Made by a program: the position numbers and the translations under genes. From NCBI RefSeq assembly GCF_016653115.1, contig NZ_NHRX01000010.1, positions 1 through 64,000 on the forward strand: DNA of 64,000 bases, written 5' to 3'. The notes beneath the pieces are model-generated. The model saw only the letters and a program-made list of their open reading frames with translations, was not told where the DNA came from and did not search any database. Of this stretch, positions 1-64,000 are shown in pieces (positions within the stretch are counted from its first letter, which is position 1; each line of letters begins with the position of its first letter). The stretch is from Rhodocyclus purpureus (GTDB lineage Bacteria; Pseudomonadota; Gammaproteobacteria; Burkholderiales; Rhodocyclaceae).

Positions 1-1222
1 GCTTCATCTTGCAACCTTTCTCAAAATCGCATCTACTCCGTGCCTTTGAGCCAAGCGCATGAGAGCGACGGAAGGGGGCTGCCTGATGGAGTGTCTGTCC
101 GAAATCGATGACCCACGCAAGCCCAGCAACGGCACCCTTCACGACTTCCGGGAGATCCTGGTGATCATGATCGCCGCCGTGCTCTCGGACTGTGACACCG
201 TCGAAGACATCGCCTTCTGGGCGCAATCGAAGGAAGCGTGGCTGCGTCGCTTTTTGGTTCTCAAGAACGGCATCCCGTCCGAGGAAACCTTCCTTCGGAT
301 CCTTCGCGCGCTGAACCCGAAGCAGTTCGAAGCAGCATTCCGGCGCTGGGTGGGGGATGTCGTGGGCGCGCTGGCCGAAGAAGGTCACCAAGTTGGCACG
401 ATCGCCATCGACGGCAAGACAGTGCGCGGCTCTGGGAGTGCGGGCGAGTCGGCCATCCACATGGTCAGCGCATTTGCAACCGCGTTGGGGGTCGTGCTCG
501 GACAGGAAAAGGTAGCCACCAAGAGTAACGAGATCAGCGCCATTCCCGAGCTGCTCCAGACGCTGGACATCAAGGGCCTGCTCGTCAGCATCGATGCAAT
601 GGGATGCCAGAAAAGCATTGCCAAACAGATTGTTGCGCAGAAGGGCGACTACCTGCTGATGGTCAAAGGCAATCAGCCCACACTGCATGCCGCGATCGAA
701 GCCGCCTTCATCGGTCAGCACGGTGTCGAATCGGTCGACCGCGACAGTCTGGTCGAGCGCTCGCACGGACGCATAGTCGGCCAGATCGCTTCGGTGCTGC
801 CTGCCAAGGGGATCGTCGATCCGGCAGACTGGCCTAAATGCGCAACGATCGGCCGCATCGACTCGATCCGGATTGTCGACGGCAAGGAATCCGGGCTCGA
901 GCGTCGCTACTACATCAGTTCGCGCACGCTGAGCGCCGAGGCGCTGGCCCACGCGGTGCGGGCGCACTGGGCGGTGGAGAATCGGCTTCATTGGACGCTG
1001 GACGTCAGCTTCGGCGAAGACGCCAGCACGCTGCGCACGGACCACGCGCCGCAGAATCTGTCGCTACTTCGCAAGATGGCTCTGAACATCATCCGCGCCA
1101 ACAAGGCGGACACGCGAAAGGCGAGTCTGCGTTTGAAGCGCAAGGGTGCTGCCTGGGATGATGACCTGAGAATGAACATGCTGAGAATCAAGCCGTTATG
1201 CTAGGCGAGTGCGGAAGCCCTG
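1..1222 (+). mobile_element. ISAs1-family insertion sequence, right part
   Basis: The stretch contains a full ISAs1-type transposase gene. Its right end appears to be the GCGGAAGCCCTG at 1211-1222; read inwards this is CAGGGCTTCCGC, which resembles ISAs1-family terminal repeats. No matching left terminal repeat is visible in bases 1-58, so the left end probably lies just outside the window. The element stops about 10 bases before the start codon of the next gene. The exact ends are inferred from memory of the family, and no target duplication can be checked here. Confidence 0.6.
86..1204 (+). CDS. ISAs1 family transposase
   Basis: A DDE transposase of about 372 residues, the usual ISAs1 length. 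It opens with the typical N-terminal region (IDDPRKPSNGTLHDF) and has the expected acidic residues: Asp in AIDGKTVRGSG, Asp in SIDAMGCQ, and the Glu region in HWAVENRLHWTLDVSF. The ATG at 86 is preferred over the one at 59 because GGAAGGGGG sits just upstream of it and the family begins near this point. The frame is intact, so the element may still be active. It encodes no other protein. Confidence 0.9.
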   Translation: MECLSEIDDPRKPSNGTLHDFREILVIMIAAVLSDCDTVEDIAFWAQSKEAWLRRFLVLKNGIPSEETFLRILRALNPKQFEAAFRRWVGDVVGALAEEGHQVGTIAIDGKTVRGSGSAGESAIHMVSAFATALGVVLGQEKVATKSNEISAIPELLQTLDIKGLLVSIDAMGCQKSIAKQIVAQKGDYLLMVKGNQPTLHAAIEAAFIGQHGVESVDRDSLVERSHGRIVGQIASVLPAKGIVDPADWPKCATIGRIDSIRIVDGKESGLERRYYISSRTLSAEALAHAVRAHWAVENRLHWTLDVSFGEDASTLRTDHAPQNLSLLRKMALNIIRANKADTRKASLRLKRKGAAWDDDLRMNMLRIKPLC

Positions 1223-1232
1223 GGGGGGAAGC

Positions 1233-3332
1233 ATGTTCAAACGTCTGATTCCAGCAGAGGGAAAGCGCCCGGCGTCCTCGGCAGGCCGCCGTGGCAAGGC
1301 CTTGCGACAAGGCCTTGGCGCCATCCTGCTCTTCGGCAGCGCGCTGCTCGGCATGATTGGGCAGGCTGTTGCATCCAGCGATGCACAAGTCGAACGCGGC
1401 CGTTACCTGGCTCGCCTGGGCGACTGCGTTGCCTGCCATACGACAGACAAGGGAACGGAAATGGCCGGCGGTCGCGCCCTGGAAACTCCGTTCGGCAAGC
1501 TATACTCGACCAACATCACGCCAGACCGCGATACCGGGATCGGCAACTACAGCTTCGAGCAATTCGACCGCGCCATGCGCAAGGGCATTGCCGCCGACGG
1601 TCACAAGCTTTATCCGGCCATGCCTTACCCGTCTTACGCAAAAATGACGGGGGAAGACATGCAAGCCCTCTACGCCTACCTGATGCGGGGCCTGTCACCG
1701 GTCAAGCAAGCCAACAAGCCCGACGAGATGCACTGGCCGTTCAGCATGCGCTGGGCACTGGCCATCTGGAACTGGCTGTTCCTCGACGAAACACCTTTCC
1801 AGCCGAACGCGAGCAAGGATGAAACCTGGAACCGGGGCGCCTACCTGGTTCAGGGCCTCGGCCACTGCGGTGCCTGCCACACGCCGCGGGGCCTGTTCTT
1901 CCAGGAAAAGGCCATGAGCGACGCCGGTGCGAAAGGCAATTACTTCCTGGCGGGTGAAACCGTCGAATCCTGGCGTGCGCTCAGCCTGCGTAACCTATGG
2001 ACCGTCGAGGACACGGTCCTGTTCCTGAAGAGCGGTCGCAATCGCTTTGCGACCGCCTCGGGCAACATGACCGAAGTCATCACGCACAGCACCCAGCACT
2101 TCAAGGAAAGCGACCTGACAGCTGTCGCTACCTATCTCAAGTCACTGCCTCCCGGACCGTACGACAAACCGATGCCGGCCGGCGCAGCAAAACCGATGGT
2201 TGCCGCCCATGTCCCGGACACGCTGTTCACCACGCGCGGAGGCCTTGGCTATATCCAATTCTGCGGCGACTGCCACCGCGCCGATGGCGGCGGTGTCGAC
2301 AAGATCTTCCCGACCCTGGCCGGCAATCCGACGGTCATGTCGAAGGATGCTTCGACCCTGATACATATCATGTTGACCGGAGGTCAAACCGCGCCAACGG
2401 CAACCCATCCGCGCGTCTTCGCCATGCCTGCCTTTGCCCGCTTGAGCGACGATGAACTCGCCGAGATCCTCAGCTTCGTCCGCGCCAGCTGGGGTGACGG
2501 TGCGCCAGTTGTGGAAAAATCACTGGTGACCAGGATGCGCGCCGAACTCGATCCCAAGACCACGGATTCGAGCAAGTTTGAAACACCGCGCCTGGCCGAC
2601 ATGCTCAAAGCAGCCAATGCCGACCAATTGGTCCGCGGCATGCGCCTCAACCTGGAAACCAAAGATCTGTTGCCCGGACATGTCGGCGATCAGCTCAATT
2701 GCACGAGTTGCCACCTGAATGCCGGCACAGTGGCTGATGGTTCCCCCTATGTCGGCGTTTCGGCCTTCTTCCCGAGCTACGCACCGCGTGCCGGGCGCAT
2801 GATCGTGCTGGAAGACCGCATCAACGGCTGCTTCAAGCGCTCGATGAACGGCAAGCCGCTGCCCAAAGATTCGCCCGAGATGAAGGCCATGGTCGCCTAC
2901 TTCGACTGGATGAAGGGCGAAACCAAACCGGAAGACAAGGTGCCAGGGCGCGGCGTCGGCAAGATCGACCGCTCGCTCAAGCCGGATAGCGAGAATGGCA
3001 AGAAGGTGTATGCCGAGCAATGCGCGATCTGCCACGGCGAGAACGGCGAAGGCCTGAGGAATGCGGCCGGCAAGATGGTCTACCCGCCGCTCTGGGGGGA
3101 TGAGTCCTTCAACATCGGTGCCGGCATGGCCCGTACCTATACGGCCGCCGCCTTCGTCAAACGCAACATGCCGATAGGCTTCCACGGAAAATTCCCGCTC
3201 GGCCAGGGGGGACTCTCGGACCAGGAAGCAGTCGACGTTGCCGAATACTTCAGCCACCAGCCGCGCCCGGACTTCCCGGAAAAGGTCAATGACTGGCCGA
3301 AGGATCCGAAGCCGGCAGACGCCCGCTACTAG
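1233..3332 (+). CDS. Five-haem cytochrome c: triheme ADH-type cytochrome fused to a TsdA-like thiosulfate dehydrogenase
   Basis: A 699-residue exported protein with a basic N-terminus and a hydrophobic segment ending near AVASS. Five CXXCH haem sites are visible: CVACH (65), CGACH (212), CGDCH (344), CTSCH (490) and CAICH (597). The first three are arranged as in the cytochrome subunit of membrane alcohol/aldehyde dehydrogenases. From about residue 460 the sequence looks like thiosulfate dehydrogenase TsdA, with CTSCHLNAGT, GVSAFFPSY and INGCFKRSMNGK. Cys533 in the last motif would be the axial cysteine ligand typical of TsdA. Likely role: periplasmic oxidation of thiosulfate (to tetrathionate) with internal electron transfer through three further haems. 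The start at 1233 is preferred because GGGGGGAA lies 4 bases before it; a start at 1209 would fall inside the insertion sequence. The fusion is a reading from motifs; substrate is inferred. Confidence 0.8.
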   Translation: MFKRLIPAEGKRPASSAGRRGKALRQGLGAILLFGSALLGMIGQAVASSDAQVERGRYLARLGDCVACHTTDKGTEMAGGRALETPFGKLYSTNITPDRDTGIGNYSFEQFDRAMRKGIAADGHKLYPAMPYPSYAKMTGEDMQALYAYLMRGLSPVKQANKPDEMHWPFSMRWALAIWNWLFLDETPFQPNASKDETWNRGAYLVQGLGHCGACHTPRGLFFQEKAMSDAGAKGNYFLAGETVESWRALSLRNLWTVEDTVLFLKSGRNRFATASGNMTEVITHSTQHFKESDLTAVATYLKSLPPGPYDKPMPAGAAKPMVAAHVPDTLFTTRGGLGYIQFCGDCHRADGGGVDKIFPTLAGNPTVMSKDASTLIHIMLTGGQTAPTATHPRVFAMPAFARLSDDELAEILSFVRASWGDGAPVVEKSLVTRMRAELDPKTTDSSKFETPRLADMLKAANADQLVRGMRLNLETKDLLPGHVGDQLNCTSCHLNAGTVADGSPYVGVSAFFPSYAPRAGRMIVLEDRINGCFKRSMNGKPLPKDSPEMKAMVAYFDWMKGETKPEDKVPGRGVGKIDRSLKPDSENGKKVYAEQCAICHGENGEGLRNAAGKMVYPPLWGDESFNIGAGMARTYTAAAFVKRNMPIGFHGKFPLGQGGLSDQEAVDVAEYFSHQPRPDFPEKVNDWPKDPKPADARY

Positions 3333-3366
3333 AAAGTTCAGGATCCCTCTTTTCGCAAACAGCGAC

Positions 3367-3387
3367 CGCCCCGGCAACGGGGCGTTT
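3367..3387 (+). terminator. Rho-independent terminator after the cytochrome gene
   Basis: CGCCCCG, a GCAA loop and CGGGGCG form a 7-bp GC stem, followed by TTTCCTT. It lies 35 bases past the cytochrome stop codon. The T tract is short, so strength is uncertain. Confidence 0.6.
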
Positions 3388-3716
3388 CCTTGACTCGATG
3401 AGCGGGTAGGTCGCATTCTCAGGGCAAGGAGGCGTTTTTCCCACCGGGAATCAGCTCGGCGGGCCACGCTTGGCATGCCCATCCTGCGCAGACGGCCGCC
3501 ACTGGCCCCCGCTGTGCACGGGATCTGGCACATGATGGTGCTGGCCGGCAGCCTGCTGCCCTGCCTGCAGGAGCCCCTGCTGTCGACAAAGCTTACAGTG
3601 CGCCTGCGCAAGGACCGAGGGATTCGTTCAAGGCACTGAATTCATGGGATTCGATGTCGCCGGAGCGATTGTTGCTTGCTTTCACGGGAAGGTCTTGCGC
3701 AAACCGGGGGGCAATC
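3388..3716. other. Intergenic region upstream of the PEP-CTERM hydrolase
   Basis: About 330 bases without a convincing gene. Open frames here have atypical composition and no ribosome-binding site. I looked for a sigma-54 promoter, because PEP-CTERM substrate genes are often driven by PrsR and RpoN. I found only TGGCAC at about 3525, with the wrong spacing to a GC pair. Promoter not identified. Confidence 0.4.
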
Positions 3717-4717
3717 ATGAAGACGACACAGTGGATACGCCGGCTGTCGATGACGGGGGCTGCCATCCTGCTCTCGCTCTTCGCGCTCACGAGCAATGTC
3801 TCTGCCGCCGCTTACAGTTCGCTGACCGTCTATGGGGACAGCCTGTCGGACAACGGCAATCTTTTTGCGGCGACGGGTCTTCCTGTCGATCCTTACTACG
3901 CGGGCAGGCGCTCGAACGGGCCCGTTGCCGTCGAGTATCTGGCAGCATCGCAGGGGGGGCTCCGCTGGTCGATTTTGCATGGATCGGCGCCACCACGGGA
4001 CTCGGCAACTACGCCGACAACGGAACGGTGACCAGTCCGGGCTTTGCCGGACTGCCGGGCATGCAGACGATGTACGCGATCACGGCACCCTCGCTGTCAG
4101 CGTCGGTCGGGTCCCTCGACCCTTCCTATCTGACGAGCGGACTCTTCGTCGTCTGGGGCGGTCCGAATGACTGGCTGGCCCCGTCGCCTCTGGATCTCAT
4201 GCCCGATGCCATCATCGGCAGAGCCGTAGCCAACGAGCTCGGAATCGTCGGCGGATTGCTGTCCTTGGGCGTGAGCAACATCCTGGTGCCGGGGATGCCT
4301 GATCTTGGCCTCACTCCTTATTTCAGCGGGCTTGGCCCGTCGATCGCGGCGGGCGCCACTGCGTTTGCCGACGAGTTCAATGCACAACTCGCGGCGTCGC
4401 TGGCCGCACTGTCGCCGGACATCGTCTTCTACGACACGGCTGCCCTGTTCAGGTCGGTGGTCGCCAACCCGGCGGCCTACGGTTTCAGCAACGTGAGTGA
4501 CTACTGCTTCGACTTGGCGCCTTGTGACGGCTACCTGTTTTTCGACGACTTCCATCCGACCACGGCGGCGCACGCGCTGCTGGCCAGCGAGTTCACGCGG
4601 GCGGTTCCCGAACCTGCCACGCTCACGCTGTTCGCTTTCGCCCTCCTCGCGCTGGGCCGTTCTCGTCGCTACGGATGCGATGGGCTCGGCAGTGATCGCA
4701 AGCTGACAAGCTTGTGA
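3717..4717 (+). pseudogene. PEP-CTERM-anchored GDSL/SGNH hydrolase, frameshifted in a G tract
   Basis: The gene starts at ATG 3717 with a signal peptide (MKTTQWIRR, hydrophobic core, NVSAAAYS) and then the GDSL block VYGDSLSDNGN. After AASQGG that frame runs out, and the continuation (APLVDFAWIGATTGLGN) is in the next frame. That frame carries the GGPNDW block, the DDFHPT catalytic Asp-His block, and a C-terminal PEP-CTERM signal: VPEPATLTLFAF, a hydrophobic stretch and basic RSRR. The break falls at seven Gs, 3953-3959; eight would restore one frame of about 333 codons. All catalytic blocks survive, so this may be a sequencing error, phase variation, or recent decay. If intact, the product is an exported esterase/lipase-like hydrolase sorted by exosortase. 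It is the only clear PEP-CTERM substrate in the window. Confidence 0.75.
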
Positions 4718-4857
4718 GCCACGTCACGACTGTGCTCGTCGTCGGAAGTTCAGTTTGCTGGAAGCGGCAGAGTCTTGCGCCTGAAGCTGGTCTTGCGCGA
4801 GGACCGGGCAGCTTGAACAGCCGCTCGCGTCAGGCGTGGGCCCCGCACTGACCCGCC

Positions 4858-5190
4858 CTACGGCAAGGAGCGTACGCATCTCGTGGCTGGATCAACTTCG
4901 TAGCGACGACCGGTTTCGGTGACGATCTGCAACTTGCCGTCGGGCGATTCGGTCAATGTCCTGATATGGTCTTCTTGCGTATCGGATTCGAGGCGCTGAT
5001 CGACGACAGGTGCGGATACCTTGAGCGTCCACAGACGGACGCCCGTGCTTGCATCGTAGGCGCCGAGTACGCCGGGAGCGTGCTCCGGGCCGGGAGTCGT
5101 CGTCTGGATCGTCGGCTCGTAGCGCACGGCGCCGATGGTCACTGGGGCGACCCATGCTACCAGAGGACGGCTGGATGAGAGACCGGACAT
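4858..5190 (-). CDS. Hypothetical protein, 110 aa
   Basis: A small protein of unknown function with a good ribosome-binding site (AAGGAGAAACCC before the ATG). One segment (GAYDASTGVRLWTLKV) resembles a single blade of a PQQ-type beta-propeller, and the tail contains one Cys. There is no signal peptide or membrane segment. It could be a fragment of a larger propeller protein. It stands alone between the PEP-CTERM hydrolase and a protease remnant, with over 100 bases on either side. Confidence 0.5.
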   Translation of the reverse strand: MSGLSSSRPLVAWVAPVTIGAVRYEPTIQTTTPGPEHAPGVLGAYDASTGVRLWTLKVSAPVVDQRLESDTQEDHIRTLTESPDGKLQIVTETGRRYEVDPATRCVRSLP

Positions 5191-5299
5191 GGGTTTCTCC
5201 TTCGTTTCGGGGGCAGGGGCAGACTTCCAGCAAGGGCTTCCGTGGTCATTCTCATGGCAATGAAACCGGCGGTCAGAAGTCGGTGCTGTACACTGAAGC

Positions 5300-5680
5300 T
5301 CATTTCAGAACTCTGCCCCGGAGCCCATCGTCCAAGGCCCCCGCACAATCTGCTGCAAAAAACGCCCAGCTCTCGGCATTGTTCAGGCATGTCTTCGTAC
5401 TGAAGTTGTTCTTCTCCGGTTTCATCCCCAGTACGTTGTGGGCGTAGCGAAAATCATCCACGCCGAGTTCCACATGCGCCATTTCATGAACGAGGATCCG
5501 GGTCCAGTTCTTCTTGCCCGACAAAATGTTCTGGTCAGCAAAGAATGCACTTTCTATGTACACCACCCTAATCCCGTCGCTAGCGGCTGAGCCCGGCGCC
5601 GCTGCTGCTTCGGACAACCAGATGGTGCTGGTGGTGTCCCCGCGAATGGATGGGCAATGCCTCCTGTGTCGGTGCCAGGA
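5300..5680 (-). pseudogene. Aspzincin (M35-like) metalloprotease remnant lacking its N-terminus
   Basis: The frame contains VHEMAHVELGVDDFRYA: the HExxH zinc site followed by the GxxD block that marks aspzincins (deuterolysin / lysine-specific metallo-endopeptidases). Then comes NAESWAFFAADCAG, typical of the end of that domain. The only starts are a TTG at 5617 or none at all. The homologous-looking frame runs further upstream, right up to the stop codon of the trypsin-like protease in the same frame. There is no signal peptide, which these secreted enzymes need. It is therefore best read as a 5'-truncated gene, or a domain cut off from a longer protease by the stop at 5681-5683. A TTG-started cytosolic protein is possible but less likely. 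Confidence 0.55.
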
Positions 5681-6466
5681 CTAGCGCGTTTCCGCCTGCT
5701 CGACCTGCCGGATCAGCTCGGCCAGGTAATTGGCCGGTATCGCGTAGCTGATTCCGGAGGGGTTGGTGAGCGCGGCTTCCTTGCTGCCCTTGACGAAGAC
5801 CATGTTGATGACGCCGAGGACTTCGCCGCTGTCGAGGTCGAACACCGGGCTGCCGCTGTTGCCCGGGTAGGCCGTCGCGTCGAGCTGGAAGATGCGGAAG
5901 GCGCCGCTCTTCAGTTGGCGGAGCAGTTTTTCGTTGATTTGCCGCGCATTGCCGGCGGGCAGGGCGATCGGCGTGATCGAGGAAATCATGCCGCGATGGG
6001 TCACGCGTGAAAAGCCCAGCGCGCCGCCGATCGGGAAGCCGGTAAAGCCGATCGACTGGCCCTCGCGGACGCTGTCGGAATCGAGCAGTTTCAGCGCGGG
6101 AAGGGCGGGGCCTTCGATCCGGATCAGCGCGAGGTCATGGGCCCGGTCACGGCTGGCGACGCGAGCGCGCCGGATTTCACTGTCTCCCCTGGCGTTGCGC
6201 GCCTCGATGACCAGTTCCGGTGCATCGGGGCCCGCGTCCTCGGGCAGGACGTGCGCGTTGGTGGCGACGAGCCTGCCGTTGGCGACGACGAAGCCGGTGC
6301 CGCGCAGCACGAACTGCGGGCTGTCGGTCTTCCTGTAGGTACCGACGACGACGACCGAGGGCTTGACGAACTCGATGGTGTCGCTCATCCCGGCGTGCGC
6401 GGCTCCGCTTGCCAGGCCGAGCAGGGCGGCGGCGAACGCGAGGAGCGTGTGAAGGACGGGTTTCAC
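5681..6466 (-). CDS. Secreted trypsin-like (S1C/HtrA-type) serine protease
   Basis: A 261-residue protein with a signal peptide ending at AAHA. The chymotrypsin-fold triad is visible: His72 in ATNAHVL, Asp111 in AHDLALI and Ser204 in YPGNSGSPVF. It resembles the protease domain of DegP/DegS but has no PDZ domain. Its start overlaps the stop of the upstream lytic transglycosylase (ATGA), so the two are translationally coupled. The context suggests envelope protein processing or quality control linked to the PEP-CTERM module; the substrate is unknown. Confidence 0.85.
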   Translation of the reverse strand: MKPVLHTLLAFAAALLGLASGAAHAGMSDTIEFVKPSVVVVGTYRKTDSPQFVLRGTGFVVANGRLVATNAHVLPEDAGPDAPELVIEARNARGDSEIRRARVASRDRAHDLALIRIEGPALPALKLLDSDSVREGQSIGFTGFPIGGALGFSRVTHRGMISSITPIALPAGNARQINEKLLRQLKSGAFRIFQLDATAYPGNSGSPVFDLDSGEVLGVINMVFVKGSKEAALTNPSGISYAIPANYLAELIRQVEQAETR

Positions 6467-7350
6467 AGCAGCCTGCGCGCGGAGATGCGCTGGAGTTCCG
6501 GCGAGGGCGCGGTGACCGCCGGGTCGTAGGGATGCTCGTCGCGTTTGAACAGCGTGCGGATGCGCTGCACGTAATCGCGTGTCTCGGGGTAGGGTGGGAT
6601 GCCGCGGTAGCGTTCGACTGCGCCCTCGCCGGCATTGTAGGCGGCGGCGACGAGCTTCACGTCGCCGCGGAAATAGGCGAGCAGCCAGCGCAGGTAGGAA
6701 AGGCCACCGCGGATGTTCTGCTCGGGATCGAAGGGTTTGCTGACCTTGAAGCGCTCTGCCGTTTCGGGAATCAGCTGCATCAGGCCCTGCGCATTCTTCG
6801 GTGACAGGGCGGCGTGGTTGAAGTTGGACTCGCTGCGCACGATGGCCATCGCCAGTCGTGGATGGACGCCGTATTCGGGGGCGATGCGCCGCAGCATGCC
6901 GATGATTTCGCGTTGCGCGGGCGGCGGATCGTCGTCGCCCTGCGCGTCGATCTCTTCGTCATCCGGGTCCCTGAGGCACGCCGGAGGATCCCCGCTCGGC
7001 TCGCCCACCTGGCGCAGCATGCGCTGCGCGAGGGGATCGCCGCTTCGGGCTGCGAGCGCGAAGAAGTGCGCGGCCATAGCGTCGTCGCGCGGAACACCGC
7101 GCGCATTGGCGTAGATCCAGCCGAGGCTGTATTGCGCTTCGATGTCGCCGAGACGGGCGGCTGCGCAATACAGCTCGATGGCCCGGGCCGGGTCACGCGC
7201 CACCCCTTCGCCATGCTCGAAGCTGCGCGCCTCCACCCGCAGTGCCGCTGCCTGTGTGCCGGAATCGTTAGCGGCTGCCGCCGGCAGCGCGCCGACGAGC
7301 AGGGCGAACAGGAGCGCGGCGCTGGCGGGATTGGGGCGCGCTGGCTTCAT
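6463..7350 (-). CDS. Lytic transglycosylase with Sel1 repeats
   Basis: A 295-residue exported protein. Residues 1-27 are a signal peptide. About 40-110 hold two Sel1-like repeats (AIELYCAAARLGDIEAQYSLG, split across helices). About 150-275 are an SLT goose-lysozyme-type domain with catalytic Glu174 in VRSESNFN, and the GLMQLIPETA and AAYNAGEGAV motifs. It cleaves peptidoglycan glycan strands to 1,6-anhydro ends. It lies 29 bases after prsT and is coupled to the downstream protease. It may open the wall for export of PEP-CTERM proteins or polysaccharide (inference). Confidence 0.88.
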   Translation of the reverse strand: MKPARPNPASAALLFALLVGALPAAAANDSGTQAAALRVEARSFEHGEGVARDPARAIELYCAAARLGDIEAQYSLGWIYANARGVPRDDAMAAHFFALAARSGDPLAQRMLRQVGEPSGDPPACLRDPDDEEIDAQGDDDPPPAQREIIGMLRRIAPEYGVHPRLAMAIVRSESNFNHAALSPKNAQGLMQLIPETAERFKVSKPFDPEQNIRGGLSYLRWLLAYFRGDVKLVAAAYNAGEGAVERYRGIPPYPETRDYVQRIRTLFKRDEHPYDPAVTAPSPELQRISARRLL

Positions 7351-7379
7351 GGCTGGACCCGATCGGCACGCGAGTTCGC

Positions 7380-10154
7380 TCAGAGCTGCTTCTGCAAGCT
7401 GCTCACTTCGGCCTGCCCGCCGAACTTGTCGCCGAGCTTGGCCAGCGCGTCGAGTTCCTTCTTCGCTTCGGCCTTCTTGCCGGCGCCGATCAGGGTCTTG
7501 GCGAGGTTCAGCTGAATCGACGCGGCCTCAGGCGCGAGCGAGAGCGCCTGGCGCAGGAGTTCGATTGCCTTTGCCGATTCGCCCTTCTGCGCGAGCAGTA
7601 CGGCGAGGGTGTCCATGAAGGCGGGCTGGTTGGGCGCGAGCTGGTTGGCCTTTTCAGCATATTCGATCGCCTTCGCCTCCTTCATCTGTCCGCTCACCCA
7701 GGCGAGGTTGTTGAGCAGCAAGGCATTGTTCGGCTGGATGGCGAGCGCCGCGCGATAGTGTTGCGCAGCCAGTGCGTAATCCTTGCGCGCGATGGCGAGG
7801 TCGCCTTGGTGCGCGCGCAGCGCGACATCCTTCGGTTGCTCCTTGCGCCAGGTCGCGGCCATCTTCTCGGCTTCAGCCGCATTGCCGGAAGCGATCAGCG
7901 ACGAGTAGAGCTTGATCGCGAGTTCGGGTACCAGCGTCAGCTTGAGCGCGCTGCGGTAGGAAGCGATGGCTTCCGGCCACTGCTTCGCGGCAGCGTGGAT
8001 GTCGCCTTCGAGCGCGAAACCGACAGCTTCCTTCGGTCGTTGTTTCTGCACCTCGCGGGCGACGACTAGCGCTTGCTCGGGCTTCTTCGCCTCCAGCGCC
8101 AGCAGGATCAATCCACGCTGGGCTTCGAGCAGGTCCGGCTTGATCGCCAGCGCCGCCTGCAGGCTCTTGCCGGCTTCGTCAGGATTCTTGCCTGCCAGGT
8201 GAATGTCGGCCATGCGCATTTGCGCCAGCGGCGAAGCCGGTTGCAGCGCGGCGAGTTTGCCGTAAGTGACGAGCGCCTGGTTGGTGTCGCCGGCAATCTG
8301 CTGCGTGCGCCCGAGTGCGTCGAGGATCTCGGGACTGTCGGGAATGGCCGCAGCGGCTTCGCTGGCCGCGGTGAGTGCCTTCTTGTTTTCCTTCCGGCTC
8401 AGGTAGTACTGGACGAGGCTCAGTCGCGCGCCGACGTCACTGCCGTTGGCGGTGATCGCCTTGTCGATCAATCCGGCGACCTCTGCCGTCGTGCCACCGC
8501 CGCTGGCCTTCAGTTCGGCGAGTGCGAGCAGCGCCCGGACATTCCTGGGATCGGCGGCGAGCACCGACTCGAAACGCTTGCGTGCATCCTCAGGCTTCTT
8601 GTCGCGCAGGTCGAGCGCGGCGAGGCTCGCGGCCGCCGGGAAGAAGGTCGGCTTGAGCGCAAGCGCCTTGGCGAAGCTCTGCCTGGCAGCGGGGATGTCC
8701 TGCTTGGCGAGCAGCGCGAGTCCGCGCAGATTGTGGGTGGCGGGATTGTCGGGGTCCTTCTTTTCCAGGCTGGCGATCGCCTTCAGCGCTTTGTCCGGCT
8801 GCTTGCTGCGCAGGTAGGTGCTGATCAGGACCAGGTCGGCGATGGTGCCCTTGTCGGAGAGCGCAATCTGCTGCAATTCCTCGAGCGCCGCACCGCTGTT
8901 GCCTTGTGCCATGTGGGCGATCGACAGCGCGGTCTTCTTGCGCGCGTCTTCAGGTTCGAGCTTGCTCGCCCTGGCAAAGTAGTCGGCGGCCTTGTCGGCA
9001 TCGCCGTTCTGCAGGTATGTCTCGCCGGCCAGCGTCAGGAAGGCGGAATCCTTGCCGATCAGCTCGCGAACGGGCTCCAGCGTGGCCAGCGCCTTGGCCG
9101 GTTGCCCGGTGCGCAGATAGCTGGCGATCAGCAGTTTACGCGCCAGCACGAGTCCCGGCTGCTGCTTCAGGGCCTGGCTGAGGTAAGTCTCGGCCTGCGC
9201 GTACGAACGCAACTGGAATTCGACCGCACCGGCCAACTGCAGCCCGTTCGTCGCATTCGGTGCGATCTTGAGCAGTTGCTGCGTCAGTTCGCGTGCTGCC
9301 TTGTAATCCTTGCGCTGATAGTTAGCCTGCGCGTCGAAATAAATCGTCTGCGGATTGTTCGGCGCCAGCTTCTTCATGGCCTCGATCTGGGTGCTGGCTT
9401 GCTCGAGTTCCTGCCGCGCGAACAGGCTGCCGATGAGCGCCGAACGGGCGGGCAGGTAATCGGGCTTCACTTCGCTGGCCTTGCGGTACAAGGCCAGTGC
9501 GCCTTCCTGGTCGCCCTTGAAGGCGAGCAAGGATCCCTTGAGCAGCAGCGCTTCGTGGTCCTGCGCGTTCCTGGCCAGTACTTCGTCGACGATCGCCAGT
9601 GCCTCGTCGGGCTTCTGGCCGGCCGCCTTTCTCCGGGCGTCGGCCAGTTTCGCCGGCGCATAGTCGGGTTGCGCAGCGAGTGCTGCGTCGAGGGCTTGCT
9701 CCGCTTGCTCGCGCTGCCCCTGGAGCGCATAGGCGACGCTCAGCAGGGTCTTGAGTTTTGCCGACGGCTCGCCGCCGGGGAGCTCGGTCGTCGCGAATTC
9801 GTCGGTGAGCTTCTTCGCCTGGCCGCTGGCGATGAGCGCCTGGGCCAGCAGGGGGACGGCTTCTGCGTTCGGGTACTTGAGTTCGAGCGCCTTGCGCAAT
9901 TCGACCTCGGCACCGGCTACGTCGCCGCTGTCGAGCAGCGCCTTGCCGAGAAGGAAACGCGCTTCGGCGATCTTGGGGTCCTTCTGCAGTGCGTTCTTCA
10001 ACTGGATCACGGCCGACTTGTTGTCGTTCCTGGCCAGGAAGTCCTTGCTGGAGGCGAGCAGCGCGTCTGCGCTCTCGCCTCCGCAGGCGCCGAGCAAGGC
10101 GGCGGTCAACAGCATGCCGAGGCTTGCAGCAAGGCTCGAAGCGGGCTTGTTCAT
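7380..10154 (-). CDS. prsT: PEP-CTERM system TPR-repeat lipoprotein PrsT
   Basis: A 924-residue lipoprotein: signal peptide with lipobox LLGACGG, then tetratricopeptide repeats across the whole length (for example AEARFLLGKALLDSGDVAGA). Size and architecture match the PEP-CTERM TPR lipoprotein family (TIGR02917) found next to prsK and prsR. It is thought to act in the envelope as a scaffold for exosortase-linked polysaccharide or protein export; the mechanism is not established. It lies 24 bases downstream of prsR in the same direction. Confidence 0.92.
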   Translation of the reverse strand: MNKPASSLAASLGMLLTAALLGACGGESADALLASSKDFLARNDNKSAVIQLKNALQKDPKIAEARFLLGKALLDSGDVAGAEVELRKALELKYPNAEAVPLLAQALIASGQAKKLTDEFATTELPGGEPSAKLKTLLSVAYALQGQREQAEQALDAALAAQPDYAPAKLADARRKAAGQKPDEALAIVDEVLARNAQDHEALLLKGSLLAFKGDQEGALALYRKASEVKPDYLPARSALIGSLFARQELEQASTQIEAMKKLAPNNPQTIYFDAQANYQRKDYKAARELTQQLLKIAPNATNGLQLAGAVEFQLRSYAQAETYLSQALKQQPGLVLARKLLIASYLRTGQPAKALATLEPVRELIGKDSAFLTLAGETYLQNGDADKAADYFARASKLEPEDARKKTALSIAHMAQGNSGAALEELQQIALSDKGTIADLVLISTYLRSKQPDKALKAIASLEKKDPDNPATHNLRGLALLAKQDIPAARQSFAKALALKPTFFPAAASLAALDLRDKKPEDARKRFESVLAADPRNVRALLALAELKASGGGTTAEVAGLIDKAITANGSDVGARLSLVQYYLSRKENKKALTAASEAAAAIPDSPEILDALGRTQQIAGDTNQALVTYGKLAALQPASPLAQMRMADIHLAGKNPDEAGKSLQAALAIKPDLLEAQRGLILLALEAKKPEQALVVAREVQKQRPKEAVGFALEGDIHAAAKQWPEAIASYRSALKLTLVPELAIKLYSSLIASGNAAEAEKMAATWRKEQPKDVALRAHQGDLAIARKDYALAAQHYRAALAIQPNNALLLNNLAWVSGQMKEAKAIEYAEKANQLAPNQPAFMDTLAVLLAQKGESAKAIELLRQALSLAPEAASIQLNLAKTLIGAGKKAEAKKELDALAKLGDKFGGQAEVSSLQKQL

Positions 10155-10178
10155 GGGATTCCTTTCTCGGTTTTGGCC

Positions 10179-11537
10179 TTACTTGATGCCCAGACGGTGC
10201 ATGAGGTCATACAGGGTCGGGCGGCTGATGCCGAGGATCTCGGCGGTGCGGAGCAGGTTGCCGTCGGTGCGACCGAGGGCGGTGACGATGGCCTTGCGTT
10301 CGGCGTCTTCGCGGATCCGGCGCAGGTCGATGAAGCCTCGATCGTTCTCTGCCACGCTGGCGATGTTCAGGTCGTCGCGGGAGATCTGCGTGCTTTCGGC
10401 CATGATGACCGCGCGTTTGATGCAGTTCTCGAGTTCACGGACGTTGCCGGGCCAGCTGTGCGACTCGATCGCGCGGATCGCCTCTTCGGTGATCGTCATC
10501 CCCGTCCTGTTCTGTTCGACACAGAAGCGGCGGACGAAGGCGTGGGCGAGCAGGGAGGGGTCGCCCTCACGGTCGCGCAGCGGCGGGATGTTGATCTCGA
10601 TCTCGGCGAGCCGATAGAAGAGGTCCTCGCGGAACTGGCCGGCCTTGATCAGGGCGGGCAGTTCCTGATGGGTGGCGCAGACGATGCGCACGTCGACGGG
10701 GATTTCGTGCCTGCCGCCGATGTGCTCGACGGTCCGCTCCTGCAGGAAGCGCAGCAGCTTGGCCTGCAGCGAATGCGGCAGGTCGCCGATCTCGTCGAGC
10801 AGCAGCGTGCCGCCGTTGGCGCTTTCGATCTTCCCCGGCGTCGTCTTGGCGGCGCCGGTGAAGGCGCCTTTTTCGTAGCCGAAGAGCTCGCTTTCGAGCA
10901 GGTTGTCGGGAATCGCAGCGCAGTTGATGGCGACAAAACGACCGTTCTTGCGCGGCGACGCCTCGTGCAGGCCGCGCGCGAGCACCTCCTTGCCGGTGCC
11001 GCTTTCGCCGAGCAGGAGGACGGTCGCGTTGCTCTGGGCGATCTTCTCGATCGTCCGGCACAGGCGCAGCATCTGCGGCGAGCGGGTCAGCAGTCCGGAC
11101 AGCGCGGCCGGGTGCTGGCTGGCACGCAGGCGCCGGTTTTCCTCCTGCAGGTCGTGCAGGCGGAACGCGCGCTCGATGGTCAGCAGCAAGAGCTCGGGTT
11201 CGAAGGGCTTGGCGAAGAAATCGTAGGCACCCAGTTCGATCGCGCGCAGCGCGTTGGTCCGATCGTTCTGTCCGGTAAGGACGATCACCTTGGTGTCCGG
11301 CGCGATCGACAGGAGCTGTTCGAGCAGGCGGAAGCCCTCGGACGCCGAATCGGGGTCAGGCGGGAGCCCCAGGTCCATGGTGACGACCGCGGGGTTGTGG
11401 CGGTGGATCTGCGCGAGCGCGCTTTCACGGTCGCCGGCGGTCAAGGCTTCGAAGCGGTCTAACGACCAGCGCATCTGCTTTTGCAGCGCCGGGTCATCCT
11501 CGACGATCAGCAGCGGACGAAGCTTCTCCGAGTTCAT
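10179..11537 (-). CDS. prsR: PEP-CTERM-box sigma-54 response regulator PrsR
   Basis: 452 residues. The receiver domain (1-125) has phospho-acceptor Asp55 in VVTMDLGLPP. The AAA+ sigma-54 activator domain has Walker A GESGTGKEVLA, GAFTGA for contacting sigma-54, and Walker B LLLDEIGDLP. The Fis-type helix-turn-helix is at the C-terminus (LGISRPTLYDLMHRLGIK). This is the regulator that activates RpoN-dependent promoters of PEP-CTERM substrate genes (TIGR02915). The start overlaps the prsK stop (ATGA), so kinase and regulator are coupled. Confidence 0.95.
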   Translation of the reverse strand: MNSEKLRPLLIVEDDPALQKQMRWSLDRFEALTAGDRESALAQIHRHNPAVVTMDLGLPPDPDSASEGFRLLEQLLSIAPDTKVIVLTGQNDRTNALRAIELGAYDFFAKPFEPELLLLTIERAFRLHDLQEENRRLRASQHPAALSGLLTRSPQMLRLCRTIEKIAQSNATVLLLGESGTGKEVLARGLHEASPRKNGRFVAINCAAIPDNLLESELFGYEKGAFTGAAKTTPGKIESANGGTLLLDEIGDLPHSLQAKLLRFLQERTVEHIGGRHEIPVDVRIVCATHQELPALIKAGQFREDLFYRLAEIEINIPPLRDREGDPSLLAHAFVRRFCVEQNRTGMTITEEAIRAIESHSWPGNVRELENCIKRAVIMAESTQISRDDLNIASVAENDRGFIDLRRIREDAERKAIVTALGRTDGNLLRTAEILGISRPTLYDLMHRLGIK

Positions 11538-13648
11538 GCAGCCTCCCTGGCAGCCGGCGCGGCTTCGCTGTGTAGCTCGTGGAGCGGCAGCATCAGGGTG
11601 ATGCGGGTGCCGCGATCGACTTCGCTGTCGACCAGAATTTCTCCTCCCAGCTCACGGACGTATTGCGCACTCTCGTAGGCGCCGATTCCCATCCCCGTGT
11701 TCTTCGTGCTCTGGAAAGGCTTGAAAAGTCTCTCACGAATAAAATCATTTGTCATGCCTTTTCCGCTGTCGCCGACTTCCAGCGCGGCGTGCTCGCCGCG
11801 CCTTGCCAGTGCTATCCAGACACTGCCCTCGGATGGCGTGGCATCGAGCGCGTTCTGCACCAGATGGCCGATGACGCGCTCCAGGCGATCGGCGTGGCCG
11901 ATGGCCGACAGCCGGTCGTGGACGGTCGTCGCCACCACCCGGCCCTGCTTCATCTTTGCCGAGCGGATGTGCTCGATGATCTCGGGCAGGAAGACGCCGC
12001 AGGCTCTTCCCGATGGCGTCGCCCCTTCGCGCAACTGCGCCATGAGTTGCCGCATGCGATCGACCGAGTTTTCCACGGTCATCAGCATGTCTTCCTGAAA
12101 CTCGGGATTGCCGCGGTGGCGCTCGGCATTCTTCAGCATCAGCGACAGCTGGGTCATGATGTTCTTGAGATCGTGCACGACGAAGGCCGACATCTTGTTG
12201 AAGGCGTCGAATTTCCTGGCCTCGAGCAGCGCCTCGGTGGCCTGCATCTTGGTCAGGAAGCCCGCTGCCTGGCAGCCTGCGGTGCGCAAGAGGTCGTTGA
12301 CTTCCCAATTGACGTCGATCGCCGTCCGCGAACTGGCGAGGATCACGAAGCCGGCCAGTTCCTTGCCGACCATCAGCGGAACGACCAGCCAGGCGTTGCT
12401 CATCTGCGACAGCCATTCCGGGACCTCGAAATCGCGGTAACGGCTGCGGTGCGAGCGATACTCTTCGAGATTGACAACCCAGCCGCTGTCCAGCAGGAAG
12501 CGGACGAGGCTGCCGTCGGCGCTTTCCTGCGCAGTGTTTTCCGGCATGTTCCAGCGGGCGGTCTGCGAGTAGTTCTCGTTGTTGAGGTCGCGCAACCACA
12601 ATACGCCGGCGGGGCTTTCGACCATGTTGGCCAGACCGCGGATGACGTGCTCGCCCATCGCCTGTGGAGAATCCTGTGCGGACAGAGTCTGTGTGAAGCG
12701 CAGCCACTCTTCACGATAATCGTAGCGATAGGTGAACAGGTGCTTGCCGATGATGACGCGCAGTTTGGCGCGCATCGAACCCGAAACGGCGAGCATGCCC
12801 AGGACCAGGATCGCGGCGCAGACGAGCGCCAACTGCAGGGCGCGCCCCCAGGAGCCACCGAAGTAGCGGACGTAATAGCCGACCCCGGCCATGAACAGCA
12901 GATAGAGGCCGGCGATGAGCAGGGTTGCCGAATGGAAAACCGCCTTCCGCGAGAGGCGGATCCTCGACGTCCAGTCGCGACTGCGCAGCGCGGCGACGGC
13001 AAGCAGCGGGACGCTCAGGGCATGGACCACGCCGCGAACGATCAGCGCGTCATCGTCGATCCGGCCGAACATCAGGGCATCGGCAAAGAGGTAGACATCG
13101 AAGGCGAACTGCGCGCCGAGACCGAGACAGAGCGGCTTGATGTGCCAGCGGGAATCCTCCCTCACCGTGCGCAACAGCTGTTCGATCAGCAGCAGCGCCA
13201 GCAGCGGCATCGCCAGGCGCTGAAACAGCGACGCGCGCCAGCCGAGTTCGGTGGCAAGGAGTCCCTGGGCGGTCGAGAATTGCAGGGCTACGCCGCCGAC
13301 GACCAGCAGTGTGCAGGCAACGGGTGCCCACAGCGCTTGCCGTGCCAGGAGCGCGCGCAGCTTGCCTTGCGGCACCAGCAGCAGGAGCAAGAAGGCGTAC
13401 CAGGCGGATTGCCGCAGCAGGTCGAGCAGCGCTGCCGCCGGCGCGAACAGCGGATCGAGCGCGGCCATGGCCATCGAGGTGAGCCCGCCCCAGAGTGCCG
13501 AGAGGACGACGGCGATCAGCAGCGCGACGGGACGGACTCCGCGCCGCCAGGCGCGGCCGAGGAAGAGCAGGTAGGCTGCGAGCAGTGCATAGGCCGCCGC
13601 GGCCAGCGCGTGGCTGGCGACTACCAGTGTTGCGGATTCGGAGAGCAT
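11534..13648 (-). CDS. prsK: PEP-CTERM system histidine kinase PrsK
   Basis: 704 residues. The N-terminal half is a series of hydrophobic membrane helices (about 10-290). A GAF-like sensor follows, then the dimerisation/phospho-acceptor region with His in FVVHDLKNIMTQLSLMLKNA, and a HATPase domain with NALDA, GDSGKGM and TGMGIGAYES. It matches the PEP-CTERM kinase family (TIGR02916) and pairs with PrsR. The signal sensed is unknown. It is the first gene of the prsK-prsR-prsT run, 51 bases after the sugar transferase. Confidence 0.94.
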   Translation of the reverse strand: MLSESATLVVASHALAAAAYALLAAYLLFLGRAWRRGVRPVALLIAVVLSALWGGLTSMAMAALDPLFAPAAALLDLLRQSAWYAFLLLLLVPQGKLRALLARQALWAPVACTLLVVGGVALQFSTAQGLLATELGWRASLFQRLAMPLLALLLIEQLLRTVREDSRWHIKPLCLGLGAQFAFDVYLFADALMFGRIDDDALIVRGVVHALSVPLLAVAALRSRDWTSRIRLSRKAVFHSATLLIAGLYLLFMAGVGYYVRYFGGSWGRALQLALVCAAILVLGMLAVSGSMRAKLRVIIGKHLFTYRYDYREEWLRFTQTLSAQDSPQAMGEHVIRGLANMVESPAGVLWLRDLNNENYSQTARWNMPENTAQESADGSLVRFLLDSGWVVNLEEYRSHRSRYRDFEVPEWLSQMSNAWLVVPLMVGKELAGFVILASSRTAIDVNWEVNDLLRTAGCQAAGFLTKMQATEALLEARKFDAFNKMSAFVVHDLKNIMTQLSLMLKNAERHRGNPEFQEDMLMTVENSVDRMRQLMAQLREGATPSGRACGVFLPEIIEHIRSAKMKQGRVVATTVHDRLSAIGHADRLERVIGHLVQNALDATPSEGSVWIALARRGEHAALEVGDSGKGMTNDFIRERLFKPFQSTKNTGMGIGAYESAQYVRELGGEILVDSEVDRGTRITLMLPLHELHSEAAPAAREAA

Positions 13649-13699
13649 GGTCCGGAAGGATGTGTTTTGGGCGAGGGCCTGCGATGATCGCGGTGACGC

Positions 13700-14773
13700 T
13701 TACTGGGCACCCTTGCCGGTGAGCACGACACCGATCGTCGCCACGAGGATCATCAGGTCGAGATACAGAGAATGGTTCTTGACGTAGAAGAGGTCGTACT
13801 GGAGCTTTTCCGCCGACTCCTCGACGCTCCCGCCGTAGTGGTGGCGAACCTGCGCCCAACCGGTGACGCCGGGCTTGACGCTGTGGCGGACCGCGTAGAA
13901 CGGAATTTCCCTGGTCAGCTGGTCGACGAAGAACGGACGCTCCGGACGCGGGCCGACCATGCTCATCTCGCCCTTGAGCACGCTGTAGAGTTGTGGCAGC
14001 TCGTCGATGCGCAGCTTGCGAATGATCCTGCCCACCCGGGTGACGCGCTCGTCGTGCGCTTTCGCCCAGACGGCCTGGCCTCCCTTCTCGGCGTCGCGAC
14101 GCATGCTGCGGAACTTGATGACGTCGAAGAGTCGTCCGTTGCGCCCGACCCGTTGCTGCCGGTAGAGGATCGGGAAACCGTCCTCGACGACGATGGCCAG
14201 CGCGGTAAGGAGCATGACCGGCCAGGCAAGGGCGAGCAGGATCGAGGCGCAAACGATGTCCGACAGCCGCTTGAGGGTGGAACGCAGGCGGCCCTGCCGG
14301 AAGCCGTCGCCGAAGATCAGCCACCCCGCGTAGAGCGACTCGAGTCGAATCTGGCCGAGATTCGCCTCGAAGTGGCTGGCCATGTCGAGCACGCGGATGC
14401 CCTGGAGTTTGCAGTCGAGCAGTTCGCGCAAGGGCATCGCGCCGCCGCGTCGTTCGGAGACCGCGACGATGATCTCGTCCACCTGCAGCGCCTTCGCCGT
14501 GTCGACGACCGACTGGTGGCGAGGGACGATCAGTTCGTGCGGGACCGCGACCTCGCTCTCGTTGGGGCTGAAGCAGAACCCGGCGATCTGCGTCGAAGGA
14601 CCGCAGCTCTCGAGCACCTGCTTGACGCGCAGCGCCTTGCTTCCCGTGCCGAAGACGAGTACGCGGCGCGTCTCCGTCGCCATCATCGTACGGTAGTCCG
14701 GGACCAGGCGGCCGAACACCTGGTTCAGCATCTCGACGAACCAGGACAGTCCATTGCTTGGTGCTTCCATCAT
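13700..14773 (-). CDS. Exosortase-associated undecaprenyl-phosphate sugar transferase (EpsB_2 type), short form
   Basis: 357 residues, matching the catalytic half of the TIGR03013 sugar transferases. It has a nucleotide-binding-like domain (RRVLVFGTGSKALRVKQVLE, about 33-155), one reentrant/membrane helix (IVCASILLALAWPVMLLTAL), and the phosphoglycosyltransferase motifs KFRSMRRDAEKG, DELPQLYSVLKGEMSMVG and KPGVTGWAQV. The family is usually about 450 residues with several N-terminal membrane helices. Here the first 30 residues are unrelated to those helices, so the membrane part is missing. The core could still work as a monotopic enzyme, loading the first sugar phosphate on the lipid carrier for exopolysaccharide. 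The start codon overlaps the stop of a small upstream frame. Confidence 0.85.
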   Translation of the reverse strand: MMEAPSNGLSWFVEMLNQVFGRLVPDYRTMMATETRRVLVFGTGSKALRVKQVLESCGPSTQIAGFCFSPNESEVAVPHELIVPRHQSVVDTAKALQVDEIIVAVSERRGGAMPLRELLDCKLQGIRVLDMASHFEANLGQIRLESLYAGWLIFGDGFRQGRLRSTLKRLSDIVCASILLALAWPVMLLTALAIVVEDGFPILYRQQRVGRNGRLFDVIKFRSMRRDAEKGGQAVWAKAHDERVTRVGRIIRKLRIDELPQLYSVLKGEMSMVGPRPERPFFVDQLTREIPFYAVRHSVKPGVTGWAQVRHHYGGSVEESAEKLQYDLFYVKNHSLYLDLMILVATIGVVLTGKGAQ

Positions 14774-14937
14774 GTGCCCTCGCTAGTGTCAAACGCGAGC
14801 TTGCGCATGAAGTGCGCGAGCTGCTGCATGGCATCGAAACGCTTCCGCTTTCCTGAACATGAGCATTCGGGAACACCTCGGTCGAGCAGGTGGCGACCAC
14901 CGGAAGCATGCATGAACTCGCCCATGGCATATGCCAT
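14770..14937 (-). CDS. Possible 55-aa protein coupled to the sugar transferase
   Basis: An open frame whose TGA overlaps the sugar transferase ATG (ATGA), an arrangement common for coupled genes. It encodes 55 residues ending MQQLAHFMRKLAFDTSEGT, with two Cys near the middle (ECSCSG). No ribosome-binding site is clear, and its ATG lies inside a 16-bp palindrome. I recognise no family. It could equally be leftover sequence from the event that removed the 5' part of the sugar transferase. Confidence 0.25.
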   Translation of the reverse strand: MAYAMGEFMHASGGRHLLDRGVPECSCSGKRKRFDAMQQLAHFMRKLAFDTSEGT

Positions 14938-15065
14938 GAGATTTTTGCATTGTAGGGGATCGACCCCGAATATGTAAGTCGATTGAGCAGCGGCGCGGCC
15001 GCTCTGCTGCAGCGCCGCCAGCCGCGCGAGCGCCGGCAGCGCTGCGCCCGCGTGCGCGCCTGGCC
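14774..15065. other. Gap between the sugar transferase and the PLP decarboxylase
   Basis: About 290 bases, locally less GC-rich than the flanks. It contains the small frame above, the 16-bp palindrome at 14923-14938, and a weak hairpin GGGG-ATCGA-CCCC at about 14957-14969. The membrane-helix coding part expected at the 5' end of the sugar transferase is not found here in any minus-strand frame I can recognise. Confidence 0.4.
14923..14938. promoter_or_regulatory. Perfect 16-bp palindrome
   Basis: CATGGCATATGCCATG is fully self-complementary, about 150 bases upstream of the sugar transferase start. It could be an operator for a dimeric regulator. It also holds two ATG codons of the small frame, so it could be coincidental. 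Confidence 0.3.
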
Positions 15066-16313
15066 TCAGAGCAGCAGTTCCAGCGCCTGCGGATGCCCGA
15101 GAAAGCCTTGCGGGCTGGCGCTGGCGCCGTAGGCGCCGGACTGGAAGATCACGAAGAGGTCGCCCGCTTGCGCCGCCGGCAGCAGCATGCGCTCTGCCAG
15201 CAGGTCGAGCGGCGTGCATAAGGGGCCGACCACCGAGACGAGCTCGCGGCTGCCGGCGTCCATGCGGTTGCCGATGGCGACCGGATAGTTCTTGCGGATC
15301 ACCTGGCCGAAATTGCCGGAGGCCGACAGGTGGTGATGCAGCCCGCCATCGACGATGAGATAGGTCTGGCCACGCGAGACCTTGCGCTCGATGACGCGGG
15401 CGACGTAGATCCCCGCCTCACCGACCAGGTAACGCCCGAGTTCGATGACCAGTTCGGCGCCGGGCATCTCGGCGGCGGCGCGAGCGGCCAGGCGCTGCAG
15501 GTTCTCGCCGATGGCGCAAAGATTGAGCCGCTCTTCGCCGGGAAAGTAGGGGATGCCGAAACCGCCGCCGAGATTGACTACGCGTAGCGGCGACGGGGCG
15601 TGCGCCGAGAGGCGCAGCGCCAGCTCGTAGGACTGCTGCTGCGCGGCGCAGATGGCTTCGGCGTTCAGGTTCTGCGCGCCGGCGAAGAGGTGAAAGCCTT
15701 CGAAGCGCAGGCCCGCGCAGCTGATCGCGGCGAGCAGTGCGGGCACCTGTTCGCTATCGACGCCGAACTGCTTCGGCCCGCCGCCCATCCTCATGCCCGA
15801 GCCCTTCAGTTCGAAGTCGGGGTTGATGCGCACGGCGACGCGCACCGGCAAGCACAGTTCCGCGCCGATGCGCGCGAGTTCGTCGACTTCGCGGAAGGAT
15901 TCGAGGTTGATCAGCACCCCGGCCGCGACGGCCTGGCGCAGTTCCGCCGTGCGCTTGCCCGGTCCGGCAAAGCTGATCGCGCGCGGGGCGGCGCCGGCGT
16001 CGAGCGCAGTCTTCAGTTCGCCCGCCGAGGCGACGTCGATGCCATCGACCAGACTCGCCATGAATCCGACCAGCGCCGGCATCGGGTTGGCCTTCATCGC
16101 GTAGTGCAGCTGCACCGACGCCGGCAGCACCGCGCGCAGTTCGGCGACCCGCGCGCGGATCAGCCCGCGCGAGTAGGCGTAGAACGGCGTGCTGCCGGCG
16201 CGCGCAGCGAGGCGATCGAGCGGCATGCCGCCGACCAGCAATTGGCCGTCGGCGACCGTGAATTGGTCCATCGCTGCATGCGCCGGCAGCGGGCGCGGCG
16301 CACTAGCCGACAT
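15066..16313 (-). CDS. PLP-dependent decarboxylase, exosortase A-associated
   Basis: 415 residues, type III-fold PLP enzyme related to diaminopimelate/ornithine decarboxylases. It has the PLP lysine in HYAMKANPMP, the glycine-rich phosphate loop NLGGGFGIPYFPGEE, and the C-terminal cysteine-containing region VGPLCTPLDLLAER. Its place beside the acyl-CoA ligase and acyl carrier protein matches family TIGR03099 of exosortase-A loci. It is thought to make a modified amine or amino acid for the polysaccharide or its acyl decoration; the substrate is unknown. It overlaps the acyl-CoA ligase gene by 11 bases. Confidence 0.9.
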   Translation of the reverse strand: MSASAPRPLPAHAAMDQFTVADGQLLVGGMPLDRLAARAGSTPFYAYSRGLIRARVAELRAVLPASVQLHYAMKANPMPALVGFMASLVDGIDVASAGELKTALDAGAAPRAISFAGPGKRTAELRQAVAAGVLINLESFREVDELARIGAELCLPVRVAVRINPDFELKGSGMRMGGGPKQFGVDSEQVPALLAAISCAGLRFEGFHLFAGAQNLNAEAICAAQQQSYELALRLSAHAPSPLRVVNLGGGFGIPYFPGEERLNLCAIGENLQRLAARAAAEMPGAELVIELGRYLVGEAGIYVARVIERKVSRGQTYLIVDGGLHHHLSASGNFGQVIRKNYPVAIGNRMDAGSRELVSVVGPLCTPLDLLAERMLLPAAQAGDLFVIFQSGAYGASASPQGFLGHPQALELLL

Positions 16314-17919
16314 GTCGATCCACCCATTCGGTTGACAGCGTCTTGCGGTCGATCTTGCCGTTCGGGTTGCGCGGCAGCGGACCGGAGTGCGCCTCGACGC
16401 CTGCCGGGACCATGTAAGCCGGCATGCGCCGGCGACACTCGGCGATCAGGGCGGCGACGTCGAGTTCGGCGCCGGGGGGCGGCGTCGCGATCACCTGGAT
16501 CGACTGGCCGAGGCGGTCGTCGTCGATGCCGAAGGCGACGCATTCGCCGACGAGGCGGGTGGCGTAGAGGACCTCCTCGACCTCGGTCGGGCTGACACGA
16601 TAGCCCGAGGTCTTGATCATCTCGTCGCGGCGACCGATGAAATAGAGGAATCCTTCCTCGTCCCGGCGCACCGTGTCGCCCGAGAACACGGCGATCTCGG
16701 GCAGTACCAGCCCCGGCTCGCGCCCCGGAACGTTCGCCGGCAGCGGCTTGTAGCGCTCGCCGGTCTTCTCCGGGTTGTTCCAGTAGCCCATGCCAACCAG
16801 CGCGCCGCGGTGCACGAGTTCGCCGGGCTCGTCGGCCGCGCACGGCGAACCGTCCTCGCGCAGTACCAGGATCTCGGCGTTGGGGATGGCCTTGCCGATC
16901 GAGTCCGGTCGGCGGTCGATTTCCTCCGGTGGCAGGTAGGTCGAACGGAACGCCTCGGTCAGCCCGTACATCAGGTAGGGCCTGGCCTGCGGCAGTTTCG
17001 CGCGCAAGGCCTTCAGCGTCTCCAGCGGCATCCGTCCGCCGGTATTGGCAAAGTAGCGCAGGTGCTCGCCGATCGACGCCGGCCAGTCCAGCCGGGCGAG
17101 CTGGAAGTAGAGGGGCGGCACCGCGGTGAGTCCGCTCACCCGTTCGCGCTCGATGGCCTTGAGCACGTCGCGTGGCAGCAGGTAGTTGAGCAGGACGACG
17201 CGCGCGCCGACATGGAAGGCGGTCGTCAGCTGGCTGAAGCCGGCGTCGAAGGAGAGCGGCAGGGCGGCGAGCAGCGTGTCTTCGGCGTCGTTCTCCAGAT
17301 ACCCGGCAACGCTCTTGGCCCCTGCGACCATGTTGCGGTGCGAAAGGACGACGCCCTTGGGCTTGCCGGTGCTGCCCGAGGTGTACAGGATCGCCAGCAT
17401 GTCGGTATCGATCACCCGGTGCCCCGGCGCCGGGCTGTGCGCGAGCAGCTCGCTCCAGCGGCAGACCTGCGTACCGCCCGCCGTCGGTGCTGGCTGCGTC
17501 GAATCGAGCAGCACCAGATGGCGCAGCTCGCTGCTCTGCGCCAGCACCGCCTGCAGGAGGTCGAGGCGCTCGGGCGAGGTCAGCAGCACGCGCACCTGGC
17601 AGTCGCGCAGGATATAGGCGACCTGCTCGGCCTTGAGCAGCGGATTGAGCGGGACGAAGACGCCGCCGGCAGCGGCGGCGCCGAAGCTGGCGATCACCGT
17701 CTCGAAGCGCTTTTCAAGGTAGATGCCGACGCGCTCGCCACGCTGCAGGCCCAGCGCCAGCAGGCCGGCGCTGCAGCGGCGCACCGCCTCGTGCAGCGCC
17801 CCGTAGTTCATGTCCGCGTCGCCGTCGGTGAGCGCGGTCGCAGCCGGGTCGCGCGCGGCGGCGAGGTCGATCAGCTCGTGCAGCAGGGTGGCTTCGCGCA
17901 TCGGTGTCCGCTCCGGCAA
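16303..17919 (-). CDS. Acyl-CoA ligase (AMP-forming), exosortase A-associated
   Basis: 538 residues of the ANL adenylating family. The P-loop-like motif is LAILYTSGSTGKPKGVVLSH, followed by YGLTEAFRS, the FSGDTVRRDEEGFLYFIGR hinge region and C-terminal NPNGKIDRKTL with the catalytic Lys. It matches the exosortase-A-associated ligase family (TIGR03098). It probably activates a carboxylic acid and loads it on the acyl carrier protein encoded divergently 100 bases away. The product is probably used in exopolysaccharide decoration (inference). Confidence 0.92.
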   Translation of the reverse strand: MPERTPMREATLLHELIDLAAARDPAATALTDGDADMNYGALHEAVRRCSAGLLALGLQRGERVGIYLEKRFETVIASFGAAAAGGVFVPLNPLLKAEQVAYILRDCQVRVLLTSPERLDLLQAVLAQSSELRHLVLLDSTQPAPTAGGTQVCRWSELLAHSPAPGHRVIDTDMLAILYTSGSTGKPKGVVLSHRNMVAGAKSVAGYLENDAEDTLLAALPLSFDAGFSQLTTAFHVGARVVLLNYLLPRDVLKAIERERVSGLTAVPPLYFQLARLDWPASIGEHLRYFANTGGRMPLETLKALRAKLPQARPYLMYGLTEAFRSTYLPPEEIDRRPDSIGKAIPNAEILVLREDGSPCAADEPGELVHRGALVGMGYWNNPEKTGERYKPLPANVPGREPGLVLPEIAVFSGDTVRRDEEGFLYFIGRRDEMIKTSGYRVSPTEVEEVLYATRLVGECVAFGIDDDRLGQSIQVIATPPPGAELDVAALIAECRRRMPAYMVPAGVEAHSGPLPRNPNGKIDRKTLSTEWVDRHVG

Positions 17920-17984
17920 GAGTTGGCTGAAAACGTCGAGCTTTCATGTCCCTGCGCTCCTCGCCGCGCCGGGTCTTATGATCT

Positions 17985-17990
17985 TATAAT
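17985..17990 (+). promoter_or_regulatory. Putative -10 (TATAAT) for the acyl carrier protein operon
   Basis: A perfect TATAAT lies 32 bases before the acyl carrier protein start, in the 103-bp region between divergent genes. There is no good -35 at 17 bp spacing, so a second factor or a weak promoter is possible. Confidence 0.45.
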
Positions 17991-18022
17991 GAATTCCGCG
18001 AACATGCCTATGGAGTATAGCC

Positions 18023-18274
18023 GTGGATGCGAAACAAGAAGTGCTGCAGCTTCTCGACGAGGTGCTCAGTCTCAAGGGGCGCAGCGCGGGGTTTTCCCTC
18101 GACAGCGCGCTGCTCGGCGCGATCCCGGAACTGGACTCGATGGCGGTGGTCGCCCTGATCGGCGCGCTGGAGGAGCGCTTCGGCTTCGCCATTGCCGACG
18201 ACGAGATCGACGGCGCGGTCTTCGCCACCGTCGGTTCGTTGGTCGGCTTCGTCGACGGCAAGCTGGCCGCCTAG
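18023..18274 (+). CDS. Acyl carrier protein, exosortase A-associated
   Basis: 83 residues with the phosphopantetheine attachment Ser in ELDSMAVVALIGALEERFGF, the usual DSL-type site with Met in place of Leu. It is a compact acidic helical protein of normal acyl-carrier length. The position next to the divergent acyl-CoA ligase and two exosortase-A hydrolases suggests that it carries the acyl or aminoacyl intermediate made by this cluster. Confidence 0.88.
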   Translation: MDAKQEVLQLLDEVLSLKGRSAGFSLDSALLGAIPELDSMAVVALIGALEERFGFAIADDEIDGAVFATVGSLVGFVDGKLAA

Positions 18275-18290
18275 CCGGCGGGGACCGCGC

Positions 18291-19166
18291 TTGCACCCCT
18301 TCTTCCTGCCCGTCGCCACGGGGCAGCGCTTCTGCCTCCACCATCCGGCGCGGGGCGGCGCGGCGCGGCGGGCGCTGCTCTACCTGCCTCCCTTCGGCGA
18401 GGAAATGAACAAGTCGCGGCGCATGGCGGCCGTGCAGGCGCGCGTACTCGCCGCAGCCGGCTGCGAGGTGCTGCAGATCGACCTCTGCGGATGCGGCGAC
18501 AGTTCCGGCGACTTCGGCGAAGCCAGCTGGCAGGGCTGGCTCGACGACGTGCTCGCCGCGCACGCCTGGCTGTGCGCGCGCAGCGACGCCCCGCTGACGC
18601 TGTGGGGGCTGCGCGCGGGTTGCCTGCTGGCGGCGGATGCGGCACCCTTGCTGCCCGAGCCGCTCGATTTCCTCTTCTGGCAGCCTGTCCTCTCGGGCAA
18701 GCAGTACTGGCAGCAAGTGCTGCGCCTGAAGCTCGCCGGCGAACTCGCCGGCAGCGCGGCTGCGGGTGCTTCCGACTGGCGTCGGGACCTGGCTGCCGGT
18801 CGCCGGATCGAGATCGCAGGCTATGCGATTGCGCCCGACTTGGTCGAAGGGCTGGCGCAAGCCGAACTGCGCCTGGCTCCTGATGGCGTCGGCCGGGTCG
18901 GCTGGCTGGAGCTTTCGCTGCGCGAGGGCGCGATGCTCTCACCCGCCGCGCAGCAGCGCATCGAACAACTGCGGGCGGCAGGCATTCGGGTCGACGCCGA
19001 CGTGGTGCGCGGCCCCGCGTTCTGGCAGACGGTCGAGGTCGAGGAGGCGCCGGAACTGATCGCCGCCAGCCTGGCCTGGCTGGAAAGCCTGGAGTCCGGA
19101 CAGGAGTGGGGCCAGCAGTGCGGCAAGGAGTGTGGTCAGGAGTGTGGCCAGGAGTCGGGGCGATGA
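18291..19166 (+). CDS. Exosortase A system-associated hydrolase 2 (alpha/beta fold)
   Basis: 291 residues from a TTG start at 18291, with GGCGGGGA upstream; no ATG fits the conserved start (LHPFFLPVATGQRF). It has an alpha/beta-hydrolase core with LCGCGDSSGDF. The nucleophile elbow reads LWGLRAGCLLA, so Arg stands where Ser or Cys would normally be. It matches family TIGR03101. The last 22 residues are an unusual repeat-encoded tail with three Cys. It lies 16 bases after the acyl carrier protein and overlaps hydrolase 1 by ATGA. Catalytic activity is doubtful because of the missing nucleophile; an acyl-transfer partner role is possible. Confidence 0.85.
   Translation: MHPFFLPVATGQRFCLHHPARGGAARRALLYLPPFGEEMNKSRRMAAVQARVLAAAGCEVLQIDLCGCGDSSGDFGEASWQGWLDDVLAAHAWLCARSDAPLTLWGLRAGCLLAADAAPLLPEPLDFLFWQPVLSGKQYWQQVLRLKLAGELAGSAAAGASDWRRDLAAGRRIEIAGYAIAPDLVEGLAQAELRLAPDGVGRVGWLELSLREGAMLSPAAQQRIEQLRAAGIRVDADVVRGPAFWQTVEVEEAPELIAASLAWLESLESGQEWGQQCGKECGQECGQESGR
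19098..19157 (+). repeat. Degenerate 12-nt tandem repeat encoding a GQEC-type tail
   Basis: Five in-frame copies close to GGCCAGGAGTGT encode GQEW, GQQC, GKEC, GQEC and GQES at the C-terminus of hydrolase 2. The copies differ mainly in the last codon, which suggests slippage expansion followed by drift. Confidence 0.8.
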
Positions 19167-20053
19167 AGTTCTCCGAACAGCCGCTCGTCTTCCGCTGTGG
19201 CGGCGACGAACTGCTCGGCATCGTCGCGCTGCCCGAACAGGCGGCAACGACCGCCGTCGTCATCGTCGTCGGCGGTCCGCAGTACCGCGTCGGCAGCCAC
19301 CGCCAGTTCCGCCTGCTCGCCGCGGCGCTCGCCACCGCCGGCTACCCGGTGTTGCGCTTCGACTATCGCGGGATGGGCGACAGCAGCGGCGAGCGGCGTG
19401 ATTTCACGCAGGTGAATGAGGACATCGGCGCCGCCATCGACGCCCTGTGCGCCGCCTGTCCGCAGACGCGGCGCGTCGTCCTCTGGGGGCTGTGCGACGC
19501 CGCGTCGGCCAGCCTGCTCTACCTCGACGCGAGCGGCGACCCGCGCGTCGGCGGGCTGGTGCTGCTCAACCCCTGGGTGCGCTCGCCGGCGACGCAGGCG
19601 CTGACGCGGGTCAAGCACTACTACGGGCAGCGGCTGCTGCAGGCCGCTTTCTGGCGCAAGCTCCTCTCCGGCCAGCTCGCGGTCGGCAAGGCGCTGGCCG
19701 GATTTCTAGGCAACCTGCGGCGTGCGCGAAGGCGTGCGGGTGCTGCAGAGGGGGAGGGCGCCGACGCTGGTGCCGCGCACAGCTTCCAGCAAGGCATGCG
19801 GCGCGGGCTGCGCAACTTCCCCGGCGAGACGCTGCTCCTGCTCAGCGGCAAGGACTACACGGCCCGGGAATTCGTCGAGATGACGAGCGCCGACGCCGAA
19901 TGGTCGGCGCTGCTCGCGCGCGCCGGCGTCACCCGCGTCGAGCTCGCCGACGCCGACCACACCTTCTCGTCGGCGCGCTGGCGCGGCGAGGTCGAAGCGC
20001 ACAGCCGCGACTGGCTGGCCTCACTGGAGCGTCTGCCTGCTGCGGCGCGGTGA
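19163..20053 (+). CDS. Exosortase A system-associated hydrolase 1 (alpha/beta fold)
   Basis: 296 residues starting at the ATG that overlaps the hydrolase 2 stop (ATGA). It has alpha/beta-hydrolase features: VVGGPQYRVGSHRQF, RFDYRGMGDSSGE, the nucleophile-elbow region LWGLCDAASASLLY with Cys in place of Ser, LLLLSGKDYTAREF with an acidic residue, and the C-terminal His in DADHTFSSARWR. It matches TIGR03100. It probably acts as a thioesterase or acyltransferase on intermediates carried by the neighbouring acyl carrier protein (inference). It is the last gene of this operon; a convergent pilus operon ends 18 bases away. Confidence 0.88.
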   Translation: MKFSEQPLVFRCGGDELLGIVALPEQAATTAVVIVVGGPQYRVGSHRQFRLLAAALATAGYPVLRFDYRGMGDSSGERRDFTQVNEDIGAAIDALCAACPQTRRVVLWGLCDAASASLLYLDASGDPRVGGLVLLNPWVRSPATQALTRVKHYYGQRLLQAAFWRKLLSGQLAVGKALAGFLGNLRRARRRAGAAEGEGADAGAAHSFQQGMRRGLRNFPGETLLLLSGKDYTAREFVEMTSADAEWSALLARAGVTRVELADADHTFSSARWRGEVEAHSRDWLASLERLPAAAR

Positions 20054-20071
20054 GCAGCGGGCCGCGTCCCG

Positions 20072-22150
20072 CTATTGCGCGACCTCGCTCCAGGTGCGCC
20101 CCATGGAAATCGCGGCGTTGAGCGAAGTCGGTGTCCCGGCGCTGTCCAGGCAGGTGAAGCCGGCAACCCAGGAATCCGTTCCGCTGGGAAGCGCGCTGCT
20201 GGCGAGCCGGAATCCGGTCGTTGTCGTGGAGTGGTCGAACAGCGCGCAGGTACCGCCGCAGATTTCGGCGCCGACGAGGGCGGTCGGAATCGGCTTGTCT
20301 ACCGTGAAGGTTTTATTCAAGGGATCGACGGTAATGACCTTCGTACCGGCTTGAAAAGCACCCATACTCAAGGCGTTCCCCAGACGAACGGCGACGATGG
20401 TTCCCACCGTCGGTAATTCGGCAGCTTTTGTAATTTTGGGTACGGAAACGACCGTGTTTCCCGCGCTGGCAAACGCTCCACCGATGAGCATCGGGGTGCC
20501 GCTCGCCACGTCCTTGGCTGAGAGGATCCCATTGATCAGGAACTTGGGGGAACTGTCCAAGAGATAGATCCCTTCGTGGCCCGGCGTTGGGACAGCTTGA
20601 TCGGGCAATTTTTCCTTATAGCTGATAATTTTTGGCGTATTGGTTATGCCCGCGACGCCGACCAGCACAGAATCGCTGCCATCGTATGCAATCGGCGCGC
20701 CACCGATAATTTGCTCGACGACCAATTCCCTGTCGATATAGGTGATCAAGCTCGCAGTGATTATCTTGTCTTTGGCATCGGATTTTGCCACTGGGTTTGT
20801 CATGACATAGGTCTTGCCGCCACAGCCGCTGTATGACTTGGTGATTGTTGTAATCGTTGCCGTGGGGCTGTTGTTGTCGAACCAGTTTTGATTGGAAGCG
20901 GTGCTTATCTTGTCGCCAACCTGAAAAGAGGCGACGATTCCTGACGGGTCGTTAAGCACGCAAAATCCGGCTTTGTTTATGAAGTCAACAGTGACGTTGC
21001 CCTCCACGGGTTGTCCATTCCTGATGGATCCGCGAATCCTCGTCCCGTAGCTGTAGGCCGGATTGTGCTTGTACCAGAGTTCGGAAGACACCGTGTTGGC
21101 CGCCGCTTTGTTCGTCGGATGCGGCGACTTGGCGATGTAATCCAGGGGGATCGTATTGAACGACACCTCACCCGCTTTCAACTGCCCGGTCGCACTGGTG
21201 CCGATTGCATGCGCCGAATAGCCGAGGATCAGCGTGTCGCCTGCGGGTGTGCTGCCATCCCGATAGCACCAGCTTGCGGCGTTATCGGGGCTGGCGCCAT
21301 CGGTGGTGCTGCCGGTCGTTCCGTTACCCTTGGTGGTATTGATGTCCGCATAGGCGCCGACGACGGTCGGGCTCTTGCCGTTGGCTCCCGGAAACAGCGC
21401 GCCGGTTTGGGCGACGTCGGTATTGGCGGACAGCCTCTGATAGACGGAGGTCTCGGCTGTCGTCTGCGGCACCGTATTGCCAAGTCCGAAAATCCTGCTG
21501 CCGTCGGATAGCTGCCAGCGAAGATCGCCTGCTGCAAGGCAGCCGCCGCTCCAGCAGCCCACGTTGCCGGCGGCCGCCAGGTTGAAGACGCCGATCCCGA
21601 CGGGGGGCGTGCTCAGGCCGGGCAGGGTCAGCCACCAGACGGGCGGTGGCGCTTTCTGGTTGGAGCAGTCCTTGTTGCTAGCCGCCTTGCAGAAAGCCAT
21701 CGACGACATCTTGTAGATGCTCTTGACCGTCCTTGTGCTTTCTCCCGATTCGCCGCGGATGGTGACCGCGCAGGCGTAACAGCCGCTGGTACAGCCGGCA
21801 GGCTCGGTAGCGACCGAGACGTACTCGAAGGTGTCGTTGCCGACCAGCAACCGTTGCCCCGGGGGCAGGCACGAACCCGTCGTGCCGATGCAGCAATTCG
21901 TTCTGCTGTCGAAGCCGTCGCTGCCATCCACACCGGCCGTGATCCTGGTGGTCGCCACTTGCAGGCCGCTTTCGGCGAGCGTCAGGGCGCCGACCCGCGC
22001 CGGCTGCCGCGAGTCGTCGCTGCTCGACGTTCCGGAAATGACGAAGGTCTGCACGAGCACGAACGTCACCACCGTGATCATGACGATAACCAGAAGCACC
22101 GAAACGATTCCGCGTTGGCGAGAGGCGGGTTGGCAGCCGACGGTTTTCAT
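20072..22150 (-). CDS. Large pilus tip / PilX-MshP-like protein, 692 aa
   Basis: The N-terminus (RQRGIVSVLLVIVMITVVTF) looks like a class of prepilin-like proteins (PilX/MshP type), with a Gly before a hydrophobic helix and no Glu at +5. The rest is a long Cys-, Ser- and Thr-rich exported domain with several Cys pairs (SGCYACAV, NVGCWSGGC, EICGGTCALF). Composition in 20580-20990 is visibly more AT-rich than the flanks. It is the last gene of the minus-strand pilus operon and overlaps the upstream pilin (ATGA). It probably sits at the pilus tip and may be an adhesin. No domain is recognised with confidence. Confidence 0.65.
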   Translation of the reverse strand: MKTVGCQPASRQRGIVSVLLVIVMITVVTFVLVQTFVISGTSSSDDSRQPARVGALTLAESGLQVATTRITAGVDGSDGFDSRTNCCIGTTGSCLPPGQRLLVGNDTFEYVSVATEPAGCTSGCYACAVTIRGESGESTRTVKSIYKMSSMAFCKAASNKDCSNQKAPPPVWWLTLPGLSTPPVGIGVFNLAAAGNVGCWSGGCLAAGDLRWQLSDGSRIFGLGNTVPQTTAETSVYQRLSANTDVAQTGALFPGANGKSPTVVGAYADINTTKGNGTTGSTTDGASPDNAASWCYRDGSTPAGDTLILGYSAHAIGTSATGQLKAGEVSFNTIPLDYIAKSPHPTNKAAANTVSSELWYKHNPAYSYGTRIRGSIRNGQPVEGNVTVDFINKAGFCVLNDPSGIVASFQVGDKISTASNQNWFDNNSPTATITTITKSYSGCGGKTYVMTNPVAKSDAKDKIITASLITYIDRELVVEQIIGGAPIAYDGSDSVLVGVAGITNTPKIISYKEKLPDQAVPTPGHEGIYLLDSSPKFLINGILSAKDVASGTPMLIGGAFASAGNTVVSVPKITKAAELPTVGTIVAVRLGNALSMGAFQAGTKVITVDPLNKTFTVDKPIPTALVGAEICGGTCALFDHSTTTTGFRLASSALPSGTDSWVAGFTCLDSAGTPTSLNAAISMGRTWSEVAQ

Positions 22151-22728
22151 TTGGTGAGCCTCAGTGCAACCAGCGTTCGCTGGTTGATGGCCTTGACGTC
22201 GGCGGGAGCGACGGTCAGGTGGATCCGGACGTAACGAAGTTTTTTCTTGTCGGATGTCGGGGTCAAGCCCTCATCAAGGAAGCTCAGCCCCAATACGCTC
22301 ACGTCGCCGACCAAGGTATGACCGTTGAGGCTCAGGGTCGTTCCGCTGCAAGTGATCGTCACAGGCGCGTCGGCATCGTTGGTGAAGCTGAAGCTGCTGC
22401 TCGGGCAGAGGGCGAGCGCTGGCGTCGGCGGCGTCGGCGGAGGGGGCAAGGTGGCTGGTGTCGCAATGAGGTATTGGCCCTGGCCGGCATCGTACTTGAT
22501 CGTGCGTATCTCGTTTGCCAGGCGCTCCATGGCATAACGCGCCCTGGAAACCGCTGCATTTTCGGCATTGACCAAGCGTCCGGTCGTGTAGCTGTCGGCG
22601 AACATGGTCGAGCCGACGGTACCGAGGATGCCGAGCAGGACGATGACCATGATCAGTTCGAGCAGCGTGAAGCCGCGGCTGCACCGGGGAACTGCCGTTC
22701 GCTGCGAGAGCCGGATCGGGGCGTTCAT
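22147..22728 (-). CDS. MshO-like minor pilin
   Basis: 193 residues. The prepilin signal RGFTLLELIMVIVLLGIL carries Glu at +5, cleaved after Gly by prepilin peptidase. It is followed by an extended alpha-helix and a beta-rich head with a Cys pair. Length and position match MshO/PilW-type minor pilins that prime pilus assembly. It lies 1 base after the preceding pilin gene and overlaps the tip-protein gene by ATGA. Confidence 0.8.
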   Translation of the reverse strand: MNAPIRLSQRTAVPRCSRGFTLLELIMVIVLLGILGTVGSTMFADSYTTGRLVNAENAAVSRARYAMERLANEIRTIKYDAGQGQYLIATPATLPPPPTPPTPALALCPSSSFSFTNDADAPVTITCSGTTLSLNGHTLVGDVSVLGLSFLDEGLTPTSDKKKLRYVRIHLTVAPADVKAINQRTLVALRLTK

Positions 22729-22729
22729 T

Positions 22730-23179
22730 TCAGGGCTCCACCAGCATCAGGTGGATCGGTTTGAGCTCGCCGTGGCTGATCGTGATCAGCTTGCACGACT
22801 TCCCGTCGCTGGTGCGGTAGGGGCACTCGGGGAGGGTATAGGGGCTGGCCGCGTCCGACTGTCCGCTCATCACCGAGACGGTCGGTGCGCTGTAGCCGGG
22901 GAGTGTGATCTGACTGCAAACGCTCTGCGCAAAGGTGTCGGTCACGGCCGCGAAGTCCGTCTTTCCTTCAGCGTTTTTCATGCCCTTGGCCAGCAGGGTT
23001 TCGAAGCACTCCTGCATCAGTTGCGATTTGGCCAGGGTGTCGCGGTTTTCCTGCAATCCCCTGAAGATGTTGCCGGAGAGCATGACGACGGTGGTCGCGG
23101 CAATACTGAGCAGGACCATGGAGATGATCAACTCGATCAGGGTGAAACCACGCGTTGTGGCGAAGCGGGTGGCGGCCAT
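22730..23179 (-). CDS. MshD-like minor pilin
   Basis: 149 residues with prepilin signal RGFTLIELIISMVLLSIAATTV. The head contains several Cys (SVCSQ, PECPYRTSDGKSCK). The middle position in the minus-strand pilin set and its length suggest the MshD role. It is 1 base from both neighbouring pilin genes. Confidence 0.78.
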   Translation of the reverse strand: MAATRFATTRGFTLIELIISMVLLSIAATTVVMLSGNIFRGLQENRDTLAKSQLMQECFETLLAKGMKNAEGKTDFAAVTDTFAQSVCSQITLPGYSAPTVSVMSGQSDAASPYTLPECPYRTSDGKSCKLITISHGELKPIHLMLVEP

Positions 23180-23180
23180 T

Positions 23181-23708
23181 TCAGGGACAGGGGGCAGCAG
23201 TGCAGACGACCGCCAGCCCGGTTTCGGCGGTGACGCCGACGTAGATGGTCCATTTGGACGATGCGAGGGAATAGCTGTGGCTGGCGTTCGGCTTGCCCAG
23301 CGTGTCGAAAGTCAGCGTCGTGCCTTGCAGCGCGCCGAGCACGGTGCCCTTCTCGAGGGTGACCTTGAAGGCTTGCCGCGTTCCCGGGTCGATGATCGGA
23401 TCGCTGTCGCAGGGGGCGTCGCTGAGTTTGTAGGTGTAAGTGCTGCCGTGAGTGCAACTCACCTGATAAGTCCCGTTGCTGCCCGGGCTGACGGAAAAGC
23501 TCAGGTTGCGTCCCAGTGAAGTCGCCAGCGCCTGCGTGTGGCGCAGGTCGGAGGCCATTTTCTCGGCTTGCGATTGCAGGGTGAGATCGGAGACCGAGTT
23601 GCTCCTGCTGATGGCGACGACGCTCAGGATCGCGATCAGCACGATGACCATGATCAGCTCGATCAGGGTGAAGCCTGCGTGCCGCGGGCGGGGGCGCGGG
23701 AGAATCAT
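23181..23708 (-). CDS. MshC/GspH-like minor pilin
   Basis: 175 residues with prepilin signal AGFTLIELIMVIVLIAILSVVA and a GspH/FimT-type start of the head (MASDLRHTQALATSLGRNLSF). It has two Cys pairs, including the C-terminal VVCTAAPCP. It is the first pilin of the minus-strand set. Confidence 0.8.
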   Translation of the reverse strand: MILPRPRPRHAGFTLIELIMVIVLIAILSVVAISRSNSVSDLTLQSQAEKMASDLRHTQALATSLGRNLSFSVSPGSNGTYQVSCTHGSTYTYKLSDAPCDSDPIIDPGTRQAFKVTLEKGTVLGALQGTTLTFDTLGKPNASHSYSLASSKWTIYVGVTAETGLAVVCTAAPCP

Positions 23709-23719
23709 CGCTGATCGGC

Positions 23720-24286
23720 TCAGCCGGCGAACCGGGTGCCGAGCCAGAGGCAGGTGACGCTGGCGGCGAGCAGGATGATGCCCGTCGTGCGCGGCCGGTC
23801 GAGCAGTTGCTCGTAAAACCCGCCGGGATCGGTGTCCTCACGTTGCGGCGCGGGCGCGAGCCAGCGGTTGGCATGGGCCTCGATCGGTTTCAGCGCACTC
23901 GGGCGGACGCGCATGACGACGCCGATGGCGAGCACCAGCAGCGCCAGCAGCCAGCAGAGAAGGACGAAGACGAGGCCTCCCCGGTCGCCGAACGACGCCG
24001 ACAGGTGTTCGGCGTTCAGCTGGTAGAGCAGCCACATCCAGAGCACCGCGGCGCCGGTGAGCAGCGGGCCGACCTTGCGGTGATGCCGGTAGAGCGGGCG
24101 TTCGATGCTCACCCGCCAGTCGAGCAGTGTGCCGAGATCGGCGCGCAGCCAGGCGCTCAGCGGGTGGGCGTCGCTGCTGAACGGCGCCGGGACGAGCAGC
24201 AGCAGCGTCCCGACGATGCCGCCGAGTGCGCCGGCGACGGCGATCGCGTCGCCGATCAGCGACAGTTGGCTGGGGGTCAGTGGCAT
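23720..24286 (-). CDS. Membrane protein of the minus-strand pilus operon
   Basis: 188 residues with about four hydrophobic segments (near 12-32, 75-90, 103-125 and 168-185) and no recognised domain. It lies between the platform-protein gene and the pilins, 15 and 11 bases from its neighbours, so it is surely co-transcribed. The right-hand pilus operon has no equivalent. It may be an accessory inner-membrane factor (inference). Confidence 0.6.
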   Translation of the reverse strand: MPLTPSQLSLIGDAIAVAGALGGIVGTLLLLVPAPFSSDAHPLSAWLRADLGTLLDWRVSIERPLYRHHRKVGPLLTGAAVLWMWLLYQLNAEHLSASFGDRGGLVFVLLCWLLALLVLAIGVVMRVRPSALKPIEAHANRWLAPAPQREDTDPGGFYEQLLDRPRTTGIILLAASVTCLWLGTRFAG

Positions 24287-24301
24287 GCTTCGTTTACCCC
24301 C

Positions 24302-25531
24302 TTAGCGCGGCCTGGCCAGTTGCGTCATCTCCCACAGCGGCTGGAAGATGCCGAGCAGCAGGATGCCGACGAGAACGCCCATGAAGGCGAGCAGGATCGG
24401 TTCGATCGCATCCCCGAGGCGCGCCACCTCGTACTCGACCTCGCCCTGATAGACGTCGGCGACCTGGGTGAGCATGCCTTCGATGTCGCCGGTTTCCTCG
24501 CCGACGGCGATCATCTGCAATTCCAGCGGCGAGAAGATTTCCGCGGTCCGCGCGACACGCAGGATGCTCTCGCCCCGGGCGACGCCCTCACGCATGGTGA
24601 GGATGCGATCCGCGTAGAAGGCATTGTCGACGACGCGCGCGACCAGCGTGAAGGCTTGCACCAGGGGCACGCCGCTTCTGGAGGCGGTGGCGAAGCTGCG
24701 GCAGAAGCGCGCCAGCGCGGCTTTCTTGAGAATGCTGCCGATGATCGGCAGCCTGAGCTTGAAGCGGTCCCAGGCGTAACCGCCCTTTTCGGATGCGACG
24801 AAGAGCTTCGCAGCGTAATAGGTGATGGCCATCGCAGCGACGATCAGCAACCAGTACTTGAGCGCGAAATCCGAAGTGCCTAGCAGGATTCGCGTCAGTA
24901 GAGGGAGTTCGACCTTGATGCTCTTGAACAGGTTGGCGAAGGTCGGGATGACGAACACGGCGACGGTGGCGATCGCCGCGGCGATCGCGACCATGACGAA
25001 GCTCGGGTAGCGCAAGGCACTCTTGATCTTGTTGCGCATGTTCTTCTCGAATTCGATCTGCTTGAACAGGCGCAGGAAGATCTCTTCGAGTTGCCCGGAA
25101 TTCTCGCCGACGCGAACCATATTGACATAATAGTCGTTGAACAACTGCGGGTGACGCGACATCGCGGTGCTCAGGTCGACGCCCTTGTCGAGGTCGGTAC
25201 GCATGTCGCGCATCACCTCGGCGAGCGCCTTGTTGCCGGTCGAGCGCTGGATGCTGGCGAGTGCCTGCATCGTCGGGATCCCGGCGCGGACCATGGTGCC
25301 CAGTTGCCGGGTCAGCAGCAGCAGGTCGTCCTGCTTCAGCGCGCCGATGCGCTGCAACCTGCGCAGCCATTCCGGCTGGCCGGCCAGCTTGTCCGGCTCG
25401 ACGGTGATGCTGATCGGCGCAATGCCGGTCGACATCAGCCAGGCGGCGACGGCCTCCGGAGTCGCCGATTCGATGCTGCCGCGCATCAATTCGCCGCGCT
25501 GGTTGCGTCCGGTGTAGCGATAGTTGTCCAT
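24302..25531 (-). CDS. mshG: MshG/GspF-family pilus platform protein (left operon)
   Basis: 409 residues from ATG at 25531. It begins MDNYRYTGRNQRGE, then has two GspF domains with membrane helices (VMVAIAAAIATVAVFVIPTF, YWLLIVAAMAITYYAAKLF, ILLAFMGVLVGILLLGIF). It is the inner-membrane platform on which the ATPase works to add pilins. It is clearly paralogous to the protein at 42292-43515: both share NDYYVxMVRxGENSGQLEEI-type and IKSALRYPSFV segments. It lies 23 bases after the ATPase gene. Confidence 0.9.
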   Translation of the reverse strand: MDNYRYTGRNQRGELMRGSIESATPEAVAAWLMSTGIAPISITVEPDKLAGQPEWLRRLQRIGALKQDDLLLLTRQLGTMVRAGIPTMQALASIQRSTGNKALAEVMRDMRTDLDKGVDLSTAMSRHPQLFNDYYVNMVRVGENSGQLEEIFLRLFKQIEFEKNMRNKIKSALRYPSFVMVAIAAAIATVAVFVIPTFANLFKSIKVELPLLTRILLGTSDFALKYWLLIVAAMAITYYAAKLFVASEKGGYAWDRFKLRLPIIGSILKKAALARFCRSFATASRSGVPLVQAFTLVARVVDNAFYADRILTMREGVARGESILRVARTAEIFSPLELQMIAVGEETGDIEGMLTQVADVYQGEVEYEVARLGDAIEPILLAFMGVLVGILLLGIFQPLWEMTQLARPR

Positions 25532-25554
25532 CAAGGCGGTGCCTGGCGGGGCGC

Positions 25555-27273
25555 TCAGGGTTCGACCGAGGAGGCGATGCTCATCGCTTCGGCGACGGTG
25601 GTACGGCCGGCGAGGGCGAGGTCGATCGCGTTGCGCACCAGCGTCGCCTGCCCCATCAGTTCGCGCCCCCGCTGCTCGAACAGGCGCGAGTTGCCGCCGT
25701 GGATGATGTCGGCGAGTTCGCGGTTCATTTCGAGCATCTCGAAGATGCCCTGGCGACCGCTGAAGCCCAGTCCGTTGCAGCGCGGGCAGCCTTTGCCGGC
25801 GCGGAAGTTGGCCGGCGGCAGTTCGCCGCCGAGCTGGTGACGGAGCCAGGCGAGTTCGCCGACCGTCGGTTCGCTGGGCTCGGCGCAATAGTTGCAGACG
25901 AGGCGCAGCAGTCGTTGCGAGACGACGCCGAGCAAGGTCGATGCGATCTGGAAGCCGGGGACTCCCATGTCGAGCAGGCGGCCGGGTGTGCTGACGGCGT
26001 CGTTGGTGTGCAGGGTCGACAACACGAGGTGGCCGGTCATCGCCGCGCGCATGGCGATCTGTGCCGTTTCCTGGTCGCGGATTTCACCGACGAGCAGGAT
26101 GTCGGGGTCCTGGCGCAGGAAGGAGCGCAGCACGCGCGCGAAGCTGAGGTCGATCTTCTCGTTGACCTGGACCTGGTTGATGCCGGGAATCCGGTATTCG
26201 ACGGGGTCCTCACAGGTGAGGATCTTCACCCCGGGCTGGTTGAGGGTCTGCAGTGCGCCGTAGAGCGTCGTGCTCTTGCCTGAACCGGTGGGGCCGGTGA
26301 CGAGGACGATGCCGTGCGCTGCCTTGATCGCCTTCATGAACCTGGCGAGGACGCCCGGCGGCATTCCGGAGCCGGCGAGCGAGCGCAGTTCGCCCCCCTG
26401 GACCAGGAGACGCATGACCACCGATTCGCCGAACTGCACCGGCATGGTCGACACGCGGACGTCGATGCGGCTGCTGCCGGTGCGCAGCGCGATGCGGCCG
26501 TCCTGCGGCATGCGCTTTTCGGAGATGTCGAGCCCCGCCATCAGCTTGAGGCGGACGATCAGCGCCGCCGAGATGCGGATGTCGGCGTCGAGTTCCGGAT
26601 GCAGCACGCCGTCGATGCGGAAGCGGACCTGCAGCTTGTTTTCCTGCGGTTCGATGTGGATGTCGGAAGCACGCATCTTCGCCGCTTCTTCGAAGATGGT
26701 ATTGAGCAGCTTGACCACGGGCGCCTCGACGTCGGTGATGCCGAGGGTGCTCTGGTTGAGGTCGACGACGTCGCCTTCGCGTTCGAGATCGAGGTCGCGC
26801 TCGACCGCCTTGGCGAATTCGCCGATCTGCTCGGTGCGGCGATAGAGGCGGTCGACCGTTTCGTTGAACTGGGTGTTGGTGATGACCGCGATGTCGATCG
26901 GTTGCCCCAGCACTGCCGCCAGCTCGTCCTGCGCGCGCAGGTTGGCCGGATCGGTCATCCCGACCAGGCAGGCGTCGTCGCGCTGCTGGAGGACGATCGC
27001 GCGGAAGCGTCTGGCCTGCAATTCGTTGAGCGCAGCCGCGGTATCGGCACTGAGCTCGTAGCGGCGCAGATCGATGTACGGGAGTCCGAGCTGCGAGGCG
27101 ATGACCTGCGCCACCTGCTCTTCGCTGACGAAGTTGTTTTCGATGAGGACGCGACCGAGCATGCGACCGGTACGCTTCTGCTCGGCCAAGGCCTGGTTGA
27201 GCCGTTCCGCGCTGAGATAGCCTTGTTCGACCAGTGCGGCGCCCAACTGCACGGTCCTGGCTTTTGCTTTCAT
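25555..27273 (-). CDS. mshE: MshE/GspE pilus extension ATPase with MshEN c-di-GMP domain (left operon)
   Basis: 572 residues from ATG 27273. The N-terminus carries two MshEN-type motifs, QLGAALVEQGYLSAERLNQA and MLGRVLIENNFVSEEQVAQV, which in this family bind cyclic-di-GMP. The ATPase core has Walker A GPTGSGKSTTLY, LLVGEIRDQET, TGHLVLSTLHTND, and a zinc tetracysteine (CNYC ... CPRC). It powers pilus extension. It is the first gene of the minus-strand operon. A TTGACA at 27340-27345 on this strand is a possible -35 without a good -10. Confidence 0.9.
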   Translation of the reverse strand: MKAKARTVQLGAALVEQGYLSAERLNQALAEQKRTGRMLGRVLIENNFVSEEQVAQVIASQLGLPYIDLRRYELSADTAAALNELQARRFRAIVLQQRDDACLVGMTDPANLRAQDELAAVLGQPIDIAVITNTQFNETVDRLYRRTEQIGEFAKAVERDLDLEREGDVVDLNQSTLGITDVEAPVVKLLNTIFEEAAKMRASDIHIEPQENKLQVRFRIDGVLHPELDADIRISAALIVRLKLMAGLDISEKRMPQDGRIALRTGSSRIDVRVSTMPVQFGESVVMRLLVQGGELRSLAGSGMPPGVLARFMKAIKAAHGIVLVTGPTGSGKSTTLYGALQTLNQPGVKILTCEDPVEYRIPGINQVQVNEKIDLSFARVLRSFLRQDPDILLVGEIRDQETAQIAMRAAMTGHLVLSTLHTNDAVSTPGRLLDMGVPGFQIASTLLGVVSQRLLRLVCNYCAEPSEPTVGELAWLRHQLGGELPPANFRAGKGCPRCNGLGFSGRQGIFEMLEMNRELADIIHGGNSRLFEQRGRELMGQATLVRNAIDLALAGRTTVAEAMSIASSVEP

Positions 27274-27442
27274 GTGCCTGAATCCACTGAGACGGGCTGC
27301 TTCCTGCCCGCAAATCTGCACATTGCCGATGCGGCGACGTGTCAAGCTGCTTTGATACTAACGCGAAGCATTGGTGCCGACAATTTTGCCTGCGTCGCAC
27401 GCGGCAGCCAGCGAGTGGATTGGCTTCCTGCAGCGCGTGTCA

Positions 27443-27474
27443 GGTAAAAAAGGCTTGCCGCAGGGCAAGCCTTT
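27443..27474 (-). terminator. Rho-independent terminator of the HU gene
   Basis: An 11-bp perfect stem (AAAGGCTTGCC / GGCAAGCCTTT, 27449-27474) with a 4-base loop. On the minus strand it is followed by a run of six Ts. It lies 67 bases past the HU stop codon. Confidence 0.9.
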
Positions 27475-27540
27475 CTGCATCAAGCCCGTGCCGGCGCCGG
27501 AACGGGTCCGGTCGGCGCGGTGACGAGGTATTGCTGCCTG

Positions 27541-27819
27541 TTACTTCGCGGCAACCGCAGCCTTGAAGGTGGCACCCGGGGCGAACTTCGGCACCGTGGT
27601 GGCGGCGATGCTGATCTTTTCGCCGGTCTTCGGGTTCTTGCCTTCGCGGGCGGCGCGCGCAGTGGCCTTGAAGGCGCCGAAGCCGACCAGGTTCACGGTT
27701 TCGCCCTTGGCAACCGCTTCGACGATGCTGTCTACGACGGCGTCGAGCGCCTTGCCGGCGGCAGCCTTGGAAAGATCGGTGCGCGCGGCGATGGCATCGA
27801 TGAGGTCTGACTTGTTCAT
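27541..27819 (-). CDS. hup: HU-family nucleoid protein
   Basis: 92 residues from the ATG with AGGAG upstream. It begins MNKSDLIDAIAARTDLSKAAA and contains the DNA-binding arm and GRNPKTGE-like motif (EGKNPKTGEKISIAA). A histone-like dimer that bends DNA. It stands alone, with a strong terminator behind it and uvrA in front in the same direction. Confidence 0.93.
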   Translation of the reverse strand: MNKSDLIDAIAARTDLSKAAAGKALDAVVDSIVEAVAKGETVNLVGFGAFKATARAAREGKNPKTGEKISIAATTVPKFAPGATFKAAVAAK

Positions 27820-27913
27820 GTGATCTCCTGGAGTGGGTGATGGCAAGCGTCTACGCCTCAATTCTTGCATTTCATCGGCGTAGAGGGAAGGGGGAAGTTG
27901 CGCCGGGCAGCGA

Positions 27914-30772
<2,859 letters not shown>

Positions 30773-30899
30773 CTTGGCTCGTCCGGGGAGGCTGGGGAAA
30801 CCTGCTAATATACGCCACCCCGCGGCTGAACCGCAGCCCCGATCCACGGTCGAAGTGCCTTCGACCCGTTTCGGGCCCCCTCCAGGCACCCTCAATCCG

Positions 30900-32135
30900 A
30901 TGTCAGCTTCCACCCCCAGCCGGATGAATTCCGTCGAAATCCGTTCCGGCGTCAGCCTGTCGACGATCTTCGCCCTGCGCATCCTCGGGCTCTTCCTGAT
31001 CCTGCCGGTGTTCGCGGTCGCCGCGCGCGACCTGCCCGGCGGTGACAACGTCGCCCTGGTCGGCTTCGCGCTCGGCGCCTACGGCATCACGCAGGCGATC
31101 TTCCACATCCCCTTCGGCTTCGCCGCCGACCGCTTCGGCAGGAAGCCGGTTATCGTCTTCGGCCTCCTGCTGTTCGCGCTCGGCAGCTTCATTGCCGCCT
31201 ACGCCGACAACCTCTACTGGATCTGCGTCGGCCGCGTGCTGCAGGGCGCCGGCGCCATCTCGCCGGCGGTGACCGCGCTCGCCGCCGACCTGACGCGCGA
31301 GGAGCACCGCACCAAGATCATGGCGATGATCGGCTCTTCGATCGGCCTCGTCTTCGCGCTGTCGCTGGTGATCGCGCCGCCGCTGTTCGACGCCGGCGGC
31401 CTCTGGGCCCTGTTCATGCTCACCGGCGTGCTGTCGCTGGCGGCGATCGCGCTGCTCTTCTTCGCCGTGCCGAAGGCGCCGCCACCGGTCGATGCCGGGC
31501 GTCGTGCGCGCCTGTCCGAAGTGGTCTTCCACCCGCAACTGGCGCGCCTGCACTTCGGCATCTTCGCGTTGCACGTGCTGCAGGTCGGCATGTTCATGCT
31601 GATCCCCGGCGCGCTGGTCGCCGCCGGCGACCTGCCGCTCGCCGAGCACTGGAAGCTCTACCTGCCGGCCGTGGTCGCGTCCTTCATCGTGATGATCCCG
31701 GCGATCATCATCGCCGAGAAGCATCTGAAGTTCCGCGCCGTCTTCGTCGCCTCGGTCGCGCTGCTGCTGCTCACCGAACTCGGCTTCATCTACGGGCGCG
31801 GCAGCTTCGTCGCGATCGCCGCGCTGGTGTTCGTCTTCTTCGTCGCCTTCAACGTGCTCGAAGCGCTGCTGCCCTCGCTGGTGACGCGCTTCGCCGGCCC
31901 CGAGGCGCGCGGACTCGCGCTCGGCGTCTACAATACGGCGCAGGCGGTCGGCCTCTTCGTCGGCGGCGCGCTCGGCGGCTGGCTGGCGCGCAACGCCGGC
32001 GCCGATGCGGTGTTCTGGTTCGGCGCCGGCGTGTGCCTCGTCTGGATCCTGATCTCGGCTTCGATGATCGCGCCGCCGCTGCGCAAGGCCCGGTCGACGC
32101 CACCGGCGCCGGACGCGCAGACGCAGGGCGCCTGA
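30900..32135 (+). CDS. MFS transporter (YajR/multidrug-type)
   Basis: 411 residues from ATG 30900; an in-frame ATG at 30924 is an alternative, and neither has a strong ribosome-binding site. It has twelve hydrophobic segments, with the motif-A region [13 protein letters not shown] between helices 2 and 3 and a second repeat later. It is an inner-membrane major facilitator. The uvrA-MFS-ssb order is common in betaproteobacteria. The substrate is unknown; similarity is to drug-efflux-type permeases. Confidence 0.88.
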
Positions 32136-32202
32136 TCCGCAGCGCCGGGGGGACGGCGCCGCAAGTTTTCAACCTCGCACAACCATAACCAGGGAGGCTC
32201 CC

Positions 32203-32691
32203 ATGGCTTCAGTCAATAAAGCGATCATCGTCGGCAATCTCGGCCGCGACCCCGAAATCCGTTACCTGCCCAACGGCGAAGCGGTCTGCAACGTCACCGT
32301 CGCCACCTCGGAGTCGTGGAAGGACAAGAACACCGGAGAGAAGAAGGAGATGACCGAGTGGCACCGTGTCGTCTTCTATCGCCGCCTCGCCGAAATCGCC
32401 GGCCAGTACCTGAAGAAGGGCTCGTCCGTCTATATCGAGGGCCGCATCCGCACGCGCAAGTGGCAGGACAAGGAAGGGCAGGAGCGCTACACGACCGAAA
32501 TCGAAGCGAACGAGATGAAGATGCTCGGCAGCCGCCAGGGCATGGGCTCGCCGTCGGGTGGCGACGATTCCTACGGCGAGCCGAGCTACGGTGGCAGCAT
32601 GCCGTCGTCCGCTCCGGCCGCGGCCCCGCGCAGTGCGCCGGCGGCACGCAAGCCGAGCTTCGACGACATGGACGACGACATTCCGTTCTGA
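32203..32691 (+). CDS. ssb: Single-stranded DNA-binding protein
   Basis: 162 residues with OB-fold start [20 protein letters not shown], a Gly/Ser-rich linker and the conserved acidic tip DMDDDIPF that recruits repair and replication partners. It has a good ribosome-binding site (GGGAGG). It acts with UvrA and replication proteins. Confidence 0.97.
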
Positions 32692-32722
32692 GCCGTTTTT
32701 CGCCGCTTCTCTGGCCTGGCTG

Positions 32723-32749
32723 CAGGCCTCCACCCGCTGTGGAGGCCTG
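32723..32749 (+). terminator. Strong hairpin after ssb
   Basis: CAGGCCTCCA and TGGAGGCCTG form a perfect 10-bp stem around a 7-base loop, 32 bases after the ssb stop. There is no T tract, so it may be a weak or Rho-assisted terminator, or an RNA-stabilising hairpin. Confidence 0.5.
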
Positions 32750-32830
32750 GGCACATGTACCGGGCGGGCGCCCGTTGCTCGCGCTGCTCAGCGCAGGGTT
32801 GGGGAGGGGTGGAGAAGTCTTATACTGTGC

Positions 32831-33328
32831 ATGAGCACCCACAGTGCACGGGAGACGCAAATTTTCACTGAACAGCGATCTCGGCGTCGGCAAGGCTTCA
32901 CCCTGATCGAACTGATCATGGTGATGGTCATCCTCGGCATCCTGGCAGCGGTGGCGCTGCCACGGATGCTGGGGATGAGCAATCAGGCGCGGGTGGCGGT
33001 CATGAGGAACGTCGCCGCCGCGATCGAGTCGGCGAACACGAAGATTTACTCGGTGGCGAGCGTCAATTATCAGCTGGGCGCCAGCGGCAGCATCAATGCC
33101 TGCGGCAATGCCGCGTTGCCGACGGTTTACGGCTATGCAGCGACTGCGCTCGACCTGGTCGGCTGCGTCTCGCCTTCAATGTTGACGGGGCTGGCGCTGC
33201 CGAGCGCAGGGGCGGCGAACGTCATCGCGCACGCCGCGGCGGCTGATCCTGCCAATTGCCGGATCACCTATGTGCCGGCAGGCAGTGCCACGGCGCCCCA
33301 GTACCAGTTGCTGCTTGGCGGCTGTTGA
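32831..33328 (+). CDS. MshA/MshB-type pilin (right operon)
   Basis: 165 residues. The prepilin signal RQGFTLIELIMVMVILGILAA has Glu at +5, followed by a helix and a small head with Cys pairs (NACGN, LVGCV, NCRIT, C-terminal GGC). It is the first gene of the plus-strand pilus operon and the likely major pilin. TATACT at 32821-32826 sits too near the ATG to be a normal -10 unless the transcript is leaderless. No ribosome-binding site is obvious, so the start is less certain than the family. Confidence 0.82.
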   Translation: MSTHSARETQIFTEQRSRRRQGFTLIELIMVMVILGILAAVALPRMLGMSNQARVAVMRNVAAAIESANTKIYSVASVNYQLGASGSINACGNAALPTVYGYAATALDLVGCVSPSMLTGLALPSAGAANVIAHAAAADPANCRITYVPAGSATAPQYQLLLGGC

Positions 33329-33355
33329 GCGGATGCCGCGCGGGAGGGCCAGGCT

Positions 33356-33889
33356 TTGCAGCGCTCAGTGCTTCCTCTGCCGACGATGACCAGGAGTTGC
33401 GCCAGACTGGCGCGGCGTGGCTTCACCCTGCTCGAACTGGTGCTGGTGCTGCTCATCCTGTCGATCCTGTCGGTCCTGCTGGCGCTGCAGGTGCGCCCGT
33501 CGATCGGCAGTGCCACCTTCGGCTACCATGCGCAGCGCCTGGCCGGCGACCTCCTGCACGCTCGCGCCCTGGCCATGAGCCGCGGGCAGACGCTCAAATT
33601 TCTCGCCCAGTCCGGCAATTACTGCCTGGTGGTGCCTCTGGCCACCTCCTGCTCCGCCGCGGTGAAGGACCCGGGGCACGGCGGAGGTACCTTCCATGTC
33701 GCGCTGGAGAGCGGTTTCGTCTTCGCGCAACCGGTGGAGTTGGGCTTCGACCTGCTCGGGCGGCCGCTGAGCGGCGCGACCCTGCTCTCGGCGCCGGTGG
33801 TTTTCGAACTGCAGCAGGGTGGAGGCAGCGTGGCCAGTGTAACCGTGGCGCCGCTCACCGGTGCGCCCAGCGTCGCGGTGCTGCAGTGA
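33356..33889 (+). CDS. MshC/GspH-like minor pilin (right operon)
   Basis: 177 residues from a TTG with GGGAGGG upstream; an ATG at 33386 would give 167 residues. Prepilin signal RRGFTLLELVLVLLILSILS, then a GspH/FimT-type head (RLAGDLLHARALAMSRGQTL). The stop overlaps the next start (TGATG). Confidence 0.8.
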   Translation: MQRSVLPLPTMTRSCARLARRGFTLLELVLVLLILSILSVLLALQVRPSIGSATFGYHAQRLAGDLLHARALAMSRGQTLKFLAQSGNYCLVVPLATSCSAAVKDPGHGGGTFHVALESGFVFAQPVELGFDLLGRPLSGATLLSAPVVFELQQGGGSVASVTVAPLTGAPSVAVLQ

Positions 33890-34341
33890 TGCGCGCGCGC
33901 TCGGCAGGCGTCATCCTGATCGACCTGATCATCCTGATCGTGGTCTTTGCCGGTTCGCTGATCGCCATCCTGGCGGCCTCGGGCGATGCGGCGAAGCGCC
34001 TTGGCGAGAACCAGGCGTCGACTGCGGCCGCGCTGTCGGCGCAGCGCGTGATCGAGGCGGTGCTCGCGCTGCGGCGCGATCCGCTGGTCGGCTACGCCAA
34101 GATTCCGTCCTACAGCGGTGCCTGCTCCGGCTTCCGGCTCTCCGGCGCCAGTACGGGATCGCCGCTAGGGGGCCTGACCGGGACCCTCGCCTGTGACCTC
34201 ACGATCAGCGCCTATGCCGTGAGTCCCTGCGGCAGCGCGGGCGTCGATTGCCGTAAGGTCACCGTCGCCGTCAGGCAGAACACCGACAAACTCGCCGAGC
34301 TGACCGTGTTGCTGGCGAGTCCCCCGCAGGTGGGGCAGTGA
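33889..34341 (+). CDS. MshD-like pilin with Asp at +5
   Basis: 150 residues. The N-terminus reads SAGVILIDLIILIVVFAGSL. If cleaved after Gly, the +5 residue is Asp rather than the nearly invariant Glu that helps pilin docking. The head has Cys pairs (GACSG, LACDL, SPCGS, VDCRK). TGATG overlaps on both sides show tight coupling with neighbouring pilins. The order suggests MshD. Confidence 0.75.
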   Translation: MRARSAGVILIDLIILIVVFAGSLIAILAASGDAAKRLGENQASTAAALSAQRVIEAVLALRRDPLVGYAKIPSYSGACSGFRLSGASTGSPLGGLTGTLACDLTISAYAVSPCGSAGVDCRKVTVAVRQNTDKLAELTVLLASPPQVGQ

Positions 34342-34934
34342 TGCGCGCGTCGCCCTCCCGCCAGCCCGGCGTCACCCTGATCGAGTTGATCGTGGTGATG
34401 GTGCTGATCGGCATCCTGGCGGTCGTCGCGATTCCGCCGATCCAGGCCGCGCTGCGTGCGCGCAGTGTCGTCGCCAGCGGTGTGCAGGCGGTCGACGAAC
34501 TGCGCTACGCCGCCGAGCGGATTGCGCGCGAGTTGCGCCAGGTGCGCTGGGTCGAAAATGCAGGCCTGGACCTCCAGTTGCTGTCTGCTGGTGCGACCTC
34601 GAGTGCAGGCATCTGCTTCAACCGCATCGGCAGCAGTCCGCAGGAGGCGCTGGTGCCTGTGGTGATCGGCACGCAGTCGGGTCAGGTCATGCTCGACTAC
34701 CTTGCCTGTAACCTCAGCCCGACCCGCAGCCTGTTGCCGCCGGCCAGTTCGGTGAGTTTCAGCTACGGGACATTTGCGGCAGCCGACGGTGCGCGGCTGC
34801 CGCTGTCGACCGCGGATACTGAGTTTCGCACGAAGCTGCGCTACATCGACATCACCGTCGCGCGCACGGTCGAGGCCGGAACTTACTCGCACACGACGAG
34901 CGTCCTGCTGCGCGACGCGGTGTGGGGGCATTGA
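34341..34934 (+). CDS. MshO-like minor pilin (right operon)
   Basis: 197 residues from the ATG overlapping the previous stop. Prepilin signal QPGVTLIELIVVMVLIGILAVV with Glu at +5, then a PilW/MshO-like helix (AAERIARELRQVRWVENAG). It belongs to the tip-initiation set of minor pilins. Confidence 0.8.
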   Translation: MRASPSRQPGVTLIELIVVMVLIGILAVVAIPPIQAALRARSVVASGVQAVDELRYAAERIARELRQVRWVENAGLDLQLLSAGATSSAGICFNRIGSSPQEALVPVVIGTQSGQVMLDYLACNLSPTRSLLPPASSVSFSYGTFAAADGARLPLSTADTEFRTKLRYIDITVARTVEAGTYSHTTSVLLRDAVWGH

Positions 34935-34936
34935 GC

Positions 34937-36196
34937 ATGCGCGAGTTTTTTCCGTCTGCGCCGGCGCAGCAGCGCGGCTCGTTCGCGATGCTGGCGGTGC
35001 TCCTGCTGCTGATCGTGGTCGCGCTCGCGCTACGCTATCTCATGCTGACGACGCAGGCCTCGACCTACTCCGCTACGGTCGCGCACGAAAGCATGCGTGC
35101 CGCTGCGCTCGCGGACAGCGGGGCTGAGGTGGCGCTTGCCCGCCTGCAGGCGGCGCTGCAGAAGAACAGCGCGAACAGCACGAGCGACTGCAACGTCTCG
35201 ACCCTGGGCAGTGGCCAACAGGCGGTCAGTCCGGTCGGCAGCTACGAGCTCTCCGTCCTTCCGCTGGCCGAAAGCGGCGTCCCCCGGCTCTGCGACCCCG
35301 GCGGCACTGCGCCCGTCTGCCGCATCACGATCACAGGCAGGGCGGGCGATGCGACGCGAACGCTCGCCACCGATGTCGGCTTCTGCATCAATCCGCAGAA
35401 GGAGTCGGGGAAGTCCGGTGTCGGCGGGTCCGCAAGCAATCCGATCCTTTACTCGATCACGGCGCGTGGCAAGGCGGTTATGCTGATGAACATCGCCTAC
35501 CGAATCTCGGACAAAGGCAACGCCAGTGCCGGGACATGTCAGCGCACGGATACGCAAGTTTCCTGCCAGAATGCCTGGGAACTGGAGACGAACCCCGGTG
35601 GCACGGGTAGCATCGGCGCCATTGCGCAGGTGGTGAGCAGTGCGACTGGCGGCGATTTCGGTGTCAGCCAGCTGTTGTGGAAGAAGAACACGACGCAATC
35701 CGAGGAGCGCGAGTATGCGGGCGTCGGCGGGATTTTCGAAGGCAGTGAGGTCAGCTACATCGGCGAATACCACGGTGACACAACGAAGTCGAACAACGGG
35801 GCGACTGCCGGTAAGATTCTGGTCGGGAGTCCCTTCATCAGCAGCTGCGCGACAGCCGATACCCTGGTGTTCAACGTTTCGGCGCGCGCGGTGGCCGTCA
35901 CCGATCACCTGACGCGGGTGAGCTTCAATGGTGTCGATATGACGCTGTTGCAGCGCTATTACAACCTCCCTGCGACCGATGGGCTGTACAGCGAAATCTG
36001 GTACGTTCACCGGCCCGGGGGGATCGCGAGTCTCTTCACTGTCGGGGCCGATACACCGTTTACCGTGCTTCCCAATCACAGCACGAGCAGCTGGCAGTGG
36101 GGGGGCGGCTTCCTCTGCCTCAAAGGCGTCGATCCGACATCGATTCGTGGCATCGGCTACGGTTGGCAGCCCGTCTACTGGTGGGAGCCCTTGTGA
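34937..36196 (+). CDS. MshP/PilX-like tip protein (right operon)
   Basis: 419 residues from ATG 34937. It has the PilX/MshP-type N-terminus QQRGSFAMLAVLLLLIVVAL, then a Cys-rich exported domain with weak similarity in style to the 692-residue protein of the left operon (both have a SxxDCS/NC-type Cys pattern and a TRT-x-x-S/T stretch before it). It probably forms part of the pilus tip. The stop overlaps the mshI start (TGATG). Confidence 0.65.
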   Translation: MREFFPSAPAQQRGSFAMLAVLLLLIVVALALRYLMLTTQASTYSATVAHESMRAAALADSGAEVALARLQAALQKNSANSTSDCNVSTLGSGQQAVSPVGSYELSVLPLAESGVPRLCDPGGTAPVCRITITGRAGDATRTLATDVGFCINPQKESGKSGVGGSASNPILYSITARGKAVMLMNIAYRISDKGNASAGTCQRTDTQVSCQNAWELETNPGGTGSIGAIAQVVSSATGGDFGVSQLLWKKNTTQSEEREYAGVGGIFEGSEVSYIGEYHGDTTKSNNGATAGKILVGSPFISSCATADTLVFNVSARAVAVTDHLTRVSFNGVDMTLLQRYYNLPATDGLYSEIWYVHRPGGIASLFTVGADTPFTVLPNHSTSSWQWGGGFLCLKGVDPTSIRGIGYGWQPVYWWEPL

Positions 36197-37734
36197 TGTT
36201 GTGGAAGAAGAAATCCGCTGCCCCGGTCGGCTGGACAGTGCTGGCCCTGGGCGACGAGCTCGTTCATGGCGTCAGCGTCGGCATCCCCGGCAAGGATTCG
36301 GCGTTGCCGCGGGTGCTGAAGCATGTGGCGCGGCCGGCCACCCAGCTCGACCAGCCGATGCTGGCCGAGCTTGCCGCTGCGCTGGCGGTGCCGCGCTTCG
36401 CGTGGGGGGTGCTCGCCCGGCGCAACGATTACCGGCTCACGGTCCTGCCCAAACCCGAGGTCGAAGCCGCCGACCTTGCCGACAGCTTGCGCTGGTCGAT
36501 CGAGGGGGTGCTCGATTATCCGGTCGATGAGGCGCTCATCGACTACATGCTGATTCCGCTGAGCGCAGCGCCCGAGCGCACGCAGGACGTGTACGTCGTC
36601 TCGGCGCCGCGCGGCACGATGAGCGCCTTTGGCGACAGCTTTGCCGCGGCAGGACTGGCGTTGCGCACGATCGACATCCGTGAAGCGGCACAACGCAACT
36701 ACGCCAGCGTCGTCGCGCAGCCCGGCGAGGATCTGCTGATCGTCGCGCCGGACGAGCAGGGTGTGCAGATCACCCTGACCCGCGATGGAGAACTCCTGCT
36801 CGACCGCTTCATCGCCGGCACCGTGATCGCTCCCGACAGCGAGGCCGCCCCGCTCAGCCCGCGCGCCTTCGAACGCGTGGCCGTCGAATTGCAGCGCTCG
36901 ATCTTCATGGCAAAGGAAACTTTGCCCTTGCTCGATCTGCGGCGGGTCCTCGTCGCTCCCGGCTACCCGGCGCTGCTTGCGCACCTGCAGGCGACGATCG
37001 AGATCCCCGTGGAGGTGCTGCCGCTGGAGAAGGTTTTCGACCTCTCCGCGGTACCGGAACTGGCGCTGGCGAGCAATCAGGCGGCGTATTTTGCCGTGCT
37101 AGGGGCGGCGCTACGCGGCGTGAAGCCCGCTCCGCAGGTCAACCTGTGGGTCAAACCGCCCCCCGGACCGCGCTTTTCGGCAGCCGTCGCTGCGCTGGGG
37201 CTGGGGGTGACGATACTGGCGATGCTGGGGTGGTGGCAGTGGGAGCACTCGCACAGCGCGGATCTCGAGGCGCAGCTGGCGCAGGATGGGCGGAGGCTCG
37301 AATCCTTGCGCGCCGAGCTGCGTGCGCGGCAGGCCGAGTTGCAGACGCTGCGGGTCGCAGGGACCGCTGCCGTGGGCGGTCGTCGCCTCGACGAGCCCCT
37401 GATGGCGCGACTGCGTAGCGGCGAGTTCGGCAGCCTGCAGGGTTATGCCGGGTATCTCGACACGCTGGCCACGATTCCAGGCAAAGGCGTGTCGCTGTCG
37501 GCGATTACGATCACCCGCGCGGGCAAGGAGATGCGTCTGCAAGGGCAGGCCATCGACGAGGCCGCGGTGCTCGATTACGCCGCCACGCTCAACGAGCGTT
37601 TCGCCCCACGGGGAGTCAGCTTCGCCGCGATCGAACTGAGCGCGGGGCAGACGGGGGGCGAAAAAGACGGCAAAAAGGAAGGCGAAACGGGTAGCGAGCG
37701 CCGCACGCCGCCGTTGAGCTTCAGGCTTTACTAG
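36196..37734 (+). CDS. mshI: MshI-like pilus assembly protein (PilM/PilN-type)
   Basis: 512 residues. The N-terminal 300 resemble an actin-fold PilM/MshI domain (GWTVLALGDELVHGV, DLADSLRWSIEGVLDYP). A single membrane helix follows (AAVAALGLGVTILAMLGWW), then a periplasmic coiled coil and PilN-like domain. It connects the cytoplasmic ATPase with the periplasmic alignment complex. It is followed 9 bases later by mshJ. Confidence 0.82.
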   Translation: MLWKKKSAAPVGWTVLALGDELVHGVSVGIPGKDSALPRVLKHVARPATQLDQPMLAELAAALAVPRFAWGVLARRNDYRLTVLPKPEVEAADLADSLRWSIEGVLDYPVDEALIDYMLIPLSAAPERTQDVYVVSAPRGTMSAFGDSFAAAGLALRTIDIREAAQRNYASVVAQPGEDLLIVAPDEQGVQITLTRDGELLLDRFIAGTVIAPDSEAAPLSPRAFERVAVELQRSIFMAKETLPLLDLRRVLVAPGYPALLAHLQATIEIPVEVLPLEKVFDLSAVPELALASNQAAYFAVLGAALRGVKPAPQVNLWVKPPPGPRFSAAVAALGLGVTILAMLGWWQWEHSHSADLEAQLAQDGRRLESLRAELRARQAELQTLRVAGTAAVGGRRLDEPLMARLRSGEFGSLQGYAGYLDTLATIPGKGVSLSAITITRAGKEMRLQGQAIDEAAVLDYAATLNERFAPRGVSFAAIELSAGQTGGEKDGKKEGETGSERRTPPLSFRLY

Positions 37735-37743
37735 GAACCGGGG

Positions 37744-38421
37744 ATGGCCAACAGACTGTCAGACCTGAGCGGAGGCTTCGACCGCCGGAGTTTGCGCGAG
37801 CGGGTATTGCTCGTCGTCGCCCTGGTCGTGCTCTCTTACTTCGTCCTCGATCAATGGCTGGTGCAGCCCGAAATGGCGCGTCGGCAGCAACTGGAGAAGG
37901 ATCTCGCGGCGCAAGTGTCCGAGCGCCAGCAAACGGAGGGAGAGATCGCGCAGCTCGGCACCCTCCTTGCCCGTGAAGCGCAGGCGAGTGCTGCTGCGCG
38001 GGCGGCAGCGGATGCCGAGGCAGGAGCGGCGGCGGGAGCGAATGCCGGGCGCGCGCTCAGCATTCCGGCGGCACCGCGCCTCGCCGAACTGATTCGCGCC
38101 ATCGTCGCCGACAGCCCCGGTCTGAAGATCGTGTCGCTGCGCTCGCTGCCGTCGCGCCCGCTGCCGATGGCACCCAAGGAGGCTGCGGCAGGTGCGAAAG
38201 CCGCTGCCGAGGCGCCGCCGCCGATTCACCTGCACGGGCTGGACATCACCTTCAGCGGTGATTACCTGAACCTGCTGTCCTGTCTGGAACGCCTGCAGTC
38301 CCATGCCGAACCGCTGCTCTGGGGCGACCTGCAGTTCAGCGTCGTGAAACATCCGGATGCGACACTGCGCGTCACCGTCTTCACGCTGAGCGAGCAGCCC
38401 AGCGCACCGCTGGGGAGATGA
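37744..38421 (+). CDS. mshJ: MshJ-like (PilO-type) alignment protein
   Basis: 225 residues with one N-terminal helix (VLLVVALVVLSYFVLDQWL), a coiled coil (about 40-85), an Ala-rich linker and a small ferredoxin-like PilO domain (HLHGLDITFSGDYLNLLSCLE). A partner of MshI in the inner-membrane alignment complex. The stop overlaps mshK (ATGA). Confidence 0.8.
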   Translation: MANRLSDLSGGFDRRSLRERVLLVVALVVLSYFVLDQWLVQPEMARRQQLEKDLAAQVSERQQTEGEIAQLGTLLAREAQASAAARAAADAEAGAAAGANAGRALSIPAAPRLAELIRAIVADSPGLKIVSLRSLPSRPLPMAPKEAAAGAKAAAEAPPPIHLHGLDITFSGDYLNLLSCLERLQSHAEPLLWGDLQFSVVKHPDATLRVTVFTLSEQPSAPLGR

Positions 38422-38825
38422 CGATGCGCGTTCTGCTCATCACTTTGCTGTCGATTGCAGCGATAATGCCGGCCTCGGCGCAGACGGCTGCAGCACGTGC
38501 CGATCCGACCGCACCCTTGTCCGACACTTCGTCCACGCAGGGCGGCAGCGCCGACTCTGCGCTGCCGCAGGCCGCGGCTGCGGGCGTGCTGCCGCCGCGG
38601 CCGGAGCTGGTCCTGGTGTCACCGACCCGCTCGCTGGTATTGCTCGACGGGCAATGGCTGCGCGTCGGCGACAGCTACGGCGAAGCCAGGGTGCTGGGAA
38701 TCGGGCCCCGTGGCCTGACGCTGCGTGCGGCCGACGGCAAGCGGATCTTGCTGCGACTTCCCGCAGCCGAGAAGCATCGGTCTCATAGTGTTAGCATTCA
38801 CTCTCCGAGCGGAGACTCCCGATGA
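38418..38825 (+). CDS. mshK: MshK-like (PilP-type) protein
   Basis: 135 residues with a signal peptide (LLSIAAIMPASAQT), a disordered Ala/Ser stretch and a short PilP/GspC-like beta domain (LVLVSPTRSLVLLDGQWLRV). It probably links the alignment complex to the secretin. It overlaps both neighbours by ATGA. Confidence 0.75.
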   Translation: MTMRVLLITLLSIAAIMPASAQTAAARADPTAPLSDTSSTQGGSADSALPQAAAAGVLPPRPELVLVSPTRSLVLLDGQWLRVGDSYGEARVLGIGPRGLTLRAADGKRILLRLPAAEKHRSHSVSIHSPSGDSR

Positions 38826-40546
38826 AGCAATCCTGTCTTTTTGTGCTGACGATCGTGCTGCTTGCCGGCTGCGGCAGCGCGCCGCGTCATGCGCAAGAAG
38901 CGCATCAGGCAGCGCAGGACGCCCTGCTTGCCCCGGACCCCGGGCGACAGGCTGCAGCGCTTCCCGAAGAGGTGAGCGCTGCCTTGCTGCCACCCTTGCG
39001 CATCCGCTCGCCGCAAGCCTTGATGCCGGCCGAGGAGCGCTTCAGCGTGTCGGTCGTCAAGTTGCCGGCGCGCGATCTGTTCATGGCGTTGGCCGCCGAC
39101 TCGCGCTACACGATGCTGGTACACCCGGACGTGAGCGGCAACGTCACCGCCGAGTTGAAGAACGTGACCATGGCCGAGGCGCTCGAATCCCTGCAGCAGA
39201 TCCTCGATTTCGACTACGAGATCAAGGGCGCGCGCGTCGTCGTCAAGCCCTCCGGCCTGCGCAGCCGGGTCTTCCAGGTCAATTACCTGCTCGGCAGCCG
39301 CGAGGGGCGTTCGAGCACCCGCGTCACCTCGGGCTCGATCAGCGCCGCCGGCGTTCCCGGCCGGGGTACGACCGGTGCCGCTGCCCCCATCGCTCCTGCC
39401 GTGGGAGGCGCCGCCGCACAGCGGACCTCGCAGATCACGACCTCGGTGGAGACCTCCTCCGAGAGCGACTTCTGGAGCGAACTCAAGGCCTCGCTCGAGG
39501 CCCTGGTCGGCGCCGGGCAGGGCGGGCGCAACGTGGTGATCAACCCGCAGTCGGGCGTGGTCATGGTGCGGGCGATGACGCAGGAACTCGATCAGGTGGC
39601 GTCCTTCCTCAGGGCGACGCGGATGGCAATCGATCGTCAGGTGATCATCGAGGCGAAGATCGTCGAGGTGCAGCTGAACGGGCAATTCCAGAGCGGGGTC
39701 AACTGGGCCGCCTTCAACAGCGCGCGCAACACCTCGCTCGGCTTCGGCCAACCGGGCACCTCGCTCGGCATTTCCGGTCAGAGCATGTCGAGTAACCAGC
39801 TCGGCGGCGATCCCGGCACCAGCCTCGACTTCAAGAACGTTTCCGGCGCCGTCGGCTCGCTGTTCGGCCTCGCCGTGCAGACCAGCAACTTTTCGGCGCT
39901 GATCTCCTTCCTCGAAACCCAGGGGACGGTGCATGTGCTGTCGAGTCCGCGCATCGCCACCCTGAACAACCAGAAAGCCGTGCTCAAGGTGGGGAAGGAG
40001 GATTTCTTCGTCACCGATGTCAAGCCGGGATCGGTGACCGCTTCGGCGACGGCGGTGACGACGCCACCCGCGGTCACGCTGCAGCCCTTCTTCTCCGGTG
40101 TGGTGCTCGACGTCACCCCGCAGATCGGCGAGGACGGCTATGTGATGCTGCACGTGCGACCGTCGGTATCCGCGGTGACGACCGTCGACCTGACGGTCGA
40201 TCTTGGCCAGAAGGATACGGCGCCGATGATCCTGCCGCTGGCGTCGAGCAGCGCTTCCGAAACCGACAGCGTCATCCGCGCGCGCGATGGCCAGCTCGTC
40301 GTCATCGGCGGCCTGATGCGTCAGGCTGCCACCGGCGACCGCTCGCAGTTGCCGGGCGCGGGCGATGTGCCCTTGCTCGGCAGTCTGTTCCGCAACACCA
40401 ACGACGTGACGCAGAAGCGCGAATTGGTGATCCTGTTGCGGCCGCTGGTGATCAACTCCGACGCCGACTGGAACGAGGACCTGGAGCGCACCGGCGAGCG
40501 CTTGCGCCAACTGCGGCCACCGGAACGGCGCAGCGGACTACGATGA
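38822..40546 (+). CDS. mshL: MshL outer-membrane secretin
   Basis: 574 residues with lipobox VLLAGCGSA, N-terminal STN/N1 domains (FMALAADSRYTMLVHPDVSG, MAEALESLQQILDFDYEI), then the secretin domain ending VPLLGSLFRNTNDVTQKREL. It forms the outer-membrane pore for the pilus. It is the only secretin in the window, so the left pilus operon must share it or use one elsewhere. Confidence 0.92.
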   Translation: MKQSCLFVLTIVLLAGCGSAPRHAQEAHQAAQDALLAPDPGRQAAALPEEVSAALLPPLRIRSPQALMPAEERFSVSVVKLPARDLFMALAADSRYTMLVHPDVSGNVTAELKNVTMAEALESLQQILDFDYEIKGARVVVKPSGLRSRVFQVNYLLGSREGRSSTRVTSGSISAAGVPGRGTTGAAAPIAPAVGGAAAQRTSQITTSVETSSESDFWSELKASLEALVGAGQGGRNVVINPQSGVVMVRAMTQELDQVASFLRATRMAIDRQVIIEAKIVEVQLNGQFQSGVNWAAFNSARNTSLGFGQPGTSLGISGQSMSSNQLGGDPGTSLDFKNVSGAVGSLFGLAVQTSNFSALISFLETQGTVHVLSSPRIATLNNQKAVLKVGKEDFFVTDVKPGSVTASATAVTTPPAVTLQPFFSGVVLDVTPQIGEDGYVMLHVRPSVSAVTTVDLTVDLGQKDTAPMILPLASSSASETDSVIRARDGQLVVIGGLMRQAATGDRSQLPGAGDVPLLGSLFRNTNDVTQKRELVILLRPLVINSDADWNEDLERTGERLRQLRPPERRSGLR

Positions 40547-40643
40547 CGGTGATCACGCGGTCGCGCTACACTGCCGCCCCTTGGCCCGTGCTGCGTCCCG
40601 GGTTGTGCGCGTTCGTTGAAGACAGATTGAAACAGCTTTTTCC

Positions 40644-42245
40644 ATGAGCCAATCCATTCCCCCGCCGGACACCACCGGCAGCACCGCCAACAACGCGGCA
40701 TTGCAGCCCTGGCGTCGCATCATGCAGATCGACCTCGACCGTTTCGAGGTCGACCCCGTGCTGGCGCGCCGCTTGCCGGAGCCGCTGGCGCGGCGGCTGC
40801 AGGCGCTGCTGCTCGAAGAGCGCGAGGACAATAGCTGTTTGCTGGGAATGGTCAACCCGGACAACCTGCGCGCGCAGGACGAGTTGTCGCTGTTCCTGCG
40901 CCGTGCGATCGACGTTGTCAGGGTTTCCGCCGAGCAGTGGTCGGAGACCGTCGACCGTCTCTACGGCAAGTCCGAACAGATCGGCGCCTTTGCCCGCGAG
41001 GTGCTGCGCAACGTCGACGAGGTCGACGGCGTCGTCGACCTGGCGGCGATCGGCCAGGCGATCGACGACAACGAGGCGCCGGTGGTGCGGCTGCTGCAGA
41101 CCATCTTCGACGAGGCGGCGCAGACGGGGGCTTCGGACATCCACATCGAGCCACAGGAAAAGGCCTTGCGCGTGCGTTTCCGGGTGGACGGGGCGCTGCA
41201 CGTCGAACTCACCGCCGATCTCAAGATTGCCGCTGCCCTCAACGTGCGCCTCAAGCTGATGGCGGGTCTCGACATCGCCGAGCGCCGCGTGCCGCAGGAC
41301 GGTCGTTTCGCCGTGCGCTCGGGCAAGGACGCGTTCGACGTGCGCATGTCCACGCTGCCCTCGCTGTACGGCGAGTCGGCGGTGCTGCGCGTGCTGCGGC
41401 AAGGGCACGGCGTGATCGACCTCGCGGAGTCGGGGATGCCGCCTTCGGTGCTGGGCAAGTTCAGGAACGCGATCAGGGCGCCCAACGGTATCGTCCTCGT
41501 CACCGGACCCACCGGCAGCGGCAAGACGACCACGCTCTATGCCGCGCTGCAGGCCCTCAACACGACCGAGGTGAAGATCCTCACCTGCGAGGATCCGGTG
41601 GAGTATCGCCTCGACGGTCTCGTTCAGGTACAGGTCAAGGAAAAGGCCGGGCTGAGCTTTGCCCGGGTCCTGCGCTCCTTCCTGCGCCAGGATCCGGACA
41701 TCATCTTCATCGGCGAGATCCGCGATCAGGAAACCGCACAGATTGCCACCCGCGCGGCGATGACCGGCCACCTCGTCCTGTCCACGCTGCACACCAACGG
41801 CGCGGCGAGCACGCCGCGTCGCCTGATCGACATGGGCGTGCCCGCCTACATGATCGCCTCGACGCTGCTTTGCGTGGTCTCGCAGCGCCTCGTTCGCCTG
41901 CTCTGCCCCCATTGCAAGCAGAGGCATCGGCCGGTCGCCGAAGAACAGATCTGGCTCGATCGCCTGCTCGGTGCCGCGAGCAAGGATATCGAGGTCTTTC
42001 ATGGCACTGGCTGCAAGCGTTGCCGGGGAGTCGGTTACAGCGGTCGGGCGGGGGTGTTCGAGATCCTGCAGATGAATCAGCCGCTCGGCGAATCCCTGCA
42101 CGCGGGCAATGCCGTCGAGTTCGAGCGTGCCGCCACTGCGGAAATGGGCGAGGACACGCTGGCGCGCGGATTGCTCAAGCGCATCATGGCGGGCGAGACT
42201 TCCGTGGCGGAGGCGATGACGGTGCTGCGCAGCGGCGACGCCTGA
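40644..42245 (+). CDS. mshE: MshE-like pilus ATPase without the MshEN repeats (right operon)
   Basis: 533 residues. The core is like the left-operon ATPase: Walker A GPTGSGKTTTLYAAL, FIGEIRDQETAQIA, TGHLVLSTLHTNG and the tetracysteine CPHC ... CKRC. The N-terminus differs: it goes from a short acidic lead straight into the second half of the MshEN region (LLGMVNPDNLRAQDEL), and the LGxxLxxxGxΦ repeats for cyclic-di-GMP are absent. It follows mshL after 97 bases and precedes mshG by 46. Confidence 0.9.
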   Translation: MSQSIPPPDTTGSTANNAALQPWRRIMQIDLDRFEVDPVLARRLPEPLARRLQALLLEEREDNSCLLGMVNPDNLRAQDELSLFLRRAIDVVRVSAEQWSETVDRLYGKSEQIGAFAREVLRNVDEVDGVVDLAAIGQAIDDNEAPVVRLLQTIFDEAAQTGASDIHIEPQEKALRVRFRVDGALHVELTADLKIAAALNVRLKLMAGLDIAERRVPQDGRFAVRSGKDAFDVRMSTLPSLYGESAVLRVLRQGHGVIDLAESGMPPSVLGKFRNAIRAPNGIVLVTGPTGSGKTTTLYAALQALNTTEVKILTCEDPVEYRLDGLVQVQVKEKAGLSFARVLRSFLRQDPDIIFIGEIRDQETAQIATRAAMTGHLVLSTLHTNGAASTPRRLIDMGVPAYMIASTLLCVVSQRLVRLLCPHCKQRHRPVAEEQIWLDRLLGAASKDIEVFHGTGCKRCRGVGYSGRAGVFEILQMNQPLGESLHAGNAVEFERAATAEMGEDTLARGLLKRIMAGETSVAEAMTVLRSGDA

Positions 42246-42291
42246 ATCGCCAGCGCCAGGCCAGACGCTTCTCCCCGCCAGACCCGCCAGC

Positions 42292-43515
42292 ATGGACAAC
42301 TTCCGCTACGAAGGGCGAAACGCCAAGGGCGCGACCGTGAGCGGGCAGATCGAGTCCGCCAGCGCACAGGCCGTCGCCGCCTGGATGCGCACGCAGGGCC
42401 TGTTGCCCATCCGCATCCAGCGGGCCAAGGCTGAGAGCGAGGGCTCGTGGCAGCAGTCGCTCGGGCTCGGCGGCAAGCTGACTCCGCTCGACCTGATGCT
42501 GTTCACCCGCCAGCTCGGGATCACGGTGAAGGCCGGCGTGCCGATGCTGCAGGCGCTGGCGGGAATCCAGAAGTCCTCGGGCAACCCGCGCATGGCCGAG
42601 CTGATGCGCAAGCTGAACGAAGACCTCGAGCACGGCCTCGACCTCTCCGGCGCCATGGCACGCCGTCCCGAGTTTTTCGACGATTACTATGTCAGCATGG
42701 TTCGTATCGGCGAAAACTCGGGGCAGCTGGAAGAGATCCTCGACCGGCTGTACGAGCAGCTGGAATTCGAGGCGGATACCCGGAAGAAGATCAAGAGCGC
42801 GCTGCGCTACCCCAGTTTCGTGATCATCGCCCTGGTCATCGCGGTGGGCCTCCTGAGCATCTTCGTCATCCCCGTCTTCGGCAAGCTGTACGCAAGCATG
42901 AAGATGGAGCTGCCGCTGCTCACCCGCGTCCTCATCGGCGTTTCCGACTTCGCCGTCGGTTACTGGTGGACGGTGCCGCTTGCCGCCGGGGTGGCGATGT
43001 ACGGCGTGCGCCTGATCCTGGCGACCAGCGCCGGGCGCCTCGCCTGGGACCGCTGGAAACTCAGGCTGCCGGTGATCGGCAGCATCCTCTCCAAGGCGGC
43101 GATGGCCCGTTTTTGCGTGAGTTTCTGCATCGCCAGCCGCAGCGGCGTGCCGATCGACAAGGCCCTGTCGCTGGTCGCGTCGGTGGTGGATAACGCATAC
43201 TACGCCGGCAAGGTCCAGGAGATGCGCGCCGCCATCGAGCGCGGCGACAGCATCCTCAAGACCAGCCAGGCCGCGGGAATTTTCAAGGCGCTGGAGCTGC
43301 AGATGATCGCCATCGGCGAGGAGTCCGGGTCGATCGATGACATGCTCGAGCAGGTGGGGAGCATCTACAAGAAGGAAATGGACTTCGAAGTCGCGCGCCT
43401 CGGCGAGAGCATCGAGCCGATCATCCTTGTCTTCATCGGCGGCATCGTGACGGTGCTGATGCTCGGCATCTTCATGCCGCTGTGGGACATGGGGCAGATG
43501 GCCAAGCAGCATTGA
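42292..43515 (+). CDS. mshG: MshG/GspF-family pilus platform protein (right operon)
   Basis: 407 residues beginning MDNFRYEGRNAKGATVSGQI, with two GspF domains and three main membrane helices. It is a close paralogue of the left-operon protein, with the same IKSALRYPSFV, RFCxSFxxASRSGVP and GEExGxI segments. It is the last gene of the plus-strand pilus operon; the next gene is convergent. Confidence 0.9.
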   Translation: MDNFRYEGRNAKGATVSGQIESASAQAVAAWMRTQGLLPIRIQRAKAESEGSWQQSLGLGGKLTPLDLMLFTRQLGITVKAGVPMLQALAGIQKSSGNPRMAELMRKLNEDLEHGLDLSGAMARRPEFFDDYYVSMVRIGENSGQLEEILDRLYEQLEFEADTRKKIKSALRYPSFVIIALVIAVGLLSIFVIPVFGKLYASMKMELPLLTRVLIGVSDFAVGYWWTVPLAAGVAMYGVRLILATSAGRLAWDRWKLRLPVIGSILSKAAMARFCVSFCIASRSGVPIDKALSLVASVVDNAYYAGKVQEMRAAIERGDSILKTSQAAGIFKALELQMIAIGEESGSIDDMLEQVGSIYKKEMDFEVARLGESIEPIILVFIGGIVTVLMLGIFMPLWDMGQMAKQH

Positions 43516-43567
43516 GGCGCTGGCAAACCCCACCTGCGCGCGTTCGTCAGCGGCTGCCTATCGGCAG

Positions 43568-44875
43568 TCAGGCATCCGTTCTCCTCGACTCGTCGCCTAC
43601 GGGCGCCAGCGCCAGCCTGTCCACCACCATGCTGCCGATCATGTCGCCTTCGACATTGACCGCGGTGCGCACGGTGTCTAGGATGCGGTCGATCGGCAGC
43701 AGCAGCGCGATCGCCTCGGTCGGTAGTCCGACCGACTGCAACACGAGGACCATCGACAGCATGCCGACGCTGGGAATTCCCGGCGCGCCGACGGCGCCGA
43801 GCATGGCGACGAAGACGATCACCAGTTGCGCGCCGAGGTCGAGGTCGATGCCCGCCAGCCTGGCGATGAACAGCGCCGCAGCCCCCTCGTAGAGCGCTGT
43901 TCCATCCGAGTTCAGCGTCGCCCCGAGCGGAATCACGAAGTTGCCGACCTCGCGGCGGACGCCCAGGTTTTCGCTGACGCAACGCAGTGCGACCGGCATC
44001 GTCGCCGCGCTCGAACTGGTGGCGAAAGCCATCACCAGTGCGTCGCGCGCGCCGTGCCAGAAGCGCCACGGCGTCATTCCTGTGACGGCGTAGAGCAGGA
44101 GCGGCAGGACGAGGACGCCGTGGAAGAGCGTCGCGCCGACGACGACGGCGATGAAGTGGGCAAGGCTCACCAGCACGCCGCTATCCTGGGTCGCCACCAG
44201 GCGCAAGAGCAGAGCGCCGACGCCGAGCGGCGCCAGCCACATGATCCAGCCGACGACGAGGAGCGCGAGTTGCTGCAACTCCTCCATGCTGCGGCGCAGA
44301 TGCGGGTAACGCCCGCCGCCACCGGCGAGCGCGATGCCGAAAACCAGCGCCACCGTCACCACGGCGAGGATGTCGCCCTGCGCCAGCGCGGCGAAGGGGT
44401 TCTGGAAGATCCCGTGCAGGAACCTGGCGAAATAGTCGGCGAAGGGCAGTTGCTGCGCCTGATGGTTCTGCGTCGCCTCGGCGAACATGGCGAGCTGCAT
44501 ACCCTCGCCGGGGCGGAAGACGTTGGCCGCAGTGAGCCCGATGGCGACCGAGAGTAGCATCGAGGCGACGAAGAAGCCGAGGGTCCACCGCCAGACGCGC
44601 TGCATGCGCTGATGCGCGCCGAGGCTGGCGACGCCGCAGACGATCGACGCGAAGACCAGTGGCACCAGCACCATGCGCAGGAGGTCGAGGAACAGCGTTC
44701 CGACGAGCTTGGCGGCGTAGAGCACGGCCTCGGCGAGTGGCGTCGTCACGCCGTACGCGGCCAGCGCCAGACCGGCGCCGGCACCGGCGAGGGCGCCGAT
44801 CAGGATCAGCGTGTTGAGGCCGCCCGCCGGACGGCCGTAGCGGGCTTCCCGGCGGCTGGCGCTGGCAGGCGACAT
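43568..44875 (-). CDS. Dicarboxylate/amino acid:cation symporter (DAACS family)
   Basis: 435 residues, an elevator-type transporter of the glutamate/C4-dicarboxylate family. Visible motifs are the serine-rich hairpin ATSSSAATMPVAL, LNSDGTALYEG in transmembrane segment 7 and DTVRTAVNVEGD in segment 8, which together form the substrate and sodium sites. In the inner membrane it probably takes up glutamate, aspartate or C4-dicarboxylates with H+ or Na+. It lies 27 bases after the methylmalonyl-CoA decarboxylase gene. Confidence 0.92.
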   Translation of the reverse strand: MSPASASRREARYGRPAGGLNTLILIGALAGAGAGLALAAYGVTTPLAEAVLYAAKLVGTLFLDLLRMVLVPLVFASIVCGVASLGAHQRMQRVWRWTLGFFVASMLLSVAIGLTAANVFRPGEGMQLAMFAEATQNHQAQQLPFADYFARFLHGIFQNPFAALAQGDILAVVTVALVFGIALAGGGGRYPHLRRSMEELQQLALLVVGWIMWLAPLGVGALLLRLVATQDSGVLVSLAHFIAVVVGATLFHGVLVLPLLLYAVTGMTPWRFWHGARDALVMAFATSSSAATMPVALRCVSENLGVRREVGNFVIPLGATLNSDGTALYEGAAALFIARLAGIDLDLGAQLVIVFVAMLGAVGAPGIPSVGMLSMVLVLQSVGLPTEAIALLLPIDRILDTVRTAVNVEGDMIGSMVVDRLALAPVGDESRRTDA

Positions 44876-44902
44876 CGGGTGGACCTTGGACTCGGCGTAC
44901 GG

Positions 44903-45676
44903 CTACTCGCCGCTGAACTGTGGCGGGCGCTTTTCCTTGAACGCCCGGATGCCCTCGGCGTAGTCGCGGCTCTTGTAGACCTTGTGCCGCAGTTCCTGGA
45001 TGCGTTCGAAGATTCCCGGTTGTAGCGGCGCCGAATCGCCGAGCATGCGCAACTGCTCCTTGATTGCCGCCACTGCCAGCGGTGCCTTGGTGGCGATCCC
45101 TTCGGCCAGCGCCAGCGTGAACTGGAGCAGTTCCGCCTGCGGCACCAGGTGGTTGAGGATCATCCACTCCTCGGCCTCCCTCGCCTTGATCGGCCGCGCC
45201 GTGAACAGCATTTCCTTGGCCACGTGCAGGGGCAGGCGGCGCATGAAGTTGAGCGTGCCGGAGATGTTGTAGGGAACGCCGAGATTCACCGGGGTCAGCG
45301 CGAACGAGCTGGTCTCGTCACCGATGATCAGGTCGCAGGAGAGGACGAGTTCGCTGGCGCCGCCCCATACCGAGCCGCTGACCATCGCGATCACAGGGGC
45401 CGGGAAATGCTGCACGGCACGCACCAACTGCTCGAGCGAGTCCGAGTAGTGCAGCGGGTCCTCGCCGAGCGGCAGTTCGTCGATGTCGTGGCCGGCCGAC
45501 CATACCCTGGCGCCGACGCCGGCGGTCAGGATCAAGGCGCGCACGCGCGCGCCGGCCAGCTCGTCCATCTTCTCGATCAGCTCCGCGACCAGCGCGCGCG
45601 ACAGCGCGTTGCGCTTTTCCTGGTGCTTCAGCGTGAGGATGCCGATGTTGCCCTGCCGTTCGCTGCTTACGTACAT
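44903..45676 (-). CDS. scpB: Methylmalonyl-CoA decarboxylase (crotonase family)
   Basis: 257 residues of the enoyl-CoA hydratase fold. Several segments match E. coli ScpB closely: VWSAGHDIDELPLG, GSVWGGASELVLSCDLIIG, FALTPVNLGVPYN and KEQLRMLGDS. It should convert (R)-methylmalonyl-CoA to propionyl-CoA. It lies apart from mutase genes in this window; partners would be elsewhere. Confidence 0.85.
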   Translation of the reverse strand: MYVSSERQGNIGILTLKHQEKRNALSRALVAELIEKMDELAGARVRALILTAGVGARVWSAGHDIDELPLGEDPLHYSDSLEQLVRAVQHFPAPVIAMVSGSVWGGASELVLSCDLIIGDETSSFALTPVNLGVPYNISGTLNFMRRLPLHVAKEMLFTARPIKAREAEEWMILNHLVPQAELLQFTLALAEGIATKAPLAVAAIKEQLRMLGDSAPLQPGIFERIQELRHKVYKSRDYAEGIRAFKEKRPPQFSGE

Positions 45677-45735
45677 GCGTTTTCGTCCCTGATGTCCAAG
45701 CCCGATTATCCGTCATTCCATGCGCCAGCGTCGGC

Positions 45736-46224
45736 CTAGGAACGGCGGACCTTCTCCAACAGCGCGGTGGTCGAGGTCTGGTGCAGGAAGGGTATGGAGA
45801 CGACGCGACCGCCGCTGGCCGTGACTTCGGGCGCGCCGACGATCTTGTCCACGGTCCAGTCGCCGCCCTTGACGAGGATGTCCGGGCGGCAGTCGCGGAT
45901 GCGTTCGATCGGCGTGTCCTCGTCGAACCAGGTGACGAGCGCGACGCTCTCCAGCGCGGCGATCACCGACAGCCGGTTGGCCAGCGGGTTAACCGGGCGG
46001 TCGTCGCCCTTGCCGAGGCGGCGCACCGACGCATCGCTGTTGAGCGCGACGACGAGCGACGCGCCGAGCGCTGCCGCCTGCGCGAGGTAGGTGACGTGGC
46101 CGCGATGCAGGATGTCGAAGCAGCCGTTGGTGAATACCAGCGGCCGCGGCAGCGCGGCGATGCGCTGCGCGAGTTCGGCGGGGGCGACGATCTTGTCTTC
46201 GAAGGCGGGGGGCGGCAGGTTCAT
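45736..46224 (-). CDS. rfaE2: D-glycero-beta-D-manno-heptose 1-phosphate adenylyltransferase
   Basis: 162 residues, a stand-alone HldE C-terminal domain. It has the nucleotidyltransferase motif FTNGCFDILHRGHVTYLAQA and the characteristic end FLHQTSTTALLEKVRR. It makes ADP-heptose for the lipopolysaccharide inner core. The diaA/gmhA-type gene 10 kb away belongs to a related or look-alike isomerase family. Confidence 0.93.
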   Translation of the reverse strand: MNLPPPAFEDKIVAPAELAQRIAALPRPLVFTNGCFDILHRGHVTYLAQAAALGASLVVALNSDASVRRLGKGDDRPVNPLANRLSVIAALESVALVTWFDEDTPIERIRDCRPDILVKGGDWTVDKIVGAPEVTASGGRVVSIPFLHQTSTTALLEKVRRS

Positions 46225-46261
46225 GGCTGGCAGGCTAGGGTGAGGGCAGCCGCCAAGTCTA

Positions 46262-47188
46262 TCACCGTCGCTGCCGCCATTCCTCGAGTGCGCTCAGCGC
46301 GCCCTCCAGCGTCGGCAGGATGCGCAGCCCCGCGAGCGGGCGCAGGCGCGTGCAGCCGCCGCCTCCGATCCACAGTTCGACCTCCGGCGGCAGCAGCTCG
46401 CGCAGCTTGCCGACCAGCGGCTGCAGTTGCCGCGTCGGAAACGCCGCCGAGAAGGAGAGCGCGACGATGTCGGCACGGTGCGCGATCGCCGCCTGGCGGA
46501 GGTCGAACAGCGGCAGCTGCGTTCCCAGCGGGATGCAGCTCGCGCCTTCGAGGGCGAGCAGCGCCTGTACCATCAGCAATCCCAGCGTGTGCAGTTCGTC
46601 GGGGACAGTGGTGAGCAGCACGCGCGGTGGCTGGCCACTCGGCGCCAGTCCTGCGAGCGCCTGGCGCAGCAGCGTGGTGATCTGCTCGGTGTACAGGTGC
46701 TCCTCGAACACTTCGATCTCGCCGCGCATCCAGGCTTCGCCGACGGCGATGTTGAGTGGCCCGACCGTATCGATGACGAAGCGCTGCAGGCCCTCGCGCA
46801 GCAGCGCCTGGCTGAGCGTCTGTTGCAGCGCGGGCAGGTCGTGCTCGCGCAACTCCCCGAGCACGCGCTCGATCAGCGGTGCCGCCTTCTGTGGCGCAAT
46901 CTCCTCGCCGTCCGTTGTCGCCGCGACCGGCATCGACTGGGCGCCGAGCAGCGCCAGTTCCTCCTCGCCGGCGCCGACCAGCTTGCCCGGGCGGTAACCG
47001 AGGTCGATCAGTCGCTTGATCAGGCGCAGCCGATCGACCTGCTCGGCAGGATACAGGCGCTCGCCGTGCTCATCGCGGTCCGGCGTCGGGAATCCGTAGC
47101 GACGCTCCCAGGCGCGCAGGGTGTCCTTGCCGAGGCCGGTATCGCGCTCGACCGAGCCAATGTTCAGCGGCGGACGTGGAGTGTTCAT
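46262..47188 (-). CDS. litR: MerR-family regulator with cobalamin-binding photosensor domain (CarH/LitR-like)
   Basis: 308 residues. Residues 8-75 are a MerR winged helix (LNIGSVERDTGLGKDTLRAW ... RLIKRLIDLGYRPGKLVG). From about 100 comes the four-helix bundle with the W-x9-EH motif (Trp153, Glu163, His164) that caps adenosylcobalamin. Next is a B12-binding Rossmann domain with ExHxxG (Glu198, His200, Gly203), His200 being the expected lower cobalt ligand. The residue after Trp153 is Met, where Thermus CarH has His132. It probably represses itself and the divergent operon in the dark and lets go when light destroys the cobalamin. The ATG at 47188 is chosen because AGGA lies upstream and earlier codons overlap the operator. 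Confidence 0.88.
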   Translation of the reverse strand: MNTPRPPLNIGSVERDTGLGKDTLRAWERRYGFPTPDRDEHGERLYPAEQVDRLRLIKRLIDLGYRPGKLVGAGEEELALLGAQSMPVAATTDGEEIAPQKAAPLIERVLGELREHDLPALQQTLSQALLREGLQRFVIDTVGPLNIAVGEAWMRGEIEVFEEHLYTEQITTLLRQALAGLAPSGQPPRVLLTTVPDELHTLGLLMVQALLALEGASCIPLGTQLPLFDLRQAAIAHRADIVALSFSAAFPTRQLQPLVGKLRELLPPEVELWIGGGGCTRLRPLAGLRILPTLEGALSALEEWRQRR

Positions 47189-47189
47189 T

Positions 47190-47202
47190 TTGTCCTGTAC
47201 AA
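47190..47202. promoter_or_regulatory. Operator site 1 (overlaps the litR ribosome-binding site)
   Basis: TTGTCCTGTACAA, an imperfect inverted repeat one base upstream of the litR start. It covers the AGGA on the minus strand that serves as ribosome-binding site. The TGTACA half matches published LitR/CarH-type sites as I remember them. Confidence 0.6.
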
Positions 47203-47245
47203 AGCGAGGTGATGACAATGGTTGACGAAATGCCTTTGCGTTGAT

Positions 47246-47273
47246 AGTTTAGCAAAAAAGACGATTCTGTCCA
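47246..47273 (-). promoter_or_regulatory. Putative litR promoter
   Basis: On the minus strand, TGGACA (47268-47273) and TAAACT (47246-47251) are 16 bp apart, 58 bases before the litR start. The -35 lies inside operator site 2, which fits autoregulation. Confidence 0.5.
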
Positions 47274-47278
47274 GGACA
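47268..47278. promoter_or_regulatory. Operator site 2
   Basis: TGTCC-A-GGACA, a perfect inverted repeat with one central base. It overlaps the predicted -35 of litR. Confidence 0.65.
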
Positions 47279-47381
47279 AGATGCTCTTTCGCTGTGTTGC
47301 GGGGTGTGGCACCACTTCTTCCGGCCCTTCACGTGTCCAGGCAAGGCGGCCACCCTTGCCGGAGACTTACGGCGAGGCTAT

Positions 47382-47396
47382 TTTGTCCAGGACAAA
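47382..47396. promoter_or_regulatory. Operator site 3
   Basis: TTTGTCC-A-GGACAAA, a perfect 7-bp inverted repeat with one central base and the best copy of the motif. It is 150 bases upstream of folE2. Confidence 0.7.
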
Positions 47397-47438
47397 TCGA
47401 AGAATTTCTCGTTTGCATAGAACTCTGCATCTTGCTGC

Positions 47439-47464
47439 TTGTCCAAGGTGTCAAGCTTGGACAA
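47439..47464. promoter_or_regulatory. Operator site 4 (spaced inverted repeat)
   Basis: TTGTCCAAG and CTTGGACAA, exact reverse complements, are separated by 8 bases (GTGTCAAG). They have the same core half-sites as sites 1-3 but a wider spacer. The site is 82 bases upstream of folE2, where it could control that promoter. Confidence 0.65.
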
Positions 47465-47545
47465 ATTTGGCGTCTGCAGCCTTGCCTTGATTGCCACGCT
47501 GCCTGCCATTTTCGACCTCTGTATTCATTTTCCGGAGACTGCCTC

Positions 47546-48346
47546 ATGAATGCCCCCGACACTTTCTTCCTTCCCGACGTCCAGGCCAGTCTCGACACGC
47601 GCCGGCTCGCGATCCACAAGGTCGGCGTCAAGGGCCTGCGCTATCCGCTGGCGCTGGCCGATGCCAAGGGTGGCATCCACCATACCGTCGCCCAGGTGTC
47701 GATGTCGGTCGGTCTGCCACCCGACGTCAAGGGAACGCACATGTCACGGTTCGTCGAAATCCTCGAACAGCCGCGCGCGCCGCTCGACGCCAACGGCTTC
47801 CTGGCCATGCTCGATCAGACGCTGGAGCGCCTCGATGCGGAGAGCGGCTGCATCGACTTTTCCTTCCCGTACTTCATCGCCAAGGCGGCTCCGGTTTCCG
47901 GTGTCGAGAGCCTGCTCGACTACGACGTTCGCCTGATCGCCGAGAAGCGCGAAGGCGAGCGTGCCGAACTGTCGATCGAGGTCGTCGCGCCGGTGACCAG
48001 CCTGTGCCCTTGCTCGAAGAAGATCAGCGAGTACGGCGCGCATAACCAGCGCTCGCACATCACCATCCGCGCGCTCTTGCGCGGGCCGCTGACGCCCGAG
48101 GCGCTGGTGCGCCTGGCCGAGGAAGAGGCCTCGTGCGAGGTGTTCGGCCTCTTGAAGCGTCCCGACGAGAAGTGGGTGACCGAACGTGCCTACGACAACC
48201 CGAAGTTCGTCGAGGATCTGGTGCGCGACATCGCGCTGCGCCTGATGCGCGAGCCTTCGATCGCCGAATGGACGGTGAAGTCCGAGAACTTCGAGTCGAT
48301 CCACAACCACTCGGCCTACGCCGAGATCAGCGGCATCAACGCCTGA
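47546..48346 (+). CDS. folE2: GTP cyclohydrolase FolE2
   Basis: 266 residues starting at MNAPDTFFLPDVQASLDTR. Typical FolE2 features are VGVKGLRYPL, KGTHMSRFVEIL, VTSLCPCSKKISEYGAHNQR (the Cys is the expected metal ligand) and ESIHNHSAYA. It makes 7,8-dihydroneopterin triphosphate for folate and pterins, and is less zinc-dependent than FolE. Being first in a presumed LitR operon, it may feed pterin/folate cofactors needed in light, for example for a photolyase encoded elsewhere. It is 46 bases before the FAD oxidoreductase. Confidence 0.94.
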   Translation: MNAPDTFFLPDVQASLDTRRLAIHKVGVKGLRYPLALADAKGGIHHTVAQVSMSVGLPPDVKGTHMSRFVEILEQPRAPLDANGFLAMLDQTLERLDAESGCIDFSFPYFIAKAAPVSGVESLLDYDVRLIAEKREGERAELSIEVVAPVTSLCPCSKKISEYGAHNQRSHITIRALLRGPLTPEALVRLAEEEASCEVFGLLKRPDEKWVTERAYDNPKFVEDLVRDIALRLMREPSIAEWTVKSENFESIHNHSAYAEISGINA

Positions 48347-48392
48347 GCAGGGGGCTCGGCGTCGAATAACATTCATCAACAGGGAGAATAAA

Positions 48393-49730
48393 ATGCGGGG
48401 AATGCAAAGGATTGCGGTCGTCGGCTCGGGAATCTCGGGGCTGTCGGCGGCGTGGCTGCTCGGGCAGAAGTACGAGGTGACGCTGTTCGAGTCCGCCGAT
48501 TACCTGGGCGGGCACACCAACACCGTGGACGTCACGCTCGACGGGGTGACGCACCCGGTCGATACGGGTTTCCTCGTGTACAACACGAAGACCTACCCGA
48601 ACCTGACCGCCATGTTCGCGCAGCTCGGCGTCGCCAGCGTCGAGACCGAGATGTCCTTTGCCGTCAGCCTCGAAGAGCCGCGCCTCGAATGGTCGGGTTC
48701 CAGCCTGGCGACGGTGTTCGGGCAGAAGCGCAACCTGCTGCGCCCCGACTTCCTGCGCATGCTCACCGACATCCTGCGCTTCAACCGCGAATCGGTCGAT
48801 TGCCTCGAACTGAACCCGCACGACGAGCGCACGCTGCGCGAGTTCCTCGCCGAGAAGGGCTACTCGAAGAGCTTCCAGGAGTGGTACCTGCTGCCGATGG
48901 CGGCGGCGATCTGGTCGTGCCCGGCCGGCCAGATGCTCGACTACCCGCTGATCACCTTCCTGCGTTTCTGCCGCAACCACGGCCTCCTGCAGATCAACGA
49001 CCGGCCGATGTGGCGGACCGTTCGCGGTGGCGCGCGCGAGTACGTGCGCCGGTTGGCGCTGTTGATCGACGAGGTGCGCCTGTCGTCGCCGGTGAGCGCG
49101 CTGCGTCGCGTCGCCGGTGGCGTCGAGATCGTCTCGCCGCGCGGCGTCGAGCGCTTCGACCAGGTCGTGCTCGCCTGTCACAGCGACCAGGCGCTGAAGA
49201 TCCTCGGCGAGCACGCCTCCGCCGACGAGCGCGCGCTGCTCGGCGCGGTCCGCTACCAGCAGAATCGCGCCGTGCTGCACTGCGACGAGACCCTGCTGCC
49301 ACGCGACCGCTCGCTGTGGGCCGCGTGGAACTACCTCTCCGCGAAGGGCGAACTCGACCAGCGCCCGGTGGCCGTTTCCTACCTGCTCAACCGCCTGCAG
49401 CCGGTGCCGTTCAAGCAGCCGGTGCTGGTCACCCTGAACCCGCCGCGCGAGCCCGCTGCCGACAAGGTGTTCGCCGAGTTCGAGTACGCGCACCCGGTGT
49501 TCGACGCAGCGGCCGTCGCCGCCCAGGAGAAGCTGGCCGCAGTCTCCGGCAGCGACCGGGTCTGGCTGTGCGGCGCGTGGACCGGCAACGGCTTCCACGA
49601 GGACGGGCTCAAGTCCGGCCTCCTCGTCGCCAACGCGCTCGGCTGCCGCGCGCCCTGGCAGGGCGCCGAGCGCGTCGAGGAACTGCCGCCGCTGCTCTAT
49701 CCCGGCTACAGCGAGGCGGCGCCGGCATGA
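48393..49730 (+). CDS. FAD-dependent amine-oxidase-like oxidoreductase
   Basis: 445 residues with a strong ribosome-binding site (AGGGAG). The dinucleotide fold is at the N-terminus (IAVVGSGISGLSAAWLLGQ) and the C-terminal FAD motif is VWLCGAWTGNGFHEDGLKSG. It belongs to the NAD(P)-binding/amine-oxidase-type proteins that are always seen with DUF1365 and a CFA-like methyltransferase; in Rhodobacter the set belongs to the singlet-oxygen regulon and unusual fatty acid synthesis. It probably oxidises a lipid acyl chain (inference). The stop overlaps the next gene (ATGA). Confidence 0.88.
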   Translation: MRGMQRIAVVGSGISGLSAAWLLGQKYEVTLFESADYLGGHTNTVDVTLDGVTHPVDTGFLVYNTKTYPNLTAMFAQLGVASVETEMSFAVSLEEPRLEWSGSSLATVFGQKRNLLRPDFLRMLTDILRFNRESVDCLELNPHDERTLREFLAEKGYSKSFQEWYLLPMAAAIWSCPAGQMLDYPLITFLRFCRNHGLLQINDRPMWRTVRGGAREYVRRLALLIDEVRLSSPVSALRRVAGGVEIVSPRGVERFDQVVLACHSDQALKILGEHASADERALLGAVRYQQNRAVLHCDETLLPRDRSLWAAWNYLSAKGELDQRPVAVSYLLNRLQPVPFKQPVLVTLNPPREPAADKVFAEFEYAHPVFDAAAVAAQEKLAAVSGSDRVWLCGAWTGNGFHEDGLKSGLLVANALGCRAPWQGAERVEELPPLLYPGYSEAAPA

Positions 49731-50533
49731 ACGCCCCGGTCGCCCGCATCGGCTTCGGCGAAGTGATGCACCACCGGCTGCGGCCGGCGCAACATCGCTT
49801 CGTCTATCCGGCCTACTTTTTCCTGCTGCCGCTTTCAAGGCTGCAGGAGGCGGGCGGCGGACTGTTCTCGATCAACGCCTTCAACCTTTTTTCCTTCCGC
49901 TTTGCCGACTATGGTGCGCGCGACGGCTCGCATCCGCTGCCGTGGATCCGGCGCCAGCTGGCCGACGCCGGCATCGACGCCGACGGCGAGGTGTGGCTGC
50001 ACACCTTCCCGCGCGTGCTCGGCATCAACTTCAACCCGGTCAGCTTCTGGTTCTGCCACGACGCCGCCGGCGAACTGGTCGCGGTGCTCGCCGAAGTCAG
50101 CAACACCTTCGGCGAACGCCACAACTATCTGCTCACCAAGCCAGACGGCGCGCCGATCGCTAACGGCGAGCGCCTCGGCTGCGCCAAGGTCTTTCACGTC
50201 TCGCCGTTCAACCAAGTCGTCGGCGGCTATCGTTTCCGTTTCCGGCGGCGCCTGCCCGGCGGCGCCGTCGCGTCCGGGGCGACGCCCGAGCCGGAAGAGC
50301 TGCGTCTGGCGCGCATCGACTACGCCGACGACGAAGGCGACCTGCTGCTCACTTCGATCTCCGGACGCGTCGAGCCACTCACCAGCAGGACCCTGCGCAA
50401 GGCTTTCCTGCGTTACCCGTGGCAACCGCTCGGCGTCCTCGCGCGCATCCACTGGCAGGCGCTGGCCTTGTGGCGCAAGCACGTTCCCTTCTTCCACAAA
50501 CCCGCTCCCCCGCTTGAGGAGACGACGCGATGA
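49727..50533 (+). CDS. DUF1365 family protein
   Basis: 268 residues beginning MNAPVARIGFGEVMHHRLRP. Typical DUF1365 stretches are HRFVYPAYFFLLPL, NPVSFWFCHD and FGERHNYLL, and it has the conserved KVFHVSPFNQV. The function is unknown; it always travels with the FAD oxidoreductase and methyltransferase and is presumably part of the same lipid modification. ATGA overlaps on both sides. Confidence 0.88.
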   Translation: MNAPVARIGFGEVMHHRLRPAQHRFVYPAYFFLLPLSRLQEAGGGLFSINAFNLFSFRFADYGARDGSHPLPWIRRQLADAGIDADGEVWLHTFPRVLGINFNPVSFWFCHDAAGELVAVLAEVSNTFGERHNYLLTKPDGAPIANGERLGCAKVFHVSPFNQVVGGYRFRFRRRLPGGAVASGATPEPEELRLARIDYADDEGDLLLTSISGRVEPLTSRTLRKAFLRYPWQPLGVLARIHWQALALWRKHVPFFHKPAPPLEETTR

Positions 50534-51816
50534 ATTCCGCCAACAGCTCGCTCGCCCTGGATTCAGTCGGCCCCGTTCCACTGTCCTCTGCGCCACTGTC
50601 CGAAGCAAGTTCCGCCGAACTGCCGCGCAGCGCGGCCTTGATCCTGCGCCTGCTTGCCGGTATCGAGCACGGCCGCCTCGAACTGCAACTGCCCGACGGC
50701 AGCGTGCACCGGGCCGGCAGCGACGAGACGCAGGAGGCACGGCATGCAGTGCTGGCGATCGGTGATTGGGAGGTATTCGACGAGGTGCTCGCGCGCGGCG
50801 ACGTCGCCTTTGCCGAGGCCTACATCGACGGGCGCTGGCAGACGCCCGACCTGGCGGCGCTGCTCACCCTGCTCGCCGCCAATCGCACGCTGATCGAGCG
50901 CGCCGTCTATGGCAACTGGCTGAGCCTCGCCTGGGACCGCCTGCGCCACCTGCTGCGCGCCAATACCCGGCGCGGATCGAAGCGCAACATCATGGCACAC
51001 TACGACCTCGGCAACGAGTTCTACCGGCAATGGCTCGACCCGACGATGAGCTATTCGAGCGCGCTCTACACCAGCCCCGGTCAGCCGCTGGCCGACGCGC
51101 AACTGGCCAAGTACCGGCGCATCCTGCGCCGCCTCGACGTCCAGCCGGGGCAGCGGATCCTCGAGATCGGCTGTGGCTGGGGTGGCTTTGCCGAGGTCGC
51201 GGCCGGCGAATTCGGCGCGCAGGTGCATGGGCTGACGCTGTCGCCGGCGCAACTCGAGTTTGCGCGCGCGCGCCTCGATCGCGCCGGACTCGGCGGACAG
51301 GTCGAGCTCGAACTGCGTGACTACCGCGACCTCGCCGGTCCGGGTGTCGACCACAGCTACGACCACATCGTCTCGATCGAGATGTTCGAGGCGGTCGGCG
51401 AACGCTGGTGGCCCGCCTACTTCAAGGGGCTGCGCCGCCTGCTCAAGCCGCAGGGACGCGCGCTGGTGCAGACGATCACCATCCGCGACGATCTGTTCGC
51501 GCGCTACCGGCGCGGCACCGACTTCATCCAGCAGCACGTCTTCCCGGGCGGCATGCTGCCGTCGCCATCGGTGTTCCGGCAGCGCGCCGCCGCCGCCGCC
51601 GGACTCGTCGTCAGCGACGCGCTCGCCTTCGGCGCCGACTACGCGCGCACGCTCGCCGAATGGGCCGACAGCTTCGAGCGCGCGCAGCCGGCGATCCGGG
51701 AGCAGGGCTTCGACGAGCGCTTCGCGCGCCTGTGGCGCTTCTACCTCGCCTACTGCGAGGCCGGTTTCGCCAGCGGCTCGACCGATGTCTACCAGTTCGA
51801 GCTGAGCGCGGCGTAA
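50530..51816 (+). CDS. Cyclopropane-fatty-acid-synthase-like methyltransferase
   Basis: 428 residues. The SAM-binding motif is ILEIGCGWGGFAEVAAGEFG. The CFA-type lead is NIMAHYDLGNEFYRQWLDPTMSY (split: HYDLGNEFY, then MSYSS), with SIEMFEAVGERWW and DFIQQHVFPGGMLPS. It probably transfers a methyl or methylene to the double bond of a phospholipid acyl chain. It is co-translated with the DUF1365 gene. Confidence 0.9.
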   Translation: MNSANSSLALDSVGPVPLSSAPLSEASSAELPRSAALILRLLAGIEHGRLELQLPDGSVHRAGSDETQEARHAVLAIGDWEVFDEVLARGDVAFAEAYIDGRWQTPDLAALLTLLAANRTLIERAVYGNWLSLAWDRLRHLLRANTRRGSKRNIMAHYDLGNEFYRQWLDPTMSYSSALYTSPGQPLADAQLAKYRRILRRLDVQPGQRILEIGCGWGGFAEVAAGEFGAQVHGLTLSPAQLEFARARLDRAGLGGQVELELRDYRDLAGPGVDHSYDHIVSIEMFEAVGERWWPAYFKGLRRLLKPQGRALVQTITIRDDLFARYRRGTDFIQQHVFPGGMLPSPSVFRQRAAAAAGLVVSDALAFGADYARTLAEWADSFERAQPAIREQGFDERFARLWRFYLAYCEAGFASGSTDVYQFELSAA

Positions 51817-51832
51817 GCAGCGCCCGGCCGCC

Positions 51833-53185
51833 ATGAGCGCGCTCGCCTCTCCATCGCCGACCATGCCTGCGTCTCCGGCTCCTCCACTCGCAGCGAACGC
51901 GGCGGCTGACTGGCGGCGGCGCCTGGCCTACGGCGCGCTCGGCCTGCCGCTGGCGATGGCCGCGCTGCCGGTCTACGTGCATGTGCCGCGCCTCTGGGCC
52001 GAGGTCAGCGGCATCAGCCTCGCGCTGCTCGGCGGCCTCCTGCTCGCCTCGCGCCTGCTCGACGCCTTCGTCGATCCGCTGCTCGGGGCCTGGAGCGACC
52101 GTGCCGCCGGCCGTCGCCGGCTGATCGTCCTCGCGCTGCCTTTCCTCGCTGCCGGCTTCTGCGCGCTGCTGATGCCTCCCGCCGACGGGCCTGCCGTTCC
52201 CTGGCTGCTCGCCGCGCTGCTCGCCACCTACTTCGGTTTTTCACTGGCCAGCATCGCCTACCAGGCCTGGGGCGCCGAGATCGGCGCCAGCGCCGGTGAG
52301 CGCACCCGGCTCGTCGCCAGCCGCGAAGCTTTCGGCCTCGTCGGCGTCATGCTCGCCGCCGCCTTGCCGGGTCTGCTCGCCACTCCCGGTAGTCCGCCGG
52401 GAGCGGGGCTGGCGATGCTGGCCTGGCTCTTCGTTCCGCTGCTTTTCCTGCTCGCTGCGATCTCGCTGCTCGGCGCCGCACCGGTGCGCGCCGCGGTGCC
52501 GGCGGCCGCGCCGATGGGCGAAGCGCTGGGCGCCGGACTGCTGCAGCCGCTTTCCGATTCCCGCTTTCGCCGCCTGCTCGCCGTCTATGTCGCCAACGGC
52601 ATCGCGGCTTCCCTGCCGGCGACGCTGGTCCTCTTCTTCGTCGCCGACGTGCTGCACGCCGAGCAGTGGAGCGGCGCTTTCCTGGCGCTCTACTTCGTCA
52701 GCGGGGTCGTCTTCCTGCCGCTGTGGGTCGCGCTGGCGCGGCGCATCGGTCGCGTCGTCACCTGGGTGCTGGCGATGGCCGTGGCCTGCCTGGCCTTTAC
52801 CGGTGCCGGGCTCCTCGGCAGCGGCGATGTCTGGCCGTTCGCGCTGGTCTGCCTGCTCTCCGGCGCTGCGCTTGGTGCCGACCTGTGCCTGCCGGCTGCC
52901 TTGCTCGCCGAGATCAGCCAGGGCAAGGCGCAGGGCACCGCGGCCGACGCCGGCGGCTATTTCGGCTGGTGGAACCTGGTCGGCAAGCTCAACCTCGCGC
53001 TAGCCGCGGGGCTGGCGCTGCCGCTACTCGAATTCACCGGCTACCGGCCGGGCGGCGCCGCGGGCGAGGTTTCATCGGTCGCCGGCCTGATCCTGATCTA
53101 CTGTGGCCTGCCCATCGTTTTCAAAACCGTCGCCGCCGTGCTTGCCTGGCGCTGGCGACATCTGCTGGAGGAGGAAGAATCATGA
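51833..53185 (+). CDS. MFS transporter of the GPH (sugar:cation symporter-like) type
   Basis: 450 residues with about twelve membrane helices. Motifs resemble MFS_2 (FVDPLLGAWSDRAAGRRRLIV, YQAWGAEIGASAGERTRLVASRE). It starts 16 bases after the methyltransferase and overlaps the DUF3833 gene by ATGA. Members linked to this operon type may move a lipid or a small molecule rather than a sugar; the substrate is unknown. Confidence 0.85.
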   Translation: MSALASPSPTMPASPAPPLAANAAADWRRRLAYGALGLPLAMAALPVYVHVPRLWAEVSGISLALLGGLLLASRLLDAFVDPLLGAWSDRAAGRRRLIVLALPFLAAGFCALLMPPADGPAVPWLLAALLATYFGFSLASIAYQAWGAEIGASAGERTRLVASREAFGLVGVMLAAALPGLLATPGSPPGAGLAMLAWLFVPLLFLLAAISLLGAAPVRAAVPAAAPMGEALGAGLLQPLSDSRFRRLLAVYVANGIAASLPATLVLFFVADVLHAEQWSGAFLALYFVSGVVFLPLWVALARRIGRVVTWVLAMAVACLAFTGAGLLGSGDVWPFALVCLLSGAALGADLCLPAALLAEISQGKAQGTAADAGGYFGWWNLVGKLNLALAAGLALPLLEFTGYRPGGAAGEVSSVAGLILIYCGLPIVFKTVAAVLAWRWRHLLEEEES

Positions 53186-53727
53186 AATCCATTCGTGGCC
53201 TGCTGGCTTTCTGCCTGTTGCTGCCGGCGCTGTCCGGTTGCGCCGGGAGCAGCGTCTCACAGTACCGCGCCGAGCAGCCGAAGCTCGACCTGGCGACCTA
53301 TTTCGACGGCGTCATCGACGGCTGGGGGATGTTCCAGGACCGCTCGGGCGAGGTGAAGAAGCGTTTCCACGTGGTCATCAACGCCACCTGGGAGAAGAAG
53401 GACGGCGTCGATGTCGGCACCCTCGACGAGCACTTCGACTGGTCCGACGGAACGACCTCGCGGCGCGTGTGGACGATCACGCGCCTGGGCGACGGTCGCT
53501 ACAGCGGTCGTGCCGACGACGTCGTCGGCGAGGCCGAGGGCGAGGCCGCCGGCAACGCGCTGCGCTGGCGTTACGTGCTGGCGCTGCCGGTCGATGGCAA
53601 GGTCTGGAACGTCGATTTCGACGACTGGATGTACCTGATGGACGACTCGGTGATGCTCAACCGCTCCGAGATGAAGAAGTTCGGCTTCCGTCTCGGCGAA
53701 GTGACGCTGAGCTTCAAGAAGCGCTGA
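53182..53727 (+). CDS. DUF3833 lipoprotein
   Basis: 181 residues with lipobox LPALSGCAGS. The body is rich in aromatic and acidic residues (YFDGVIDGWGMFQDRSG, HFDWSDGTTSRRVWTI, FDDWMYLMDDSVMLNRSEM) characteristic of DUF3833. It is likely anchored in the envelope, and its lipocalin-like look suggests lipid binding (inference). Confidence 0.87.
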   Translation: MKSIRGLLAFCLLLPALSGCAGSSVSQYRAEQPKLDLATYFDGVIDGWGMFQDRSGEVKKRFHVVINATWEKKDGVDVGTLDEHFDWSDGTTSRRVWTITRLGDGRYSGRADDVVGEAEGEAAGNALRWRYVLALPVDGKVWNVDFDDWMYLMDDSVMLNRSEMKKFGFRLGEVTLSFKKR

Positions 53728-53771
53728 TCCCCTCATTGTCCACTGCTGATCCTGCCAACGGAGGCCGCACC

Positions 53772-54569
53772 ATGAGCGCGCTCAACCCGACCATCGACGA
53801 CTGGCGCGGCCTGCGCGTCTGGCTGTTCGGCGCCTCGACCGGAATCGGCGCGGCGCTGGCGCGCGAGCTGGCCGCACGCGGGGCACGCCTCGCGCTGTCG
53901 GCACGCAGTGCCGACAAGCTGGCCGCACTCGCCGGCGAACTGGGCAGCAAGCTCGCTGCCGGGCCGGCGCCCTTGCTGCTGCCCTGCGACGCGAGCAAGG
54001 ACGACAGTCTCGCCGCGGCCTGGGGGAGCCTGCTCGACGCCTGGGGGGGCGTCGACGTCGCCATCTACCTCGCCGGCGACTACACGCCGATGCGCGCCGA
54101 CGCGATCGACATGGCGGTGGCGCGGCGGCTGATCGACGTGAACCTGGTCGGCGCGATCGCCTTCACGGCGCTGCTCGCGCCGCAACTGAAGGCGCAGCGC
54201 GCCGGACAGATCGCGCTGACGGCGAGCGTTGCCGGCTACTGCGGCCTGCCCAAGTCGCTGGTCTATGGCGCGAGCAAGGCCGCGCTGATCAACTTCTGCG
54301 AGACGCTCTACCTCGACCTGTCGCCCTACGGCGTCGGCGTGCGCGTGATCAACCCCGGCTTCGTCGCCACCCCGCTCACGGCGCAGAACGACTTCACGAT
54401 GCCGGCGCTGCAGACGCCCGAGCAGGCGGCGAGCGCGATCGTCGCCGGATTCGCCTCGGGTGCGTTCGAGATCGATTTTCCCAGGCGCTTCACGCGCGTG
54501 ATGAAGACCCTGGCGCTGCTGCCCTACCGCCTGTTCTTCCCGCTCGTCCGCCGCTTCACCGGCCTCTGA
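53772..54569 (+). CDS. Short-chain dehydrogenase/reductase
   Basis: 265 residues from ATG 53772 with GGAGG upstream. NAD(P)-binding motif FGASTGIGAALARELAARG, then YLAGDYTPM, the Ser in TASVAGYCG, and the catalytic YGASK (Tyr-x-x-x-Lys). It reduces or oxidises a carbonyl/alcohol. In this operon it probably acts on the modified acyl chain or a derived aldehyde (inference). Confidence 0.9.
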   Translation: MSALNPTIDDWRGLRVWLFGASTGIGAALARELAARGARLALSARSADKLAALAGELGSKLAAGPAPLLLPCDASKDDSLAAAWGSLLDAWGGVDVAIYLAGDYTPMRADAIDMAVARRLIDVNLVGAIAFTALLAPQLKAQRAGQIALTASVAGYCGLPKSLVYGASKAALINFCETLYLDLSPYGVGVRVINPGFVATPLTAQNDFTMPALQTPEQAASAIVAGFASGAFEIDFPRRFTRVMKTLALLPYRLFFPLVRRFTGL

Positions 54570-54583
54570 AGGAGTCCTCGTCG

Positions 54584-55057
54584 ATGTCGCATCCGGAAAT
54601 AGCGCACGCCGAGCAGATCGCCGCCAACCGGCAGGCGGTCGAGCGCCTGGTGCCCTTCTTCGAGGATTTCTCGCCGGACAGCCTGGCGCGTTTCGCCGAG
54701 CATTACAGCGAGGACGCCTGGTTCAAGGACCCGTTCAACGAGGTGCGCGGGATCGACGCGATAGAGCGCATCTTCGCGCACATGTTCCTCCAGGTCGACG
54801 CGCCGCGCTTCGTCGTCGTCGAGCGGATCGTCGACGCGGGTGGCGCCGTCCTGGTCTGGGATTTCCACTTCCGCCTGCGCGACTGGAAGCGCAACGAGAC
54901 GCAGACGATACGCGGTGTCTCGCACCTGAAGTTCGCTGCCGATGGCAGGGTGTGCTGGCACCGTGATTACTGGGATGCGGCCGAGGAACTGCTGGCCAAG
55001 CTGCCCGTGATCGGCTTCATCGTGCGCGCGCTGCAGCGCCGGCTGTCGGCGCAGTGA
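54584..55057 (+). CDS. NTF2-like (SnoaL-fold) protein
   Basis: 157 residues, 14 bases after the SDR. The SnoaL-like fold shows in FSPDSLARFAEHYSEDAWFKDPFNEVRG, VVERIVDAGGAVLVWDFHF and VCWHRDYWDAAEEL. It is a small cytoplasmic protein, perhaps binding a hydrophobic substrate or acting as an isomerase. It closes the operon; the next gene is convergent. Confidence 0.85.
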   Translation: MSHPEIAHAEQIAANRQAVERLVPFFEDFSPDSLARFAEHYSEDAWFKDPFNEVRGIDAIERIFAHMFLQVDAPRFVVVERIVDAGGAVLVWDFHFRLRDWKRNETQTIRGVSHLKFAADGRVCWHRDYWDAAEELLAKLPVIGFIVRALQRRLSAQ

Positions 55058-55082
55058 GCCGCCCCCTGGCGAGAGGCAGGCA

Positions 55083-55098
55083 AGGGGGAATGCCCCCT
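55083..55098. terminator. Hairpin between convergent genes
   Basis: AGGGGG-AATG-CCCCCT gives a 6-bp stem in the 74-bp gap between the NTF2-like gene and dolP. It lacks a T tract on either strand, so it is only a candidate bidirectional terminator. Confidence 0.35.
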
Positions 55099-55131
55099 GC
55101 GCCTGGCTGAAGTTTCAAGCCGGGTTGCCGC

Positions 55132-56857
<1,726 letters not shown>

Positions 56858-56862
56858 CGTGA

Positions 56863-57294
56863 TCAGTCGGTGCTGAAGGCGCCGCGCAGCCAGGTGATCC
56901 GCGACGGGTCGAGCTCGTCGAGCAGCACGCAGTCGAAGCGACAGGGGCTGGAGAAGGCATGCTGGCGGGAGAGCCAGTGACGCGCGGCGAGGATGACGCG
57001 TCGCTGCTTGATGGCACCGATGCTGGCGCCGGCGCCGCCATAGTCGGCGTTGCGGCGCAGGCGAACTTCGACGAAGACGATGGTCGCGGCGTCGCGGCAG
57101 ATGAGGTCGATCTCGCCGCCACGGCAGCGGAAGTTGCGCGCGAGCAGCGCGAGGCCGTGCGCGGCGAGAAATTGCGCCGCCAGTTCTTCGGCCTGGCGAC
57201 CGCTGGCATGGCGTGGGTCCGCCGGCTTCTCTGCGGCGCGCGCGCTGCTTGCGCTGCCGTCAGTCCGTCGCTGCGTGGTATCTTTGCCGCTCAC
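56863..57294 (-). CDS. yraN: YraN / UPF0102 family protein
   Basis: 143 residues. It has a restriction-endonuclease-like fold with GRQAEELAAQFLAAHG, RGGEIDLICRDAATIVFVEV (Glu-Asp ... Glu-Val-Lys-type site, here EVR) and the C-terminal CRFDCVLLD. Its function is unknown, possibly a nuclease linked to DNA repair. It is divergent from rsmI, 15 bases apart. Confidence 0.9.
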   Translation of the reverse strand: MSGKDTTQRRTDGSASSARAAEKPADPRHASGRQAEELAAQFLAAHGLALLARNFRCRGGEIDLICRDAATIVFVEVRLRRNADYGGAGASIGAIKQRRVILAARHWLSRQHAFSSPCRFDCVLLDELDPSRITWLRGAFSTD

Positions 57295-57309
57295 CGGAGC
57301 CTCGCTGAT

Positions 57310-58164
57310 ATGACGGAAGAATTGCCTGCATTATATGTTGCGCCGACGCCGCTGGGTAATCTCGGCGACATCACGCTGCGCACGCTGGAGGTGCTGCGCG
57401 CCGTGCGCTGGGTTGCTGCCGAAGACACGCGCCACAGCGCGCCCTTGCTGGCGCGCTTCGGCGTTTCGGCGAAGCTGATCGCCTGTCACGAGCACAACGA
57501 GGAGGCCGCTGCCGAGCAGGTGATCGCGCGGCTTGCTGCCGGCGAGTCGGTGGCGCTGGTGTCCGACGCCGGCACCCCGGGCATCTCGGATCCCGGGGCG
57601 CGGCTGGTCGCGCGCGTGCGCGCGGCAGGCCTGCGCGTCGTTCCGCTGCCCGGTCCGTGTGCGGCAGTGACCGCCTTCTCGGCTGCGGGGCTTGCCGACG
57701 CGCATTTCCTTTTCTACGGATTCCTGCCGGCGAAGGCGGGGCAACGCGAGGCAGCGCTGCGTCAGCTGCTCAGGCTGCCTTACGCGCTCGTCTTCTACGA
57801 GGCGCCGCACCGCATCGTCGACACGGTCGCTGCGCTGGCAACTGCGTTCGGCGGCGAGCGGACGCTGGTCCTGGCGCGCGAACTGACCAAGATGTTCGAG
57901 CAGATCCATCGTTGCCCGCTGGCCGAGGCGAGCGCCTGGCTCGCCGCCGACGCCGACCGCCAGCGCGGCGAATTCGTGCTCATCGTTGCCGGCGCGCCGG
58001 AGTCTGCCGACGAGAGCGATGCGGAGGGCGAGCGCGTGCTGCGCCTGCTGCTCGACGAAGGCCTGCCGGTGAAACAGGCGGCGAAGCTCGCGCACGCGAT
58101 CACCGGCAAGGCGAAGAACGCGCTCTACGCGCAGGCGCTGGAATTGCGCCAGCAGCCGGGCTGA
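57310..58164 (+). CDS. rsmI: 16S rRNA 2'-O-ribose C1402 methyltransferase
   Basis: 284 residues starting MTEELPALYVAPTPLGNLGDI. Tetrapyrrole-methylase fold with the motifs AEDTRHS, VSDAGTPGISDPG, PGPCAAVTAFSAAG and FYEAPHRI. It methylates C1402 of 16S rRNA together with RsmH, which is also encoded in this window. Confidence 0.96.
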   Translation: MTEELPALYVAPTPLGNLGDITLRTLEVLRAVRWVAAEDTRHSAPLLARFGVSAKLIACHEHNEEAAAEQVIARLAAGESVALVSDAGTPGISDPGARLVARVRAAGLRVVPLPGPCAAVTAFSAAGLADAHFLFYGFLPAKAGQREAALRQLLRLPYALVFYEAPHRIVDTVAALATAFGGERTLVLARELTKMFEQIHRCPLAEASAWLAADADRQRGEFVLIVAGAPESADESDAEGERVLRLLLDEGLPVKQAAKLAHAITGKAKNALYAQALELRQQPG

Positions 58165-58191
58165 GCCGGCGCACCCGGCGCAGGATAGCGC

Positions 58192-58767
58192 TCAGCGCCT
58201 GTACTGGGCTTTCAGCAGCGAGCGCACCGTATCGTCCTTCGGCAGCGCGTAGTCGTGGACGGCGATGACGACATTGCTGCTCGGGGAAATGACCTTCAGG
58301 TTCACGAAGACGAAGTCGCTGCTGTCGGCGTAGGTGCCGACGATGACCGCCTGCGCGCTGTGGTTCTGCGCGACCTCACGGATTTCGCGGGTGAGCAGCA
58401 ATTCGCCCTGGTCACGCTTCATGTAGATGTTGTTGCGGATCTTCGTCTCGATCATCGTCAGCCCGGCTTGTGAGAAACGCGCCGATATCTGCTCCGAGAC
58501 CAGTCGACCGAAGGTGGAGGATTGTTCGAGGGCGTCGATATTGACGACGGTGGCGATGATCAGCGGCTGCGTGTTGCCCAGCTTGCCGTTCAGTTGCGCA
58601 AGCAGCGCGTCGGCTGCCGCGTAGTTGGCTGGGATGAACGGGTTGGCGGCGGCCGTGGCGTAGCTGGGGTCGGGCCGGCGCCCGTTGTCGTTGGCACAGC
58701 CTGCAATCGCGAGCGTGGAGCCGACTGCAAGCAGCGCAACGAGTCCGGAGAAACGGCGGGCTGTCAT
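58192..58767 (-). CDS. FlgO-domain lipoprotein
   Basis: 191 residues with lipobox LAIAGCANDN and a FlgO-type domain (FGRLVSEQISARFSQAGLTM, GTYADSSDFVFVNLKVIS). FlgO proteins are outer-membrane proteins linked to flagella in Vibrio, but no flagellar gene is nearby, so the role here is unclear. It is 2 bases after the next lipoprotein gene, so the two form an operon. Confidence 0.75.
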   Translation of the reverse strand: MTARRFSGLVALLAVGSTLAIAGCANDNGRRPDPSYATAAANPFIPANYAAADALLAQLNGKLGNTQPLIIATVVNIDALEQSSTFGRLVSEQISARFSQAGLTMIETKIRNNIYMKRDQGELLLTREIREVAQNHSAQAVIVGTYADSSDFVFVNLKVISPSSNVVIAVHDYALPKDDTVRSLLKAQYRR

Positions 58768-58769
58768 TG

Positions 58770-59462
58770 TCAGTCCCCCTTCACCACGAAGCTCTTGCTC
58801 GTGACCGTGAGGTTGCTGCCGCTCTCTTCGTAAAGTTTCCGGTCGCTGTCGCTGACGTAATAGACCGTGGTCGATCGCGCCAGGTAGCGATCTTCGTCGG
58901 CGACGGAAAGGTTGAGGATGATCTCGGTCTGCGGCGTCTCACCGTTCGCGAATTCGGAACGCGCCCACGAATACGCGTCGGCGCCGGCGATCATCGCGGT
59001 CGCTGCACCGGCACCGGTGACGCTCGGCCCGCTCAGCGCCCAGGCGCCGGCTGCCAGCGCCGTCGGTACGCCGGCGTAACGGGCTTGTGCACGGTCGGGC
59101 GAGAAGGCGACGACCTGCGTGTCCACGTCGACCTTGATGAACTTGGCTCCGTTGGCCGGCGAGCGGGTGACGGCATGGCCGTTATTGACGAGCCAGGTGA
59201 TCAGCTGGTTCGTCACTGCCCGGTTGAAGGCGGTCGGCGTCACCGGCTCGACGTACAGCGGATGCGTCAGCGCCGCCGGCAGTGTCGCGCTCAGTCTCAG
59301 TGCCGCGTCAGCGGTGATCGTCTGCCAATGCGACGCTGCCTGGAGTTTTTCCTGCTTGCTGGTAGGAAAGTTGGTGGCGAGCGGCGTCTCGCTGAAGGGC
59401 GTCGCACAAGCGCTTACAAGCGCGACCGCCAGCAGAAGCGGAACTGTTCTGGGGAAAGACAT
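58770..59462 (-). CDS. Hypothetical lipoprotein, 230 aa
   Basis: Signal peptide with lipobox ALVSACATPF. The body has no family I recognise. It includes a Gly/Ala-rich hydrophobic stretch (GVPTALAAGAWALSGPSVTG) that could be a membrane segment. It is the first gene of a two-gene lipoprotein operon driven by a good promoter at 59525-59552. Confidence 0.7.
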   Translation of the reverse strand: MSFPRTVPLLLAVALVSACATPFSETPLATNFPTSKQEKLQAASHWQTITADAALRLSATLPAALTHPLYVEPVTPTAFNRAVTNQLITWLVNNGHAVTRSPANGAKFIKVDVDTQVVAFSPDRAQARYAGVPTALAAGAWALSGPSVTGAGAATAMIAGADAYSWARSEFANGETPQTEIILNLSVADEDRYLARSTTVYYVSDSDRKLYEESGSNLTVTSKSFVVKGD

Positions 59463-59524
59463 CGATGGGTCCTTTGCGGAGTGATGAGCGCCACGCTGGC
59501 GTCCGGATACGCGGGCTGTCGGTA

Positions 59525-59552
59525 ATTATTAGGTATTTACAGGGCTTGTCAA
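59525..59552 (-). promoter_or_regulatory. Sigma-70 promoter of the lipoprotein operon
   Basis: On the minus strand a perfect TTGACA (59547-59552) and AATAAT (59525-59530) are 16 bp apart, 62 bases before the lipoprotein start. It is one of the clearest promoters in the window. Confidence 0.7.
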
Positions 59553-59723
59553 TTCGCGATGTTCCCGGCATCACGGGGCTGTCGGGCAGGGCTTTCGTCA
59601 CCGGCGTGCAGGGGCTCCGCCGCCAGCGGCGAAGCAGGAGGGCTGCTTCGTCTCGCCCGACGCCCGGATACCAGCAAGCACGAAATCCACTAAAATCCGG
59701 CAATCGAACCCTGGGGCTTCTCC

Positions 59724-60755
59724 ATGCAGATCACGATCACCCGGCCAGACGACTGGCACCTCCACCTGCGCGACGGCGAAGCGCTTGCCGCCGTGCTGCC
59801 GCATACGGCGCGCCAGTTCGCGCGTGCCATCGTCATGCCGAACCTGAAGCCGCCGGTGACCACCGTCGCCGACGCAGCCGCCTATCGTGAGCGCATCCTC
59901 GCCGCGCTGCCGGCGGGGCTCGACTTCGAGCCCCTGATGACGCTCTATCTCACCGACCGCACCTCGCCCGACGAGATCAGGCGCGCTGCCGACAGCGGCT
60001 TCGTCAAGGCGGTCAAGCTCTACCCGGCCGGGGCGACCACCAATTCGGACGCCGGCGTCACCGACCTCGCCCACTGCGCGGCTGCACTCGCCGAGATGGA
60101 ACGCCTCGGCCTGCCGCTCCTGGTGCACGGCGAGGTGACCGACCCGGAAATCGACATCTTCGACCGCGAACAGGTCTTCATCGAGCGCGTCCTGCAACCG
60201 CTGCTGGCGCGGCATCCGGGCCTGCGCGTCGTCTTCGAGCACATCACGACCGCCGAAGCTGCCGCCTTCGTCAGCGAGGCCGGCGACAACGTCGGGGCGA
60301 CGATCACTGCACATCATCTCCTCTACAACCGCAACGCGATCTTCGTCGGCGGCGTCCGCCCGCACTATTACTGCCTGCCGGTGCTCAAGCGCGAACGCCA
60401 TCGCGAGGCACTGGTGCGCGCGGCGATCTCGGGTAGTCCGCGCTTCTTCCTCGGCACCGATTCGGCCCCGCACGCGCGCGGCGCCAAGGAGGCCGCCTGT
60501 GGCTGCGCCGGTTGCTACACGGCGCATGCGGCGCTCGAACTGTACGCCGAGGCCTTCGACGCCGCCGGCGCGCTCGACCGCCTGGAGGCCTTTGCCAGTT
60601 TCAACGGTCCCGATTTCTACCGCCTGCCGCGCAACCGCGGGCAGGTCACGCTGGTAAGGGAAGGCTGGACGGCGCCGCCCGCGTACCCGTTTGGCGGCAG
60701 CGAGACGATCGTTCCGCTGCGTGCCGGCGAGGCCATGCACTGGGTCATGCGCTGA
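59724..60755 (+). CDS. pyrC: Dihydroorotase
   Basis: 343 residues of the PyrC type. Zinc ligands are [11 protein letters not shown], the carbamylated Lys in [14 protein letters not shown], the HITT region, and FLGTDSAPH. It closes dihydroorotate in pyrimidine synthesis. It stands alone, followed by rnpB. Confidence 0.96.
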
Positions 60756-60842
60756 GCGCCGTCGTCGGCGCGCACGCCGTGCGCAGGCGCTGCGCACGGC
60801 CGTCGCGGACGAACAATCTCGCGGCGAAGGACGGCGGCCGCG

Positions 60843-60848
60843 TATAAT
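60843..60848 (+). promoter_or_regulatory. -10 element of rnpB
   Basis: TATAAT ends 6 bases before the presumed 5' end of the RNase P RNA. No clear -35 is seen at 17 bp. Confidence 0.6.
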
Positions 60849-60854
60849 CCGCGT

Positions 60855-61230
60855 CGGGGAAGTCGTCCAGACAGCCGCCGGGCGCGTCAAGCGCCGGGAG
60901 GAAAGTCCGGGCTCCACAGAGCAGGATGCCGGCTAACGGCCGGGCGCTATAAGCCGCAAGGCGAAGGCGACGGAAAGTGCAACAGAGAGCAGACCGCCGA
61001 TGGCCCGCCGCGCAAGCGTCGGGATCAGGCAAGGGTGAAACGGCGAGGTAAGAGCTCACCGCGGACGCGGCAACGCGGACGGCACGGTAAACCCCATCCG
61101 GAGCAAGGCCGAATAGGGAAGCATTGGCGCTGCTCGCGTCGCTTCCGGGTAGGCTGCTTGAGCGTGCCGGTAACGGTACGCCTAGAGGAATGGCTGTCCA
61201 CGACAGAACCCGGCTTATCGGGCGGCTTCC
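60855..61230 (+). ncRNA. rnpB: RNase P RNA (class A)
   Basis: It contains the conserved 5' part GAAGTCGTCCAGACAGCCGC, the GGAGGAAAGTCCGGGCTCC core, AGGGTGAAACGGCGAGGTAAG, ACGGTAAACCCCATC, GAGGAATGGCTG and the 3' GAACCCGGCTTATCGG. These are standard landmarks of bacterial RNase P RNA, which trims tRNA 5' ends. End points are set from the E. coli pattern and may be off by several bases. Confidence 0.95.
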
Positions 61231-61366
61231 CCCCCCTTTTCCGTCCCGGGCGACCAGCCCCTCCGGCGGGCCGCACCCGTCCTGCTTGCCGGGATTCCAT
61301 TTGTCATGGATCCCGTATGCGTCTGGCAGGCTCCCCCAGTCCTTCCCGTTCATTACAAAGCACTTT

Positions 61367-61394
61367 AACAGGCCGCCTGTTGGCCTTGTTTTTT
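61367..61394 (+). terminator. Terminator-like hairpin downstream of rnpB
   Basis: AACAGGCC and GGCCTTGTT pair over about 8 bp with one bulged T around a 7-base loop, and the right arm runs into a T-rich tract (TTGTTTTTT). It is 137 bases past rnpB, so a longer precursor would be trimmed back. Confidence 0.5.
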
Positions 61395-61473
61395 ATGGAA
61401 AAAAAATCTCGGGGTCTGCTGTGGAAATCGCGCATAAGTCCTTGTCGCGATTGACAAAAATCCCGTTTGATTC

Positions 61474-61502
61474 TTGCCTTCGCAAGCGCTTTGTCGTAAA
61501 GT
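61474..61502 (+). promoter_or_regulatory. Putative mraZ promoter
   Basis: TTGCCT and TAAAGT, each matching four of six consensus bases, with 17 bp between. The -10 runs directly into the MraZ operator, which fits repression by MraZ. Confidence 0.4.
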
Positions 61503-61525
61503 GGGAACTTGTGGGGAAAAGTGGG
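61501..61525 (+). promoter_or_regulatory. MraZ operator: three GTGGG repeats at 10-bp period
   Basis: GTGGG occurs at 61501, 61511 and 61521, exactly one helical turn apart. This is the direct-repeat layout (TGGGN with 5-bp spacers) bound by MraZ upstream of dcw clusters. It should mediate autorepression of mraZ and rsmH. Confidence 0.85.
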
Positions 61526-61563
61526 AGAAATTTTCGTCTCCCGTACGACAAAGGAGTGCGGAC

Positions 61564-62010
61564 GTGTTCCAAGGGGCAGCAGCGCTGAGCATCGACGCCA
61601 AGGGTCGGCTCGCCATTCCGGCGCGCTACCGGGGCGCGCTCGCGGCTGTGGCCGAAGGACAGCTGGTCCTCACCGCGCACCCGCACCGCTGCCTGCTGCT
61701 CTATCCCGAACCGGCCTGGTTGCCGATCCGTGCGAAGGTGCTCGCCGCGCCGAGCTTTCAGCAGCAGTCGGCACTGATCAAGCGCCTCCTCATCGGTTTT
61801 GCGCGCGAGGAGACGCTCGATTCGGCCGGGCGTGTGCTGGTCGCCCCCGAGTTGCGCCAGTTCGCCGAGCTGGACAAGGACGTGTGGCTGGTCGGGCAGG
61901 GCGATCACTTCGAAATCTGGTCGGATGCCGGCTGGCGCAAGCAGCAGGAGGCGCTCTTTGCGCTGGGCGACAACTTCCTGCCGCCGGGTCTTGAGGATCT
62001 CGCGCTGTGA
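61564..62010 (+). CDS. mraZ: Transcriptional regulator MraZ
   Basis: 148 residues from GTG 61564, with AAAGGAG 8 bases upstream; longer frames would read through the operator. It has two SpoVT/AbrB-like halves: [20 protein letters not shown] and [19 protein letters not shown]. It binds GTGGG repeats and controls the dcw operon. Its stop overlaps the rsmH GTG start. Confidence 0.95.
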
Positions 62011-62948
62011 GCCAGGAATCCGTTCACCAGACCGTCATGCTCGGGGAGGCGGTCGAGGCGCTGGCGATCCGGCCATCGGGTTGCTACGTCGATGGCACCT
62101 TCGGTCGCGGCGGGCACAGCCGGGCGATCCTGGCGCGCCTCGGGCCGGCGGGGCGGCTGCTCGCGCTCGACCGCGACCCGCAGGCGGTCGCCGCCGCGCG
62201 CGCGATCGACGACCCGCGTTTCGTCCTGCTCCACCACCGTTTCGGCGACCTGGCGCTCGCCTTGCGCGAGGCGGGGATGTCCGCGGTCGACGGGGTGCTG
62301 CTCGACATCGGCGTCTCCTCGCCGCAACTGGATGAAGGCGCGCGCGGCTTTTCCTTCCGCTTCGACGCGCCGCTCGACATGCGCATGGATACGACGCGCG
62401 GCGAGACCGCCGCCGAGTGGCTGGCGCGCGCCGACATCGGCGAAATCACGGAGATCATCAGGAATTATGGCGAAGAACGGTTTGCTTTCCAGATTGCAAA
62501 GAAGATTGTGGCTGCTCGGGACGAACGGCCTGTTGCAAGCACCGGCGAGCTTGCCGCGCTCGTACGCGAGGCCGTGCGCACCCGCGAACCTGGCCAGGAC
62601 CCGGCGACGCGTACCTTTCAAGCTCTACGGATTCATGTCAATCAGGAACTCGAACAACTTGCGCTAGCCCTGCCGCAGGCGGTGGACGCGCTGCGTCCCG
62701 GCGGACGGCTGGCGGTGATCAGCTTCCACTCGCTCGAAGACCGCATCGTCAAGCGTTTCCTGCGCGAGCAGGCGTCGCCGGACTCCTTGCCGAAGGATTT
62801 GCCCTTGCGCGCCGACGAGTTGCCGCAGCCGCGCCTGCGCCTGATCGGCAAGCCGCTGCGTGCCAGCGCCGCCGAGGTCGCCGCCAATCCGCGCGCACGC
62901 AGCGCCGTCCTGCGCGTCGCCGAAAAGCTGGCCGGGGAGGGTGCCTGA
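62007..62948 (+). CDS. rsmH: 16S rRNA (cytosine-1402-N4) methyltransferase
   Basis: 313 residues from a GTG overlapping the mraZ stop. Motifs are [29 protein letters not shown] (SAM site), [30 protein letters not shown] and [14 protein letters not shown]. It methylates the same C1402 as RsmI. Second gene of the dcw cluster. Confidence 0.97.
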
Positions 62949-62949
62949 G

Positions 62950-63219
62950 ATGCTGCGCGTGAACATCTTCCTGCTGTTGGTCGCCGTCGCCTGTGCGCTG
63001 CTCGTCGTCACGGCCCAGCACAAGGCGCGCAAGCTCTTCCAGGAACTGGAAGTGGCGCAGCAGCACGAGCGACAGCTCGAGGTCGAGTTCGGTCAGCTGC
63101 AGATCGAAATCTCCACCCTGGCCACCGCATCGCGGATCGACCGGATCGCGCGCGCGCAACTGAAGATGGAGACGCCGTCGGCGGCACGCATGCGCCTGCT
63201 CGGTGGAGCGACACAGTGA
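62950..63219 (+). CDS. ftsL: Cell division protein FtsL
   Basis: 89 residues. It has a very short cytoplasmic start, one membrane helix (IFLLLVAVACALLVVTAQ) and a periplasmic leucine-zipper-like coiled coil. It forms a complex with FtsB and FtsQ to activate septal peptidoglycan synthesis. It lies between rsmH and ftsI, with a TGATG overlap to ftsI. Confidence 0.93.
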   Translation: MLRVNIFLLLVAVACALLVVTAQHKARKLFQELEVAQQHERQLEVEFGQLQIEISTLATASRIDRIARAQLKMETPSAARMRLLGGATQ

Positions 63220-64000
63220 TGCGCACGAAACCACCTGTCTCGCACAAGTTTGCCGAAAGTCCGGTGCTGCTGCTGCGCCTGCCGGCGGGGCGCTCGCGCC
63301 TCATTTCCCTATTGCTGCTCGGCGCCTTCATCGTTCTCGTCGGGCGTGCCTTCTACCTGCAGGTGCTGAACAACGATTTCCTGCAGGAGAAGGGGGACTC
63401 GCGCTATCGCCGCGACATCGACATTTCGGCTTCGCGCGGGCGCATCGCCGACCGCAATGGCGAGGTGCTCGCCGTATCGACGCCGATGAAGTCGATCTGG
63501 GCGATCCCGGCCGACGCGCGACTGAACGAGGCACAAGTCGCGCAACTGGCCGGCCTGCTCGAAATCGACGCCGGGGAGCTGCGCCGCAAGCTCGCCAGCG
63601 AGAAGAGCTTCGTCTTCCTGCAACGGCAGATCCCGCCCGAGCTCGCGCAGAAGGTCGCCGACCTGAAGTTGCCCGGAATCGGCCAGAACACCGAATATCG
63701 CCGCTTTTACCCGAGCGGCGAGATGAGCGCGCATCTGGTCGGCTTCACCGGCATCGACGACCAGGGACAGGAAGGGGTCGAGCTCGCCTTCCAGAACCAG
63801 TTGCTCGGCCGCCCCGGCAGTCGCACGGTGATCAAGGACCGGCGCGGACACGTGGTCGAGGACGTCGGCGCGATCCTGCCGCCACAGGACGGTCAGGACA
63901 TCAGGCTCGCGCTCGACTCGAAGATCCAGTATTTCGCACTGAGCAAGCTCAAGGAGGCGATCGCCGAGCACAAGGCGAAAGCCGGCGGCATCGTCGTCGC
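63219..64000 (+). CDS. ftsI: Penicillin-binding protein 3 FtsI, 5' part (cut by the window end)
   Basis: 260 residues are visible without a stop. There is an N-terminal membrane helix (LISLLLLGAFIVLVGRAFYL), then the class B PBP pedestal domain with RGRIADRNGEVLAVS, YPSGEMSAHLVGFTGIDDQG, GVELAFQNQLLG and DIRLALDSKIQ. The transpeptidase SxxK is beyond the window. It is the septal transpeptidase, coupled to ftsL. Confidence 0.96.
   Translation, partial: MRTKPPVSHKFAESPVLLLRLPAGRSRLISLLLLGAFIVLVGRAFYLQVLNNDFLQEKGDSRYRRDIDISASRGRIADRNGEVLAVSTPMKSIWAIPADARLNEAQVAQLAGLLEIDAGELRRKLASEKSFVFLQRQIPPELAQKVADLKLPGIGQNTEYRRFYPSGEMSAHLVGFTGIDDQGQEGVELAFQNQLLGRPGSRTVIKDRRGHVVEDVGAILPPQDGQDIRLALDSKIQYFALSKLKEAIAEHKAKAGGIVV

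Follow-up and report, generated by a model that had tools for sequence, protein, structure and literature searches.

A putative CarH-like light regulon linking fatty-acid modification, FolE2 and a photolyase in Rhodocyclus purpureus

Introduction

Which signal governs the fatty-acid modification and pterin genes that face a cobalamin-binding regulator in Rhodocyclus purpureus, and which stress would they answer? The locus occupies positions 46262-55057 of a 64,000-nucleotide stretch of contig NZ_NHRX01000010.1, referred to here as the window. An earlier note, made from the sequence alone, proposed that a CarH/LitR-like B12 regulator controls a divergent lipid operon. Based on profile searches, comparison with relatives and structure prediction, we suggest that the locus probably lies at the centre of a light regulon against photo-oxidative stress, cobalamin-dependent and of CarH-like type, in which the regulator would act as a repressor responding to light and B12, and the operon would yield modified lipids.

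Gene organization of the locus

Pfam profile matches and open reading frame coordinates confirmed nine genes with the families and strands given in the earlier note, i.e., a regulator diverging from an eight-gene run (each plus-strand gene assigned by a profile match):

46262-47188, minus strand: litR/carH-like regulator, 308 aa, with MerR_1 HTH, B12-binding_2 and B12-binding domains (Pfam)
47546-48346, plus strand: folE2
48393-49730, plus strand: FAD oxidoreductase (UfaD-like), the counterpart of RSP_1091 according to excerpts of the Rhodobacter papers cited below
49727-50533, plus strand: DUF1365 protein (UfaO-like)
50530-51816, plus strand: CFA/UfaM-like SAM methyltransferase (CMAS/CFA)
51833-53185, plus strand: GPH-type MFS transporter
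53182-53727, plus strand: DUF3833 lipoprotein-like protein
53772-54569, plus strand: short-chain dehydrogenase/reductase (SDR)
54584-55057, plus strand: SnoaL_2/NTF2-like protein, the final gene of the run

The regulator was taken to start at an ATG; an alternative TTG at 47218 would place the start upstream of the operator that abuts this ATG (see below). Within the run, three junctions overlap by 4 bp, two are gaps of 16 and 14 bp, and the remaining two (folE2/FAD oxidoreductase and DUF3833/SDR) are looser, with gaps of 46 and 44 bp; the tight junctions noted earlier are real, but number five rather than four.

Gene order was compared among the 52 of 60 loci whose sequence extends for 9 kb or more on the operon side (the other 8 are shorter). 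The search of relatives proposed in the earlier note recovered the same order: the FAD-DUF1365-CFA genes diverge from the regulator as in the window in 45 of the 52 loci, and all eight genes keep the window's order in 15, which argues against a chance arrangement. The operon's FAD gene lies on the regulator's divergent side in 47/52 loci. FolE2 in first position, previously regarded as less usual, proved common in the family (19/52). The FolE2 of the locus as the genome's sole GTP cyclohydrolase was ruled out by a second FolE2 gene on another contig (C9) in a profile search of the genome; FolE1 (PF01227) was absent from all three Rhodocyclus genomes searched.

At the family level only, the FAD/NAD-type desaturase, DUF1365 protein and CFA-type methyltransferase make up the UfaD/UfaO/UfaM set. 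No solved relative of the DUF1365 protein was found by sequence at E<=1. Its AlphaFold model (pLDDT 85) gave OlmO, nitrobindin, Rv2717c, OssO and Ycf58 as best PDB matches at Z 7.0-7.8 and rmsd 3.8-4.2, under the tool's safe Z of 8, and a Foldseek search with the model returned no match at E<=0.001. Both folding alignments omit locus L025, where the genes are divided between reading frames.

The regulator and its predicted chromophore

The regulator matches PF13411, PF02607 and PF02310 above cut-off (the last, the C-terminal B12-binding domain, at 2.4e-8), and therefore combines a MerR HTH with both B12-binding domains. The sensor motifs claimed earlier are both there, namely the adenosyl-capping Wx9EH (W153, E163, H164) and ExHx2Gx41S...GG (E198, H200, G203, S245, then GG at 275-276; spacing counted in the window protein). 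Both are kept in 61/61 aligned regulators, each of which holds the adenosyl-B12 residues W, E and H and the cobalt-ligand His; the aligned proteins begin at their tblastn match, and their N-termini may be cut. Four genomes (G149, G068, G062 and G100) gave a second regulator match. In place of the SxV/T element, Ser247 stands two residues past the Ser in all 61. Against the CarH equivalog NF052513 (NCBIfam) the protein scored 119.5 bits, under the cut-off of 400, and we therefore refer to it as CarH-like rather than as a CarH equivalog. Its predicted fold is CarH-like: in a structure search with the model, the B12 domain matched CarH and photocobilin domains at Z 20-21 and rmsd 2.3-2.8, with about 31% identity and Z about 20.8 for CarH B12-domain structures.

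The His adjoining the Trp, which in T. thermophilus CarH is the light-state upper cobalt ligand (His132), was found in none of the 61 regulators, where the position holds M (24), L (17), E (9), V (4), I (2), A (2), T (2) or F (1). This ligand was seen in the T. thermophilus protein and is not stated as family-defining; H132A CarH mostly remains tetrameric under light, with an earlier report of disassembly mentioned in the same paper (PMC10442372). Further, a profile search for the cobalamin adenosyltransferases PF01923 and PF02572 found neither in the three Rhodocyclus genomes, whereas one or both occur in each of the other 58 regulator-bearing genomes (61 in total; cross-count by hand). Both observations would fit a regulator that controls these genes but senses cobalamin supply, another corrinoid or a protein partner, instead of light via adenosylcobalamin, much as class II LitR acts via a LOV partner in the excerpted text of PMC9758184. 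We consider this unlikely, as the invariant Wx9EH is missing from the B12-independent CarA (PMC8156234), the regulator has a C-terminal B12-binding domain, unlike class II LitR (B12-binding_2 only), and photolyase-family genes are among the putative targets.

Candidate operators and promoters

Between the regulator and the operon, a 13-bp palindrome, TTGTCCNGGACAA, occurs in three copies (0, 1 and 1 mismatch) within about 200 bp, together with a predicted litR promoter:

47190-47202, no strand assigned: operator A (TTGTCCTGTACAA, 1 mismatch), candidate site abutting the regulator's ATG
47246-47273, minus strand: predicted litR promoter, -35 TGGACA within operator B, 16-nt spacer, -10 TAAACT preceded by TG
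47267-47279, no strand assigned: operator B (CTGTCCAGGACAA, 1 mismatch), candidate site overlapping the litR -35 box
47383-47395, no strand assigned: operator C (TTGTCCAGGACAA, exact), candidate site about 150 bp ahead of folE2
47439-47464, no strand assigned: split half-sites TTGTCCAAG/CTTGGACAA, a possible fourth operator found by reading the sequence

Of 60 regions upstream of the regulator, 57 contain at least one such site (at most 1 mismatch), compared to an average of 0.06 in Markov-resampled controls; locus L107, with 32 bp upstream, was left out of this count. The conserved sites, 13 bp long and palindromic, contain TnnACA, and in most loci they sit on the regulator's -35 box and at its start codon. 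The A-B spacing in relatives is usually 62-64 or 73-75 bp, equal to 6 or 7 helical turns, which suggests cooperative binding or looping; the 77 bp in the window falls outside this rule.

In relatives, the -35 of the litR promoter lies within operator B and the best -10 match follows at 17 nt in 38/51 loci (raw count), with a conserved hexamer, TAAGAT or similar, at a fixed 17 nt. A strict -10 test (5/6 bases) downstream of operator B gave 3 matches, no better than the shuffle mean of 2.8. Operator C has no recognised -35/-10 pair, and a search for a common promoter there in 28 loci gave no clear candidate; the sites ahead of distal folE2 and renalase-like genes likewise have no such pair on the coding strand of the gene. 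A -35/17 nt/TAnnnT arrangement as at litR faces DUF3429 in 4/4 loci. Of the remaining exact sites, 2/27 give any -35/-10 match at 16-18 nt on either strand; in regions L130 and L150, a -35/17 nt/-10 pair is directed away from the renalase-like gene and folE2.

Sites elsewhere in the genome and family

The sole other exact copy of TTGTCCNGGACAA in the 3.6-Mb genome is on contig C46, between DUF3429 and an FAD-oxidoreductase/photolyase pair. As the earlier note observed, the operon itself contains no photolyase; given the exact site beside it, the C46 photolyase is therefore probably the missing member of the same regulon. Only one of the genome's three photolyase-family genes has a site nearby, with no site within 2 mismatches in 16 and 15 kb around the other two (C52 and C38). 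A further site on C46 (position 1293, 1 mismatch) falls within the FAD-oxidoreductase gene itself and was treated as chance, and for one at C48:83144 (1 mismatch; region L163) no open reading frame of at least 110 aa covers it or starts within 400 bp.

Across 150 genomes of the family, the exact site goes together with the regulator (41/61 genomes with it, 15/89 without; p=3.6e-10 in a Fisher test that treats related genomes as independent), and a reversed-pattern control does not (17/61 and 24/89; p=0.52). Among the matches listed (20 and 16 regions), distal exact sites lie ahead of a folE2, renalase-like, photolyase or DUF3429 gene in 8/20 regions of regulator-bearing genomes and in 1/16 of regulator-lacking ones; the other 12 of the 20 precede or fall inside other genes. 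Two genomes (G147 and G016) keep the site at a folE2-FAD-DUF1365 run distant from litR.

These palindromes are predicted sites, and in view of the treatment of related genomes in the Fisher test they might belong to another regulator and follow this one through shared ancestry, with the neighbourhood conserved for reasons other than regulation. It is extremely improbable that this explains why most loci have sites over the regulator's -35 box and at its start codon, why unlinked targets retain them, and why the reversed pattern shows no association. It is also very unlikely, if somewhat less so, that the operon is part of a singlet-oxygen response of the sigmaE-ChrR type in this organism as well, with the CarH-like gene mainly regulating itself. 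The Rhodobacter RpoE regulon has the same gene content in excerpts of PMC7074977 and PMC5507510, MerR and ChrR both mediate the blue-light response of V. cholerae according to an excerpt of PMC5241685, and operator C has no recognised promoter; yet the palindrome is also found ahead of folE2 runs distant from litR and at the photolyase locus, and in 47/52 loci the operon's FAD gene lies on the regulator's divergent side.

Proposed mechanism

The genes, the candidate operators, the site common to the operon and the photolyase locus, and the invariant B12 residues are evident from sequence. The control proposed in the earlier note gains much support from the conserved divergence, the conserved candidate operators, the invariant B12 residues and the CarH-like predicted fold, but the rarity of the FolE2-first order does not hold, and the trio is not a single operon in Rhodobacter. 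In the light-regulon model that we favour, the regulator with adenosylcobalamin would bind the palindromes in the dark, at its own -35 box and start codon, ahead of folE2, and ahead of DUF3429 and the FAD-oxidoreductase/photolyase pair. Light would break the Co-C bond, and the repressor would release DNA; the cell would then produce photolyase along with pterins (via FolE2) and fatty acids that are methylated and probably also of furan type (via the UfaM/UfaD/UfaO-like trio). Such an output would match that of the Rhodobacter sigmaE-ChrR singlet-oxygen regulon, with light itself as the input.

More tentatively, a large betaproteobacterial clade of adenosyl-B12 photoreceptors may have captured the singlet-oxygen/furan-fatty-acid core regulon, switching without the bis-His exchange of T. 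thermophilus CarH and repressing via pairs of palindromes in helical phase, in place of 11-bp direct repeats, with adenosyl-B12 in Rhodocyclus coming from an unrecognised adenosyltransferase or taken up ready-made; we regard this as possible, though falling a little short of probable. The missing light-state His raises how else a B12 photoreceptor could release DNA, the absence of the usual adenosyltransferase families makes chromophore supply in Rhodocyclus a testable question, and the defined candidate operator offers a handle for regulon prediction.

Comparison with known systems

We found no report of this regulator-operon pairing in Betaproteobacteria in the open-licence literature searched; a prior mention is possible. 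Similar to CarH of T. thermophilus, Bacillus megaterium and Myxococcus xanthus, the regulator consists of a MerR HTH, a four-helix B12-binding_2 and a Rossmann B12-binding domain, with Wx9EH, ExHx2Gx41S...GG and an operator over the -35 box. However, CarH targets are carotenoid genes in the excerpts available, its operators are tandem 11-bp direct repeats, described as plastic (PMC9304148), the conserved candidate sites here being 13-bp palindromes, and the regulator has M, L, E, V and others in place of the T. thermophilus light-state His, and Ser in place of Val/Thr in SxV/T.

In excerpts of PMC9758184, P. putida PplR and P. mendocina PmlR are class II LitR proteins that act with a short LOV protein, with phrB, ufaM and folE induced by light; the phrB/ufaM operon includes an FAD oxidoreductase and an SDR, and cryB is among the light-inducible genes of P. 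putida. The window likewise has a LitR-family regulator with a similar gene set. As described there, the Pseudomonas proteins are LOV-switched and without the C-terminal B12-binding domain, whereas the window regulator has both B12 domains; their sites are TGTACA-N12-TGTACA instead of TTGTCCNGGACAA, and their FolE sits in a folM-folE-folX operon, whereas the window enzyme is FolE2.

The Rhodobacter sigmaE (RpoE)-ChrR singlet-oxygen regulon comprises RSP_1091-1087, RSP_2144 (cfaS/ufaM), phrA and folE2 (RSP_1852) in excerpts of PMC7074977 and PMC5507510. Its core gene content is present here by family and annotation in the operon plus the C46 locus: FAD and DUF1365 fatty-acid proteins, GPH symporter, SDR, CFA-type methyltransferase, FolE2, photolyase and, by annotation, a small hypothetical/lipoprotein gene. 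The earlier link of the FAD/DUF1365/CFA trio to Rhodobacter holds for the families but not for one operon, as excerpts of PMC7380195 and PMC7074977 place UfaD and UfaO of R. sphaeroides within RSP1091-1087 and the methyltransferase apart (RSP_2144); in the window, folE2, the methyltransferase and the other genes instead form a single run facing the regulator. Control in those excerpts is by an ECF sigma factor and an antisigma sensor, compared to a B12-type regulator with its own candidate operator here. One protective set of genes, for furan fatty acids, FolE or FolE2, an SDR and photolyase, would be found under three unrelated controls, i.e., an ECF sigma factor with its antisigma in Rhodobacter, LitR with a flavin LOV protein in Pseudomonas, and a predicted B12-type photoreceptor in this phototroph and many relatives, providing a clear, testable case of regulatory rewiring.

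The locus and its host

In the window, the predicted CarH/LitR-like regulator (MerR with a B12-binding part) diverges from an eight-gene run of folE2, FAD oxidoreductase, DUF1365 protein, CFA/CMAS-type methyltransferase, GPH-type MFS transporter, DUF3833 protein, SDR and SnoaL/NTF2-like protein. The genes of the run are closely packed, with three 4-bp overlaps and gaps of 16, 14, 46 and 44 bp. The 357-bp region between regulator and folE2 bears three candidate copies (A, B and C) of a 13-bp palindrome, which we define here as a putative operator.

46262-47188, minus strand: regulator, 308 aa
47546-55057, plus strand: eight-gene run, divergent from the regulator
47190: operator A, TTGTCCTGTACAA, 1 mismatch
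47267: operator B, CTGTCCAGGACAA, 1 mismatch
47383: operator C, TTGTCCAGGACAA, exact
Contig C46, 1113: exact site
Contig C46, 1293: site with one mismatch
Contig C48, 83144: site with one mismatch

On another contig of the same genome (C5), a pair of neighboring photosynthetic reaction-centre genes (PF00124) indicates that the host is a phototroph. The GC content of the window is 66.2%, and that of R. purpureus is given as 66.1% (PMC8954225). Elsewhere in the window are a row of a TPR protein, response-regulator-like and kinase-like ORFs (these middle two named by eye) and an XrtA/PEP-CTERM-type sugar transferase (7380-14773), a methylmalonyl-CoA decarboxylase (44903-45676, above the NCBIfam cut-off) adjoining a GltP/DctA-like symporter (below the cut-off), and a class A RNase P RNA (60859-61233).

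A candidate operator in the genome and the family

The rest of the 64-kb window contains no further site with fewer than two mismatches, and the whole 3.6-Mb genome has sites with at most one mismatch only in the regulator-folE2 intergenic region (three), on C46 (two) and on C48 (one). The exact C46 site lies between a DUF3429 gene (461-916 of the fetched locus L011, minus strand) and a gene, starting at 1202, for an Amino_oxidase FAD oxidoreductase (“renalase-like” is our own label), which is followed by a photolyase/cryptochrome-family gene (2246-3766), so the operator's site is also present at a photolyase-family gene that lies outside the window. The genome's two remaining photolyase-family genes have no site with at most two mismatches nearby. 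The third photolyase-family match (L003, contig C38, about 132,342-132,821) has two in-frame TGA codons and may be a broken gene.

Regulator matches (E<=1e-20) are present in 61 of 150 family genomes. Exact sites occur in 41 of these 61 versus 15 of the 89 other genomes (Fisher one-sided p=3.6e-10, which is indicative, the genomes being related), while the reversed pattern, used as a control, occurs in 17/61 versus 24/89 (p=0.52). We fetched the neighborhoods in all 60 other regulator-bearing genomes, and counted sites in the 400 bp before the regulator for 60 regions (window included, one too-short region dropped). At least one site with at most one mismatch was found in 57 of the 60 regions, and two or more with at most two mismatches in 53, compared to means of 0.06 and 0.04 regions respectively when these regions were Markov-resampled. 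Of 142 sites, 140 carry A or T at the center.

Exact sites are also kept at putative target genes far from the regulator. A folE2-FAD-DUF1365 run with an exact site upstream lies about 163 kb from litR in genome G147 and about 1.8 Mb from it in G016, where a glutathione-peroxidase-domain ORF separates the site from folE2 and an FAD-gene match still adjoins litR. In G147, G064 and G140, renalase-like genes lie after or next to an exact site, and in G147 a PF04244 photolyase-related gene comes after the renalase-like one; photolyase and DUF3429 genes are at exact sites in G064 and G140, and a DUF3429 gene in G078. Such genes follow 8 of 20 fetched distal site regions in regulator-bearing genomes versus 1 of 16 in regulator-lacking ones; the single latter case is a folE2 run close to the end of a contig in G053, a genome that is 85% complete. 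The remaining 12 of the 20 lie within or before other genes, as expected by chance.

In two genomes of different genera (L131 in G081, L146 in G134), exact operators also precede methyl-accepting chemotaxis proteins with a PAS domain, possibly light-regulated taxis receptors. Two genomes of a single genus (L132 in G085, L133 in G031) have one next to a PAS-LytTR regulator or at its start.

Operator spacing and predicted promoters

The spacing between the first and second sites is 62-64 bp in 33 of 53 regions and 73-75 bp in 15, which corresponds to roughly 6 or 7 turns of the helix. The remaining five spacings are 58, 77 (window), 86, 154 and 298 bp. Site A touches the regulator start codon in the window and, in most relatives, is found a short distance upstream of the first aligned codon. 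On the regulator's strand, site B has the consensus TTGTCCT(A/G)GACAAA, whose T(A/G)GACA can serve as a predicted litR -35 box, and the best -10 match (mostly TAAGAT) is 17 nt from it in 38 of 51 loci. In the window, the predicted litR promoter has a spacer of 16 and a -10 TAAACT preceded by TG. Similarly, TGGACA on C46 is followed after 17 nt by TAACAT, directed at DUF3429. TAnnnT exactly 17 nt off on the DUF3429 strand is present in all four DUF3429 loci seen (C46, L139, L143 and L144), versus 2 of the 27 remaining exact sites with any 16-18 nt match on either strand. An operator over the -35 box, when occupied, would block RNA polymerase. No -35/-10 pair was recognized on the gene strand at operator C or at the distal sites of folE2 and renalase-like genes, so the promoters there are not located.

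The regulator protein and its cobalamin supply

The regulator carries both B12 domains, and its predicted structure (pLDDT 89.7) aligns with B12-domain structures of T. thermophilus CarH (Z ~20.8, 31% identity, rmsd 2.3-2.8) and with photocobilins (Z 21). CarH is described as defined by Wx9EH and ExHx2Gx41SxV/Tx22-27GG (PMC8156234). The sensor motifs reported in the earlier note are borne out by W153, E163, H164, E198, H200, G203, S245 and GG, invariant in all 61 aligned regulators; Ser occupies the V/T position in every one of them. The NCBIfam CarH equivalog scores 119.5 bits against a cut-off of 400, and we therefore refer to the protein as CarH-like. The residue directly after the Trp, which in T. 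thermophilus CarH is His132, the light-state upper ligand (PMC10442372), is in none of the 61 sequences a His; M, L, E, V, I, A, T or F stands there instead. The same source describes H132A CarH as mostly tetrameric in light, while an earlier report found disassembly (PMC10442372). Light release, if it occurs here, must do without a His132 equivalent.

Both cobalamin adenosyltransferase families, PF01923 (131/150 family genomes) and PF02572 (99/150), are absent from the three Rhodocyclus genomes (G000, G056, G101), while one or both are present in 58 of the 61 genomes that bear the regulator (hand cross-count). According to PMC8954225, R. purpureus requires vitamin B12 and is without the anaerobic pathway, which R. 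gracilis has. A cobalamin pathway without a recognized adenosyltransferase suggests that Rhodocyclus has an unrecognized, non-orthologous one; alternatively, it may take up adenosylcobalamin.

Gene order in relatives

Gene order was counted in 52 loci from relatives whose sequence extends 9 kb or more on the operon side. The FAD gene is present there in 47, and FAD-DUF1365-CFA in order in 45. The order of the window, which the earlier note proposed to look for in relatives, recurs with all eight genes in 15 loci and with the last seven in 21; four have none. The first gene is folE2 in 19 loci and FAD in 28, and therefore a leading FolE2, formerly considered less usual, is common. The CFA-MFS gap, 16 bp in the window (51817-51832), is at least 450 bp between the two matches in all 40 relatives measured, and in R. 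tenuis (L014, 4649-5272, minus strand) it encodes a chalcone-isomerase-like protein (PF16036).

In L120 (G062), the regulator's neighbors are a protein that weakly matches heme oxygenase and a phytochrome-GGDEF-EAL protein, with no lipid operon beside it within the stretch examined. L109 (G149, contig C178) has two regulator matches about 4 kb apart.

Comparison with known regulons

We read the locus as a conserved photo-oxidative-stress regulon, probably controlled by light, with a CarH-like regulator and the operator defined here. The R. sphaeroides RpoE-ChrR regulon is reported to include cfaS, phrA, RSP_1091, RSP_1090, RSP_1089 (GPH symporter), RSP_1088, RSP_1087 (SDR) and folE2 (PMC7074977, PMC5507510). 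UfaM (RSP_2144), UfaD (RSP1091) and UfaO (RSP1090, a DUF1365 protein), whose putative window counterparts, by family, are the CFA methyltransferase, FAD oxidoreductase and DUF1365 protein respectively, make the furan fatty acid 9M5-FuFA, protective against singlet oxygen (PMC7380195).

The DUF1365 protein in the window (UfaO family, 49727-50533) is predicted to be beta-rich, with OlmO, nitrobindin and fatty-acid-binding-like barrels as its closest matches (Z 7.0-7.8), and DUF1365 proteins have invariant His residues. This predicted likeness in fold is a lead to the UfaO cofactor, not proof.

The P. putida LitR/LOV regulon is described as including phrB, ufaM, folE and cryB, and in P. mendocina, phrB and ufaM, in the same operon as SDR and FAD-oxidoreductase genes, are up about 25- to 33-fold in light (PMC9758184). 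Thus, as matched by family and annotation, the window shares its output with the Rhodobacter and Pseudomonas regulons, but places it under a B12-type regulator.
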